Assembly: GCF_963678975.1 (NCBI RefSeq)
Contig: NC_089278.1
Span: 10,629,479-10,693,478 of the forward strand
From: Dysidea avara
Taxonomy: Eukaryota > Porifera > Demospongiae > Dictyoceratida > Dysideidae
Reading direction: 5' to 3'
DNA length: 64,000 nt
This document shows, piece after piece, positions 1 to 64,000 of this stretch; position 1 is the first letter of the stretch, and every line of letters begins with the position of its first letter. Position numbers and translations under genes: made by a program. A model generated the notes under the pieces. That model was not told where the DNA came from and did not search any database. It was given only the letters and a program-made list of their open reading frames with translations.

Positions 1-623
1 ATTTTATAGTATTTATTGAAGGGTGATATGATGAGAGTTACACTGTATGTGAGTTGAAGTTACATATACAGTCATTTATGGGCAAATTCTTTGACTGGCT
101 GCTATACGTGACTGCTTAATACAGACCACAATGAGTACATTGGTATGGGAAAATATAAGGAAAATCGTGACAATGGTTGTCCAAAAGTGATCGGTTAATA
201 GAGATAACCATTAACACAGGTTCCACTGTATTTACTTATTCACAAGGTTTCTGGCCAAATTCAGCTTATGCCATCCCCAGTCTCAATGGCAGATCCAGCA
301 TTGGGTATCTGGGACAAATGTCCCCCCTCCACACACACACACACACACTCCAGTGGTGGATACAGGGGGTATATATATATACACAAAGATCGAGATACTC
401 TAATAATAGAGCAGTCACTTATTGTCAGTAGGCTATGACCTTCTTTTTGTCTCACCTTACCAAAACAGACAATGTAGTGTCATACCATTTCACTTTAACC
501 CCCCTTTCCAAAAGTCTGGACCTGCCCCCGAGTCTGGTATAATCAATTGTGTTACCAAGTAGGTGTAAAATGCTACATAAAGGTTGTGTTCCCATCTCCC
601 TCAAGGTCTCCCTTCACTATGTA

Positions 624-841
624 CAGTGGAACCTTGATTAGCTGAACTAATTGGGGAAAAGGTGTTCATATAATCGAATAGTACATAAAATCGAATATCC
701 ATGCATTTATATACAGAGCTTTCTCAACTACTCTAATAAAGCATATACCTGTGGACAAATAACTCTAATTGAGCAGTCGATTTGGTGTTTGGATAATCGA
801 GTGTTTGGTTAATCAGCGTTCGAATAATCGAGGTTCCACTG
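624..841. mobile_element. Pogo/Tc1-like MITE with TA target duplication
   Basis: A 218-bp element with terminal inverted repeats of the form CAGTGGAACCTTGATTA, ending AATCGAGGTTCCACTG, flanked by TA on both sides. There is no coding capacity. Internal 'ATAATCGA' repeats resemble the ends, so it is mostly inverted repeat. It is shared with arm B (11197-11418) and therefore predates the segmental duplication. Pogo/Tigger-type assignment rests on the CAGTG-AACCTC terminus and the TA duplication. Confidence 0.75.
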
Positions 842-1983
842 TATACAGCAAATCAGCTTTTTGTACATCATGAAGGATTGCACCCAGAAATGGAGTCAAA
901 TATACCTATGCGCTGGCATGGTGTACAATATAGTGATTCCATGTAAAAGATACCATAATTATTTATTAGACATGTGTGCCAAACCATAAATAATATATAC
1001 CTCCAGACACATATATTATCTATGGCCAAACAGATAGCATGATTCTTACAAGAGTCTCCAAAAATTATAAGCACATGTACTTAACAACCCAACTCTACAG
1101 TATGTTATTTGGGCATCAGCCAGGTTAAAATGCTACTTTTGGGCTCAACTTGAGAAAGAATGAACAATATATATGTCTATTTGTTGATATAAACATTGCG
1201 GGACTCTTCTATCATACCTACCAGAGATTCTTCTATCATACTTACCAAAATGTCAAAATCCTTGTGCCCACACAATTTTTGTGAGCACTGATCAAATCAA
1301 CATGAACACTACTCTTTTCCCTACTCCTGACAATGTGGTCACACTTCTAGAGGTCCTTCAATTATAGAAAAATTGTCGATGGTGGCTGGAAATTAATTTC
1401 AGCAATGTGGAAATTTAATCAGAAATCTGGAAACTTTGATGGAAATGTGGAAATTTAACTTGAAATATTCCCAATGTCAAACAAGAGTTCAGTGGTAGAA
1501 TAGTTGAGTGAGGTATGTAATTGTAAGGTTGTAATAAATAGTTCAGTTCATGCACCTGTTACAGCATAGCATGGTTTGAAACCAGACTCGCCACCTGTAC
1601 CGAGCACACTGGGTACTGTTAGTGGAGTAATTGATACTGTATGAGACATTTCTCCTGGTAAACCATTCAACCCTAGTTCTAAACCGCTTTGCTCACCACT
1701 TTGACAGGAGTTGAAAGGTCGGAAATATATTTGTAATTTATTTCAAAATTGCTGGATGTACATTACACAAATTGTACATAACTGCACTTCGCTTTTTTAT
1801 GTGGTAATTTACTTGGAAATTTGGTTCAAATTTTGTACAGTGAACACATTTAGAAAGACAGTTTCAACAAACCTCAGGCAAAGTAAATTCATTCTCCAAT
1901 AGCATGCGTACCCTGCGAATATGAAACTACTGTGACATTAGGTACATGTTACCACAAGGCTAGGGGTAGTCACTACCAATAGT
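842..1983. other. Intergenic or intronic stretch without recognised genes
   Basis: No coding similarity or exon-like ORF with splice signals could be found here. The sequence is duplicated at about 11420-12516. It probably belongs to intron 1 of fucosidase copy 1, because exon 1 ends at 2305 and the following exons must lie left of the window. Confidence 0.6.
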
Positions 1984-2167
1984 CATCTGCAACCAGGATA
2001 AAAATCAAACAATCAAGGGTTAAATTAGCACTGAATCAAGCGATCAAGATGTCTTAGAAAGTGTTGAAACGAGTAGTATGTGCTAAATTATCAAGCAATC
2101 AAGGCTGTTTTTAAGGCGAACAAGGTATATTGTCGTCGATCAAAAACCTTGATCCTGGTCGCAGATG
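1984..2167. mobile_element. Short MITE with CATCTGCGACCAGGAT ends
   Basis: A roughly 184-bp element bounded by inverted termini (CATCTGCAACCAGGAT on the left, ATCCTGGTCGCAGATGG on the right). Internal ATCAAG/ATCAAGCAATCAAG repeats face each other. It is present in both duplication arms (second copy at 12517-12714). No ORF. Superfamily not determined. Confidence 0.55.
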
Positions 2168-2304
2168 GCTCTACAGGACTATTCCACCCTTGTACCACTG
2201 CATTGAGTGATACCGTACCATTATCTTGACCATTATACTCCCTGTAATGTTTTACACCACACTACTAAAGCGAATATACAGTAACCACTTATTTCTTTAC
2301 TTAC

Positions 2305-2642
2305 TTAGCACCTGCTTCTGAGAATAGTTTAGCCCATGCAACAGGATCAAACAATTCCGCATGGAACATTGGGGCAAACTCAGGATACGAAAATCCTGGT
2401 GGGTAATTCTCTGTCATAAAATCCACGAAGGCTTTCTGTGGTTTGGCTCCTTGCCACTGCTCCCAGAACCACTCATTTCCAAAGCTGGGAACACTATATA
2501 CTCCCCAGTGAAGGAAGATTCCAAATTTTGCTTCGTCGTACCACGATGGCAATGGTCTAGCATCCAGAGACGCCCAATTTGGTTCATAATCAGCAGTCAC
2601 CGTCCCAACAACTAAAAGTGTCACCAACCAACTCGCCATCAT
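2305..2642 (-). CDS. Alpha-L-fucosidase copy 1, first coding exon only (GH29)
   Basis: Minus-strand first exon of a lysosomal-type alpha-L-fucosidase, a retaining glycosidase that removes terminal alpha-L-fucose from glycoconjugates. It encodes 112 complete residues plus two bases of the next codon. A hydrophobic signal peptide (about residues 1-17) is followed by the GH29 start region with motifs [28 protein letters not shown] and [10 protein letters not shown]. It ends at a GTAAGT donor (intron from 2304), phase 2, exactly as in copy 3. Two in-frame ATGs open the exon (2642 and 2639). The remaining exons would lie to the left, outside the window; the exons at 4.8-8.7 kb are upstream of this exon on the minus strand and cannot belong to it. 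No lesion is seen, so it may be the first exon of a working gene. Confidence 0.88.
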
Positions 2643-2693
2643 GCACCTTAATTAGCCCTCGCCTTAGCCACCGCACTAATCACACCAGCTCAA

Positions 2694-2701
2694 TCACATG
2701 A
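2694..2701. promoter_or_regulatory. E-box-like TCACATGA upstream of fucosidase copy 1
   Basis: TCACATGA lies 52 bp upstream of the first ATG of fucosidase copy 1. An equivalent motif sits at almost the same distance in copies 2 and 3 (13811-13818 and 38351-38358). It resembles the CLEAR/E-box core CACGTG bound by MiT/TFE regulators of lysosomal genes in animals; binding here is inference. Confidence 0.4.
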
Positions 2702-2770
2702 TAATTTATAGGTATTGCATAACCGACATTCCAACTCCTTACCCATCAACTGACCGCAGCCAATAATATA

Positions 2771-3542
2771 CCGTACGCAAGGAAATTTTGACGTCAAAAA
2801 ATTTGACGAATTCAGACTTCAGCAGATTTGACGAATAAAATGTTGATGAAAACGAAGAAATTGTAGCCAAAACCTGTACTTTTAAGGGCGCTTATAAACA
2901 TTTGACGAATAGATGAATTTCATAATAAGGAATTTTAAACCGTTGCCCCTAGCAACCTGAATTTACATTATTTTGTATGTGTGAATGTCAAAAGTAACAT
3001 CGCCAATTTTTGAAAGGGTAGCATATATAGGTCATGAGATATGACATTTTAAAGTTTGCAGTTTTCCCATACATTATCTATGAGAGGGGGTGACAGTTGC
3101 CCCTTCTGGGCAATCACATGGATAATGTATGAGAAAACCACAAATTTCAAAATGTCATATCTCATGATTTATATACTCCATCACTTTAAAATTTGGAGAG
3201 GTTAATTGTGAGATTCACAGCTACTTAAATTGAAAAATGATATTAATTGAATTTGTTGTTTTCCCACAGATTATTTATGTGATTGCCCAGAAGGGGCAAC
3301 TGTTACCCCGTCTCATAAACAATGTATGGAAAAATGACAAACTTTAAAATGTTGCATCTCACGACCTATATAATATGCTATCATTTTAAAATTTGGAGAT
3401 GTTACTATAGACATTTACCCCTACAAATATTGCAAAATTCAGGTTGCTAGGGGCAACTTTAGTTATTATGAAATTCATCCATTAAACCGATTCGTCAAAT
3501 TCATCAATTTTTTTTTTGACGTCAAAATTTCCTTGCATACGG
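2771..3542. mobile_element. 772-bp TIR element, private to duplication arm A
   Basis: Inverted termini read CCGTACGCAAGGAAATTTTG on the left and CAAAATTTCCTTGCATACGG on the right, followed inward by GACGTCAAAA. The flanks carry TAATATA on both sides, a likely 7-8 bp target duplication. Inside, 'GCAACCTGAATTT' and the 'GGGGCAACTGT' blocks are arranged as a long imperfect palindrome. No coding region. The matching site in arm B (about 13895) lacks it. A related fragment lies at about 43360-43655 inside intron 1 of the MRH gene. Confidence 0.75.
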
Positions 3543-3959
3543 TAATATAGTTAATAGCTTAATAATATCCTCTATGTGACTATGTCAGTAGCTACAATAT
3601 TTTGAGAGTGCAATGAGTCTCATGCTCAGACTGCTTTTCTTTCCTTTGCCCCGACAAATAAGAAAGAAGGTCTTGAGACACAATTAAGGCTACTGGTAGT
3701 GCATCCATAAGGTTGATAGTGAACGCTATTCAATCTATCTCCATACTGTCACACATTTCAACAAATTAGCTACTGTCGGTGGTAATTAAAAAGACTTTGT
3801 AAAATATAAAGAAAGAAATGTATAACAGCACTGAGCACTTCAGTTTCTGCTTGGATATACAGCAGGATATCATCAATTGCAGGCCTACCCTTACCCCCCT
3901 CCCTCCAAAAAAATTACATACTGTGTGGTCCACATCAGTAAGGTTCAATTTAATTTTAA

Positions 3960-4378
3960 AATCATGTTAATTTTTGTTTTCAGTATATATATATATATAT
4001 ATATATTTTTCCTGGGGCCCTTGCCACCACCCCCAGCACTAGGTATTAAAGTGCTGGACAGCTGGAAAAAACAGTGATCAAACAAGGCCACCAGACTCCA
4101 AGCGACTCTCAGAGTAGGCCAGATCAATGTTGATGGACTGCAATTTGAAGAGCGATGACCCCTCAAACACATCACTGAAGACCCTAGCAAAGCCTTCATC
4201 GCAGCCAGAATAGGCATTTGCTGTAATTTATGCTATGCTTCTCAGCCAACATAGAGGCAAGCTTCCTAAAAACAGTTGTAGCAGTGGGTCCCATGCCACC
4301 AGTAGCTGCAAACACCAATGGTGAAAAGCAAGCTCTCTCAACCTCACTAACATGCTCATCATATGCCCATCGTTTTTT
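3960..4378 (-). mobile_element. 5'-truncated LINE insertion with reverse-transcriptase C-terminal remnant
   Basis: Minus-strand reading gives a degenerate protein with the string LVFAATGGMGPTATTVF, then KLASMLAEKH and NYSKCLFWLR. This resembles the C-terminal end of reverse transcriptases common in invertebrate retroelements. A second, better-preserved copy lies at 52130-52500. The element is missing from arm B, where the flanks join around 16130, so it is a private insertion. A (TA)n run at 3983-4004 lies on its 3' side, as in LINEs with microsatellite tails. Frameshifts and a deletion interrupt the reading frame. Confidence 0.6.
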
Positions 4379-5879
4379 TTGTTAGCAGCTTTTTATGAAC
4401 TCTATGTTAGAATGCAGCATGATAGCATCACATCAGTGCATGTATTGTAGTGTACATATAGCTATGTGTTCACTTGAACACATAGCTAAGTTACCAATAG
4501 CTCATAAGCTGTAAATTTCAAAATTACACCATTTGGTAGCCAATGAAAATTCACACAAAATGGGCATGAAAACACCTTTTTGTGTAATAAGACCAAAGCT
4601 GTAAATTCCGCTATATTGAACACATTTTTGTTCGCCCACTGGCTGGCTAACAAGTATTCATCTTTTAAAAAAATACAATGTTGACAGTATTTCAGTACAG
4701 AAAGTATCAGTCAGTTTAGCTGAGCCACAACTGCTATCATTGTGATAAATACAATGATATTTAATGGCATTATACAGGTAATCCTACAGTTCTAGTGCAA
4801 TGATTATATAGCAAAACTGTAAACGGTTATTTTAAAACATTCTGTTGCTTCCTGTTCCAGTTATCAAGCGGAGGACGAGCCATCGCAGATTCTAGTTTCA
4901 GGGTCCAAGCCCACTGCAGTGGTGTGTTGGGTGGAAGGCAGGGAAGGGTGGCATTGATGCCTTCATTGCCATCTTGCCAGCTAATCTTAATACTTCCAGT
5001 ATATCCCAATAGCGTTGCCACAGTTTGGTTGGTAGCCATTACATCACCCAGTTGTAGGATGAAGTTGTCAGGCCAGGCCAAAAAGATAGCATACACTATT
5101 TTCCCAGTAGAATCCATAGTATACCTATAGCAGTATTCAGTGAATACCAAATAATGACAGTGGTAACTAACCAAGCATCTTTGTTTATAGAATCATTCTG
5201 ACGTTTCCATGGCTTTGAGCCATAAATGGCTTCACCATTAATCTTCAGCCATGATCCTGACAAGAGTTGTTAATATATAGTGGAGAGGACTTATGGTAAC
5301 AATGTGATTACATTAAGGTATTGATGTAGCATTGTAGACTATGTTGTATTTGGGTAGCTAGTAGGTGTTGTATACTGGTCATGTGGTCAGCTAGTACATT
5401 TACCCTGTTCTGCAAGTTGCTGCACACTTCAGGAACAGATTCAGTGGAGGCAACCTTCAGATTGTTATTGTGGCATAAAATGGCGGCCATGTGCTGCTTA
5501 GTTTGGCCTCTAGGCTTGAGAATGTGAGGCAGGCATTGAGGCAGCAGACAAAATTTCGAGTTTTGGTGATTTAAAAAAATCTTTATCCAGAGTGTTTTCT
5601 TGTTTTCAATGCTGTATTTCATGCTAGATGGACTAATATTATTCCACAAAGGTGAGTTTTGTCGTGTAATATTTCTCTAGGATCATTTTTAAAGGCAGCA
5701 AAATTGGCGGCATGCGTCACTTTTGGGTGATCCCCACTTATACACTACTACCATACTGTTTGATGAAGCCAACATGTATTAGAATCAACACCTTGCTCTG
5801 TCAGCGAGAAGGAATGGGACACAAAGGAGGACAAAAGTAAATCTATGATGTGCGTATTGTATGTGCCGTAGTATGCCAA

Positions 5880-6180
5880 AAGGCCACATATTGCATCAAA
5901 ATGGTGCCTGACTTATTTTTTCGTCTGAACATGTGCCTAACAATTAAGTACCATTAAAAAAACTATATTGACCAGAAACCAGCCTCACAATACCTTCATA
6001 GTGCCGTAAGATAGAAAATTAAGCCCAAAAGTGTCTTCAGAGTGGCCAAAAGTACTTCCGATGGAATTAAAAATGTAACAGAATTTTCTACTCACTAACT
6101 AACTACTTGCCTGCCTACTATACCTGCTTCATGCAGACAAACGTACCTCAGTAAATGGCTAAGGTTACAGACTTGATTTA
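5880..6180. repeat. Dispersed repeat ('AATTTTCTACT...GCCTGCCT...GGCTAAGGTTACAG' family)
   Basis: Shares the ordered blocks 'CCTCACAATACCTTCATAG', 'AAGTGTCTTCAGAGT', 'ACAGAATTTTCTACT', a GCCTGCC run and 'GGCTAAGGTTACAG' with copies at about 18180-18480, 56630-56830, 57372-57665 and 60046-60300. It lies in intron 7 of fucosidase copy 2. Orientation and element class are not resolved, and no ORF is conserved. Confidence 0.55.
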
Positions 6181-8698
6181 GATGCCACTTCACTGGTGGG
6201 ATTTGCCTTTTGGAGTTACGATGAGTGTAGGCCCTCTGCGTCTTGTCTCTTATCTTCAGTCAGGCTGCTTGCCTTCTTCTTCATCCAACAAAACCATATC
6301 AAGGATTAATTTCCAAATTAAAAATAAAGTAGGGATCTATGCAATAAAAAGTAGTGAAACAAGAGATGAATGATGGTATTACAACATAGCTTGGTGGAAA
6401 GTCCCTACTTTGGCACATTAGCCTACTTCATTTTAAATTTAAAAAAATACTAGTTATAATGTAAATTGTCCATATTTTCCAGGTGCGCTTCTCATAATGT
6501 TCTTTGTTTGTAATGTTGTGAACATATCTGAAAACAAAGTGTGAGAAGTGCAAATCCTAATACTGCACATCATTGGGAAGAATGGCATTAAATTAAATAG
6601 CCTACCGTATAGTGCCAAATTTCGTAGTGTACCATTTTTGTAATTTTGTAGTAATTCAGCAATTACATTTTTTTTGCTACTTATACACATGGTAACCTCT
6701 CACGCATTAAACTATACAAAATTGCTTGAAATTTGGTCTTTGGCATACTCAAGTTACACAGTCATTCACATTGGATAGAATGCGTAAAGAACATCTGCCA
6801 ACAATCACTTGTCATAGTAGAAGGCACGGTCCATACACTGACAGTTATGGATTCATTTTGGTATGACACAACCATATAGTAATTGGTGCCTTATCTTACG
6901 CCTGAAGAAGAGGACAAAAAGAATAGAATACAACTTCATAATGCCTGAACTGTGCAGTTCCTGATTACCTGTCAGCTATCAAAAGCAAAGTTGGTGCCAT
7001 TAGCCACTTTTCATTCAAGTACACTTGTCTGAAGGTGTCCAAGCCAGTTATTTAGTCAGTAGAAAATTAGGAAAGATTTTGAAGCTACATACAAACCTAT
7101 ATAACAAAGTTGGATCATTTTTAGGCTTGATTATATATACTCTCTAACACAAACAGGCTTAGGGTAGACACAACTTGATGGCAAAAAATGCACTGTAAGA
7201 TACTTAGAAGATAGAAATAGAAAAGCATTTTGACAGTGGAAAAAGTATTTATAGCTTCCATAAGTATAGACATGAAGCTAATCGTAACACTGCATTTTAG
7301 AGTCATAAATGCTTTCATAATCCAAAAACCACCTATTCTGGGCAGTAAGGGTGCACCACGCTAAGGGTGCCTCATGCTGATACTTTACTATTAACAATAC
7401 TGGAAACGCATTTAATTATATTTGATGGAAATTGTGCAAGGTTGATGATGCCACTGTCACTCACCCATTTGTAGAAGTCTCTCCTCAAAGATAGGCATTA
7501 TTCTCCCATCGTGATTAGGGCCCACATTCATCAACATATTGCCACCAGTACTGAAAAATATGAGCGATAAGTATTTATACACATAAAGTGACATTCTTTC
7601 ACATTTTTCTGTAATGCATTTGTGCACACATCACATGCATGCACACACACACAGACATACCTTACAGTACTAACTAACTGATTTAACAACTCTTCAATAG
7701 AGAGATATCCACTAATATTGGTATTACGAATGTATCCCCAGGAAGTTCTTTGCACTGTCATTGCATTCTCGTACTTGTGATTGTATAGCTTACCTTATAA
7801 ATACAATAATAAATGATATGACAACTCTCAGGAGTACAACACTCACCAGGATTAAACCTATCATGACAGGTGAAGTACCCACCATGGGTACAATGGTCTC
7901 CTGAACCCCAACGATCATTAACAACCACTGTATCCTTCACTGGACTACATGAAAAATAAATTAAATTCATAAGTATCCAGTGTAAGAAATAAACAGTATG
8001 CTGTACCTTTCATTGTAGAGCCATGCTAAAAACTCAGTGCTATTCCAGTAAGTACTATTAGCCCCCCAGTCTCCATCTGACCATATCACTTCAGGATGAT
8101 AGCCATTTACTATCTCATACAATTGTGGAAGCATAACATCCTGTGGTATATAGTCCAATATGTATGTGAAACAAATGACAGACCCTCTTTGTATCATATC
8201 ATTATCAATAGAAATTGCTTTTTGGTGATTATCCTATTGTGCCTCTGTAGACATTCCATATACAAATTAGCTTATCTTGAATGGAACTGGCTATTTTACT
8301 TTTATAAGTTTTTGACAAATACTAAGGGTCCAAGATAACAGATTGTAGTCTAAATGCTGGAGGATATTAAAATTAATGATGTACTGTAACCCAAAGGGTC
8401 TATGACAAACCCTACTGATACATATTCTTGTGTTGTGAACTTGTTTGCCTTATCCTTAAGGTACAGTGGATGGAACCATTCAAATAATGAATAATACAGT
8501 CCAAAATGAATGTTAGTGTTATTGCGTATAGCAGCTGCAAGATCACCTATAAATACCAGTTAAATATTAACACATGATTGCAACTACTATACACTAACCA
8601 ACAAGGTCCCTATGTGGGCCAGTGTCCATACTATTCCAGTTCCATGAGTACTTGGATGGCCAATTGGTGAACTCCTCATGATGTTTGCTGGTCAATAC

Positions 8699-10601
8699 TA
8701 ATTTTTCAGACAAAGAATGTGATTACTTTAATTGGGCATCGACAAAGTATACAGAGAGACAATGTAAGTTACACAGTGAAGTTTGAAGCATGAAACAGAC
8801 ATGCATACCATTTTGGGTGGTCTGTCCCCAGGACAAATTTCAACCATTCTCACAGTGTAGTTAGAGTAGTGGTGGTAGTTCTGAGACACTTAACTTCACA
8901 GCATTGCTATCACCTAAAACTGTTACCTGAGATGCTGTGCTTGTAAGTTGTCTATTTCATATTTGATTATGGTAAAGGTTATATGGAAAGGGTAGAAGGG
9001 ACTCTGTAGATAGATAAAACAGTTTAATTGACTTTGTATATACACTTCATGTCTTCGTACAAGACAGTTTTCCTATATGATATAGCAAGTTTAAGGAGTT
9101 ATATTATTCCCGAATTAGATTTGTGGTTGACTTATATGATCACCATTTATGATGATCTGAATAGGTTGTTATCCATTTACTCCGAAATCTGCAGGATTTA
9201 ACACACTATATATGCTATGCAACCCATATTACCCCCTGCTCCGTAATACCAGTATCGATCTACTTTAAGTAGTTACTTTAAGATGTCACTGTTCTACAAG
9301 AGTGGTTGAATGCTCTATTAGAGTTATCTCGATCTTTTGTTACAAGCACATATATCTGGACAATGGTTGGTGGCTTTATTTCTTTCCCTAGTTGTTGATT
9401 TTTCTTGAAACATATTAACATTAAGTTTAGACCCATCTGAAGGATGATGGTGCTACAAGACTAGACTACGATTTCCAATCAACTGATGGATGTGGCCTGA
9501 CATATATAATTACAGTGTACATGCAGTTTTACTAATCCTGCATACTCACATCATTTCGGTATATAAACAAGTAAGGGTTATACTTCAAGGACAGAATTAG
9601 GGTTAAAGCATCTTTACAATGCATACTAGGCACATGTCAGGCCTCAAAAAATCTGGGAAAAATCAAGCAGTGAAGTAAGTTGCCATATTCTTGTGCCAGA
9701 CTGGAGACACCAGACATCAACTGAATTCAGATTGAATAAGTGAGTAATTTACCTGCAACTAAGACATCCAGTTTCACAATGAAGACAAAATGCATATAGA
9801 TCTAGTTACTGCAGGCTTTTCAAGGCTTAAAACAGGCTAAAATGAGAGGATTTACAGTATAGGTCTATATTCAACACCACATAACTGTATAGCAACTTAT
9901 AGGGGTTATCCAGGGTTCTGTCAACCCCCCGGACCATTGGTACACTGGGCTTGCCACTGAACTTGGAAAAAGTAGTCAACAAAAAGAGACCACGTAAGTC
10001 TGACTTTGGAAATTGGCTGTGAAATCTAAATGTACAAAGTTATATCTAGTGTGGTCTGCTTATGTTGACTGCATTTTCCAAGTCCAATGGTAAACTACAC
10101 AAACTGTCTGAGGACATGATGGAGCTTTGGGAATGGTTTTATGGTAATTCAAACCATTCCATAGAACCATTTAATGGTTCATTTGTGAGGAAAACAACCA
10201 CTCTGTGGTTTGCTTAGTATGCAGACAAGTCTATATATTTTGAAGCATACTAATCTGCTGCTGAGCAGTAACTTTGCAATGCCAAGGGCCATTGCATAAT
10301 CCTGCCAGTGCCATTGGCTACTGAGAACACGTGGTATCCTCAAGTCTAGACACAACATGAGTGCTACTGTATCCACTAGTCCACAGGGTCGACTGCCTTG
10401 TAGTTGATTACTGTATAGTCTTGAATATTAGATTCCAGGCATGGAATGCCAGGTATAGCATGGTAATTAATTAAACAAGAGCATGCACTTTGTTAATAAT
10501 TTTAGTTTTGCTAACTAAGGTCCATTTGCCAATTTTTCCCTGTGCCAGGTGAGCTTGCTATGAATGTTGCCAATGGCCATTGAAAACTTGAAGCCAGATT
10601 G
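8699..10601. other. Start of duplication arm B: intron 1 of the chimeric fucosidase
   Basis: No gene is recognised. If the duplication is a simple head-to-tail event, this stretch is the second copy of sequence lying just left of the window (intron 1 of copy 1). It contains a fragment of the 'GAAGCATGAAACAGACATG' repeat at about 8755-8870, also seen at 40960-41080, 41840-42020 and 51405-51690, and a reverse copy of the 'CTCTAATAGAGCAGTCA' motif at about 9305-9345. Confidence 0.5.
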
Positions 10602-11196
10602 ATTTTATAGTATTCATTGAAGGGTGATATAATGAGAGTTGAAATTACACTGGAAGTTACATATACAGTCATTTATAGGTGAATTCTTTGACTAGCTGCC
10701 ATACGTGAAAGGTGACTGCTTAATACAGACCACAACAAGTACATTGGTATGGGAAAATATAAGGGAAATCATGACAATGGTTGTTCAAAAGTGATTACTT
10801 AACAGAGATAACCATTAACACAGGTTCCACTGTACTTACTTATTCACAAGGTTTCTGGCCAAATTCAGCTGATGCCATCCCCAGTCTCAATGGCAGATCC
10901 AGCATGGGGCAAATTCCCCCCACTGCAGTGGTGGATACAGGGGGTATATATACCAAGATCGAGATACTCTAATAGGGTAGTCACTTATTGTCAGCAGGCT
11001 ATGACCTTTTTATTGTCTCACCAAACCAAACAATGTAGTACCATGTCATTTCACTTTAACCCCCTTTCCAAAAGTCTGGATCTGCCCCTGAGTCTGGTAT
11101 AATCAATTGTGTGTGTTACCAGGTAGGTATAAAATGCTACATAAAGGTTGTGCAGGAGGTGTTCCCATCTCCCTCGAGGTCTCTCTTCACTATGTA

Positions 11197-11418
11197 CAGT
11201 GGAACCTCAATTATCTGAACTAATTGGGGAAAGGGTGTTCATATAATCGAATAGTACGTAAAATTGAACATCCATGCATTTATATGTACAAAACTTTGCT
11301 CAACTACTCTAATAAAGCATACACTTGTGGACAAAATAACTCTAATTGAGCAGTCGATTTGGTGTTTGGATAATTGGGTGTTCAGTTAATCGGTGTTCAG
11401 ATAATTGAGGTTCCAATG
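11197..11418. mobile_element. Pogo/Tc1-like MITE, arm B copy
   Basis: Second copy of the 624-841 element, with CAGTGGAACCTCAATTA at the left and a diverged right end (GAGGTTCCAATG), flanked by TA. Its presence at the equivalent place in both arms marks it as older than the duplication. Confidence 0.7.
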
Positions 11419-12516
11419 TATACAGCAAATCAGCCTTTTGTACATTATGAAGGATTTCACCCAGAAATGGAGTCAAATATGCTTATGCGCTGGCATGGTG
11501 TACAACATAGTGATTCCATGTTAAAGATACCATAATTATTTATTAGACATATGTGCCAAACAGATAGTGTGATTTTACAAAATTTTCTCCAAAAATTATA
11601 AGCACATGCGCTTAACAACCCGACTCTACAGTATGATAATTGGACATCAGCCAGGTTAAAACACTACTTTTGGGCTCAACTTGAGAAAGAATATAATATG
11701 ATATGTCTATTTGCTGATATAAACATTGTGGGACTCTTCTGTCATACCTACCAGAGATTCTTCTATCATACTTACCAAAATGTCAAAATCCTTGTGCCCA
11801 CACAATTTTTGTGAGCACTGATCAAATTAACGTGAACACTACTCCTTCCCTACTCCTGACAATGTGGTCATGCACACTTTGAGAGGTCCTTCACTTGTAG
11901 AAAAATTGTAGATGGTGGCTGGAAGTTAATTTCAGAAATGCGGAAATTTAATCAGAAATCTGGAAATTTAACTTGAAATATTTCCAATATCAAACAAGAG
12001 TTCAGTGGTACAATAGTTGAGTGAGGTATGTAATTTCTAAGGTGTAATAGTTCAGTTCATGTGCCAGCAGGTTTGTTACAGCATAGCATGGTTTGAAACC
12101 ACACCTACCACCTGCACCAAGCACACTGGGTACTGTTAGTGGAGTAATTGAAACTGTACGAGACATTTCTGCTGGTAAACCATTCAACCTTAGTTCTAAA
12201 CCACTTTGCTCGCCACTTTGACAGGAGTTGAAAGGTCAGAAATATATTTGTAATTTGTTTCAAAATTGCTGGATGAAATTGTAGATAAATGCGCTTTGCT
12301 TTTTCATAAAATGTGGTAATTTACTTGGAAATTTGGTTCAAATTTTGAAACTTTGTTGAATTTACAGTGAAGGACCCCTTGTCACATTTAGAAAGACAGT
12401 TTCAACAAACCTCAAGCAAAGTAAATTCATTCTCTAATAGCATGCATACCCTGTGAATATGAAACTACTGTGACATTAGGTATGTGTTACCACAAGGGGT
12501 AGTCACTACCATAGAA

Positions 12517-12714
12517 CATCTGCGACTGGGATCAAGTGATCGAGGGTTAAATTAGCACTGAATCAAGTGATCAAGACGTCTTAGAAAGTGTTGATTAAGC
12601 TAGCTTCCAAACAAAACAACAAGTATGTGCTAAATTATCAAGCAATCAAGGCTGTTTTTAAGGTGAACAAGGTATATTTTCGTTGATTAAAAACCTTAAT
12701 CCTGGTCGCAGATG
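12517..12714. mobile_element. Short MITE with CATCTGCGAC ends, arm B copy
   Basis: Counterpart of the element at 1984-2167, with the same inverted termini (CATCTGCGACTGGGATCAAG and TTAATCCTGGTCGCAGATGG). No coding content. Confidence 0.5.
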
Positions 12715-13068
12715 GTTCTACAGGAATATTGATATTGACCACCCCTTGTACCACTGAGTGATACCCTACCATTATATTGACCATTATACTCCCTGTAATG
12801 TTTTACACCACACTACTAAAGCGAATATACAGTAACCACTTATTTCTTTACTTACTTAGCACCTGCTTCTGAGAATAGTTTAGCCCATGCAACAGGATCA
12901 AACAATTCCGCATGGAACATTGGGGCAAACTCAGGATACGAAAATCCTGGTGGGTAATTCTCTGTCATAAAATCCACGAGGGCTTTCTGTGGTTTGGCTC
13001 CTTGCCACTGCTCCCAGAACCACTCACTTCCAAAGCTGGGAACACTATATACTTCCCAGTGAAGGAAG

Positions 13069-13626
13069 TAGTCTCGCGTGCCAGACGGTTTGTGTGGCAG
13101 ACGGTTTGTGTGGGGGCGGTAAATAAACCGTCTGGTCACTGTTGCACACATTCCGGGACCACTGCTGGAATGTTGGCAGAGCCAATCAGATCGCTTCGCG
13201 CACTCTGTGACGACACAACCACTAATAATTCAAATTCTTAGTGTAATAAAGAACTGAATCTTGGCTACAGATCACTTTTTCGAAAGTTTAACAACGCCAT
13301 GGGCTTAGGATCTTTGTTTCCCTAGTACAGGGCTCTTAAAAGCGTTCGTATAAGAACGATCGTGGTTCGCTACGGATTTGTGAAACGACAGAATTGTCGA
13401 GGAAGACGTTCAGTAATGTTTCGAATACGTCACCAGGACATTACCAGTACAATTATTGTCTTAGTCTGCTCAAGGAGGTGATTGGAACGATTATTGTATC
13501 ATCCTTGGCGCAAAACAATGCCGTGATGTAATCTAATTGCATTCCAGTGAGTTCACGGAAAGTGTGCAACAGTGACCAGACGGTTTATTTGCCGCCCCCA
13601 CACAAACCGTCTGGCACGCGAGACTA
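13069..13626. mobile_element. MULE-like MITE inserted in fucosidase exon 1 (9-bp target duplication)
   Basis: A 558-bp element beginning TAGTCTCGCGTGCCAGACGG and ending with the exact reverse complement, flanked by the 9-bp direct repeat TGAAGGAAG (13060-13068 and 13627-13635). Copy 1 has a single TGAAGGAAG at the matching exon position, so the empty site is known. Inverted repeats extend about 85 bp; the left one has an internal duplication of about 20 bp. No transposase ORF. The 9-bp duplication and long TIRs fit Mutator-like elements. Sister elements lie at 37369-37737 and 53280-53728. Confidence 0.88.
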
Positions 13627-13810
13627 TGAAGGAAGATTCCAAATTTTGCTTCGTCGTACCACGATGGCAATGGTCTAGCATCCAGAGACGCCCAATTTGG
13701 TTCATAATCAGCAGTCACCGTCCCAACAACTAAAAAGCATCACCAACCAACTCGCCATTATGCACCTTAGCCCTCGCCTTACCTGTCTTACACTAATCAC
13801 ACCAGCTCAA

Positions 13811-13818
13811 TCACGTGA
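13811..13818. promoter_or_regulatory. Palindromic E-box TCACGTGA upstream of fucosidase copy 2
   Basis: A perfect TCACGTGA palindrome 53 bp upstream of the copy-2 start codon. It is the closest of the three fucosidase promoters to the GTCACGTGAC CLEAR consensus known from vertebrate lysosomal genes. Function is inferred only from sequence and position. Confidence 0.4.
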
Positions 13819-14116
13819 TACATAATTATAGGTATTTTGGGTAACCGACATTCCAAATCCTTCAGAGTACCCATTTAACTGACCGCAGTATTATCTGTAA
13901 TAATTTATATATTTAATAGCTTATAATATCCTCTATAATCTACGCTATTCCAGTAAGAGTACAAGGGAGGGAGAGTGTCTAACTAGCTAGGACACTTTCA
14001 GCTGATAGAACAAATTACTACTCTTGATGTCAGTAACTACAATATTTTGAGAGTTTACTGAGTCTCATGCTCAGACCACTTTTCTTTCCTTTGCCCTGAC
14101 ACAAATAAGAAAGAAG

Positions 14117-14448
14117 GTTTTTTTATTAATGCTATCCCCTCGGCTATCCCATTAGGGACCTGTGATAATTAAATCCTGTGAATACAGGGAGTCTGAAACA
14201 TGTAACTGAAACGTTGAAGAATACAGAAAAAAATTCCAGATCTAGCGGTGATTTGATCCCCTGCAACATGCAGTCTGGGCATGTGCCAGAGGAGTCACAA
14301 CAGCCGGGATCTGTGATCTTCTCTGCATTCAACCTCCACTTAATCATTGACTTCTTGCCATCAAGGGGGTTATATTAAATGCTATCCTGCTAGGGACCTG
14401 TGAGAAGACTAAAGCTTGTGAATACAGGGAGTCTGAAACATCCTGAGG
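14117..14448. repeat. Arm-B-specific insertion with internal direct repeat
   Basis: Absent from arm A, where the flanks join around 3671. Two direct copies of a segment of about 65 bp ('GCTATCC...AGGGACCTGTGA...GTGAATACAGGGAGTCTGAAAC') lie at about 14132-14200 and 14379-14440. A fragment of the same sequence recurs at about 49977-50005. No coding content recognised. Confidence 0.5.
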
Positions 14449-14486
14449 CACAAGGCTACTGGTAGTGCATCCATAAGGTTGGTAAT

Positions 14487-15905
14487 GCACACTACGGTAG
14501 TACCATTTAAGTAGGGATCCCCTCGAAAATTTCATGCACCGCCCAAAACTCTGCCGTCAAAAATCATCCTAGATAAATTTTACGCAATGAAAATCACTAG
14601 TACTAGTCCATATAATACATAATACAGCATTAAATGTAACAAAACACTTATAGGTGGCCGGATATAGAATTTTTTAAAAATTGCCAAAACTCGAATTTTA
14701 GTCTCACTGCCTGACCACAGTCACAAGGCTAGAGGCCAAACGAAGCAGCACATGGTCACCATTTTATGCTACAATAACAGGCTCACCAGTGGGATGTGCC
14801 TTTTGAGGTTCCTAAGAGTGTAGGCCCTCTGCGCCTTGTCTTTCCTTTCATCTTCAATCAGGCTGCTTGTATTCTTCGTCATTTAACAAAACCATATTGA
14901 GGCATTAATTTTCTGTAATGCTTTCTTTCAGCAGGAAATTTAGACAGCACAGAATTGTTTCAGAGCTGGATTTCAAAAGTGCTTCAGTCCCGGCACTACT
15001 ATAAGAGGTACACTTGCTAGATATCTGCAACTTCACGATTGGGATCCGGTTCGCGATAGGTTTGTGACCACACCCATCAGATAAAGATCTAGGTGGACTG
15101 ATAGCGGAAGAGTATGGACCCCACCTCTTAACAATCTAGCTATTTACTTAACAGTAAACCCTTACTTCTTTTTGGTCTAGCTAGCTGCACACCTGGCTGA
15201 CTAGAGATATACTCTAATACAACAGTCTCTCTAATACAACACTTACTCTAATACAACAGTCATGTTAGAACAGATACAATTAAGTTACATTGTTCTGGTA
15301 GACATAGCTATTTTTATAAAAAAAAAGAAGCAAGCACAATATTAAATCTGTATATAATATTATTACATTATTGTTCTAAAGGAGACAGGTGCCCCTCAGC
15401 AACAGCAGGGTTGATGGCTGGAGGCACACATGGGATGCTTGGATCTAGAATGCAATCCCGATACACATTGCAGCAAGGAGAACCCCAAACTACAGCAAAG
15501 CCTGCTCATAACCACAGAACATTAGGAACTCACTGAGTAAATGGGCAAGATGTGCCTTTCCCATACCTACAGATGTGGAAAATACAAGTGGACTAATACA
15601 AGTTACATTGTAGCTAGCTGTGCCACAACAAAAAAACTGTATTTTTTTAAAATTGTTAATTTAATAATGAAGCAGGGATTTATGCAATAAAAAGTAGTGA
15701 AACAATAGATGAATGATGGTGTTACAGCATAGCTCAGTGGGAAAGTCCCTACTCTGGCACATTAGCTATTATTATTTATTTAATGTCAAAGTAGAGACTT
15801 CCCACTGAGCTATGCTGTAATACCATCATTCATCTCTTGTTTCACTACTTTTTACTGCATAGATCCCTACTTCATTTTTAAATTAACAAATTTTAAAAAT
15901 ACTAA
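14487..15905. repeat. Arm-B-specific repeat-rich insertion including a foldback
   Basis: About 1.4 kb with no counterpart in arm A. It carries a copy of the 'GTAGGCCCTCTGCG' repeat (about 14790-14900; relatives at 6182-6330 and 18470-18600). It also has a foldback at 15668-15882, whose arms both contain AAGTAGTGAAACAA and TGAATGATGGT in opposite orientation around a short loop. One arm of that foldback recurs singly at about 6330-6430 and 19028-19125. No gene recognised. Confidence 0.55.
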
Positions 15906-16532
15906 TTCAATCTATCTTCATACTGTCACACATTTCTACAAAATAGCTAACTGCTGGTAGCAATTAAAAGACTTTGTAGAACATGAAGAAAACATAACAG
16001 CACTGTCCTTACTTCAGTTTCTGCTTGGATATACAGCAGGATATTATCAATTGCAGGCCTACCCTTACCCCCTCCCTCCAAAGAAATAACATACTTTATG
16101 GTCCACATCAGTAAGTTCAATTTAATTTGTCAAATTTTGTTAGCAGCTTTTTATGAACTCTATGTTAGAATGCGGTATGATAGCATCACATTAGTGCATT
16201 AGTATAGCTAAGTTTCCAATAACTCATAAGCTGTGAATTTCAAAATTGCAACATTTGGTAGCCAATGAAATCCACACAAAATGGGAGCCTTTTGTGTAAT
16301 AAAACCAAAGCCCCTATTGAACACATTTTTGTTTGCCCACTGGCTGGCTAACAAAGTCTTCAGCTTTTTAAAAATACAATGTTGACAGTATTTCAGTACA
16401 GAAAGTGTCAGTCAATTTAGCTGCACCACAGCTGCTATCATTGTGATAAATTATATACAATGATATTTAATGGCATTATACAGGTAATCCTACAGTTCTA
16501 GTGCAATGATTATATAGCAAAACTGTAAACGG

Positions 16533-19500
16533 TTATTTTAAAACATTCTGTTGCTTCCTGTTCCAGTTATCCAGCGGAGGACGAGCCATCGCAGATTCTA
16601 GTTTCAGGGTCCAGGCCCACTGCAGTGGTGTGTTGGGTGGAAGGTAGGGAAGGGTGGCATTGATGCCTTCACTGCCATCCTGCCAGCTAATCTTAATACT
16701 TCCAGTATATCCCAATAGTGTTGCCATAGTTTGGTTGGTAGCCATTACATCACCCAGTTGTAGGATGAAGTTGTCAGGCCAGGTCAAAAAGATAGCATAC
16801 ACTACTTTCCCAGTAGAATCCACAGTATACCTACAGCAGTATTCAGTGAATATCAAATAATGACAGTAGTAACTAACCAAGCATCTTTGTTTATAGAATC
16901 ATTCTGATGTTTCCATGGCTTTGAGCCATAAATGGCTTCACCATTAATCTTCAGCCATGATCCTGACGATGTAACAACAAGAGTTAATATATAATGGAGA
17001 GGACTTATGGTAAAAATGTGATTACATTAGGTATAGATGTTGCATTGTAGACTGTGTTGTACCGTATAGTGGAAAATATTAGCAGTGGAAAACATTGGCG
17101 AATTTGGCAAATTGAACTACAATTTGCCACAATTTTACCCTCCAAATTTTATCAAATAATGTTTCACTGTCGAATGACTACCAGTGCACGTGAACGGTGC
17201 ACACGAACATGCAGTATGCATCTCACATTAACTGTATCAGTATTTAAGTACAAATGTGACGTTTCTGCTTCGGCTTCAGCAAGTCTGCCAGAGCAACTCT
17301 AGACAGCAGTTAATTATTCTCCTACAACAGGTGTTACTCATGACGTGTACCTCGACATGTACACCGGTGAGATGCCATGCCATGACATGAGCGATACAGT
17401 ATTTTCTTTTTAAGCTCAGCACCAGTTTATCAGAGAAATTACAAAGATTTATTGTCCTGCTCATAATGATGATACTCAAGGATTTCTATGACAGCATATA
17501 TGGATTCGCCAAGGTTTTGTTTTCCCTTGCCAATCTCCTGTTTTAGCCAATTCGCCAAAGTTTTTTTTCGCCAACCCAGATTTTTAGCAGTTCGCCAAAG
17601 TTTTACACCTTTTGCACTATATGGTATTTGGGTAGCTAGTAGGTGCTACAAAATAGAGTAGCGTGAGTAGTACACTGGTCATATACTAACCCTGTTCTGC
17701 AAGTTGCTGCACACTTCAGGAGCAGATTCAGTGGAGGAGACCTTCAGTTTGTTATTGTGGCGTAAAATGGTGGCCATGTGCTGCTTTGTTTGGCCTCTAG
17801 GCTTGCGAATGTGGTCAGGCAGTGAGGCAAGCAGTGAGGCAGATAAAATTGCGAGTTTGCGATTTAAAAAAAAAATCTTTATCTAGTCACTGGAAAGTGT
17901 TTTCTTGTTTTTAATGCTGTATTTCGTGTTAGATGGACTAATATTATTCTGCAAAAGCGTGTCGCGTAATATTTCTCTAGGATGAGTTTTAAAGGCGGCA
18001 ATATTGGCGGTGCACATCACTTTTGGCAATCATTACTTAAACAGTACATTAGGTGAAGCCAACATGTACTAGATACCATGTATCAACACCTTGCTGGGTC
18101 AGCGAGAAGGAATGGGACACAAAGGAGGACAAAGGTAAGTCTATGTTGTGTGGTTTATATGTACTGTAGTATGCCAAAAGGCACCTGTCGGGCCACGTAC
18201 TGGTGCCAGACTTATTTTTTTGTCTGAACATGTGCCTAACAATTAAGTGCCAAGTGGCCATTACAAAAAATATTTATAGCCTCACAATATCTTCATAGTG
18301 CTGTTAGATAGAAAATTAAGCCTAAAAGTGTCTTCAGAGTAGCCAAAAGCACTTCTCAAGGAATTAATTTTATAACAGAATTTTCTAGCGACTATAACTG
18401 CCTGCCTGCCTACCTGCTTTCATGCAGACTCAATAAATGGCTAAGGCTACAGGCTTGATTTAGATGCTGCTTCACTGGTGGGACGTTCCTTTTGGGATTC
18501 TGATGAGTGTACAGTAGGCCCACTGTGCCTTGTCTTTTATCTTCAGTCAGGCTGCTTGTCTTCTTCTTCATCCAACGAAACCATATCAAGGCATTATTTT
18601 ATGTATCAACATGTTCTTCAGCAGCATATTTAGATGCCACAGAATTATTTCAGACTCTGGATTTCAGAAGTGCTTCAGTCCTGGCACTACTATAAGAGGT
18701 ATACTAGTTAGATATCTGCAACTTTGCAATTGGGATCCTGTTCGTGATAGGTTCGCAACCACACCCATCAAATAATAAAGATCTAGGTGGACTAATAGCG
18801 ATAGAGTATGGAGACCATACACATCTCTTAACAATCTAACTATTTGCTCAAGATGACCTCACCACTTATTGGTCTAGCTTACTGCACACCCCTTGGCTGA
18901 CTCGCGATACTCTCATACAACAGTCATGTGTGATATTCTAATAGAACAGTCACAAGTTACCCTGTAGCTAGCTGTGCTACAAAAACAAACAAAAAAACAA
19001 CTAAACAAACTAGTTAATTTAAAAATGAAGTAGGGATCTACGCAATAAAAAGTAGTGAAACAAGAGATGAATGATGGTATTACAGCATAGCTTGGGGGAA
19101 AGTCCATACTTTGGCACTTTAGCTAAATTGTTGTAAGTTATAATTTTCCATATTTTCCAGGTTGGTTACAGAGGCGCTTCTCATAATGTTCTTTGTTTGT
19201 AACATTATGAACATATCTGAAAACAAAGTGCAAATCCCAATACTGCACATCATTGGGAAGAATGGTACTAAATTAAATAGCCTACCGTATAGTGCAAAAT
19301 TTTTGTAATTTTTGTAGTAATTCAGCAATTACAAAAATTTTGGTACTTGTCACTATGTAACTACAAATGGGTCATACACATTACCTGTATCGCATTGAGA
19401 AGCCAGTATTTCATCTTGTAATGGCAACCATCTGTCCTGATACACATGGTAACCTATCATGCATTAAACTATATGAATTGCTTGACATTTGGTCTTTGGC

Positions 19501-22500
19501 ATACTCAAGTTTCAGTCATTCACATTGGGTAGAATGTGTAAAGAGCATCTGCCAACAATCACTTGTCATAGCAAAAGGCATGGACCATACAGTGTGACAG
19601 GTATAGATGTAGTATTATGGTATGACACAACTATACAGTAATTGGTGCCTTATCTTACGCCTGAAGAAGAGGACACAAAGAATAGAATACAACTTCATCA
19701 TAATGCCTGAACTGTGCAGTTCCTGATTGCCTGTCAGCTATCAAAAGCAAAGTTGGTGCCATTAGCCACTTCTCATTCAAGTACACTTGTCTGAAGGTGT
19801 CCAAGCCAGTTAGTTAGTCAGTAGAAAATTAGGAAAGATTTTGAAGCTACATACAAACCTATATAACAAAGTTGGTTATACTCTCTAACACAATCAGGCT
19901 TAGAACCTGATGGCAAAAATACAAATTGTTAAAATACTTAGAAATAGAAAAGCATTTTGACAGTGATTATAGCTTCCACAAATATAGACATGAAGCTAAT
20001 TGGAACATTGCATTTTAGAGTCATAACTGCTTTCTTAATCCAAAAACCACCTATTCTGGGTGGTAAGGGTGCATCACGCTGAAACTTTACTATTAACAAC
20101 ACTGGAAACACACTTAATTACATTTGATGGGAATCGTGCAAGGTTGATGATGTCACTGTTACTCACCCATTTGTAGAAGTCTCTCCTCAAAGATAGGCAT
20201 TATTCTTCCATCGTGATTAGGGCCCACATTCATCAACATGTTGCCACCAGTACTGAAAAATATGAGCGATAAGTATTTATAACATATGTGACCGTCTCAG
20301 TGAAAATCGTCTAGTTTACACAAGCATGCATATTGAGAAAATTGTAATTTAAAAATAATTTGTAAAATTATGCATGTTACAAAAAAAAAATGCAAGTTTT
20401 TATTGGGCCATTACATGAAGAAGGAAGACTCAAATCGATTAAAACTATATACCATCTTATTCGCTTGCTCATGGAGAGTTCGAAAATCTTTATTTCGTTT
20501 TTGTAGCTTCAACGGTATGGGTGTCACGTGCGTTTGTTTACAATGCAGTAAACGTAAACAAGATCGTCATCGTTTCTTCTAACAAACCACCTTCATATGC
20601 CTATGCGCAAGTGACTGCAAGGCTAAAACTATACCTTGGTTGATCTGCCTATCCATGGTGAACATTGTAAGCCAAATTCCAACTTTGTAGACCAATCCAA
20701 ACGGTAGCTATGGCTGCGAATGCAAGTGCCTGTACTTTATTTTTAGTATAATCACTGTACAAATCGATTTCCTTGTTCTTCCTACTTTCTATTGCTGTAA
20801 TTTCAAAACTACACAGCACAGAAGGCTGAAACTTTGGTGATCCATTCCTTGGACACTGCAGATAATGGTGAGTGAATAAAAAAAAAATTTAATTGTGCAA
20901 ACTAGACGGGTTTTCGATAAGACGGTCACATATAAAATTATAAAGTGACATTCTTTTCCACATTTTTTCTGTAACGCTTTTGTGCACATATCACACGCAT
21001 GCACGCACATGCACACAGACATACCTTACAGTACCAACTAACTGATTTAACAACTCTTCAATAGAGAGATATCCACTAATATTGGTATTACGAATGTATC
21101 CCCAGGAAGTTCTTTGCACTGTCATTGCATTCTCGTACTTGTGATTGTATAGCTTACCTTATAAATACAATAATAAATGATATGACAACTCTCAGGAGTA
21201 CAATACTCACCAGGATTAAACCTATCATGACAGGTGAAGTACCCACCATGGGTACAATGGTCTCCTGAACCCCAACGATCATTAACAACCACTGTATCCT
21301 TCACTGGACTATATGAATAATAAATTAAATTCGTAAGTATCCAGTGTAAGAAATAAACAGTATGCTGTACCTTTCATTGTAGAGCCATGCTAAAAACTCA
21401 GTGCTATTCCAGTAAGTATCATTAGCCCCCCAGTCTCCATCTGACCATATCACTTCAGGATGATAGCCATTTACTATCTCATACAATTGTGGAAGCATAA
21501 CATCCTGTGGTATACAGTCTAATACATATTTGAAACACATGACAGACCCTCTGTATTACATCATTTTCAGTAGAAATTGCTTTTTGGTGATATCTTATTG
21601 TGCCTCTGTAGACATTCAATATACAAAATAGCTTATCTTGAATGGAACTGGCTATTATATTTTTATAAGTTTTGACAAATTCTAAGGGCTTGAGATGACA
21701 GATTGTAGTCTAAATGTTGGAGGATATTAAAATTAATGATGTGCTGTAACCCAAAGGGTCTATAACAAACCCTACTGATACATATTCTTGTGTTGTGAAC
21801 TTGTTTGCCTTATCTTTAAGATATAGTGGATGGAACCATTCAAATAATGAATAATACAGTCCAAAATGAATGTCAGTGTTATTGCGTATAGCAGCTGCAA
21901 GATCACCTATAAATACCAGTTAAATATTAATACATGATTGTAACTACTATACACTAACCAACAAGGTCCCTGTGTGGGCCAGTGTCCATACTGTTCCAGT
22001 TCCACGAGTACTTGGATGGCCAATTGGTGAACCCCTCATGATGTTTGCTGGTCAGTACCACATACCTACAAGTCAGTATATAGAGTTATTCATGTGAAAT
22101 GTAGTGTTTCTATTGTGTAAAAGGTCATGTAGTAAACAATTGATTGCTACAACCATTCTTCTAACCGAATATATTAAGAACAACTGTACACTTACTACTG
22201 CTACACTATACAGTACTATTGAATGACTACAACTACAGCATGACAACTGTACAGACCAATTGGATTATAAACCAAGCACACGTCAGGCATGACTGTGGGC
22301 ACACATGACTGAATTGAGTACACATTCATGCGTTTAGCAGCTAACTTATCAATCATTATATTGTATAAAGCCACATTGATGAACATCTGTATTATGTGGA
22401 AAATTTTCAAACACTACTTACAGGATAACATGCATTTTATAACTATGTGACAAAATCCTCTAGTATTGTATGTTAGAAATCATGGATGTTTGTACTTCCT

Positions 22501-25500
22501 CACAAAACAATGTTGACCAAAAACCAACCTCACTATACCTTATTTTTAGAAGTATCAACTTGTTTGTTCAAGGGGGATATACACTGTACTACGATTTGCG
22601 ACTGTGGTCAAAGCTAAAGGTCAATGAAAAAGGCCGATTTTTCACAATTGCATTTGTGTTTTCAGGGCATAGCTGAAAAACAGCCTTTTTGGCTGATGCT
22701 ATTTCCCTGATTAAATAAAAAAAAAAAAAAAAAGAACAACGGTCAAGCTGTTTTCCCAGCACGGTCAAAGCTTCACGAGTAAGTAGTGCATGAAAATATA
22801 GCGAAAATAAATGGAACCAGGTCAGCAGTCAAGACAAAAAATTCAATGAAAGTCAACGGTCAAAATCGAAAATCGATCTTGACCGGCTTTGACTGCGGTC
22901 GCAGATCGTAGTACAGTACTTATTGGCGTGACACCCCCTTGTTTGTTCATCTTGACAATCTGCTTTTATTGGGCCTTATCCAAAACTATGTGAAACCTTA
23001 CAAGTGCCGTATACTATCCGTTTTATGAATGCTATACTTTTGCTATATTTCCGTGCTGCGTCTGTGATATTTTAACTGGGGATGTTTTAAGATAGCAAAA
23101 CATTTAGGCTTTCTGATAATGTGCGCTAATTAGAGTTGGAACAAAGAAGATGTATCGTGTTAATCTAGCATTCATCATTGTTTCAATTAGCCTACGTGCT
23201 TTTTACATTGCTAGTTACATGCAAACATAGTGCAGTTACAGTTCATTAAACCATAGATATAATATACTTTACAACGGGATTGGAAACAGAAGTAACTCAC
23301 GTGATGTCTCTGTACAAATTCCCAATGTGACGTAACGAGCTCGAAAATCCAACCGTGTTTCACTTGCGTGAGTAACAAGTCGCTATAGATACGTGCGTAG
23401 TTACAAGGACGAGTTCATTTTCAATGGCTTTCTTTGACAGCCGTTCGTAATTTGTCAGCTCGTAATGTGACAAACTGGTTAATTAGTGTCATACATGGTG
23501 ACACGATACCATGTGCTACAGGGACAGCACTGCTGTTGTTAATTAACAAGCAGCTAGTATGGCCTGAGGTAAGTAAATTACAATATGGTCACACCTTCTT
23601 GTGCTTGTACACGTTTCCCAAATTTCTGTGTTAGGAAGTAGCTTAACTTACTGTATTTTAACAATTATACCCAGCATACTGTGTAATTAGCTACTTATAT
23701 TTATCATATCTATTGCCATTCTTCACAAATTCACAAATTTGTAATTTTCACTTGTACACTTTTCATTGACATCTAATTAGTGTTGTAGTCGTAAAACCAT
23801 ATAACCAGCTAGTGGTGTAACTGCTTGGTGTAATGTGCACATTGTAACTGTGCTAAATTAATGCCACACAGGATATGAAAAGAATTGGGAGAATTTATAA
23901 GAATTATAAGAGGACACACTCAAAGAAGGCTACAGGTCGTCCACTAAAATATAAGAAGCCACCCAACATACTAGTGATGCCACTAAGTACTCTACCATGC
24001 CTGCCTTCCAGTAGAAGTACTACCATACCACCACTGCCCTCCAGTACAAGTGCTACCATGCAAGTGTTACCATAACACCACTACCCTCCAGTACAACTGC
24101 TACCATACCACCACTGCCCTCCAGTACAAGTGCTACCATGCAAGTGTTACCATAACACCACTACCCTCCAGTACAACTGCTACCATACCACCACTACCCT
24201 CCAGTACAAGTACTACCATAACACCACTGCCTTCCAGTACAACTGCTACCATACCACCACTGCCCTCCAGTACAAGTGCTACCATAACACCACTACCCTC
24301 CAGTACAAGTACTACCATGACACCACTGCCCTCCAGTACAAGTGCTACTCTACCATCACTGCATTCTTGTATTACTTCACCACTACTACCTCTCAGTGCT
24401 ACCCTACCATCCCTACCATCTAATGTTACAATACCACCACTATCACCATTTTTTAGTACTGCAATGTCTCCATTTACTGGTACACAGCCATGGATGCTAC
24501 TGTTCATTTCATGGATGCTGCTGTTCATTTCAACAAGTTTGCCAAATAAATGGAATTATGAACATAGCAACACAAAAGTACATGTGTATAAAATTGCAGA
24601 GTACACTGTATATGGATGAACAACCTCTTGTGATTAGTCATGAAATTGTCATATTGAGTGACTGCACTTGGTCATTACGTGTTCATAGACATCAGGTGGA
24701 TTCATCTATATGTTCTAATCTTGCCACTGTACCATCAGTTTTAGACTCAGGGAGCTTTTTAGCTTTTCTAAAATGAATAGACAATTTGAATGTGTGCATA
24801 GGTCAGCCAGATTCTCGATTTATAGAATTGTTGCAGCAGAAGAGCTATGAAATTGTGTCACCTGATGGCAGTAGGAGTGCCTATATTGATGATTCTGTCT
24901 GTGCTCATTGCAATGATCAGTGTTATTCACTAACTGTGTGGACTTCTAATTGTGAGATCCTTACAAGTGCAACAAAGTGCAAGCATTGTATGGAGTATCG
25001 AGCCACCCTTCGCACATTATGCAATTGTTCATAAAGATCAAGTGCAACTTGTAGTAGTTATACTAATGAAAGGTATGTATAAATAAGTTTTGAGTATAAT
25101 GTTCAAACTCAGACTGTAATTGGTGAACCGACCTGCACCGTTGATGTTTTTAGCATATAAATATAGTGTATAGCCTCTGTACACAATATATGTGTGATAC
25201 ACTATAGCTGCATATACTTTCAATTCCAATGGTTATCTGTAACTATGCTGTCTATAGATACATGAGCGGGCCTCAGAAGGAAGAAAAGATGAAGAAAATT
25301 ATTCACCTTAAAGATAAACTACATGCTACAAGAAAAGAAGTTGATAGACTGAAAAAGAGAATAAAGGAGATCATAGCAGTTCAAGGGGTCGTTCTAGATG
25401 AGACATCACAAAGAGATCTACTGAATATTATGAGAAACAATCATACCAACATTCATCAACAGTTTCCTGAGGGAACTTTTCAGAGGATTTTTTGGGACCA

Positions 25501-28500
25501 ACAACTGCAGGCTGCAAAGGTGGGAGATTTAAAACAAATAAGGTGGCATCCAGCAATGATCAAGTGGTGCTTGAATTAAGACTGATATCATCAGCAGCAT
25601 ACCATGCAATGAGGTCATCTGGGTTTGTCACACTACCATCAGAACGATTATACTAATTACATCAAAGGAAGGCTTGGGTTTCAACCACAAGTGTTGGAAA
25701 TGCTCCAGAAAGAATCAGATATTGACAACCTTACTGAAGCAAAACGGTATGTAATACTAACTCTGGATGAAATGAAGATTAAGGAAGACATTGTATTTGA
25801 CAAGAATACTGGTGAAATGATTGGATTTATTAATGTCGGTGATATCAATAATGCTATTCAAGATTAAAAGACAACACAGTTGACCATTCACCTATCACGA
25901 CACATCTCCTCACTTTGATGGTTCGAGGAGTGTTTATCCACCTTGAGTTTCCTGTTGCACAATTTGCTGACAATCTAACAGCAGGTACACTGTTTCCTAT
26001 TGCGTGGGAAGGTGTACAACATTTAGAAGTAATGGGCTTCAGAGTGATAGGAATAACTGCTGATGGAGCAAGCCACAATCAAAAATTTTTCCGCATGCAC
26101 AGGAAATCAGAAATCAGATTCAGACAGCTCTTATGTTTACAAGACAGAAAATCCTTTTTCAGAGGAAGAACGTTTTATTTATTTTATTTCAGACCCACCA
26201 CATCTGATCAAGACTGCCCGCAATTGCTTAAGTCATTCATATGGACATGGATATACCAGGAAACTTTGGGTAATTTATTACCTATAAGATGCATGCTGTT
26301 TGATTGTAGTTAGATTTGGCAAATTTTAATTTATTCTACCACAGGCCTAAGTCTAAAATTTTCTATTAAGATTGTCATAATGTTGTTGTGAGTTGTCAAA
26401 TGCCTTCAAGCTATATAGCTACGTGATACATGCATGTGTACATCTATACAATTAAAATGTATGTGTGTTCAGTAGACCCTCAGCTATCTGGCCTCCTTTT
26501 ATCCAAAATTGAAAGTGGCCATTCTATTAGGGCATTTTGAGTAAGGCGTATGTCTATTAGAGAATTTAAAACAGGGCTCTGCATATAAATGTATGAGCTT
26601 CATTTATCCAAACAGTTTACTTATCTGAACAACTTACCCATTACTTGAGACATATTGGGATTTGGATAACCGAGGATCTATCTACTTGAAATTGCATGTT
26701 ATATAGTTATTGACAACTGCTTTTAGAGCAATAGTCATGATTTATCCTGGCAACATATTGTCAATCTGTATAATAAGATGTCCACCATGGCTGCTCAATC
26801 TAGTGGTGTTACATTTTTGCCAGACCTAAAGAGGGAGCACATTGAGTTAACATCATTTTCCAGGATGCGAGTTGGGCTGGCTGCACAGGTAAAGTGACAC
26901 ATGTATAGAGAACTGTAAATACATAATATTTCAACTATAGGTGTTAAGCAAATCCGTAGCTGATGGGCTATCATACTATGGTGACCCAGACACAAAGGCT
27001 ACAGAGAAGTATTGTTGTGTTACGGATCGTTTCTTTGACTGCTTGAATGTGCGCTGTCTGGATGCCTGGAAGAAAAAGAAAAAAAACGACTTGAAACCGT
27101 ACACTGATCCAGATGATAAAAGATTAAAGGTAATGGATCATACTGTATGAAATCAAACTTTAGCTATATATGTTTGCATGCATTGATAGTGGTTAGCAAA
27201 TTAGCAGGGAAACTCTGGAAGGACCGAATATTACAGGTAAGTGATGGCAAACATGTAAGCTCAATGCGTTTGTTATATAACATGTAGCAAAATTGTTTAT
27301 GGATATGACAAGATGCCTGCTGAAGAAATTCAAAGGATGTGAGCTTTTTTCTGTTAAGTGAACAAGTATCACAAGACACAGTAGAGAATCGCTTTGGAAA
27401 GCAGAGAGCCAGGGGTGGAAGGAATGATAATCCTACAATTAAGCAGTGCTTAGTGAATGATGGAGCACTCTGGCTCCAAAATTCCCAAGCACTAGATCCT
27501 GTGAGAGGTAATTGTTCACAGAAAAGACGTCTCTACAATGATCCAGTGGATACAGTGGACATGGCTTTGAACAATCCACTGCCAAAAAGGCCAAGACATG
27601 CTGCACACTGCAAATGAGTAACACTTTTGTAGTCAATATCAATATACTATTCTTGTATCATGCTCTTGATATGCAAGAGTGACTATGTATAATATTAAAA
27701 TTACATAGACTTTAATGTTAGTGTTTTCCTCAAGCTCTTGCTCTTTTTTGTGTCTCTTTTTGAGCTCTTCTTATATGATTCCAACCATGAAGCTGCTAAA
27801 GAAAATCCTCTGATTGTTATCCACAGAGTAATGATCTCTCTTAACAAATCATTGGATGTCACATGATCATCAATGTATTTTGATACGATACTCCATTTAA
27901 GTAGTACTTGCTTGTTCTTCAAACAGAGTTACATCATATTTCTTTTGATGGTGTCTTCTTGTGAATTGCTGGTGTTATATGTGGTACAAAGCAACCGGCT
28001 AACCATGGACTCAAGAGCCAGAAAGAAACAAAACGAATCATCATTTACAGGAAATAAGCCTCCTCGATTGACTTTCTCAATCCACTTAGTTGTGTAGTTA
28101 TGAATGCTAATCTCATCTCCAGCCACTGCCATGTTACCTAAACAAGCCAAATATGGCGCAACTCTCTCTTTCATCTTCTTTTCATACTTCTTCAGCAGCA
28201 CACGTGGCACATATCCAGATACATATCTTAGTGCATTTAGTTCATCATCACTGTAAGTCATCTTGGGTGGCTTGTCACTAACAATTGCTGCACTACTTGG
28301 CTTTGTTGTAGAAAAATGGGTCTTCATAAAGCTCTCAAATATCTTTAGGTTGACTGTTTGAGCTGCTAGTCTGTCATAATTCAACCCAATACGTTGGTAA
28401 AATATTTTCCACACAATGTAGGGAGGATGTGGCTTCTCATGCTATGAAATTCTCGCCATAACTTTTCTTGCTTGGTGGTTGTAATCTTTCAGTGTAGTGA

Positions 28501-31500
28501 AAATGTTTCTAAGTGCAAGCACGAGCTCTTCGCTAAAAGTGTTGAATGCTTCTAGCGATGTTTCGTCGCCTTCTGCAATTCTCCTCAATAACTTCGTTGT
28601 AAATTCTCTTCACTTTGTAACCTATTAAATGAACTGCCTTCTGTTTTGTAACAGTACTCGCTAATGAAACTTCGAACAATTCCACTAGCCATGGTTATAG
28701 CTACAGTTAAGTCTTGGCCTTAGCAACAGCTTTTGTGACGTAGCCGAAACACGGATGTTTTAACGCGCAAGTTCCGTTTCCAATCACTATGTGTATAGTA
28801 TATCTATGATTAAACGAATCTATAGAAGTTTCTAATTAGCGCAAGCAGCGAAATAAACCTGCTTTGAGGCATTATTCCTGGGTTTCGCCATCTTAGAGCG
28901 CCGTATTTTAAACTATGAAACAACATACTTGTGTCTGATAAAGCTAGAGCTACTCTTATACGCTTAACTCACCATTCTTCCATAGGCTCCTGTACAAACT
29001 ACACCCCCAGTTAAAATATCACGAACGCGACGCGGAAATGTAGTGAAAGTATAGCGGATAGTATATGGCACTTGTAAGGTTTTGCGTAATTTAGGATAAG
29101 GCTGTTGATATACTTTTATGCACAAATCCACATAACTCATGTAGGCCTAAACTGTGGCTACGCACAAGCTTAAGGTCATGAACTTTGAGAAAGCTATGGT
29201 ACACAAAATCCACTAAGCCTCTAGAGATAGTAATTATCTAATCAAAAACAGCCAAGCTGTAAAAAAGGGTGCGGCCCCCCAAAAAGGCCATGGTGAAAAA
29301 AGATGTGAAATCCAAGGTGGCAGCCAAGAAATGGCTGTGATGGTAGGTTAATGGTAAAAATTTTAATAACGACAATTCAGGTGAATTTGGTGCCAAGAAC
29401 AAGTGGCACAAAATTCACCTGAATTGTCGTTATTAAAATTTTTACCATCACAGCCATTTCTTGGCCGCCACCTTGGATTTCACATCTTTTTTCACCATGG
29501 CCTTTTTGGGGGCCGCACCCTTTTTTACAGCTTGGCTGTTTTTGAATAGATATCACTTCTTTTTGTATTTGTATACTGCAAAGCCGGTCAATGGCTGGCT
29601 TTGGGTTTTTTTTAACCCATGTGTTTTTTTCTTTACCACAGGAAGAAAAGAACTTAAAGAAGATTTTAATACTTCAATAATTTTTGATTTTATTAGTAAT
29701 TATATACATACATTTATTACATGCCCATTATTCCCCACAGGATATTATTTTGCAGCTGATCTCTCTACTGGGTGACTTGAAATGTAGTTGAACTATCTAT
29801 AAGGCAGAGACAATTATAATTTTTTCCAAATCTCAGTGAAAATATCAGGCAACCTAAAGCATTATCTGACATTGATATGCTACTGTTTTACACAATTCGT
29901 CGGAAATCCTTACGTTACATTGATAGAATAGAGTGACTCAACCTATAATAATACAATCATTGTTGTCTAATTGATTGACAATGCATCACTATAAAACTCT
30001 CTAGCTTCCTTTTATTTTGATCTGACATTTTGTCAGGCAGGTTCCATTATGGTCGGCCATGCATGATATTTACCTGACAAATGGCCTATGTCAGGCAGTA
30101 ATAATTGACTCTGCTATAAGGTGACCTCTTCTAGCTAATCTCTCTACAGGGTGATTTGTTTCTAGATGAACTCTCTACAGGTGATTTGTTTGCAGCTAAA
30201 CTCTCTAAATGGTGGTTTCTTTGTAGCTGAACTCTCTACACGATGGTTTCTTTGTAGCTGAACTCTCTACAAGGTGACTTCTTCTAGCTGAACTCTCTAC
30301 AGGGTGATCTTTTTGTAGCTGAACTCTCTACAGGGTGATTTGTGTGCAGCTGAACTCTCTACATGATGGTTTCTTTGTAACTGAACACTCTGCAAGGTGA
30401 CTTCTTCTAGCTGATCTTTCTACAGGGTGATTTGTTTGCAGCTTAACTCTCTACATGATGGTTTCTTTGTAACTGAACTCTCTACAAGGTGACTTCTTCT
30501 AACTGAACTCTCTACAGGGTGATCTTTTTGCAGCTGAACTCTCTACAGGGTGATTTGTTTGCAACTGAACTCTCTACATGATGGTTTCTTTGTAGCTGAA
30601 CTCTCTACAAGGTGACCTCTTCTAGCTGAACTCTCTACAGAGTGATTTGTTTGCAGCTTAACTCTCAGAGTCTACATGATGGTTTCTTTGTAGCTGAACT
30701 CTCTACAAGGTGACTTCTTCTAGCTGAACTCTCTACAGGGTGATCTTTTTGTAGCTGAACTCTCTACAGGGTGATTTGTTTGCAGCTGAACTCTCTACAT
30801 GATGGTTTCTTTGTAGCTGAACTCTCTACAAGGTGACCTCTTCTAGCTGATCTCTCTACAGGGTGATTTGTTTCTAGCTGAACTCTCTACAGGTTATTTG
30901 TTTGCAGCTAAACTCTCTACATGGTGGTTTCGTTGTAGCTGAACTCTCTACACACGATGGTTTCTTTGTAGCTGAACTCTCTACAAGGTGACTTCTTCTA
31001 GCTGATCTCTCTACAGGGTGATTTGTTTCTAGCTGAACTCTCTACAGGTGATTTGTTTGCAGCTAAACTCTCTACATGGTGGCTTCTTTGTAGCTGAACT
31101 CTCTACATGATGGTTTCTTTGTAGCTGAACTCTCTACAAGGTAACTTCTTCTAGCTGAACCCTCTACAGGGCGATTTGTTGTAGTTGAATTCTCTACAGG
31201 GTGATTTATTTGAGGCTGAACTCTCTACATGGCAGTTTCTTTGTAACTGAACTCTCTACAAGGTGACCTCTTCTAGCTGATCTTTTTACAGGGTGAATTG
31301 TTTGTAGCTGAACTATCTACAAGGTAACTTCTTTTAGCTGATCTCTCTACAGGGTGATTTGTTTGCAGCTGAACTCTTTACAAGATGGTTTCTTTGTAGC
31401 TGAACTCTCTACAAGGTGACTTCTTCTAGCTGAACTCTCTACAGGGTGATTTCTTTGTAGCTGCACTCTCTATATGATGGTTTCTTTGTAGCTGAACTCT

Positions 31501-34500
31501 CTACAAGGTGACTTCTTCTAGCTGATCTCTCTACAGGGTGATTTGTTTCTAGCTGAACTCTCTACAGGTGATTTGTTTGCAGCTAAACTCTCTACATGGT
31601 GGCTTCTTTGTAGCTGAACTCTCTACATGATGGTTTCTTTGTAGCTGAACTCTCTACAAGGTAACTTCTTCTAGCTGAACCCTCTACAGGGCGATTTGTT
31701 GTAGTTGAATTCTCTACAGGGTGATTTATTTGAGGCTGAACTCTCTACATGGCAGTTTCTTTGTAACTGAACTCTCTACAAGGTGACCTCTTCTAGCTGA
31801 TCTTTTTACAGGGTGAATTGTTTGTAGCTGAACTATCTACAAGGTAACTTCTTTTAGCTGATCTCTCTACAGGGTGATTTGTTTGCAGCTGAACTCTTTA
31901 CAAGATGGTTTCTTTGTAGCTGAACTCTCTACAAGGTGACTTCTTCTAGCTGAACTCTCTACAGGGTGATTTCTTTGTAGCTGCACTCTCTATATGATGG
32001 TTTCTTTGTAGCTGAACTCTCTACAAGGTGACTTCTTCCCTCTACAGGGGGATTTGTTTGTAGCTGAACTCTCAACAAGTGATTTATTTGCAGCTGACCT
32101 CTTTATGTGGTGGTTTCTTTGTAGCTGAACTCACTACAAGATGACCTCTTCTCTCCAGGGTGATGTGTTTCTAGCTGAACTCTCTACTGGTGATTTGTTG
32201 CAGTTAAACTCTCTACATAGTGGTTTCTTTGTAGCTGAACTCTTTACAAGGTGACTTCTTCTAGCTGAACTCTCTACAAGGTGATTTCTTTGTAGCTGAA
32301 CTCTCTACATGATGGTTTCTTTGTAGCTGAACTCTCTACAAGGTGACCTCTTCTAGCTGATCCTTTTACAGGGCGATTTGTTTGTAGTTGAATTCTCTAC
32401 ACGGTGATTTGTTTGAGGCTGAACTCTCTACATGGCGGTTTCTTTGTAGCTGAACTCTCTACAAGGTAACTTCTTCTAGCTGATCCCTCTACAGGGCAAT
32501 TTGTTTGTAGTTGAATTCTCTACACGGTAATTTATTTGAGGCTGAACTCTCTGCATGGCGGTTTCTTTGTAGCTGAACTCTCTACAAGGTGACCTCTTCT
32601 AGCTGATCTCTTTACAGGGTGATTTGTTTTTAGCTGAACTCTCTACAGGTTATTTGTTTGCAGCTAATCTCTCTACATGGTGGTTTCTTTGTAGCTGAAC
32701 TCTCTACATGATGGTTTTTTTGTAGCTGAACTCTCTACAAGGTGATTTGTTTGCAGCTGAACTCTCTACATGATGGTTTCTTTGTAGCTGGTAACCTCTT
32801 CTAGCTGATCTCTCTACAGGGTGATTTGTTTGCAGCTGAACTCTCTACATGATGGTTTCTTTGTAGCTGAACTCTCTACAAGGTGACCTCTTCTAGCTGA
32901 TCTCTCTACAGGGTGATATTTTTGTAGCTGAACTCTCTACAGGGTGATTTGTTTGCAGCTGAACTCTCTACATGATGGTTTCTTTGTAGCTGAACTCTCT
33001 ACAAGGTGACCTCTTCTAGCTGATCTCTCTACAGGGTGATTTGTTTCTAGCTGTGTGAACTCTCTACAGGCGATATGTTTGCAGCTGAACTGTCTACATG
33101 GTGGTTTCTTTGTACCTGAACTCTCTACAAGGTGACTTGTTTCTAGCTGATCCCTCTACAAGGTGACTTCCTCTAGCTGATCTCTCTACAGGTTGATTTG
33201 TTTGTAGCTGAACTCTCTACATGGTGATTTGTTTGTAGCTGAACTCTCTACAGGATGGTTTCTTTGTTACTGAACTTTCTACAAGGCAACTTTTTTCTAG
33301 CTGATCTCTCTACAAGGTGACTTCCTCTAGCTGATCTCTCTATAGGGTGACTTGTATCTAGCTGAACCATCTACAGGATGATCTGTTCATAGTTGAACTC
33401 TCTACAGGTTAATTTGTTTGTAGCTGAAATCTCTTGTTTCAAACTGATCTCACTGTAGGATACTACTTATTTGTAGCTGAACTCTCTACAGGATGGCTTC
33501 TTTGTAGCTGAACTCTCTACAGAGTGATTTTTTTTGTAGCTGAACTGTATATAGGGTGATTTGTTTGTACCTGAACTTTCTATAGGGTGATTTGTTTATA
33601 GCTGAATGCTCTGCAGGGTGATTTGTTTGTAGTTGATCTCTCTATAGGGTTTCTTTGCAGCTGAGTTCTCTACAGGGTGACTTCTTCTAGCTGAACTCTC
33701 TCTTGTTTCTAGCTGATCTCTCTACAGAGTAACTTGTTTGTATAGCTGAACTCTTTACAGAGTAGTATTTTGGTTGCTGAACTCTCTACACGGTGACTTG
33801 TTTGTAGCAAAATTCTTTACAGAGTGACTTGTTAGTAGCTGAATTCTCTACAGAGTGACTTACTTGTAGCTGAACACTGTATAAACTATAAAGTGACTTG
33901 TCTGTAGCTGAACTCTCTTCAGGGTTACTTGTTTGCAGGTGATCTCTATAGGGTAACTTGTTTGTATAGATGAACTCTTTACAGGGTAGTTTCTTTGTAG
34001 CTGAACTCTCTCCACAGTGACTTGTTTGTAGCTGAATTCTCTAGAGAGTGTAGCTGAACTCTCTACAGGGTGCATGACTTGTTTATAGCTGAACTCTCTT
34101 CAGTGTGACTTGTAATGTTCTGAATCACTACAGCGATATATTTGTAGCTGAACTCTCTATAGGGTGACTTGCTTCTTGCTGAACTGTCTATAAGATTAAC
34201 TGTTTGCAGCTGAACTCTCTACAGAATAACCTGTAATGTAATAGAATTATATAACGGAGTAAATAAATTAGCTGAATGCTCTATTAGGGTGACTGTTCTA
34301 TTAGAGTATCTTGATCTCGCATTTGCTACACGGAGTTGGCTTTCGAATCATAACTCAGTGGTTTGTAATCCAATTCTTCTATACTACTGCAAGGACTTTC
34401 AATGAAGATTATTCCAGCTATACACCGATTTTCAGCTCATTGTTCTAAGCGGTTTGCCTAGTAGGCGTGAAAACTAATACTTTTTTATTCCTAAAAATCG

Positions 34501-37500
34501 ATCGCGTAATTGTGACACAGGTTGGGTTTTGTGTCATATCTCCGTGGTCTTTATCTCGATTCCTTTCAAACCACCAAAAGGCACTCCTACGATGGTTACT
34601 CCATCTACATAGCAATTTTCAACTCATTCCATGAAGCGGTTTACCCTGTAGGCGTGACAACAAATCGATCTTGTTTTACGCGAATAATCGGTCATAACTC
34701 CTGAATCATTCATCGGATTTGCACCAAATTTGATGCTAGGATTCGCCTTTGTACTCCCCTTCTATGTTCCAAATTTCAAGGCGATCAGAGTACGCGTTTG
34801 CGTTTTATAGCAATTTTTGCAAGTGTGCAAAAAGACGAAGAAAAAAAACGAAGAAAAAAAACGAAACTTTGGCCACTCATATCTCGGTAATGGCTTGAGT
34901 GATTTCCTTCAAAGTTGGAATGTAGACTCCCCTAGCTGGCGGGCAACTCTGTAGCAAATTTGGTTCCAATCGGATAAGGTATCACCGAGATACAAATGTG
35001 TGAAAATGACGTTTTCTTTCTTCCTGTCAATATACTCACGGTGTGGCGCGCCGGCTTCTTGGGCCGCATGACACACTATCGTGTGTCTTGATAGTAGAGA
35101 TGGTTTTAAGAACAACTGAAGGTTGGAGATTTGTTACTAGGTTGTATGTACAGTAACTGTACATAAGCTTTCTCTGGCTGTGGATATATTTGGACTGCAA
35201 TAAAAAGTAATCTAATTTAGTAATTAATTAAAGAGCCTTGGGGTGATACTGTGTATTTTCAAGGAAAGTTTATGACAAATTATGGGTCAAATGCAGGATT
35301 TGTTCTATGAGCTGGTAGTTTTAAATTTCAAACTGAAGACTCAAACAAAACTATCAATATAATAGTTCATAGTAAGGGGTGACCACTTCCATAGGTAAGC
35401 TTAATAGGGGCGGATCCAGGGGGAGTTCAAAGGGTTCCATGGAACCCTCCTTTTGAAAGAGCCTGTCTTACTCAAGATACTCTAATAGAGTAGTCAAGAT
35501 CGAAATACTCTAATAGAGCAGTCATAGTATTCTTAAGATGTAGCAAGCTACGAATGTAGTTATCAATAAGGAAATATAGTTGGTGAGGGGCAGCTATTGT
35601 CAGCAAGTGATGACCTTTTTTATTTTATTTTTTGGTCTTTGGCTTACAGCTAGGGTGAAGGAACCCCCTTTTAAAAAGTCTGGATCCACCCCTATTCAGC
35701 ACTTATTAGCTCCTGATTGAAGCAATCATGAATTAATTTACTTAATTATCTACCATTGTGCGGAGCTACTTTTCTTATCAGGTCTTTTAAATTATTAGTT
35801 CACGTGTTAATTCTACCCATGCCACAAAGACATGAAACTTAAATTTGCCATTACCTGAATATTAAAAATCGGTTTCTGCACAATTGTAGCTTATTTACTA
35901 CTGCTTTCCCATCCAAAATTCAATAGTTGTATCTTGAAAAAAACAACAAAAAAAACAGTGACTAGTTCATTTTTATATCGTGGCTTGTAATAAGAGCATG
36001 CATTAAGTGCTGTGGTGATCTGTGCTTAGCATATACAGAGGTTTTGAAGTTGCTTGATACATGACTATGTTGCGCATGTGCAGCAACTAGCCAATGAAAT
36101 TTAAGCAGCACAATTGAATTTCACAAAGAGTGAATTTCATTGGCTGTATCTGTTGCACATGCGTAATACCAGGAGAAGCTCCTGGTAATACGATCATGCC
36201 AATATTATCAAGCAACCTCAAAACCTCTGTAACATATTCATTTGCAAATTACAGAAACTGGTGGTCAACCACAGCAATGATTATAATTAAGCCTCACTAT
36301 TAATTTGATTGCTTGCACAATTGGAGACAAATCATTATACGGCTTCTGGAAATCAAGCTGTCCTGGTCACAAGCAAGGTCTTATGGACTCGCACTGCTTG
36401 CTTGCTTGAATGTACCATATATAAGGAATACAGGCTATTATCATATATAAAAGGGATATAGGCTATTATCATATATAAGGGATACAGACTATTATCATAT
36501 ATAAGGGATACAGGCTATTATCATATATAAGGGATACAGGCTATTATCATATACAAGGGATACAGACTATTATCATATATAAGGGATACAGGCTATTATC
36601 ATATATAAGGGATACAGTTTATTAACATGTACACCAAACATTACAACCAATAACCAACTAAAGTGCAATTTGATCTGCATCACTACTAATATACCTGCTG
36701 CTAATATCTATGCACAGCAAGTCACACTGTGCATTAACTTATGTCTGTCACATAGTAATTTCAGTTGTGCCTAACCCTCAAAACAAGTAGCTAAGCATAT
36801 ACTGATGTATTGTTATGGTTGCAGACTATTTGCAGTTGAGAATATAAACTGTTAGTACTGAATAACTCATCACTATCTTTGCATGCAATATAAGACTAGG
36901 GTATTGGCTTACCCTTCAATACTATCACCTAGTTAAGACAATGGTTAATCTTTCACTCTGATGATTCTCTGTAACTCAAGGTGTCTACTGTTAATCCATA
37001 CTAGATTTAGAAGTACATTTAAACTACACATGTTATGCGTATATCAATGTAATGCCCGACTACCACTAATACGGGCTGAGGGTGGGGAAAGGTCGGGGAC
37101 GGTGGGGGAATTGACCACTAAATTTCCCCGACATAGTGGGGATTTGTCTTCACTGAAGAAATTCACTCAGACAACAAAGGTGCGTGCTTTCAGTTTAGGA
37201 AGGGGTGTCTCGGGTGCTAGATACTATAGAATCCACTAGAACTAACTCATCGCTAGACCAACACCACACGACCGTACAAATCCCCCCCAGCCCCAGTATT
37301 CCCGGGGTTTGTATTACCAGTACTTCCCCAGTAGGTGGGGAATCGTAATTTTCAGTGATGCAAATCCCTAGTCTCGCACAGCCAGATCACTATTTCTCCC
37401 CACGGCGCTTATCGATTAGAGATTATAAGCGCCTGCTCGAAATAGGGTCTGGTACACTTCCAATAGGCCAGTTGTGACAGCACCTCGATTAGAATTTATA

Positions 37501-38299
37501 GGTGTTGATAATGCACCCTTAAAATTTAAATAAAAAAAGAACCAGCATGCAATAGCGAATTCTTATGTGTGCTTGTTAACGCTTTTTCGAGTGGCGTAAT
37601 CGACACCTCACATTCCTGCCGGGTGCTGTCACAACTGGCCTATTGGAAGCGTACCAGACCCTATTTCAAGCAGGCGCTTATAATCTCTAATCGATAAGCG
37701 CCGTGGGGAGAAATAGTGGTCTGGCTGCGCGAGACTAGCAAATCCCCACCTTCCCCCACCTCAGCCTGTATCAGTGGTAGTTGGGGATTACATTGATAGG
37801 TGCATTAAAAACAAGGATTAGGGATTGAGAAGGTATTGTTGGGAAGAAGGATCGTTATTTTGTAATTCTAACTGTTCTAACCGCACTTCTATACTGAGGT
37901 AAAAAAAAACAACAACATCTAGTCTGGCTGATGAGGCTACAAAAGAAACACAAAGATCACTTACTTGGCACCTGCTTCTGAAAACAGTTTCGCCCATGCA
38001 ACAGGATCAAACAATTCTGCATGGAACATTGGAGCGAACTCGGGATACGAAAATCCTGGTGGGTAGTTCTCAGTCATAAAATCCACAAATTCTTTTTCCT
38101 TTTTCCCTTGCCATCTGTCCCAGAACCACTCAGTTCCAAAGCTGGGAACACTGTACACTCCCCAGTGGAGGAAGATTCCAAATTTTGCCTCGTCGTACCA
38201 CGATGGCAATGGTCGGGCATCCAGAGACGCCCAGTTTGGTTCGTAATCAGCAGTCACTATCCCAACAACAGATAAAAATGCCACCAACCACCTCGCCAT
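16533..38299 (-). CDS. Alpha-L-fucosidase copy 3, complete nine-exon gene (GH29)
   Basis: Secreted or lysosomal hydrolase that removes alpha-L-fucose from glycoproteins and glycolipids. Minus-strand exons: 38299-37965, 22065-21959, 21906-21782, 21504-21371, 21308-21211, 21157-21025, 20252-20167, 16962-16878 and 16830-16533. All introns obey GT-AG, phases match, and the total is 1401 nt (466 residues plus stop), a normal length for animal FUCA proteins. Signal peptide about 1-17; [15 protein letters not shown] near the N-terminus; [10 protein letters not shown] at about 118-127; WSDGDW at 209-214, whose Asp (about 211) is the expected nucleophile; and C-terminal beta-sandwich strands with IKISWQDG. 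Several N-glycosylation sequons. Intron 1 is about 15.9 kb because of transposon and satellite insertion. Exon 1 is clearly diverged from copies 1 and 2, while exons 2-9 are nearly identical to copy 2. The gene diverges from the MRH gene. Confidence 0.93.
17062..17624. mobile_element. 563-bp MITE with TA duplication and known empty site
   Basis: Starts CCGTATAGTGG and ends CACTATATGG, flanked by TA. Arm A at about 5344-5348 reads straight through (GTTGTATTTGGG), giving the exact pre-insertion site. The interior has repeated 'TTCGCCAAAGTTTT' and 'GGCGAATTTGGCAAATTG' blocks facing each other. It lies in intron 7 of fucosidase copy 3. Tc1/mariner-type by its TA duplication. No ORF of significance. 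Confidence 0.8.
18180..18600. repeat. Dispersed repeat copies in fucosidase copy 3 intron 7
   Basis: Arm-B counterpart of the repeats at 5880-6330: the 'GTGTCTTCAGAGT...TTTTCTA...GCCTGCCTGCC...GGCTAAGGCTACAG' family followed by the 'CTTGTCTTTTATCTTCAGTCAGGCTGCTTG' block. Open frames here (for example 18507-18775) are repeat-derived and not conserved. Confidence 0.5.
20284..20933. mobile_element. TIR element of about 650 bp in fucosidase copy 3 intron 6
   Basis: Inverted termini TATGTGACCGTCT...GTCTAGTTTACAC and GTGCAAACTAGACGG...AGACGGTCACATA bound a segment absent from the matching intron of copy 2 (about 7575). Exact ends and target duplication are unclear because both flanks are AT-rich. 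It includes a 70-codon open frame (20370-20582) that I do not recognise. Confidence 0.65.
22583..22918. mobile_element. TIR MITE with ACTGTACTACGATTTGCGAC ends
   Basis: Left end ACTGTACTACGATTTGCGAC and right end GTCGCAGATCGTAGTACAGT are inverted copies. Repeated 'GGTCAAAG' words occur between them, along with an A-run at about 22718-22733. It sits 55 bp before the P-like transposon inside intron 1 of fucosidase copy 3. No ORF. Confidence 0.6.
23975..24375 (+). repeat. 33-bp minisatellite inside the transposase 5' region
   Basis: About a dozen tandem copies of a 33-bp unit built on CTACCATACCACCACTGCCC plus TCCAGTACAAGTG. Because 33 is divisible by three, the array stays open and encodes an 11-residue Pro/Ser/Thr-rich repeat ([10 protein letters not shown]). 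It accounts for the long open frames on both strands around 24050-24776, which should not be taken as independent genes. Confidence 0.85.
26470..26687. mobile_element. Pogo-like MITE nested in the P-like transposon
   Basis: Left end CAGTAGACCCTCAGCTATC and an inverted right end (GGATAACCGAGGATCTATC) resemble the CAG...CCTCG...TTATC termini of the pogo-type MITE at 624-841. It lies between transposase exons, so it is a nested, later insertion. The target duplication is not clear. Confidence 0.5.
27701..28692 (-). pseudogene. Second, convergent ORF of the P-like transposon (function unknown)
   Basis: Minus-strand reading frame converging on the transposase. Possible start ATG at 28692 ([14 protein letters not shown]); then [55 protein letters not shown], and near the C-terminus [16 protein letters not shown] followed by a basic tail. 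A frameshift near 28600, a stop near 28446 and a frameshift near 27926 break it. Its position inside the same TIRs suggests an accessory protein carried by the element. I recall similar proteins accompanying P-like transposases in other invertebrates, but no family name can be given from sequence alone. Confidence 0.5.
29236..29552. repeat. Long foldback palindrome at the left end of composite I
   Basis: Near-perfect inverted arms of about 150 bp: 'ACAGCCAAGCTGTAAAAAA', 'GATGTGAAATCCAAGGTGGC', 'AAATTTTAATAACGACAATT' and their complements in reverse order, around a short loop at about 29395. The right arm opens a frame (29461-29775) that is a by-product of the palindrome. Confidence 0.9.
30116..34235. 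repeat. Satellite array of 30-31-bp units (composite I)
   Basis: More than 100 copies of a unit with core TAGCTGAACTCTCTACA followed by one of a few endings (GGGTGATTTGTTTG, TGATGGTTTCTTTG, AGGTGACTTCTTC). The endings tend to follow in order, giving a higher-order period of about 92 bp. A larger block of about 519 bp is duplicated almost exactly (about 30988-31506 and 31507-32030). Divergence increases toward 33400-34235. No ORF. Confidence 0.92.
34262..35092. repeat. Conserved 3' tail of composite I
   Basis: Single-copy tail matching 47268-48098 along its length, including 'AAATTTGGTTCCAATCGGAT', 'TATACTCACGGTGTGGCGCG' and the terminal hairpin. Short open frames here (34522-34704) show no recognisable protein. 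Its conservation between two copies with very different array lengths suggests it carries sequence needed for mobility. Confidence 0.75.
35093..35405. other. Intronic sequence without recognised features
   Basis: Part of intron 1 of fucosidase copy 3 between the composite element and a MITE. No exon-like frame or repeat was recognised. Confidence 0.5.
35406..35693. mobile_element. MITE with AGGGGCGGATCCAG termini
   Basis: Begins AGGGGCGGATCCAGGGGG and ends CTGGATCCACCCCT, inverted repeats of about 14 bp. The interior contains two 'GATACTCTAATAGAG' motifs and 'TTGTCAGCAAGTGATGACC'. Related copies, partly degraded, lie at about 351-535 and 10926-11095. No ORF. Confidence 0.6.
36036..36230. mobile_element. 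Foldback MITE with CAGAGGTTTTGA ends
   Basis: Arms 'CAGAGGTTTTGAAGTTGCTTGATA' and its complement, with 'GCGCATGTGCAGCAAC', 'GCCAATGAAATT' and complements in between, form an almost complete palindrome. An extra small palindrome (CAGGAGAAGCTCCTG) sits in the right arm. Located in intron 1 of fucosidase copy 3. Confidence 0.65.
36412..36622. repeat. 26-bp minisatellite, about eight copies
   Basis: Direct tandem copies of ATAAGGGATACAGGCTATTA plus TCATAT with few substitutions. There are no unique spacers between units, so this is a simple tandem array. It lies in intron 1 of fucosidase copy 3. Confidence 0.9.
37041..37798. mobile_element. TIR element interrupted by a nested MULE-like MITE
   Basis: Ends TATCAATGTAATGCCCGACT and the inverted AGTTGGGGATTACATTGATA, continuing inward with ACCACTAATACGGGCTGAGG and GGTGGGG words. 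The 369-bp MITE at 37369-37737 is inserted inside it, separating two halves. It lies within 250 bp of fucosidase copy 3 exon 1, in intron 1. Target duplication not certain. Confidence 0.65.
37369..37737. mobile_element. MULE-like MITE, second family member (9-bp target duplication)
   Basis: Starts TAGTCTCGC and ends GCGAGACTA, flanked by the 9-bp direct repeat GCAAATCCC (37360-37368 and 37738-37746). Long inverted arms share 'GATTAGAGATTATAAGCGCC' and 'CCAATAGGCCAGTTGTGACA' with their complements. It shares terminal bases and target-duplication length, but little internal sequence, with the elements at 13069 and 53280. Confidence 0.85.
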
Positions 38300-38502
38300 C
38301 GCCCCTATCTATCAGATCCCTAGCTGTATCAGATCTATCAGTGAGCGTGATCATGTGATGTTATTGCAACAGTGTCATTAAATTTCAGGTGCCTTTTTAT
38401 AGTAGTGGCGCCCAGGCGCCAGCTTGGGAGGGCGCCGCCAGACTAGCGATGTAGTTAATGGTTGGTCTCGTGATCATGTCCTCGTGACCAGTTCTGATAA
38501 AC
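38300..38502. promoter_or_regulatory. Bidirectional promoter between fucosidase copy 3 and the MRH gene
   Basis: Only 203 bp separate the two divergent start codons (38299 minus, 38503 plus). An E-box-like TCATGTGA occurs at 38351-38358, 52 bp from the fucosidase ATG. No TATA box at a fixed place is evident. The spacing leaves no room for separate promoters of ordinary size, so shared control is likely; this is inference. Both products are expected to act in the lysosomal pathway. Confidence 0.6.
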
Positions 38503-41500
38503 ATGAAGCCACTCCCTATTTTTCTGCTGCTGGTGTCGCTTACCAGAGGCCAGATGACTTGCACTCCTGATCCTCAGCACCCATCATGCGCGTGTACTTT
38601 GGATGATGGAACGCGCATCGACCTGAGAAGTGTAGGAAATCAGGGAGGTTTACCTGCGTGAGTCATGTATAGCCTGGCGTAGCCGACTGTCATACTAACG
38701 TATAGCCTAAATCGACATAAATAGCTATAAAGAATAGGAGAAACTGAGCCGGCCAGGTACTCCCTTGACTCGTCGTGGACTCCATATCCGACTGCCATGA
38801 TATAGCTATAAATAGGCATTCCAGTATCCGAGATTTTTTATAAAAATTTCTCCATTAAGGCCACTCCAAGTCATACCTTAGTTTCTGGTCACTCCCAAGC
38901 CTACAAATGGATGCGGGCGGGCGGATGATCAGGACTTCAGGACTATAGACTCTACTGTGACAATATACTGTATGGTATTATTATTTGCTCAATTTAGCAA
39001 ATTCATGTTGATTTTGTTTTTAGTCAAACTTAACCAACAACATAAGTAGTTGTGCTTCGGCAAAAAATGCACTAGGAAAGTTGTTGATGGATCATGGCTA
39101 GCTATACACTGATGTATAGCATTTAAGCATATTTATTTATTTATATAGAATATACTATAGGAAATGTTTTGCTCATGTAGCTACTTATGCTTTCCAAGTG
39201 AAATAAATGTCGCATTAGCTATGTCAGGAAAGTATTACTATGACTTATAGCTAAGTTGTTCAAATGATCATGATCCAAAATGAAATTTAACTTCTATTTT
39301 CACATCAGAAATTCTTCATTCAAATGTGAAGTCTTAGCCCACTAGCTATGTGTTTCCAGCCTTCTATTCAGTAACCTTGATAAAAGTAACTGTCAAAGTT
39401 TTGAGTCATTGAGTGCTCCAGACTAGTGTTTTTTAGTGATCATCTGGGAATGTTTAAACTATATGGGTTTCTACTTGCCAATCTAATTTTAGTTATGGAA
39501 AAGTTTAAGTTTAAGCTCACCGAATGTTGCCGGCTTTCCATACCCCTGCAGTGTTCAGTGATAAGGAATTTGAAGTTACTAGACTAATCATTAGAGGACT
39601 ACATTTGAATTATAAAGTTAAAGCTATGGCCCATCTGCATGGACTAGTAGTTAATGCTACTGAAATTACTTTGGTTACAGAAGCATTAGTAACAGTTATA
39701 ATCTGAACAGCTATATAATCAAGGACAAAACTAGCTACAGTTAGAAACATTTTATTAGTGTGGCATATATACCTAAGTTAAGAGTAGTGTGACTGCTCTA
39801 TTGGAATCCCTGACTGCTCTATTAGAGTATCTCGATCTTTTGCAGTAAAAAATAAGTGTCTTGCTGGGTCACATGCACTTAAGCACCTGTAATATTAATA
39901 ATAGTCCTCATAAACTAGGGTTCCAGGTTTACCATGCGGGCGGGTGACCAGAAACTAAGGTTTGACTTGGTGTGGCCTAATCCGAACTCGCGTTTAACTT
40001 AGGATCGCTCTGTAATTTGAGCTCCAATGAGTTTCAAAATAGCTATTTTACACTTCCGGCCACAAGTGTGACACTCAAGGCAATGTGTAATACAATAGAA
40101 GTTTACCAACAGAGATTCGCAATTTTTTTGCTTCTAAATCAGCTGCCACACCAATTTGTTCACACTTCTGGTATGGCTCAGACTGAGACAGCATATTTCA
40201 GCACAAGTTGCTGCCAAACTTTCAGTTACAGTCACTGTAAAGTACTTTGTAGTGATAAATAAGTTAGTGTGCACATGCTGCCAGATTTGTAATGTCAAAT
40301 TCTTTTCGGATAAGTGGTGTCTATTTATTTATTGATTGATTAACAAAACCCATTGAGAGTAAAAATGCTAATGTACAGAAACAAAAATTTATTAGTGTCT
40401 GCATTAAATGATTAGCTAACTCACTGAAATAGAACAGCTCGAAACAAAGAACTGCGTTTACTTTACATTTTGCAAAATTATCCATGAATGTGTAAATTTG
40501 CCACTTCCAAGCTACATTCAGTAGTTCACAGGAGTCACAAGGGGCAAGTCACTTAAAGCTTATTCAACCAGAGTATTTAGATGCATATAAATTCAGCTTT
40601 TTTCCAAATTTCATTCAGCTATGGAACAACTTACCTGATTACATAGTCTCAACACAATCACTTCAGTTTTATGAATTAAATCTATACTCATGTATATGAG
40701 GTTTACAATTATACACAATAATCGCAAGGGCAGTTCTAGGAATTTTGTGACAGATTTCCAAATTTTCTGTTGCATGCACACTGAAATCTAGGGGGGTCTG
40801 GGCCAGGGGGCACACTTTCCTAGTGTATTTTGAGATTGAATATGGCACCAAAAGAATCTTTAAGGCTACCATTTTAAACGTATGTTAGAAATTGATTAAG
40901 CTGTTTATGTGTTCTTACGCTGGCATAGTATCAGGAGCAGGTTAAAGAACTAAGAGGTGGAGCTATGTGAAGTTTGAAGCATACAACAGATATGAATGCC
41001 ATTCTGGGGGTCTGGGGGGAATGCTTACCTACCCCCCCCCCCCCCCCCCCCTCCCAGGAAAATTTCAGGTCTTCAGTGTGAACTTTTGATACCTAATGAA
41101 TAAATCCGATCAGTTTCTAGCACCTCAGAACCCCCCCTCCCCCCAAATCACCCATTGTTATAAAGTGTGTGGTCAGTCAGACCTACAGAGCTCATACCAA
41201 GTACTACTGGAACATTTTTTTGTGAAAATGTAATGAACAGGGTATTTCACCCCCAGCTATTAAAACACTATTGAAAAGTAATCTTTAGGGTTGTTAAAAA
41301 TGGTATAAAAATCCTGTGAAATAATCTTTCATTGAATTTTCAAATTTCATGGTCATGATTTAAATTCACAAACACAAAAACGTAATTTCAGTCCTGCTTG
41401 CACGTTTTCCTTGTGCGGGTAATCAAAACTTACTATTCATTACCCTGTTCATTACATTTTCAACTCCAGTAGTGAAAAGACAGCATTAGCTAATCTCATT

Positions 41501-44500
41501 CAGTATTGCCTGCATACAGTATTTGACCTCCAAATTTGGCAACAATTTGACTAGTGATAGTTTTATACACTATAAGTGCTCACTGAACTGCTCAAGAATA
41601 GGTTAAAAGAATCTAGCAGAGAATCTAGATTAATACAAACATGTCTGGATATTAGAATCATAAATAATTTCCATAGGATCTGGAAATGTGTTGCAAGTGG
41701 TTGAGTTCCTGTATTGTTGAAACAGCTTTGCATAGATATCAAATTATAAAAGTTTAGATTGAAATAATCTAGCTAATAGTAATAGAACAGTCAACTACCC
41801 TAATAGAACAATCACATTTTGCATTATAAAAATAGTTTATACTTTATACCTGTACCAACACAGCAGGACCAGTCTAAAATTGCATCTCACAGTGTTTAAG
41901 ACCTGAAAAATATCCAGCAGCTCCCAGACCACCAGAATGGCATCCATGTCTGTTGTATGCTTCAAACTTCACTCTACCTCATAGCTTTTTACCTGCTCGT
42001 GATACTATGCCAGCAGAAAGCAGGAATATATAAGCAGCCTATATCAATCAATTCCTATAAAACATATGTTTAAAATGTCAGCTTTCTAACTCTTTTGATG
42101 AAAATTGTTACCAGATTCAATCTCAGAATACACAATTCAACAAATTTGCTGAGGGAGTGTGCCCCCTCCCAGATTTAATTATGCATGCAACAGAAATTTG
42201 GAAACCTTTCGCCAATAATTCTGGAGCTACTTTGAGAAATCACAGTTGAATATATGCCCTGACTATCAATTAATTAAGTGGCCAATTCACTTCAGTTAGT
42301 TCCAGCTATGTTCCAACAATATACAGAAGAACAGTACGAGAAGTATATCTCTGCAATCAATCCAGGAAATTAAATGGAACACAAAGGAGGACAAAGGTAG
42401 GTCAATGATACGTGAAAAGGCATGTCTCCTGCCAAAGCATCATCAAACAGTGAAGAAGTCAAGCCTGTAGCCTTATCCATAGTTGAGTTATGCTTGATTT
42501 GGAGACATCAGTCAGTCAGCAGAAATTCAGTTGAATAAAAAGTTTTATAGATTTTAAAGAAAATTATTGGAAGGGTTTGGGGATTGACATTTATAGGCTT
42601 GGTTATGCCTAATCAATACTGTCAAGCTGTTATAAGTGTAGGGATGCTGCGATTATGCCAGCATGATTTCAGGCATAATAGGTATGTGTGAATCAGGAAT
42701 CATGCTAGCATTTTGAGGAGGTTATAAAACTTTAACAGTAGGAAAATCTACAGATTGCACATTTCCGTTAATAAGATCGAGATACTCTAATAGAGCAGTC
42801 AGAAACAACTCTAATAGAACAGTCACTGAACAAAGCAGTCACATTAAAATGAAAAATGAAATATTCTAATACAACAACCAGCTAAAGAATTCAAGATTAT
42901 TTGAAGCTTATAAACATCAATGAAAATGGTCTGACACAGCAGTAAACTGGCATTATTAGTGACATAATTTTGGAAATAATGGGCAATTCTCAAAAGCATA
43001 ATAAGTGATTTTTTGAGCACTGCTCAAAAGCATAATGCTCAATTTTTGGAGCATAATAGCCTCATGCCTAGGCTGGATTTTGAATGATATTATTGGGTAA
43101 GAAAGCTCAAACCTCCATGATCCCTACTATACAATTCTACCGTACTCTATGATAAGTTTCATCATAGTGTGGGGGGATTGTAACAGTTCATTGTCATGTC
43201 ACAATCTTGCAGAACAATTTAACATTTTATAATTCTTTTTCCCTCATCACCATCCAGCTGTTCTCATACCTCAGTTTTTTTGTCAAATTTCAAAATTAGG
43301 TATTTCAATGTATGCAAAAACCAAAAATTCAAAAGTACATATATCTCAATTTTACATAATTTGTAGGTGTGAATGTCAACAATAATCTCTTCAAGTTTTA
43401 AATGGATAGCATATGTAGGTCATAAGATATGACATTTTTTAAATCCCACGATTTGTGTGATTACCGAGAAGGGGCAACTTATGCCCCTCTCATTGACAAT
43501 GTATGGAAAAATTGCAACTTCAAAATGTCATATCGCATGACTTATATATGCTATACTTTTAAAACTTGGAGAGGTGACTTAAAACATTGACACCTACAAA
43601 TAATATAAAATTTAGATTGCTAGGGGCAACAGTTGATTTTTTCATTATTATGAAATTTGTCCATTGGTAGTGGTCTTGTGCCCAGCTGGGCCCATGGTGA
43701 TAAATACTGATAATACTCAAGTTTCTTAGGCCTGGATGTACAACTAATTAGAATCACTATGTTGATGAAAAAATGTTATAAAGCTGTTTCATTAGAAGTT
43801 CTAACTCCTAGGTTTCTATTGATTGGTTACATAATCCCTCCTTTTTGCCATTCTGGTTGGATCACACTTCTGGGCCCAAGAAATCACCAGACAGTACTTG
43901 CATGTCTAGCTTGGGCCTGGTTTGGCACAAGACTTAATCGGTCAGGGTGGAGGCAGTTTTAAGTGGGGTTTTGTTACTGATTTGTCCAGATTTATGATTC
44001 TGCAAATAGGCCATGCAGAATATAAAGTCATGAGCAAAGTGTACATCAAGTGTCTTGTGCTGGGGCGTCACTGTATACCTGTGTCTCATCAACATTATTA
44101 TGTATTACCTTTATTTGTAATGCAGTATGATACCATACCACACAACTGTAGGTTTACTGTTATTGACAGTAGTTATCAATACACATACAATCCTTGTTAT
44201 TCTTTTACAAGTGGATCTTGTGAGAACGTTGCTGTGAGTTATATTTAATTTTGTACTTAGCACATGGTGCATAATATAAACTGCAGGTTTGCCAGACAGA
44301 TAGTGGTGGAACGGGACGCTCAGTTGCAGTACAAGCAGGTGTCACTTACAGTTCAGATGGCACAAATGTAGTGATGAACTATGGTGGTGGATTAGGTGAC
44401 AGGTATATTAGCTATCAAATGCATTGTGTCAAATATGTAGTTAGTGCTGACAACATAATATATAGGTCAGCAGTGGTCACATTAAAGTGTGGTACTGGAG

Positions 44501-47500
44501 GATCTACACTATCATATGATGGAGAACAGACACGTTTGGAATATGTTAGTTAGCAAATGAACATGTTAAACGGAATGCATATGATATAACCATATCCATG
44601 TCAAACAACAAAACTATGAAAAAGGATGCATGCACATGCAGTCTTCATTAAAAAGTTAAAGTTGCAAATCAAAGATGGCAGCCAAGAAATGGCTGCAAGA
44701 ATTACTATTGATAAATTGGATAAAACTATCAACCTTAACAGTATTGCAGTCTGTCAGTACACATAGAATTCTTTAAACAATTAAAGTACATGCACCAACC
44801 AATTAAGTTTTAATTTTCAAATGAAGATGATCTAGTATAAACAGTTAGACCAGCAACCACAAGAGAATCAAAGCACTAATTGAACAAGTATAAAGATATA
44901 TTGGTAGTTTAATGCTATTAACCATATCTAATCCAAAACAGCCAAGCTGTAAAAAAAGAGTGCGGCCCTGAGAAAGGCTATGGTGAAAAAAGATGTGAAA
45001 TCCAAGGTGGCGGCCAAGAAATGGCTGTGATGGTAGGTTAATGGTAAAAATTTTAATAACGACAATTCAGGTGAATTTTGTGCCAAGACCAAGCGGCACC
45101 AAATTCACCTGAATTGTTGTTATTAAAATTTTTACCATTAACCTACCATCACAGCCATTTCTTGGCCGCCACCTTGGATTTCACATCTTTTTTCACCATA
45201 GCCTTTCTCAGGGCCGCACTCTTTTTTTACAGCTTGGCTGTTTTGGATTAGATTTTCCTTCTTTTTGTATTTGTATACCCCAAAGCTGGCCTATGGCCGG
45301 CTTTAGGGATTTTTAACCTGTCATTTTTTTTCTTTACTACAGGAAAAAGAAAAGATGAAGCAGGGTGATTTCTTTGTAGCTGACCTCTCTGCAAGGTGAT
45401 CCTTCTAGCTGATCTCGACTTGTTTATAGCTGAACTCTCTACAGGGTGATTTGTTTGTAGCTGAACTCTCTACAAGGTAACTTCTTCTAGCTGATCTTTC
45501 TACAGGGTGATTTGTTTGCAGCTGAATTCTCTACAGGGCGATTTGTTTGCAGCTAAACTGCTGAACTCTCTATAATGTAACTTCTTCTAGCTGAACTCTC
45601 TATGGGTGGCTTGTTTCTAGCTGATCTCTCTACAGGGTGACTTGTTTCTAGCTGAACTCTCTACAGGGTGATTTGTTTCTAGCTGAACTCTCTACAAGGT
45701 AACTTCTTCTAGCTGATCTTTCTACAGGGTGATTTGTTTGTAGCCGAATTCTCTACAGGGCAATTTGTTTGCAGCTGAACTCTCTACATGGTAGTTTCTT
45801 TGTAGCTGAACTCTCTACAATGTGACTTCTTCTAGCTGAACTCTCTACAGGGTGACTTGTTTCTAGCTGATCTCTCTACAGTGTAACTTGTTTCTAGCTG
45901 AACTCTCTACAGGGTGATTTGTTTGTAGCTGAATTCTCTACAAGGTAACTTCTTCTAGCTGATCTTTCTACAGGGTGATTTGTTTGTAGCTGAATTCTCT
46001 ACAGGGCAATTTGTTTGCAGCTGAACTCTCTACATGGTAGTTTCTTTGTAGCTGAACTCTCTACAATGTAACTTCTTCTAGCTGAACTCTCTACAGGGTG
46101 ACTTGTTTGTAGCTGAACCCTCTACAGGGTGATTTGTTTGTAGCTGAATTCTCTACAAGGTAACTTCTTCTAGCTGATCTTTCTACAGGGTGATTTGTTT
46201 GTAGCTGAATTCTCTACAGGGCGATTTGTTTGCAGCTGAACTCTCTACATGGTAGTTTCTTTGTAGCTGAACTCTCTACAATGTAACTTCTTCTAGCTGA
46301 ACTCTCTACAGGATGACTTGTTTCTAGCTGATCTCTCTACAGGGTGATCTGTTCGTACCTGAACTCTGTACAGAGTGGTTTGTTTGCAGCTGAACTCTCT
46401 TACATGGTGGTTTCTTTGTAGCTAAACTCTCTACAAAGTGACTTCTTCTAGCTGATCTATCTACAGGATGACTTGTTTCTAACTGAACTCTTTACAGTGT
46501 GATCTGTTCATAGTGGAACTTTCTACTGGGTGGTTTGTTTGCAGCTAAACTCTTTGCATGATTGTTTCTCTGTAACTGAACTCTCTACAAGGTAACTTCT
46601 TCTAGCTGATCTCTCTACAGGATGACTTGTTTCTAACTGAACTCTCTACAGTGTGATCTGTTCATAGAGAACTTTCTACTGGGTGATTTGTTTGCAGCTA
46701 AACTCTTTGCATGATTGTTTCTTTGTAACTGAACTCTCTACAATGTGACTTCGTCTAGCTGATCTCTCTACAGGATGACTCGTTTCTAACTGAACTCTCT
46801 ACAGTGTGATCTGTTCATAGTGGAACTTTCTACTGGGTGATTTGTTTGCAAATAAACTCTTTGCATGATTGTTTCTTTGTAACTGAACTCTCTACAATGT
46901 GACTTCTTCTAGCTGATCTATCTACAGGATGACTTGTTTCTAACTGAACTCTCTATAGTGTGATCTGTTCATAGCGGAACTTTCTACTGGGTGATTTGTT
47001 TGCAGCTAAACTCTTTGCATGATTGTTTCTTTGTAACTGAACTCTCTACAAGGTAACTTCTTCTAGCTGATCTCTCTACAGGGCAATTTGTTTGTAGCTG
47101 AATTCTCTACAGGGTGATTTATTTGAGCTGAACTCTCTACATGATGGCCTCTTTGTAGCTGAACTCTCTATTAGGTACCTTCTTCTAGCTGATCTGACTA
47201 CAGGGTGACTTGTTTGTAGCTGAATTCCCTACAGAATAACTTGCAATGTAATATAACTGATACATGCAGCTGAATGCTTTATTAGGGTGACTGTTCTATT
47301 AGAGTATCTCGATCTCGCATTTGCTGCACGTAGTTGCCTTTCGAATCATAACTCAGTGATTTGTAATCCGATTCTTCTGTACTACTGCAAGAACTTTCTA
47401 TGATGATTATTCCAGCTACATACTGATTTTTAGTTCGTTGCTCTAAGCGGTTTGCCTGGTAGACACGAAAACTAATAGTTTTTTTATTCATAAAAATCGA

Positions 47501-49540
47501 TCGCGTAATTTTGACACAGGTTGGGTTTTGTGTCATATCTCCATGGTCTTTATCTCGATTCCTTTCAAACCACAAAAAGGCACTCCTACGATGGTTGCCC
47601 CATCTACATATCAATATTCAACTGATTCCTCCAAGGGGTTTACCCTGTAGGCGTGACAGACCTTCGACCTTATTTTACGCAAATAATCGGTCATAACTCC
47701 GTGAATGTTCATCGGATTCCTACCAAAGTTGGTACGAAGATCCGCCTTAATGAGCCCTTTAAGTGTGCCAAATTTCAGCCCAATCCGAGCATGCATTCGT
47801 GTTTTATGGCGAATTTTGCGAAGTGTGCAAAATGAAGATGAAGAAGAAAAAAACGAAGAAATTAAAACGAAATTTTGTTCGCTCGTATCTCGGAAATGGC
47901 TGGAGCGATTTTCTTCAAATTTGGTATGTAGACTCCCCTAACTGGACGGCACGTCTCTAGCAAATTTGGTTCCAATCGGATAAGGGATCACAGAGCTACA
48001 TAGGTGTGAAAATTGCGTTTTCTTTCTTCCTGTTAATATACTCACGGTGTGGCGCGCCGGATTCTTGGGCCGCACGAGACACTATCGTGTGTCTTGATCT
48101 ACTACTGATAATTACAGCTACATATTTATGTGTTTCAGTGTTACTGTTGTCTAGGGTCCAGGAATTATGCCAGCATAATTTTGAGCATAATGATGGGGCA
48201 AAAGAATTGGGAATTATTTCAGCAATTTAAGATTCACAATACTCTAGTAGAGTCACTAGAGCAGTCAGTGAATAAATTTTCTCTGTTGCAACAGTAACAA
48301 AGCATCTTTCCAGCTAAAAGCTATAGCTTATTTGTCTAACAGAACAGCAGTTTAACTGCTCCAAAATCTTGTTGAACATTATAAATTGCAAAGGTTGAGT
48401 TTTTGAGAAAAATTTGGGAATAATGAACACATTTTTGGAATAAGAGCATAAATGATGACTGTTTTGGAGAAATTTTGAATAGAATAATGAAAAAAAATTG
48501 AGCATAACTCCCTGGTGCCTATTGTTGTCTTCCATTTGCAGAGTTTCACACTAACCAGCCCGTGTGCCTGTCCCAATCAGTGTGGTTCAGGAAATGGAGG
48601 AGGTGGCAGTAGCGGAGGTAGTGATCCAGGAGTTGTTGGAATTGTACTTCTTTCTTTGTAAGTGGTCATAATTGTCATGTACATTTTGTGTGTGTACCTA
48701 AAATTTTACTCTCAAACTAATGAAACGGTGTATGGCAATTGTATGAATAATACAAAAAAGCAAAAAATTTGTACGCAAAGTTATCAAAATATGGAACAAA
48801 GGATGTATTGAGACAGAGACAGGGCGCTATCCACTAAGCTACTACTACTGCCAGCCATCACCACCCTTAGTTTCTACCTTATAAATGCAAGCCAATTAAG
48901 AAGCCTATGTATAAGAGAAGAACTCTAACCCTTACCTAAATGAGATATTCCTGGTATATATAAGCATATAATGATTTGATGAACTGTCTGTATAAAGGTA
49001 ATTAAGTTTATAGTCAGTCTAGGGTTGGCCCACCTTTGGCAGGGCAACATCTAAATTTACAACCATAGCTATAGAACTCATACCTATACTACTAATCATT
49101 TGTTAGTGCCATCTCCTAAGAAAAATAGTGGCTCCATAAAATTATGTATTAATGAAGGGACTACTTTTATAACATCTAAATGTGAGAGTGAGGATATGAA
49201 ATGCTGCACGTATAAATGCTTTTTTTTTTTTTTTTTTTTGTAAAATCTATGTACAGTGTGCTATAACTACCTAAAAATTATATCTTTTTGCAGGTTGTTT
49301 GTTGGTTTTGTAGTCTACTTCATAGTTGGTATGATAATAATGAAAGTGAAATTTAAAAGAACTGGATGTGATATTATTCCAAATAAGCAATTTTGGGCTT
49401 CTCTGCCTTTCCTATTAAAGGTAAATGCTGATATCAAACTACAAATATGCATGTTGGCCTTTATACAGGATGGTGTCTTATTCACAGTCTCACCATGTAT
49501 TACAGTGTACAAACAGAGTAAAGGTTATTCAAAAGTTTGA
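38503..49540 (+). CDS. MRH-domain type I membrane protein (mannose-6-phosphate-receptor-like)
   Basis: Seven exons: 38503-38657, 44152-44233, 44287-44402, 44466-44544, 48542-48657, 49294-49420 and 49469-49540. All have GT-AG borders and matching phases, giving 747 nt (248 residues). Signal peptide about 1-17; a luminal Cys-rich MRH domain with YTYNPCYSF, a CQ pair (Gln82), GDR (Arg118) and RLEYSF (Tyr144), placed like sugar-contact residues of MRH lectins; a Gly/Ser stalk; one membrane span (about 174-200, VVGIVLLSLLFVGFVVYFIV); and a cytosolic tail with IIPNKQFWASLPFLLKDG, typical of the small M6P-receptor-like/ATG27-type family. Such proteins sort cargo between Golgi and endolysosomes. Intron 1 is 5.5 kb, and intron 4 (4.0 kb) contains composite element II. 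Lectin activity on mannose 6-phosphate is not proven. Confidence 0.88.
40553..40698 (+). mobile_element. LINE reverse-transcriptase C-terminal remnant
   Basis: One open frame reads PEYLDAYKFSFFPNF followed by IQLWNNLPDYIVSTQSLQFY and a stop. This is the FFP-x-WN-LP pattern at the C-terminus of CR1/Jockey-type LINE polymerases. It is short and isolated, inside intron 1 of the MRH gene. Confidence 0.5.
40735..42235. repeat. Large inverted repeat in MRH intron 1
   Basis: The block at about 40735-41080 recurs as its reverse complement at about 41838-42235. Shared words include 'TTTCCAAATTTTCTGTTGCATGCA', 'GGCATAGTATCA', 'GTGAAGTTTGAAGCATACAACAGA' and 'AATTTCAGGTCTT'. A third copy lies at about 51405-51690 and a fragment at 8755-8870. 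The left arm contains a C-homopolymer of about 22 bases near 41032-41051. The spacer of about 760 bp has no recognised ORF. Confidence 0.65.
43360..43655. repeat. Fragment related to the 2771-3542 TIR element
   Basis: Shares 'GGTCATAAGATATGACATTTT', 'GAGAAGGGGCAAC', 'ACAATGTATGGAAAAAT' and 'TTGCTAGGGGCAAC' with the 772-bp element in duplication arm A. It lacks the full termini and is degraded. Confidence 0.6.
44926..45253. repeat. Foldback palindrome of composite II
   Basis: Inverted arms of about 155 bp, from ATCTAATCCAAAACAGCC to its complement GGCTGTTTTGGATTAGAT, nearly perfect around a loop at about 45085. The arms are better matched at their outer ends than in copy I, which suggests a younger or gene-converted copy. 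Confidence 0.88.
45357..47250. repeat. Satellite array of 30-31-bp units (composite II)
   Basis: Same TAGCTGAACTCTCTACA-based unit as the array at 30116-34235. It is dominated by other higher-order orders, including a locally amplified block of about 190 bp with 'GATCTGTTCATAG' and 'TTTGCATGATTGTTTCT' endings (about 46480-47050). No ORF. Confidence 0.9.
48099..48541. other. Remainder of MRH intron 4
   Basis: Intronic sequence between the composite element and exon 5; it includes one 'ACTCTAGTAGAGTCACTAGAG' variant of the dispersed motif. No exon was recognised. Confidence 0.5.
49218..49239. repeat. Poly-T tract in MRH intron 5
   Basis: A run of about 20 T residues shortly upstream of the exon 6 acceptor; possibly the tail of a retro-inserted sequence on the minus strand. 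Confidence 0.6.
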
Positions 49541-49685
49541 TGATGTTTTATTGTGCTTTGTACTATTTGATAGTTGACTAAGATATAAGTACAATAAGTT
49601 TGCAAAATTCTCCTGTGGTGCAGAGTGGGGATTGGGGTAGGGGAATATGAAACCATCTACTTTAGTTTGTTAGGACTTTTCGGTT

Positions 49686-49691
49686 AATAAA
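49686..49691 (+). terminator. Polyadenylation signal of the MRH gene
   Basis: AATAAA lies 146 bases after the stop codon in the sense orientation, giving a short 3' UTR. It is the first canonical signal downstream of the gene. Confidence 0.55.
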
Positions 49692-49699
49692 AACTGGTG

Positions 49700-50736
49700 G
49701 CAGAATCAACTGCAGGATAAAATCTATCAGCACAGATTGAGGGTTGCTGATTATATTCAAATGGGTTGTTTTAGCATATTCAAATGATCAAAGTGATTGA
49801 CCCAAGAATAACTACTGTGCTACATACATTCAAAGTTGCAGCTAATAAGTTGTTAGAAATGAAATTTTTGTGTTAATGGCTGCCTGTCTGGCCATTCTTT
49901 TAGAGAAGGGATTGTGCAATTATTAAGTAGTGGTGATAGTAAAGGTGCCGGGCCTTAAACACATTATTCTGTGAATGCTATCCTACTAGGGACCTGTGAG
50001 AAGGCTCGGTATGTTGTGAAACATTTTTAGTGTGCAAACATCCTGTGTACTTGTATATCAACTACTTTACCTTAGTACTCCATTGACAAGTATATTGCAC
50101 TGACATGTTAATGACGATGTGATGGCAAGTTAAATTAAAAGGAAGATTGGTCAGCCGGTCAATTTGGGGGAGTTGATAGGATCAAAATATCAATTAGAGA
50201 TTATAAGCACCCTCTCTGAAAACGAGGCACTTTAATATAAGCATCATCATTAGTTAGTTTTAGGTCTAATTTATGCAGCTATTGGTGCAGTCTCAGTCCT
50301 AGTTTTTTGTGGACTCAGAAACCTGAAAATAGGGTTCATGTTGCAATCTGAATTGATTGTTGATATCTTATACGTTTATTTGCCAACAGGGGTTTGGCAT
50401 AATCATTCTCTGATAACTACTATACACAGTTACTAGCCATGTTGTGAACATTTCAATTTGATTTTAGCATAGTTTGTAGATGCATAGCTTGTTTTGTTTT
50501 TCCTTCTTTTCCTCACTTTTAAAACCACTGGGATAGCTTCTCTGCATGTTGCATAACCAGCATGTTCTTCTGTTTTTCTACACTCCAAAACAGTCTTATG
50601 GAATAAATAATCACTGTGAGATGTTTAAATACATTATTACAAAATCCCTCAGACATAGTTAGATCAAATGCAGATATGAAAATTATTACACTCAGGAAAA
50701 TTACATGCCAAAGAAGAATCCATTGAGATAATTTAA
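49700..50736. other. Intergenic stretch after the MRH gene
   Basis: No gene recognised. A short fragment near 49977-50005 matches the 'GCTATCCTACTAGGGACCTGTGAGAAGGCT' repeat found at 14379-14440. Confidence 0.5.
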
Positions 50737-50934
50737 TTGCTAAAATCTCGGACAGGCGATGCTCGTACAATGTACAGCGACTACCGACATGTGTGGAGTT
50801 CAAAAGGAACAGACCCAGATCCAGTTATTGCTCACTATCGCTATCCCACTAGTGATCTGCAAGAAGGCCTGTCAATTAAGGAGTCAGAAACATTTCACTT
50901 AAAACTCTACTGGAAAGCAAAAAAATATCATTAA
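50737..50934 (+). CDS. Unidentified open frame, possible lone or terminal exon
   Basis: A plus-strand frame of about 60 codons after a possible acceptor (CGGACAG at 50748-50754). It reads GDARTMYSDYRHVWSSKGTD, then HYRYPTSDLQEGLSIKE and KLYWKAKKYH before a stop. The composition is protein-like and not simple repeat, but no partner exon or ATG was found nearby and I do not recognise the protein. It could be a retro-copied fragment of a gene elsewhere. Confidence 0.25.
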   Translation: MLKSRTGDARTMYSDYRHVWSSKGTDPDPVIAHYRYPTSDLQEGLSIKESETFHLKLYWKAKKYH

Positions 50935-51359
50935 AAAGGCACAGCCTGTGAATCCTGTTCACATACATATATATACAAATCAGTCATTATAAAAATAATG
51001 ATAATCAATCCAATGTTCATCTAAAATGATAATAATGAATTGCCGGGCGGTAGAATGAAAATATATAACACACATGTATAGTACAGAACAATTGGAGTAT
51101 GAGCAAAAAAATACTCAAGTAAAACCAATATTTGTTGTTCTTAAGATAGAAATTTTCCCTAGTATAACAGTTCAGTTGCTGCAAACAATTATAGAATAAG
51201 ATGGCAGCTTCTTCAAATGTGGCCTGAATATACTTCACCAGTTTCTGGAAACCTCAGAAACCCCCCTAGATCTATCCATGGATATTATCCGTTTTGTATT
51301 TGGCCACTCTGGTGTAGCATCCTGCAGTCAACCCAAAAGAATTTGCAAAGGTATCAAAG

Positions 51360-51720
51360 GTTCTAATCGAAATACTCTAATAGAGCAGTCAACTACCCTA
51401 ATAGAACAGTCAAATTTGTATAAGTTTTAAAAGTCTACCAACACAGTGTACCTCAGAATGTTTAAGACCTGAAATTTTTTCCTAGGGCATGCCCCAAAAT
51501 CCCAGAATGACATCCATGTTTGTTGTACCTAAACTTTAACCTCACGTAACTCCATCTCTTAACTGTTTAGCCAGCTCCTGATACAGTTCCAGAGCAGAAG
51601 CAAGCAAGCCTATGTCAATCAATTCCTAACATACGTTTAAACTGTCAGATTTATTTGCGAAAATTGTTACCAGATTCAATCTCTGAATACACCAAGTTGA
51701 CGTTGTGCTCCTTCTAAGAA
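51360..51720. repeat. Third copy of the MRH-intron inverted-repeat family
   Basis: Matches the right arm of 40735-42235 ('AATAGAACAGTCA', 'GTTTAAGACCTGAAA', 'GACATCCATGTTTGTTGTA', 'AAAATTGTTACCAGATTCAATCTC'). It begins with the 'GAAATACTCTAATAGAGCAG' motif, which may mark one end of this repeat. Confidence 0.55.
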
Positions 51721-52129
51721 AACTGCAGGTGGCCAGTAAATATTATCCCTTGAATTTAACTCTCTTTAACACACAGACAGCATGCTATTAATTTATTTCT
51801 CACCTTGTTTCAATACATACAGTACATTAAAATCAAATGTATTTTGTACGGAATTGTTTTGTAATTCATCAATTACATTGCTATTTTATTTATTGGGGCG
51901 AGTATTATAGAATGGAGCTTAATTTATCCGAATCTTAATAATGCAACATGGACGTTATGACTAGCAGTAACATTACTTTACACCCCAACCAATAAGCAGA
52001 AGTATAGATTTTTTTGATAACCATAATAATTATGTCATGCTATGTAAACTATTATCTCGTAAATTCCAAAAGTGTGTTCTCTCCGACTTTATCACTCATT
52101 GTGTCTGATCTAAGTTATACTCTTTTTTT

Positions 52130-52500
52130 CCCCCGGGCCAGATGGACTGTCCTTGCCACCACCCCCAGCACTAGGTGTTAAAGTGCTGAACAGCTGGAAA
52201 TACCAGCAATCAAACAAGGCCACCAGACTCTAAGCAACCCTCAGAGTAGGCCAGATCAATATTTGATGTTGATGGACTGCGATTTGAAGAGCGATGACCA
52301 CTCAAGCACATCACTGAAGACCTTAAAAGTGAAAAGCAAAGCCTGCATCGCAGCCAGAATAGGCATTTGCTGTAATTAATGCTATGCTTCTCGGCCAACA
52401 TAGAAGCAAGCTTCTTAAAAACTGTTGTAGCAGTGGGCTCCATGCCACCAGTAGCTGCAAACACCAATGGTGAAAAGCAAGCTCTCTCAACCTCTCTAAG
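52130..52500 (-). mobile_element. LINE reverse-transcriptase C-terminal remnant, second copy
   Basis: Minus-strand frame 52467-52210 encodes FAATGGMEPTATTVFKKLAS, MLAEKHSINYSKCLFWL and RCRLCFSLLRSSVMCLSGHR before a stop. This is the conserved C-terminal region of retroelement reverse transcriptases also seen, more damaged, at 3960-4378. It is truncated upstream at about 52500. Confidence 0.6.
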
Positions 52501-52711
52501 TTATACTCTGCAGTGTACCAGGGATACAAACACAATAGAACATTTACAAATTCAACATTAAGATATGAGCAGTCCTGCCAGTCTGTGTGATATATCATCA
52601 TAATCCAACGATCATGATCATAACTTTTAGCGTTACCACATGTGTATTGTTTGCTGAGAATCAAACAATTGGTAAATTACATACCACTTGTTCACCATAC
52701 ATATGTACAAA

Positions 52712-53242
52712 CAGAGTTGGGGTAGTTACTTCAGAAAAGTAACTAGTTACTAGTTACACGTTACTTTTATTCCATGTAACTTAGTTACAGTTACAGTTAC
52801 TTTTCAAAAGGTAACTAAGTACTCTAGTTACTAGTTACTTTCGTAGTATAAATTATGACTTGTTTTTTGCTGTTGTAACATGAATTTTGCTCAGATATGC
52901 ATCATTAAGGGATGCAATACATATGTGTACTTAAAATAACAATTCTGTTGCTATTTCAGGTCAGTTTTAATCATTGCTACGTCTGTTACTCAAGCTGAAT
53001 CATAGAGAACAGTGCACAAATCTGTCTACTTAATGTGGCGTAGCATATATGGCACAAAAATTGAAGTGCTCTTGCTTTTAAAGCATAATTAGTAATAGTT
53101 ACAATGTAACTATTGTAACTTAGTTACTTTTCAGACAATTACTCCTAGTTACAAAGCAAGTAACTAGTTATATTACTAGTTACTTTAAAAGTAATCCGTT
53201 ATGTAACTTAGTTACAAAAGTAACTAGTTACCCCCAACTCTG
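52712..53242. mobile_element. hAT-type MITE with 8-bp target duplication
   Basis: Starts CAGAGTTGGGGTAGTTACTT and ends with GTTACCCCCAACTCTG. It is flanked on both sides by TGTACAAA (52704-52711 and 53243-53250), a perfect 8-bp duplication. The inner parts are runs of TAACTAGTTAC-type words facing each other. The CAG terminus and 8-bp duplication assign it to hAT. No transposase. Confidence 0.88.
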
Positions 53243-53279
53243 TGTACAAAGGACCAGAAATACCATCACCAGTCAGAGT

Positions 53280-53728
53280 TAGTCTCGCGTGGCCAGACCG
53301 CTTTTTTCCGTATATTGGGTGGGGAAAAAGGGTCTGGTGCAACTCCAACAGCTGTTTACTTCTAAGCCGTCCCCACATTCCGGGGACGCTAATTGAATAA
53401 CATTGGTCACAAACGAGGTGCCATGACGTCAGTAAGTTAACTAGAGATCTGTTTATCCTTTAAACGAATCTTAATTTGCTCCGATGTCTCTTTTATAGCG
53501 TCTTGAAAGTTAATCCTCATCGTGTAACAAGACTCACAACCGGAGCAGGAGTGTAGGAATACTTCATAGTTTTACTGACGTCATGGCACCTCCTTTGTGA
53601 CCAATGTTATTCAATTAGCGTCCCTGGAATGTGGGGACGACTCAGAAGTAAACAGCTATTGGAGTTGCACCAGACCCTTTTTTCCCCACCCAATATACGG
53701 AAAAAAGCGGTCTGGCCACGCGAGACTA
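53280..53728. mobile_element. MULE-like MITE, third family member (9-bp target duplication)
   Basis: A 449-bp element starting TAGTCTCGCGTGGCCAGACC, with the reverse complement at the end, flanked by AGTCAGAGT (53271-53279 and 53729-53737). The inverted arms are about 155 bp and nearly perfect, leaving a centre of about 130 bp. It sits 29 bp after the target repeat of the neighbouring hAT MITE and about 325 bp before the senataxin-like start codon. Confidence 0.88.
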
Positions 53729-53737
53729 AGTCAGAGT

Positions 53738-54052
53738 GACTAGCCACTTTTCTAGTCCTGAATATGACTATAATGTGTGATGCATTCTCGCGATCGACTA
53801 CGTATACCTAGTCACAGACAGACAGACTAACAGAGTAAACACATACAATTACATACCGTATACCTCGCCGTATACTGTACCTCAGACTAATGCGACTCAC
53901 CAGGCACGGCTTTCCTGTACAAAGGCGCGCCCAAAATTGTATTCAAACTTTGTTGCACGTGCAGCCGAGTAACACACAAAGACCGCGTACGGGGGGTGTA
54001 CAGGAGACCAAGAGAGCAAGTCACTTTTGTAGAGTTATTAAGCACAGGGAAA
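53738..54052 (+). promoter_or_regulatory. Probable promoter/5' UTR of the senataxin-like gene
   Basis: The interval is richer in CpG than its surroundings and includes GCACGTGC at about 53956. It precedes the short first coding exon at 54053. No TATA element at a fixed distance is evident; assignment is by position. Confidence 0.35.
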
Positions 54053-54721
54053 ATGCAGGTATTTAAAGTCTATTTGTCTCTTTGATTCTTTCGTTTTTAC
54101 AGAGTGTAAATTCAGGGATATTCAATGTCCCGTAGCCTTTTAGAAAGCCTTAGGTCATTATTGAACTCGAGTGTTCTAGATCTGTAATAGTGAATGTTCT
54201 TCACCTGGTATTCTCATTTGTAGCTCTCAGAAAATCCTCCAGCCGAAAAATGTTTGTGGTGCAGCCACACGTTATGGATGAAGGACCATGTTAACGTGTT
54301 GATGAAATGGATGGGATGCCCTTACACTACTCAACCAGCGTGGTTCCAACAAATGTCTAGAGATTTGTCCTACTGTTGGGAGTGTGTAGTTCAGTTCCAC
54401 ACTATGATGAAATTGTATTATCCAAGCAGTGCTACTGTTTACAAATGGGATTGTAGCAGAATTGGCAACCAGCTTGAAGAAGTAGTGCTATCTCCAGATG
54501 AGTTCAGTGATGATGACACGTATTATGATGACCCTATGAGATTGTGCACTATTGAGACAAGTGTCAGAGAGATACTAAAATATCCCAGGTTAATGCTTAA
54601 CAGACAACTATACACTTTAGGTTTGAAATCAATTAAATTCCTATTGAAACATAATCAATGTTTTGAGTTACAAGAACGACTTCAAGGGTTGTGCCTTTTA
54701 TTGGTCAGTCAAGATTCTGAA
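54053..54721 (+). CDS. Senataxin-like protein, N-terminal exons (partial)
   Basis: Two coding exons: 54053-54058 (Met-Gln only, then a GTATTT donor) and 54224-54721 (TTTGTAG acceptor, GTAAGA donor), both phase 0. The predicted start has CLWCSHTLWM, then LSYCWECVVQFH, an acidic stretch (DEFSDDDTYYDD), VREILKYPRLML and QGLCLLLVSQDSE. Order and spacing resemble the N-terminal domain of senataxin, an RNA/DNA helicase resolving R-loops and aiding transcription termination. That domain also has Cys pairs, a YC-ECV-xxxH segment and ILKYPxLLL. No helicase motifs appear further right in this window, so the rest either lies beyond it, after large introns, or is lost. The start codon fits the short leader exon. 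Confidence 0.6.
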
Positions 54722-56630
54722 GTAAGATACGTAAAATGTAATTGTTATGTTTACTGTATATGATGATGGGAGAAATTTTGACAAATTTGGTGAACTGACT
54801 ACAAATTGCCAAATTTTTAGTGAGAATGCAGTATTGACAAGTATTTGCCAAATATTATTTACCAAATATTATTTACCAGTTCTATCTAGAGTTAAATTGC
54901 CAAAATTTTCTGCTGCCAAAATTTTGTATCGTATGGTAGACATTGACATAATGTGACATCAGTAATAGGGAACTATGGCATTAATGTGATGGCCCTAACT
55001 TATTATTGAGGCCCATTATACCCCTATCACACTGTCCCAGATTACTTTCAGCTCGGGACAACGTACTCGGATTGGAATCATTTCATGTGAGCCCAAATAA
55101 ATTTAGCACTAGTGTTAAGGCTGTAGTGATGAGCCAGTACTTATTCTTAGCTTCTTTGCAGGTAGCTAGCTATAGGTGGCATTGGTGAGGTGATGGGGCT
55201 ATGCTAATAAACTGACTCAGCACAACAGCCCTAACACTAGTGTTAAGTATTGAGGCAACAAAGGAAAACATCTACGTTACAACAATAGCCTCTGTCATAC
55301 TTCATCACTGGTAGTACACGTGTGTTGTAGGTGTATTCTAATTAATTAGTGCACATGCTACTTTCATGACTTGTAAAGAAGAGCAGTAGTACCAACAGTT
55401 GTAGCTTGATAGTGGTGTCTCCAGTATTGCAAGACATAGATAATGCCTGAATTGTTGGTTTCCAGCTCAGTCAGTCCAGTCCATGAGTCCAGTCCGTGAA
55501 ATACTTTACGCTGAACTAGTCTTCTGTGTGATAAATTCAAAGGTATTGATTGCTACTTCTGGTACAATGATCCGACATGAAAACTAGATGATTCCAATCT
55601 GTACTTGTCTGTTGTATATTGTCTTCTGTACTTGTCTGTTGTATATTATCTATGGCTCCAGGTTATCAAAAACTTGACTCAGCTTTTACTGTGCAACAAG
55701 TGAGCTGGGGATTGCATGTGCCAAATAATAATGAGCTAGAACAAATGCATAATGTATAAGCCGTTTTTTAAAGGTGCTTATTGAAACTGTACTTTCATTG
55801 TAGTGATGACACAGAAAGCTAAGCTGTATAATGTTGTAGCAACTATATTATTAGCAGTGGGTGCCTCTTGCCAAAGTCAGTAGAACAAAAAGGTTGTGGA
55901 AGTACGGTGTGTCTTGTAGTATGTTGTAGCCAGGTTTTTAGATTATTGAAAATACCTTATATTGGGAATGATTTGTGGAAGAAACATTTGCAACTGGTCT
56001 ATCTTTCCTCCTTCACATGTGTAAAGTAATTTAGCAATGGGGTGTGTGGCTACAACTGGTTGGTTACAGGTGCACACTTGATCGTTAGAACATTTTGTGT
56101 TGTGACTGATTTACAACAGGGAAGCAGGCAACATTCAAGATACTGAGGGAGAAATACGACCAGCAATGGCATAGGCATGCGGGGTGAGACTAATAGTGAT
56201 TGACTATTTTTTTCCATTTCTCTAGCCAGAAGTTTAGCATTATGTAAAAACTTATCCTCAATTTTGTAGTAATATGATCATGCTTATGTCCTATGCAATC
56301 ATAGCGTGATTTGAACACTACTATAAACCTCAGTATAATTATTGCCACTCACCGTGTGAATGCTAAAGTACGTGGAGGGTTGGAGATTTTGCGCAAGTGG
56401 TTACAAATATATAGGCTTAGGCCTGCTGAAATGGTTCAAAAGTTTTTCAGAAGGCTTTAAAAAAAAAACCTGTTAAAATTTTTTTTTTTGAGGAAATTAT
56501 TCGCGAATGCATCTAAAATTGTGAAATTTGTGTGATTTTTTTTCTGCAAATGATTCCCAATACATGCTACTCACTGTGTGGCCACGCCAACAGAAGTAAA
56601 TAATAGTATTAAGGATCACGGAGGTTTGCA
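54722..56630. other. Probable intron of the senataxin-like gene
   Basis: No further exon recognised. The stretch 54755-54937 has inverted 'AAATTTTGACAAATTTGG...CCAAAATTTT' words and ends like the TA-MITE family at 17062, so it is probably a decayed element. The remainder shows no repeat or gene I can name. Confidence 0.4.
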
Positions 56631-56830
56631 ACTTCTTACAAAAAGATTGGCCTCATAATACGTCCATGATGCCTTGGTAGTATTGATTACAAGCCCAAGA
56701 GTGTCTTTAGTATGACCTGAAATACTTCCAATAAGTTGGTACAAAATTTTAATGTTTTTTATTCAGTGGAATTTTTTGCTGACTATATAGTCAGTTTGTT
56801 TGTTTTACTGGCACGTAATTCCCTATCAAG
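56630..56830. repeat. Copy of the 'AATTTTCTACT...' dispersed repeat
   Basis: Contains 'CCTCATAATACGTCCATGATG', 'AAGAGTGTCTTTAGTATGACC' and 'ATTCAGTGGAATTTTTTGCTGACT', matching the repeat at 60046-60300 and 57372-57665. Confidence 0.5.
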
Positions 56831-57371
56831 TCAGTGATCTGTCCACCAGTCATAAGAATGAGGTCCACACTGTACATGAATCAAAGAGGTGAACATGTGT
56901 TCACTCCCAATGCTTTTGTACTGGAAACAAGCATGTTTTCATACTGTACACATGTTTGTGCACCTGAATTAAAGCACTGCTGTTTATAGCTCATGGATGA
57001 GAGACCAATTATGCAAAACTATTTGAGACTCCCCAAGTAGCCTTTAGTGAAACAATCGATTTCACTCTGGATAACGTCTAGACATACCTTGAAGACCCTC
57101 TGGAATGCCTTTTCCTCTGCCACTGGGATACTTTCTTCTAGAGTTAATTGTCCTTGTCTCAATTGTAGGATCTGGAGCCCACATGTCCTCATCCTCTTCA
57201 CTGAAGGTATAGCTGACATCACCTGGTACTGGCAATGAAGGCTGCACAGGCTAGAGTACAGGTGATGACACAGCTAAAACACACATCAACCTGTGTGCCA
57301 ACATCATTCTGTAGCAATAGCTCAGGATAAGTGTCAATAAAAGTTGTTTTATCTAGTTGATCTGTTAGTAT
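56831..57371. other. Stretch without a recognised gene
   Basis: Open frames on the minus strand around 57019-57247 (two overlapping frames with Lys/Glu-rich residues) could be a decayed transposase piece but match nothing I can name. Confidence 0.35.
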
Positions 57372-57665
57372 CATACAGTACGATAGTACTGTAAGTAGGG
57401 ACCACAAAGGTGTAGGTGTGGCCCACGCAAAAGCATCACCTAAAATCCAGCCTCAGTTTTCCATGACGACGATGAGGCAGTAAAATATGCCCAAACAAGC
57501 CTCAGATTGACCCAAAACACTTTCAGCAAGTTGCTACAGAATTAAAAAAACAAACAAACTATTAAACAAAATTTTCTACTGACTGATTGCCTGACTGACT
57601 GATGCCTTCAAACAAGTCTAACTCTATTAACTTGATATCGGCTAAGGTTACAGGCTTGATTTTTT
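57372..57665. repeat. Copy of the 'ACAGTACGRTAGTACT' dispersed repeat
   Basis: Begins CATACAGTACGATAGTACTG and GTAGGGACCACAAAGG and continues to 'AATTTTCTACTGACTGATTGCC' and 'GCTAAGGTTACAGGCTTGAT'. It has the same order of blocks as 60046-60300, which defines the family's full length as about 290 bp. Confidence 0.6.
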
Positions 57666-58031
57666 CACCGTTCGATGTCGCTTTGGCCCGAGAAGAACCT
57701 TTTGGCATACCGCAGTACATACAATGCATTCTTCATGGACTTACTGGTGTCCTCCTTTGTGTCCCATTCATTTTGGCTGACAGCGAAAAGTGTCAATTTG
57801 GCAGTAGCACATGATGGTTTCCCTTTGTAACGGAAATCGTCCGTATTTTTCTTAGTTACTACTTTAATTGCAGAGGTGCTTTTCAAACAGTTCTTGATTC
57901 GTAATGCTGTGTAACGGGTTGAACATAACTGACAATGAAGCGTAATGGATACTTCACTTTTCAGACAATAATGGCTAGGGTGCGCGACATGATTTCTTTT
58001 GATGCGGGTTCACCAGTCATAATTTTATTTT

Positions 58032-58309
58032 ACAAAAAAAAGGAATTTCAACTAGAGTAGGGACCATAGCACATTGATTAAAAGTACTGAAACAAGCTGG
58101 AGTAGTGCACGATATTAAATCACAGTAAAACAACACAAGAAAAGTTATATGTGTGCTTTTCCATTATGATATCTCGAGCACAGTAGGGATATAACACTTC
58201 TTATCGTTTTACTGTGATTTAATATTGTGCACTACTCCAGCTTGTTTCAGTTCTTTTTATCGATGTGCTATGGCCCCTACTCTAGTTGAAATTTCCTTCT
58301 TTTTTTTGT
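58032..58309. mobile_element. 278-bp foldback element
   Basis: Arms of about 120 bp are inverted copies: 'AGGAATTTCAACTAGAGTAG', 'AACAAGCTGGAGTAGTGCAC', 'TTAAATCACAGTAAAAC' and complements, around a loop near 58165. A-rich and T-rich ends. No ORF. Confidence 0.75.
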
Positions 58310-59089
58310 GTACTTGTAGAACACGGACAAATATTATTATAGTGTAATTGCTCGCCATGCTGTAATTTTTGCTTATTAGTACAGGGTACAGTCACAGCTT
58401 AGCTGCTGGGCTTGCTGCTGGTATCCTCTAATGGTGGGTAAACCAATTGTAGGACGTTTTGTAGTCGCTATCACAACATGCATGTAAGTGTATAGAGACC
58501 AGCAATCACACCTGTTTTGTTAACTTAGGGTTCTCTTCAGTGGTACATGATAAAATACTATGTTTTTATTACAGTTTGTTGTGATACAGTAGACAGGCAT
58601 TCTGCTTGAAACACTAAGATACTCTCTGTTACTTATAATAAGCAGGAATTATTTATGTTCTGATCCAGTGACGTTGAAAAGCATGGCTGCCAAAAAAGTG
58701 TGTGTCACACTGACTTTCTAGCTTAGTACCTTAAGGTGACTAAATTTAGTGATATACTTAATTTAGCGATTCCATGTGGTCAGGAATTTAGAACATACAA
58801 AATTTAGCAATTTTTTATGAAAATTTATTTTATATGACATGTAATCAATCGAAATGTTCATTGTAGCTTTAGAAGAAAAGTGAGACAACCGTTTCTACCA
58901 ATAAAGAATCTTCTGGAGGAGGAGTTCATAATCCAACAAAAAGATAAAAAATACCAACCGTTTATTGTTATTTGTTGACCTCTTTCAGTTGTGAAATGGT
59001 TTTACATGTCTATAAGCCACTGTGCATGTAAGGGTCTAATCTTGCTTAAGCGCAAATCAACTTCAACATTATCTAAAACAGTACCATTG
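58310..59089. other. Stretch without a recognised gene
   Basis: AT-rich sequence with no coding similarity or terminal repeats that I could identify. It may include 3' flank of the pogo-like transposon remnant on the minus strand. Confidence 0.4.
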
Positions 59090-60045
59090 TCAAGGCCTGA
59101 CTACTCTGCTATAGTAAATTATAAACTTTTTCCTCAAGATTTTTTTTACTGACCCATTGACTGTGAGATACAGAGGCTGGAAAAAATGTGTCATATTAGG
59201 CACTGGTACTATAGTATGTTCACGTTGAGCTGAATCCTCAAAAACACTTAATAACTCATGGATGCAATTACACACGATCTTGAAATTTGGCTCATTTGTA
59301 GTACTGCTTGATCTGCTAAAAATATTTCAAAATCTTGTTGTTCAAATGTTTGACATAATATTTATGGCCAATCAAAATTTTCACAATACATTTCCTATGG
59401 AGAAGCCATATAAGTACAGTGTCCATTAGAGCCCTTTCCCGAACTTGTAATGGAGCCAAACCATATGTGTCTGTTGTTGACACCTTTGCTGTTACCAATA
59501 ATCATCTGGTTGGCAGAAATGTTAACTCTGTTGAGAAAAAATCCACTTTTAATTTTTAGCTGTTTTTCAGGGTTCAGCTCAACGTGAACATACTATAGTT
59601 CAATATCTTGAGTCTCAAGTTCTGCTTTAACAGCAGGTGTCATTAGACCCTTAAAGACATCCTAAATCACCATTGCTTTTTTGTATTTCAGGTAACTTCA
59701 ACTCAGCTCTTTTATTGACAATGTATGGATTGATCACTTCTCGTACCAGTTTTAGCGTTTCTTCTTCATTTGACTAGTGGGAGGGATTCTGTGATAGGCA
59801 AAATCCAGAAGGAAAAAGGAAATCACGTGGTTAACTTGCTTTAGTTTTCCCAACATAGATGATTTGAAAAGGTAAAAAGGAACTAGCTAATGTTACTACT
59901 AAAAGTTAAGGTTATGTTTCTTTTAACCTTTGACGGGCACATTTTTGCTTCCACGTTGAGCCATTGCCCTCGAAATATGATGAAGGTGTTTAGTCTGCAT
60001 TTATCACTAATTCTGGTGGAATGTTGTATTTGACTCTTTTGTCAT

Positions 60046-60300
60046 CATACAGTACGGTAGTACTATATTAGGGATCATGGACATATGGGTTTTTCTGGCC
60101 AAAAAATTCACCTTTACAACACCATTCTGGTACCTTGGCAGGTATAAAAAGGCCCAAAAATTCCTTCAGTACAATCCTAAAGGTATCCAATAAATTGTTA
60201 CAAAATTTAAAAAAAAATTATTCAATGGAATTTTCTACTGACTAACTGCCTGCCTGCCTGCCCGCCCGCCCGCCTGCCTTCAGGCAAGCGTAACTTGATA
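60046..60300. repeat. Dispersed repeat inserted in the pogo-like remnant
   Basis: Same family as 57372-57665 (start CATACAGTACGGTAGTACTA, end 'AGCGTAACTTGATAAC'), with an expanded CCTGCCTG/CCCGCCCG run at 60248-60278. It lies within the segment that splits the transposase. Confidence 0.6.
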
Positions 60301-60424
60301 ACATAAAAATATTCGTAAAAATATGCTGAGCTACACTAGAGGTTTATTTTCGTAATTATAGCTAATTTAATCGAGACACAGACGGACTTCTAACCAGCTG
60401 AGGTGCTAGTGATCGATAACGACA

Positions 60425-60667
60425 ATGACAGAAGTACAGTTTTCTTCATGCATGAGAAGATTTCACGCAGCCTACAAGGATAGCGGATGGACGCTGATTC
60501 TAGAAGAAATGCTCCTTTGCCAGAGGGAGATAGGCAACACGCACGATCCATTTGCTGTAAAAGTAACAAAGAGTGGAAATATTGTTGGGCATTTGCCGAA
60601 AAAAAATAAGCTCAACGTGTTCGTTATTTCTGAGGAGAGGGGGATGCTCATGTGTACCAGTGCATAG
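60425..60667 (+). CDS. HIRAN-like domain ORF inside the pogo-like remnant
   Basis: An ATG-initiated 80-codon frame on the plus strand. Features SSCMRRFHAAYKDSGW, LCQREIGNTHDPFAVKVTKS and GNIVGHLPKK match the HIRAN fold pattern (RE-GN-DP-AV-V, G-VGH-P). HIRAN domains bind DNA ends in helicase/SNF2 proteins and also occur as short stand-alone proteins in invertebrate genomes. No partner exons are visible. It lies in the segment inserted into a minus-strand transposase and may be a passenger or a transposon gene. Whether it is expressed is unknown. Confidence 0.45.
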   Translation: MTEVQFSSCMRRFHAAYKDSGWTLILEEMLLCQREIGNTHDPFAVKVTKSGNIVGHLPKKNKLNVFVISEERGMLMCTSA

Positions 60668-61795
60668 TTTTCAATAGCGGCCTTCTGTTTCCCATCGTAT
60701 TATTATTTATTATTAGCACTTTACAGTGATATCTCTAACAGCATCATCTCTTTCTTGAATCTTCACATTGATTCTTGAGGGTTTTCCAGCTTGACCTTTA
60801 GATATAGCAGTTGACAGTATTTCTCAGGATAGCTAATGGGCCATTTGGAGAAGGAAGCGCTACTTGCGAGGATTTCGAAAAGGCCTTGAAAAAGCGAACC
60901 GAATATTCTTAGGAAAAAAATTCGTAACTACCCACTATTTACGAAAATTACGAAATTATTTTACTACGAAAATTTGACTCCATACGGTACTAGTGAACAT
61001 TTAATCCCTATTTCAGTCTATACCCGTTTATATCAGTAAGATATTCTCTTTCACATTCACTGTACAGACCATTCGGTACAGTGGGATGTGCTGTGGTACC
61101 ATTTTGCCAACTACATCCAATTCTTCGGTACACAGACTGCACCCATGTATGAGGTATTTTAAATTTTGCAAGATGTGATAGACTTGACGGATTATTCTCA
61201 ATGAGCGCTGTAGCCATTGCTCTTACAACATGGATATCAGCAACAGACCCTTTTGTTTGAAAAGCTTTCAGCAGCTTTATCAATTTAGCATCAATTTTTT
61301 TGGTCGTCCTTGAGGTTGTCATGAAACTGCTTGAGGGTTTGGCTTTTCAATTCTTCCTCTAGTGATTCTTTGTAGGCTTTCTTAAAAATTTTGCACTGTA
61401 CTTTCAGTCAAGGTTGGGTACTTTGTTAAAAATTGCTTTCGGGCACGTTCATTCTCCCATGCATACTTTTCTATCTTGGCGTGATCTTCTGAGTTTTTCA
61501 AATATTTCCCTTGTGTGCATCTTGTTCCTGGTACTCAATATCTCACTTGTGTTGTTTGTAACAGCTTCGTACTCGACTTCGCCTACCCCTAAACTCCTGG
61601 CCTCCTCTAAAGAAGCATAGGCCTCTCTTGAGAACTACAGTGAAACCTCACTTAGAGGCCACCTTGTTATAGTGGCCAGGTCCTAAAAGTCCAGGTGTAT
61701 CTTCCATGCCATTCCATTGATTAATTTTCGTTAATAGGACCACCTCATTAGTAGGCTAGTGGCCACATACTACAAGACCAAACTTGTAAAACTAA

Positions 61796-63344
61796 CAGTG
61801 ACGTATCTACAGCAGGGCTTCGTAGGGCCTAGGCCCTGCTAAATTTGGCTAGTGCCCTACCAAACTGAAGACTTCGAAACCCACAATCACCAGCTTTTTA
61901 TGGGTCATTGCATTATCTAATAAGTGAAACTTATTCTACACTAAATTACTCACCAAACTATTAGTGTTGAGCTGTCACAAAGCCAATAATTATGACGATT
62001 CTAATTAATGACCACCAATTAAGCACGTGATCAAATTACTAATTTTCCTGTTGTTGGTGATATTGATAAGGATGTGCCTTCCTAGTGTTCTTGTAGTTAG
62101 TTTATAATCAACATATCTATAAATCCTAATTGTAAGATTTGTAGTGTTTCATCATGCGTAGGTGTAGACTAGCTAGTCTAGTGTTGTCTTGTGTTAGCTA
62201 ATGTTAACTACTGTACAATCTGAACAGGTTAATAAAAGCTATGAATAAACTTCATGAAAATCTAAAAGCTTCTTTTGTTGTTGCTAAAAAGGCCTCAGAT
62301 GCCATTTTGCAGCTGTTAAAATTAAATTTTTTCTGGGGGGGCATGCTCCTGCATATACAGTGCCCTGGCTGGCATGGGGCGAAGTACATGTGAAAGTACT
62401 TAAGTAAAGTACAAGTACTTTGACATTTGTTGAAGTACAAGTGCAAGTACATGACATTGTTTTAAGAGAAATACTTAAGTAAAGTACAAGTACTTTTGAA
62501 AGTATTTAAGTTCAAGTACAGATTATGCTTACAGTCTTCACGATTGCATTTATGTAGTTTTGGTTGCACCTAATAAAATTGTGAAAATCTGCCATCTGTA
62601 AGGCGAAATCTTTCAGGAGTAAATACCTTTCCTGCAATGCTAAAGGGTCTCTCAACAGGTACAGAGGAAGATGGTACTCCTAGGATGTTTTTTGCCAACC
62701 TTGAAAGCAGAGGATATTTCCTTTGGTTATCTTATTTGCTGGACTTTGGGCCGTTGATACTGCGTCAGCTTCAATGTATTCATCCACCTGCTTAGTGAGT
62801 GTACTTCGTTGTTTTTAACTTTCTGTTCAGGACATAATCTTTCTTCTTAGCTGCTATAGCTGCCTGCTTCTTATAATGATCAACTAAATCTTTCAGGCCA
62901 AAAGCAGTACAACTGTTTCTAAGATCAACAGAGAAATGAATCAGAAGATGGGAAACCTTTTAAATCCTGTTTTTAGAGCAAATGCAGCAATTGTGACTTC
63001 AACCAAAAGCTGACCATGTCAATCCAGGAATATATTATCTTTGAGCCAATATATATATAGCTACAACTTATTTCACTTATACATATGTAAAAGGACTTCA
63101 TTGTACTTCATGTACTTCGAAGTACTTATGAGTACTTTGAAGTACTTTAAGTACCTTAAGTACATTGCTTAGAACTTAAGTATAAGTACAAGTACATTAC
63201 ATATGTACAAAAAGTATTTAAATATAAGTACAAGTACTCAAGAAGGTGTACTTAAGTGTCCTTAAGTACAAGTACCAAAGTACTTCGCCTCATGCCTGGC
63301 CCTAGCTGTGCCCTACCAATAGGGAAAGTCTAGATACGCCACTG
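61796..63344. mobile_element. hAT-type element nested in the pogo-like element
   Basis: Starts CAGTGACGTATCTA and ends TAGATACGCCACTG; flanked by a perfect 8-bp duplication AAAACTAA (61788-61795 and 63345-63352). It is about 1.55 kb, but about 930 bp of this is a further insertion. 'GGCCTAGGCCCTGCT' and 'GTGCCCTACCA' occur near both ends. No transposase found. Confidence 0.82.
62370..63298. mobile_element. Innermost MITE built of GTACTT/AAGTAC words
   Basis: Ends GGCATGGGGCGAAGTAC and GTACTTCGCCTCATGCC are inverted, with flanking GCCCTGGC and GCCCTAGC as a probable 8-bp duplication with one change. Terminal zones of about 150-200 bp are made of AAGTACTTAAGTACAAGTACTT-type words, similar in style to the TAACTAGTTAC zones of the hAT MITE at 52712. 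The centre (62580-63050) includes a minus-strand-like coding trace that I cannot assign. Confidence 0.65.
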
Positions 63345-63714
63345 AAAACTAACATAATATTCCCTTAATAAAGGGACCAGCTGAACAGGCAGTCAACGTA
63401 TCACTGCTAAAGTTGCTGCTCCTGAGTACCTGCCAAAAACTATGCCAATAGTTTTAGCAATGTACTTTATACTTTTAGCAGCCAATATGCCTCAAGTATT
63501 GAATAATCCTATCTGTGCATTATGATGAAACCTGTAGTATATGTATATAGCTGTTACAGCAACTATAGCCAGGTATTGATTTGTTGAAAACCTTGATAAT
63601 AAGACCACTTTGTTTATGGCCGGATTAATGGGGTTTTCATTAATAAGGCCACCTCATTAATAGGGCGACTTATTGTGGGTCCCCAAAGGTGGCCCTATTA
63701 TCGAGGTTTCACTG

Positions 63715-64000
63715 TAGAACTCTCAGTCCATTTGAATCCGAAACAGTAAAGAGCCATTTAATATATAAGGTGAACTAGCACCTTGATTAAAAATCTGCAA
63801 TACTGGTTATGGTAGTAGCACCTGAATCGGACCACGTGTACCAGCCAGCATAACCTTGAGCAAAACCGGTAAAGTCTAGCTGTATGCTTTCGCAGTTTAG
63901 TTTTCCATGTGGACTGAGGATATCACAAATACAAGTTGTTGTGGGCCCCAACTAGAGTTTGGCAATATACCGGTATATTTAGTAATTTTTGATATCTGAA
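63715..64000. other. Right edge of the window, nothing recognised
   Basis: No terminal repeats, ORFs or known repeat words could be identified in the last 286 bases. Confidence 0.4.

Follow-up and report, generated by a model that had tools for sequence, protein, structure and literature searches.

In the sponge Dysidea avara, an alpha-L-fucosidase gene (fucosidase A) and a gene for an MRH/ATG27-like membrane protein (MRH1) lie back to back on opposite strands, and we find that the two are best read as an ordinary compact divergent gene pair, an explanation to which we give a probability of roughly three in four. Sister fucosidases in the same genome are found back to back with different partners, which suggests an incidental pairing and does not point to a dedicated enzyme-plus-carrier unit. 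The window, i.e. the whole stretch of 64,000 nucleotides that was analysed (G000:C7:10629479-10693478), belongs to a 550.8-Mb genome of 108 contigs, and the pairing was judged by comparisons inside the D. avara genome. A single coding match to a silicatein-like motif with one loose position (CGATYAF) occurs in this genome, which would fit a sponge without proving it. The features on which the argument rests are collected in Table 1.

Table 1. Features of the divergent gene pair and of the neighbouring fucosidase copies (positions within the window)
Feature	Position	Strand	Description
Alpha-L-fucosidase gene A (GH29)	16533..38299	-	9 exons, 468 aa, intact, frame-consistent splice joins
Fucosidase A exons 1-5	38299-37965, 22065-21959, 21906-21776, 21504-21371, 21308-21211	-	
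Fucosidase A exons 6-9	21157-21025, 20252-20167, 16962-16878, 16830-16533	-	
MRH/ATG27-like membrane protein gene (MRH1)	38503..49540	+	7 exons, 248 aa, intact, frame-consistent splice joins
MRH1 exons 1-4	38503-38657, 44152-44233, 44287-44402, 44466-44544	+	
MRH1 exons 5-7	48542-48657, 49294-49420, 49469-49540	+	
Intergenic region between start codons	38300..38502	.	GC 0.49 (window 0.38), CpG obs/exp 0.75 (window 0.38)
E-box TCATGTGA	38351..38358	.	-59 of fucosidase ATG, -152 of MRH ATG
TATA-like TATAAA toward fucosidase	38396..38401	-	consensus match, putative function
GC-rich stretch with three GGCGCC, MRH side	38407..38436	.	not seen in copies B and C (alignment by eye)
Tandem fucosidase copy B	4827..13758	-	E-box TCACGTGA at -60
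Tandem fucosidase copy C, exon 1	2307..2639	-	E-box TCATGTGA at -62; later exons past left edge, in L043

Two intact genes in a tight divergent layout

Both gene models are conceptual splicings. They bear out the original prediction of an intact fucosidase and an intact MRH gene on opposite strands, 203 bp apart: the start codons lie at 38299 (-) and 38503 (+), leaving 203 bp (38300-38502) between genes of nine and seven exons, respectively. We took as divergent any pair on opposite strands with 5' ends within 1 kb, and measured from ATG to ATG this pair falls well inside that distance. Because the 203 bp run from start codon to start codon, the promoter within them is putative. The interval first named for the pair (37965-44233) spans just exon 1 of the fucosidase and exons 1-2 of MRH1.

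Fucosidase A reads from the ATG at 38299 to a stop at 16533, with GT/AG junctions and consistent phases throughout, and has a first intron of 15.9 kb. Its product scores 448.8 bits with PF01120 and 78 bits with PF16757, i.e. GH29 plus the C-terminal domain, and the best solved match is tissue alpha-L-fucosidase (FUCA1; 7pls, E 1.3e-173), aligned over residues 18-448. The gene has everything that we asked of a FUCA1-like enzyme (GH29 and fucosidase C-terminal domains, full length, open frame), and these matches support its assignment as a predicted lysosomal-type hydrolase. It differs from FUCA1 in belonging to a family of at least 13 paralogues, some of which stand in tandem.

In the MRH1 model, two candidate exon boundaries were rejected. 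A start of exon 2 at 44126 is out of frame, and the paralogue at locus L029 (MRH2) puts the acceptor before 44152; a last exon at 50756 was replaced by the one at 49469 on the basis of the paralogue and of frame.

An ATG27-like protein with the residues of a sugar-binding site

By eye, MRH1 has a signal-like start and a single luminal domain, spans the membrane once, and ends in a short tail. Among its Pfam matches ATG27 (PF09451) ranks first (60 bits against a cut-off of 27, the same score as with our earlier model), Man-6-P_recep (PF02157) comes second and is barely over its cut-off (26.2 against 25.4 bits), and PRKCSH_1 falls under its cut-off. As a query on its own, in the earlier 257-aa model, MRH1 matched none of the solved MRH structures at E <0.25, while a two-row profile of MRH1 and MRH2 gave a chain of CI-MPR (6z30) as its best solved match, a weak one at E 0.0047. 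In the 6z30 alignment, Gln, Arg, Glu, and Tyr of CI-MPR are matched by Q82, R118, E138, and Y144 of MRH1, the Arg-Glu and Glu-Tyr spacings are equal in the two proteins, and all four residues are invariant in MRH2. We take Gln, Arg, Glu, and Tyr to be the sugar-binding set of M6P receptors, including CD-MPR. For domain 9, a figure legend gives the residues as Gln, Arg, Glu, and (as printed) Arg (PMC7481795).

The C-terminal ends read GYSKV in MRH1 and GYSNF in MRH2, which at the level of sequence are tyrosine motifs of the YSAV type. According to the accessible part of one report, yeast Atg27 carries the sorting motif YSAV at its C-terminal end and depends on both YSAV and AP-3 to localise to the vacuole (PMC8008256). 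Since ATG27 stands far above Man-6-P_recep in Pfam and the tail reads YSKV, ATG27-like is the better name for MRH1. Judged from these features, "MRH protein" is also right, and "M6P-receptor-like", the term used in the original prediction of a small receptor-like protein, applies only broadly: the MRH domain, the one span, and the four sugar-site residues speak for it, while the Pfam ranking speaks against it.

The genome also holds a GNPTAB-like gene, found as two exons at C3:20.854 Mb that, when joined, match 7s6n at E 1.5e-46. GNPTAB catalyses the first step of M6P tagging, and the presence of these exons makes an M6P pathway plausible. Combined with the four sugar-site residues of MRH1, they make cargo recognition possible in principle.

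The intergenic region

When the 203 bp were searched against the whole genome, the window's own copy was the single match. The E-box that was predicted between the genes is there, as CATGTG at 38352, and a second CANNTG site (CAGGTG) lies at 38386. At the window's own rate, ~1.08 CANNTG sites are expected per 203 bp, so that the count of plain E-boxes in the region is not above chance, and we rejected plain CANNTG as evidence. The longer TCATGTGA is above chance, as the probability of finding one of the three 8-mers TCACGTGA, TCACATGA, and TCATGTGA in 203 bp is ~0.03. With respect to the CLEAR motif GTCACGTGAC, the region contains TCATGTGA, and has neither CACGTG nor the full 10-mer.

Other fucosidase and MRH loci have different neighbours

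Of the 13 fucosidase start regions that we read, three lie in the window and the other ten in loci L030-L038; two copies on C13 (L039, ~24% identity) and a partial exon-1 match (C9:20715282-20715386) were left out of this set. Five of the 13 starts are tightly divergent, i.e. within ~205 bp of another gene, and these amount to three independent arrangements, which is a small sample. Fucosidase A is the sole member of the 13 with an MRH partner. At L030, a fucosidase faces a second fucosidase (one pair, two genes), with ATGs at 5741 and 5910 and about 168 bp between them. At L035 and L036, which are duplicates of each other, a fucosidase faces an integrin-alpha-like gene at about 131 and 135 bp, the integrin-alpha-like start in L035 being an assumed Met. 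The integrin-alpha identification is modest, because it comes from the first two exons, which read as an integrin alpha N-terminus with integrin alpha-5 as best solved match (E 0.0087), and because Pfam FG-GAP stayed under its cut-off; a single exon gave no solved match.

Among the remaining starts, those of B, C, L031, and L033 each come after another fucosidase in tandem. Copy B itself is probably not intact, since in alignments its exon 1 reads as interrupted and its signal-peptide frame as shifted. At L032, L034, and L037, no recognisable close divergent gene was seen by eye among open frames >=70 aa (L038 was left out of this reading). The neighbours of these three loci and of L035 and L036 were all read in this way, by which short exons could be missed.

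The MRH side gives a similar picture. At least 17 MRH loci with a transmembrane exon occur in the genome (2 on C7 and 15 on C6), as counted in a search that used an earlier 257-aa model with a wrong exon-2 start. Only 1 of the 17, the window's own, is near a fucosidase match, and the others are megabases off. The closest paralogue of MRH1, MRH2 (68% identical), has its upstream neighbour on the same strand (by eye) and a CACGTG at -30, and the upstream sequences of MRH1 and MRH2 aligned no better than shuffles.

These comparisons do not support one part of the original prediction, namely that the arrangement is there for the joint expression of an enzyme and its receptor: other tight divergent fucosidases face different partners. 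Nor does an enzyme-receptor pairing recur among paralogues, given that the four other tight divergent fucosidases differ in this respect and that the MRH loci contribute a single case. What stands of the proposed pair of lysosomal hydrolase and sorting machinery is the tight divergent layout and a cargo recognition that is possible in principle; the dedicated unit finds no support.

The E-box recurs upstream of other fucosidases

The distance of the E-box from the fucosidase ATG is nearly constant in the window (A, -59; B, -60; C, -62), and copies B and C have no MRH neighbour. We take the E-box to be, most probably, an element that belongs to the fucosidase. Apart from the E-box, the sequence upstream of A scored no higher against that of B or C than shuffled sequence did, and we therefore limit this claim to a matching E-box at a matching distance.

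Across the genome, one of the three 8-mers, a set that was picked after the promoters had been viewed, lies <=134 bp upstream of the ATG in 8 of the 13 fucosidase genes. The background amounts to 36 occurrences in 261,641 bp of fetched sequence, or ~0.041 per 300 bp. When related or motif-sharing copies are counted once, the 8-mer is present in 4 of 7 groups; this grouping is our own, and joins the two L030 genes by their common motif although they are unpaired in the tree. Specifically, a tree of first exons from 12 of the 13 genes (without copy B) pairs A with C, L033 with L034, L035 with L036, and L037 with L038, and it sets L037 and L038, which are without the motif, next to A and C (89/90).

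Among I29-type cathepsins, the 8-mer occurs in 2 of 9 stretches read (from 18 matches), each stretch being the 300 bp ahead of the I29 match rather than of a located ATG. Because 2 of 9 is too few, we claim no lysosomal network from the cathepsin promoters. The 8-mers presumably suit MiT/TFE factors. The available portion of one study reports homologues of MiT/TFE in sponges and gives the CLEAR sequence as GTCACGTGAC (PMC7815692). Our own profile search with PF11851 for MiT/TFE returned no match in any genome, control genomes included, and so carries no information on the family here.

Weighing the explanations

Under the ordinary divergent pair that we favour, the fucosidase at the end of the array brings its own E-box element ~60 bp upstream of its ATG, just as B and C do, and the MRH gene would be a chance neighbour of the array end, encoding a protein of ATG27-like/CD-MPR-like type with a single span and one MRH domain on the luminal side. 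The partner of the fucosidase is exchangeable, with other copies equally close to a second fucosidase or to an integrin-alpha-like gene. Transcription probably leaves the 203 bp in both directions, and some co-expression may follow. With YSKV as a possible sorting signal of the tyrosine type, MRH1 would probably be a sorting protein of general glycan-binding function that cycles among Golgi, endosome, and lysosome, and not a dedicated carrier of fucosidase. Some points run against this explanation: it is suggestive, at face value, that 203 bp are common to two genes of the lysosomal system, the rate of tight divergent pairs in this genome was gauged from the fucosidase genes, an old fucosidase-MRH linkage conserved among animals is conceivable, and the closest non-tandem relatives, L037 and L038, are without the E-box. 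The adjacency of two lysosomal-system genes is nonetheless weak evidence, because the same enzyme family has other partners in the same layout and in the same genome. A stricter form of the ordinary pair would have two abutting one-way promoters without co-regulation, the TATA-like element and the E-box acting for the fucosidase and the GC-rich stretch for MRH1. The minus-strand TATAAA (38401-38396) does stand apart from the GC-rich block (38407-38436), and the E-box keeps a distance also found in B and C, but the elements are consensus matches, and 203 bp less two 5' UTRs would leave little room for insulated promoters; we regard this form as possible, if doubtful.

Compatible with the ordinary pair, too, is membership of both genes in a MiT/TFE (CLEAR-like) lysosomal programme, in which E-boxes of separate histories were acquired and one E-box serves both genes here. 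This is rather unlikely in our assessment, even though the 8-mers, with their presumed fit to such factors, reach 8 of 13 fucosidase promoters (against ~0.04 per 300 bp) and 2 of 9 cathepsin-type (I29) stretches, and MRH2 has its CACGTG at -30. The sponge MiT/TFE homologues described in the part of the source at hand (PMC7815692) point the same way. Against these stand the post hoc choice of the 8-mer set, the lysosomal type of all the promoter sets read, the 5 of 13 fucosidases without an 8-mer (including L037 and L038, which the tree groups with A and C), and the generality of E-boxes in sponge promoters, as the consulted section of another report has it (PMC4773876). Finally, selection may have kept a shared bidirectional promoter, from which the MRH protein would be made to bind mannose-6-phosphate on the fucosidase and carry the enzyme to lysosomes. 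The exact 203-bp spacing of two intact genes would suit this, as would the match of Q82, R118, E138, and Y144 to CI-MPR and their retention in MRH2, the GNPTAB-like exons, and the YSKV-type tail. We nevertheless hold it to be very improbable, as fucosidases of the same short divergent layout face other partners, and no further transmembrane-type MRH locus (at least 17 found) sits beside a fucosidase. A receptor would, moreover, serve many hydrolases, so that tying it to one fucosidase among at least 13 would have little dosage logic. A dedicated hydrolase-receptor unit is thus not supported, and the ordinary compact pair remains our preferred explanation.

Comparison with known systems and implications

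Fungal Atg27 (PF09451) is like MRH1 in its top Pfam match, in one span as read by eye, and in its YSx-hydrophobic end; for the Atg27-type role in autophagy and Atg9 traffic, the likeness of MRH1 is one of sequence. CD-MPR (PF02157) shares with MRH1 a single MRH domain, one span, and the four sugar-site residues (taken here to be the same in CD-MPR), and is set apart by the Pfam score of MRH1, only just over the cut-off.

A precedent for the layout is the GALNS-TRAPPC2L pair, where a lysosomal hydrolase gene likewise stands head-to-head with another gene, TRAPPC2L being a gene of membrane traffic. As far as the accessible text of the source goes, this bidirectional pair is modulated by estradiol in human cells (PMC8895820). 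Its genes are unrelated to the fucosidase/MRH pair, and no common origin is implied.

Among sponges, the portion of the Amphimedon queenslandica study at our disposal counts 18,054 head-to-head genes (45%), with starts within 1 kb in 11,379 of 40,122, and finds the G-box type E-box four times commoner in head-to-head promoters of <1 kb (PMC4773876). The pair described here resembles these in having opposite strands and less than 1 kb between genes, with a local rise in GC and CpG and an E-box. By contrast, the Amphimedon genome is far more compact than that of Dysidea, where introns reach up to 15.9 kb, and the distance given here is based on ATGs. Titles and abstract openings of the literature on hydrolase-receptor head-to-head pairs and on sponge fucosidase expansion held nothing on this arrangement.

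A more far-reaching set of ideas would make fucosidase promoters portable bidirectional modules with a MiT/TFE-type E-box, the fucosidase/ATG27-like pair a lineage-specific co-regulated hydrolase-plus-lectin unit, and the ATG27-like MRH protein a glycan-dependent lysosomal sorting receptor that links fungal Atg27 with animal M6P receptors; to this we assign the slightest chance of all. Were the pair indeed a conserved unit, it would exemplify an enzyme and its carrier expressed together through a single promoter. MRH1, an animal protein of ATG27-like type, has all the MRH sugar-site residues and a YSx-hydrophobic tail, and is a useful candidate for asking whether an ancestral sorting role is common to Atg27 and the M6P receptors.

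Fucosidase genes and the proposed shared promoter

In L030, a stretch fetched from elsewhere in the genome, about 168 bp separates two head-to-head fucosidase genes, with a single TCACGTGA within the gap. TCACGTGA also sits between a fucosidase and an opposing integrin-alpha-like gene (a modest identification, from two exons) in both duplicated copies of that arrangement, L035 and L036. Within the window, the tandem fucosidase copy B is probably a pseudogene, because its exon 1 is broken by about 560 bp and the frame of its signal-peptide part is shifted.

Near the MRH gene starts, the closest paralogue, MRH2, carries CACGTG 30 bp upstream of its ATG. In the window gene, CTCGTG lies at 38481-38486, which is about 22 bp before the ATG. 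The introns flanking the promoter on both sides hold minisatellites built from one common 31-bp unit. Putative DNA transposase remnants of the P-element/THAP9 kind were recognized by eye in fucosidase intron 1 (window 25300-28720, minus strand).

Coordinates of the features discussed
Feature	Location	Strand
Fucosidase copy B, disrupted 5' part	window 12858-13758	minus
Integrin-alpha-like gene opposite fucosidase, head-to-head	L035 4800-5948; L036 4800-6380	
Fucosidase/fucosidase head-to-head pair	L030 5741-5910	
CACGTG upstream of MRH2	L029 4381-4386	minus
Minisatellites, TAGCTGAACTCTCTACAGGGTGATTTGTTTG type	window 30132-34224; 45420-47234	
GNPTAB-like exons	contig C3:20854028-20854371	
Long open frames with MRH-like repeats, examples	L046 453-1904, 6916-8376; L047 4483-5952	plus, plus; minus

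M6P tag and MRH-like families

The GNPTAB-like exons are plausible evidence that the animal makes the M6P tag. A genome search also placed at least 14 more MRH/ATG27-like transmembrane loci in an array on contig C6 (35.2-36.2 Mb), partly covered by L040-L042, L045, and L048.

Numerous long open frames with repeated MRH-like units occur on contigs C12 (8.89-9.95, 17.1-17.96, and 24.14 Mb) and C13 (14.68 Mb). Often about 480 aa long and apparently intronless, they came up in the genome search with the MRH protein, to which they show about 25-37% identity, and a Pfam scan of two such frames returned no matches. Judged from sequence, these frames apparently form a large family, which merits a closer look.
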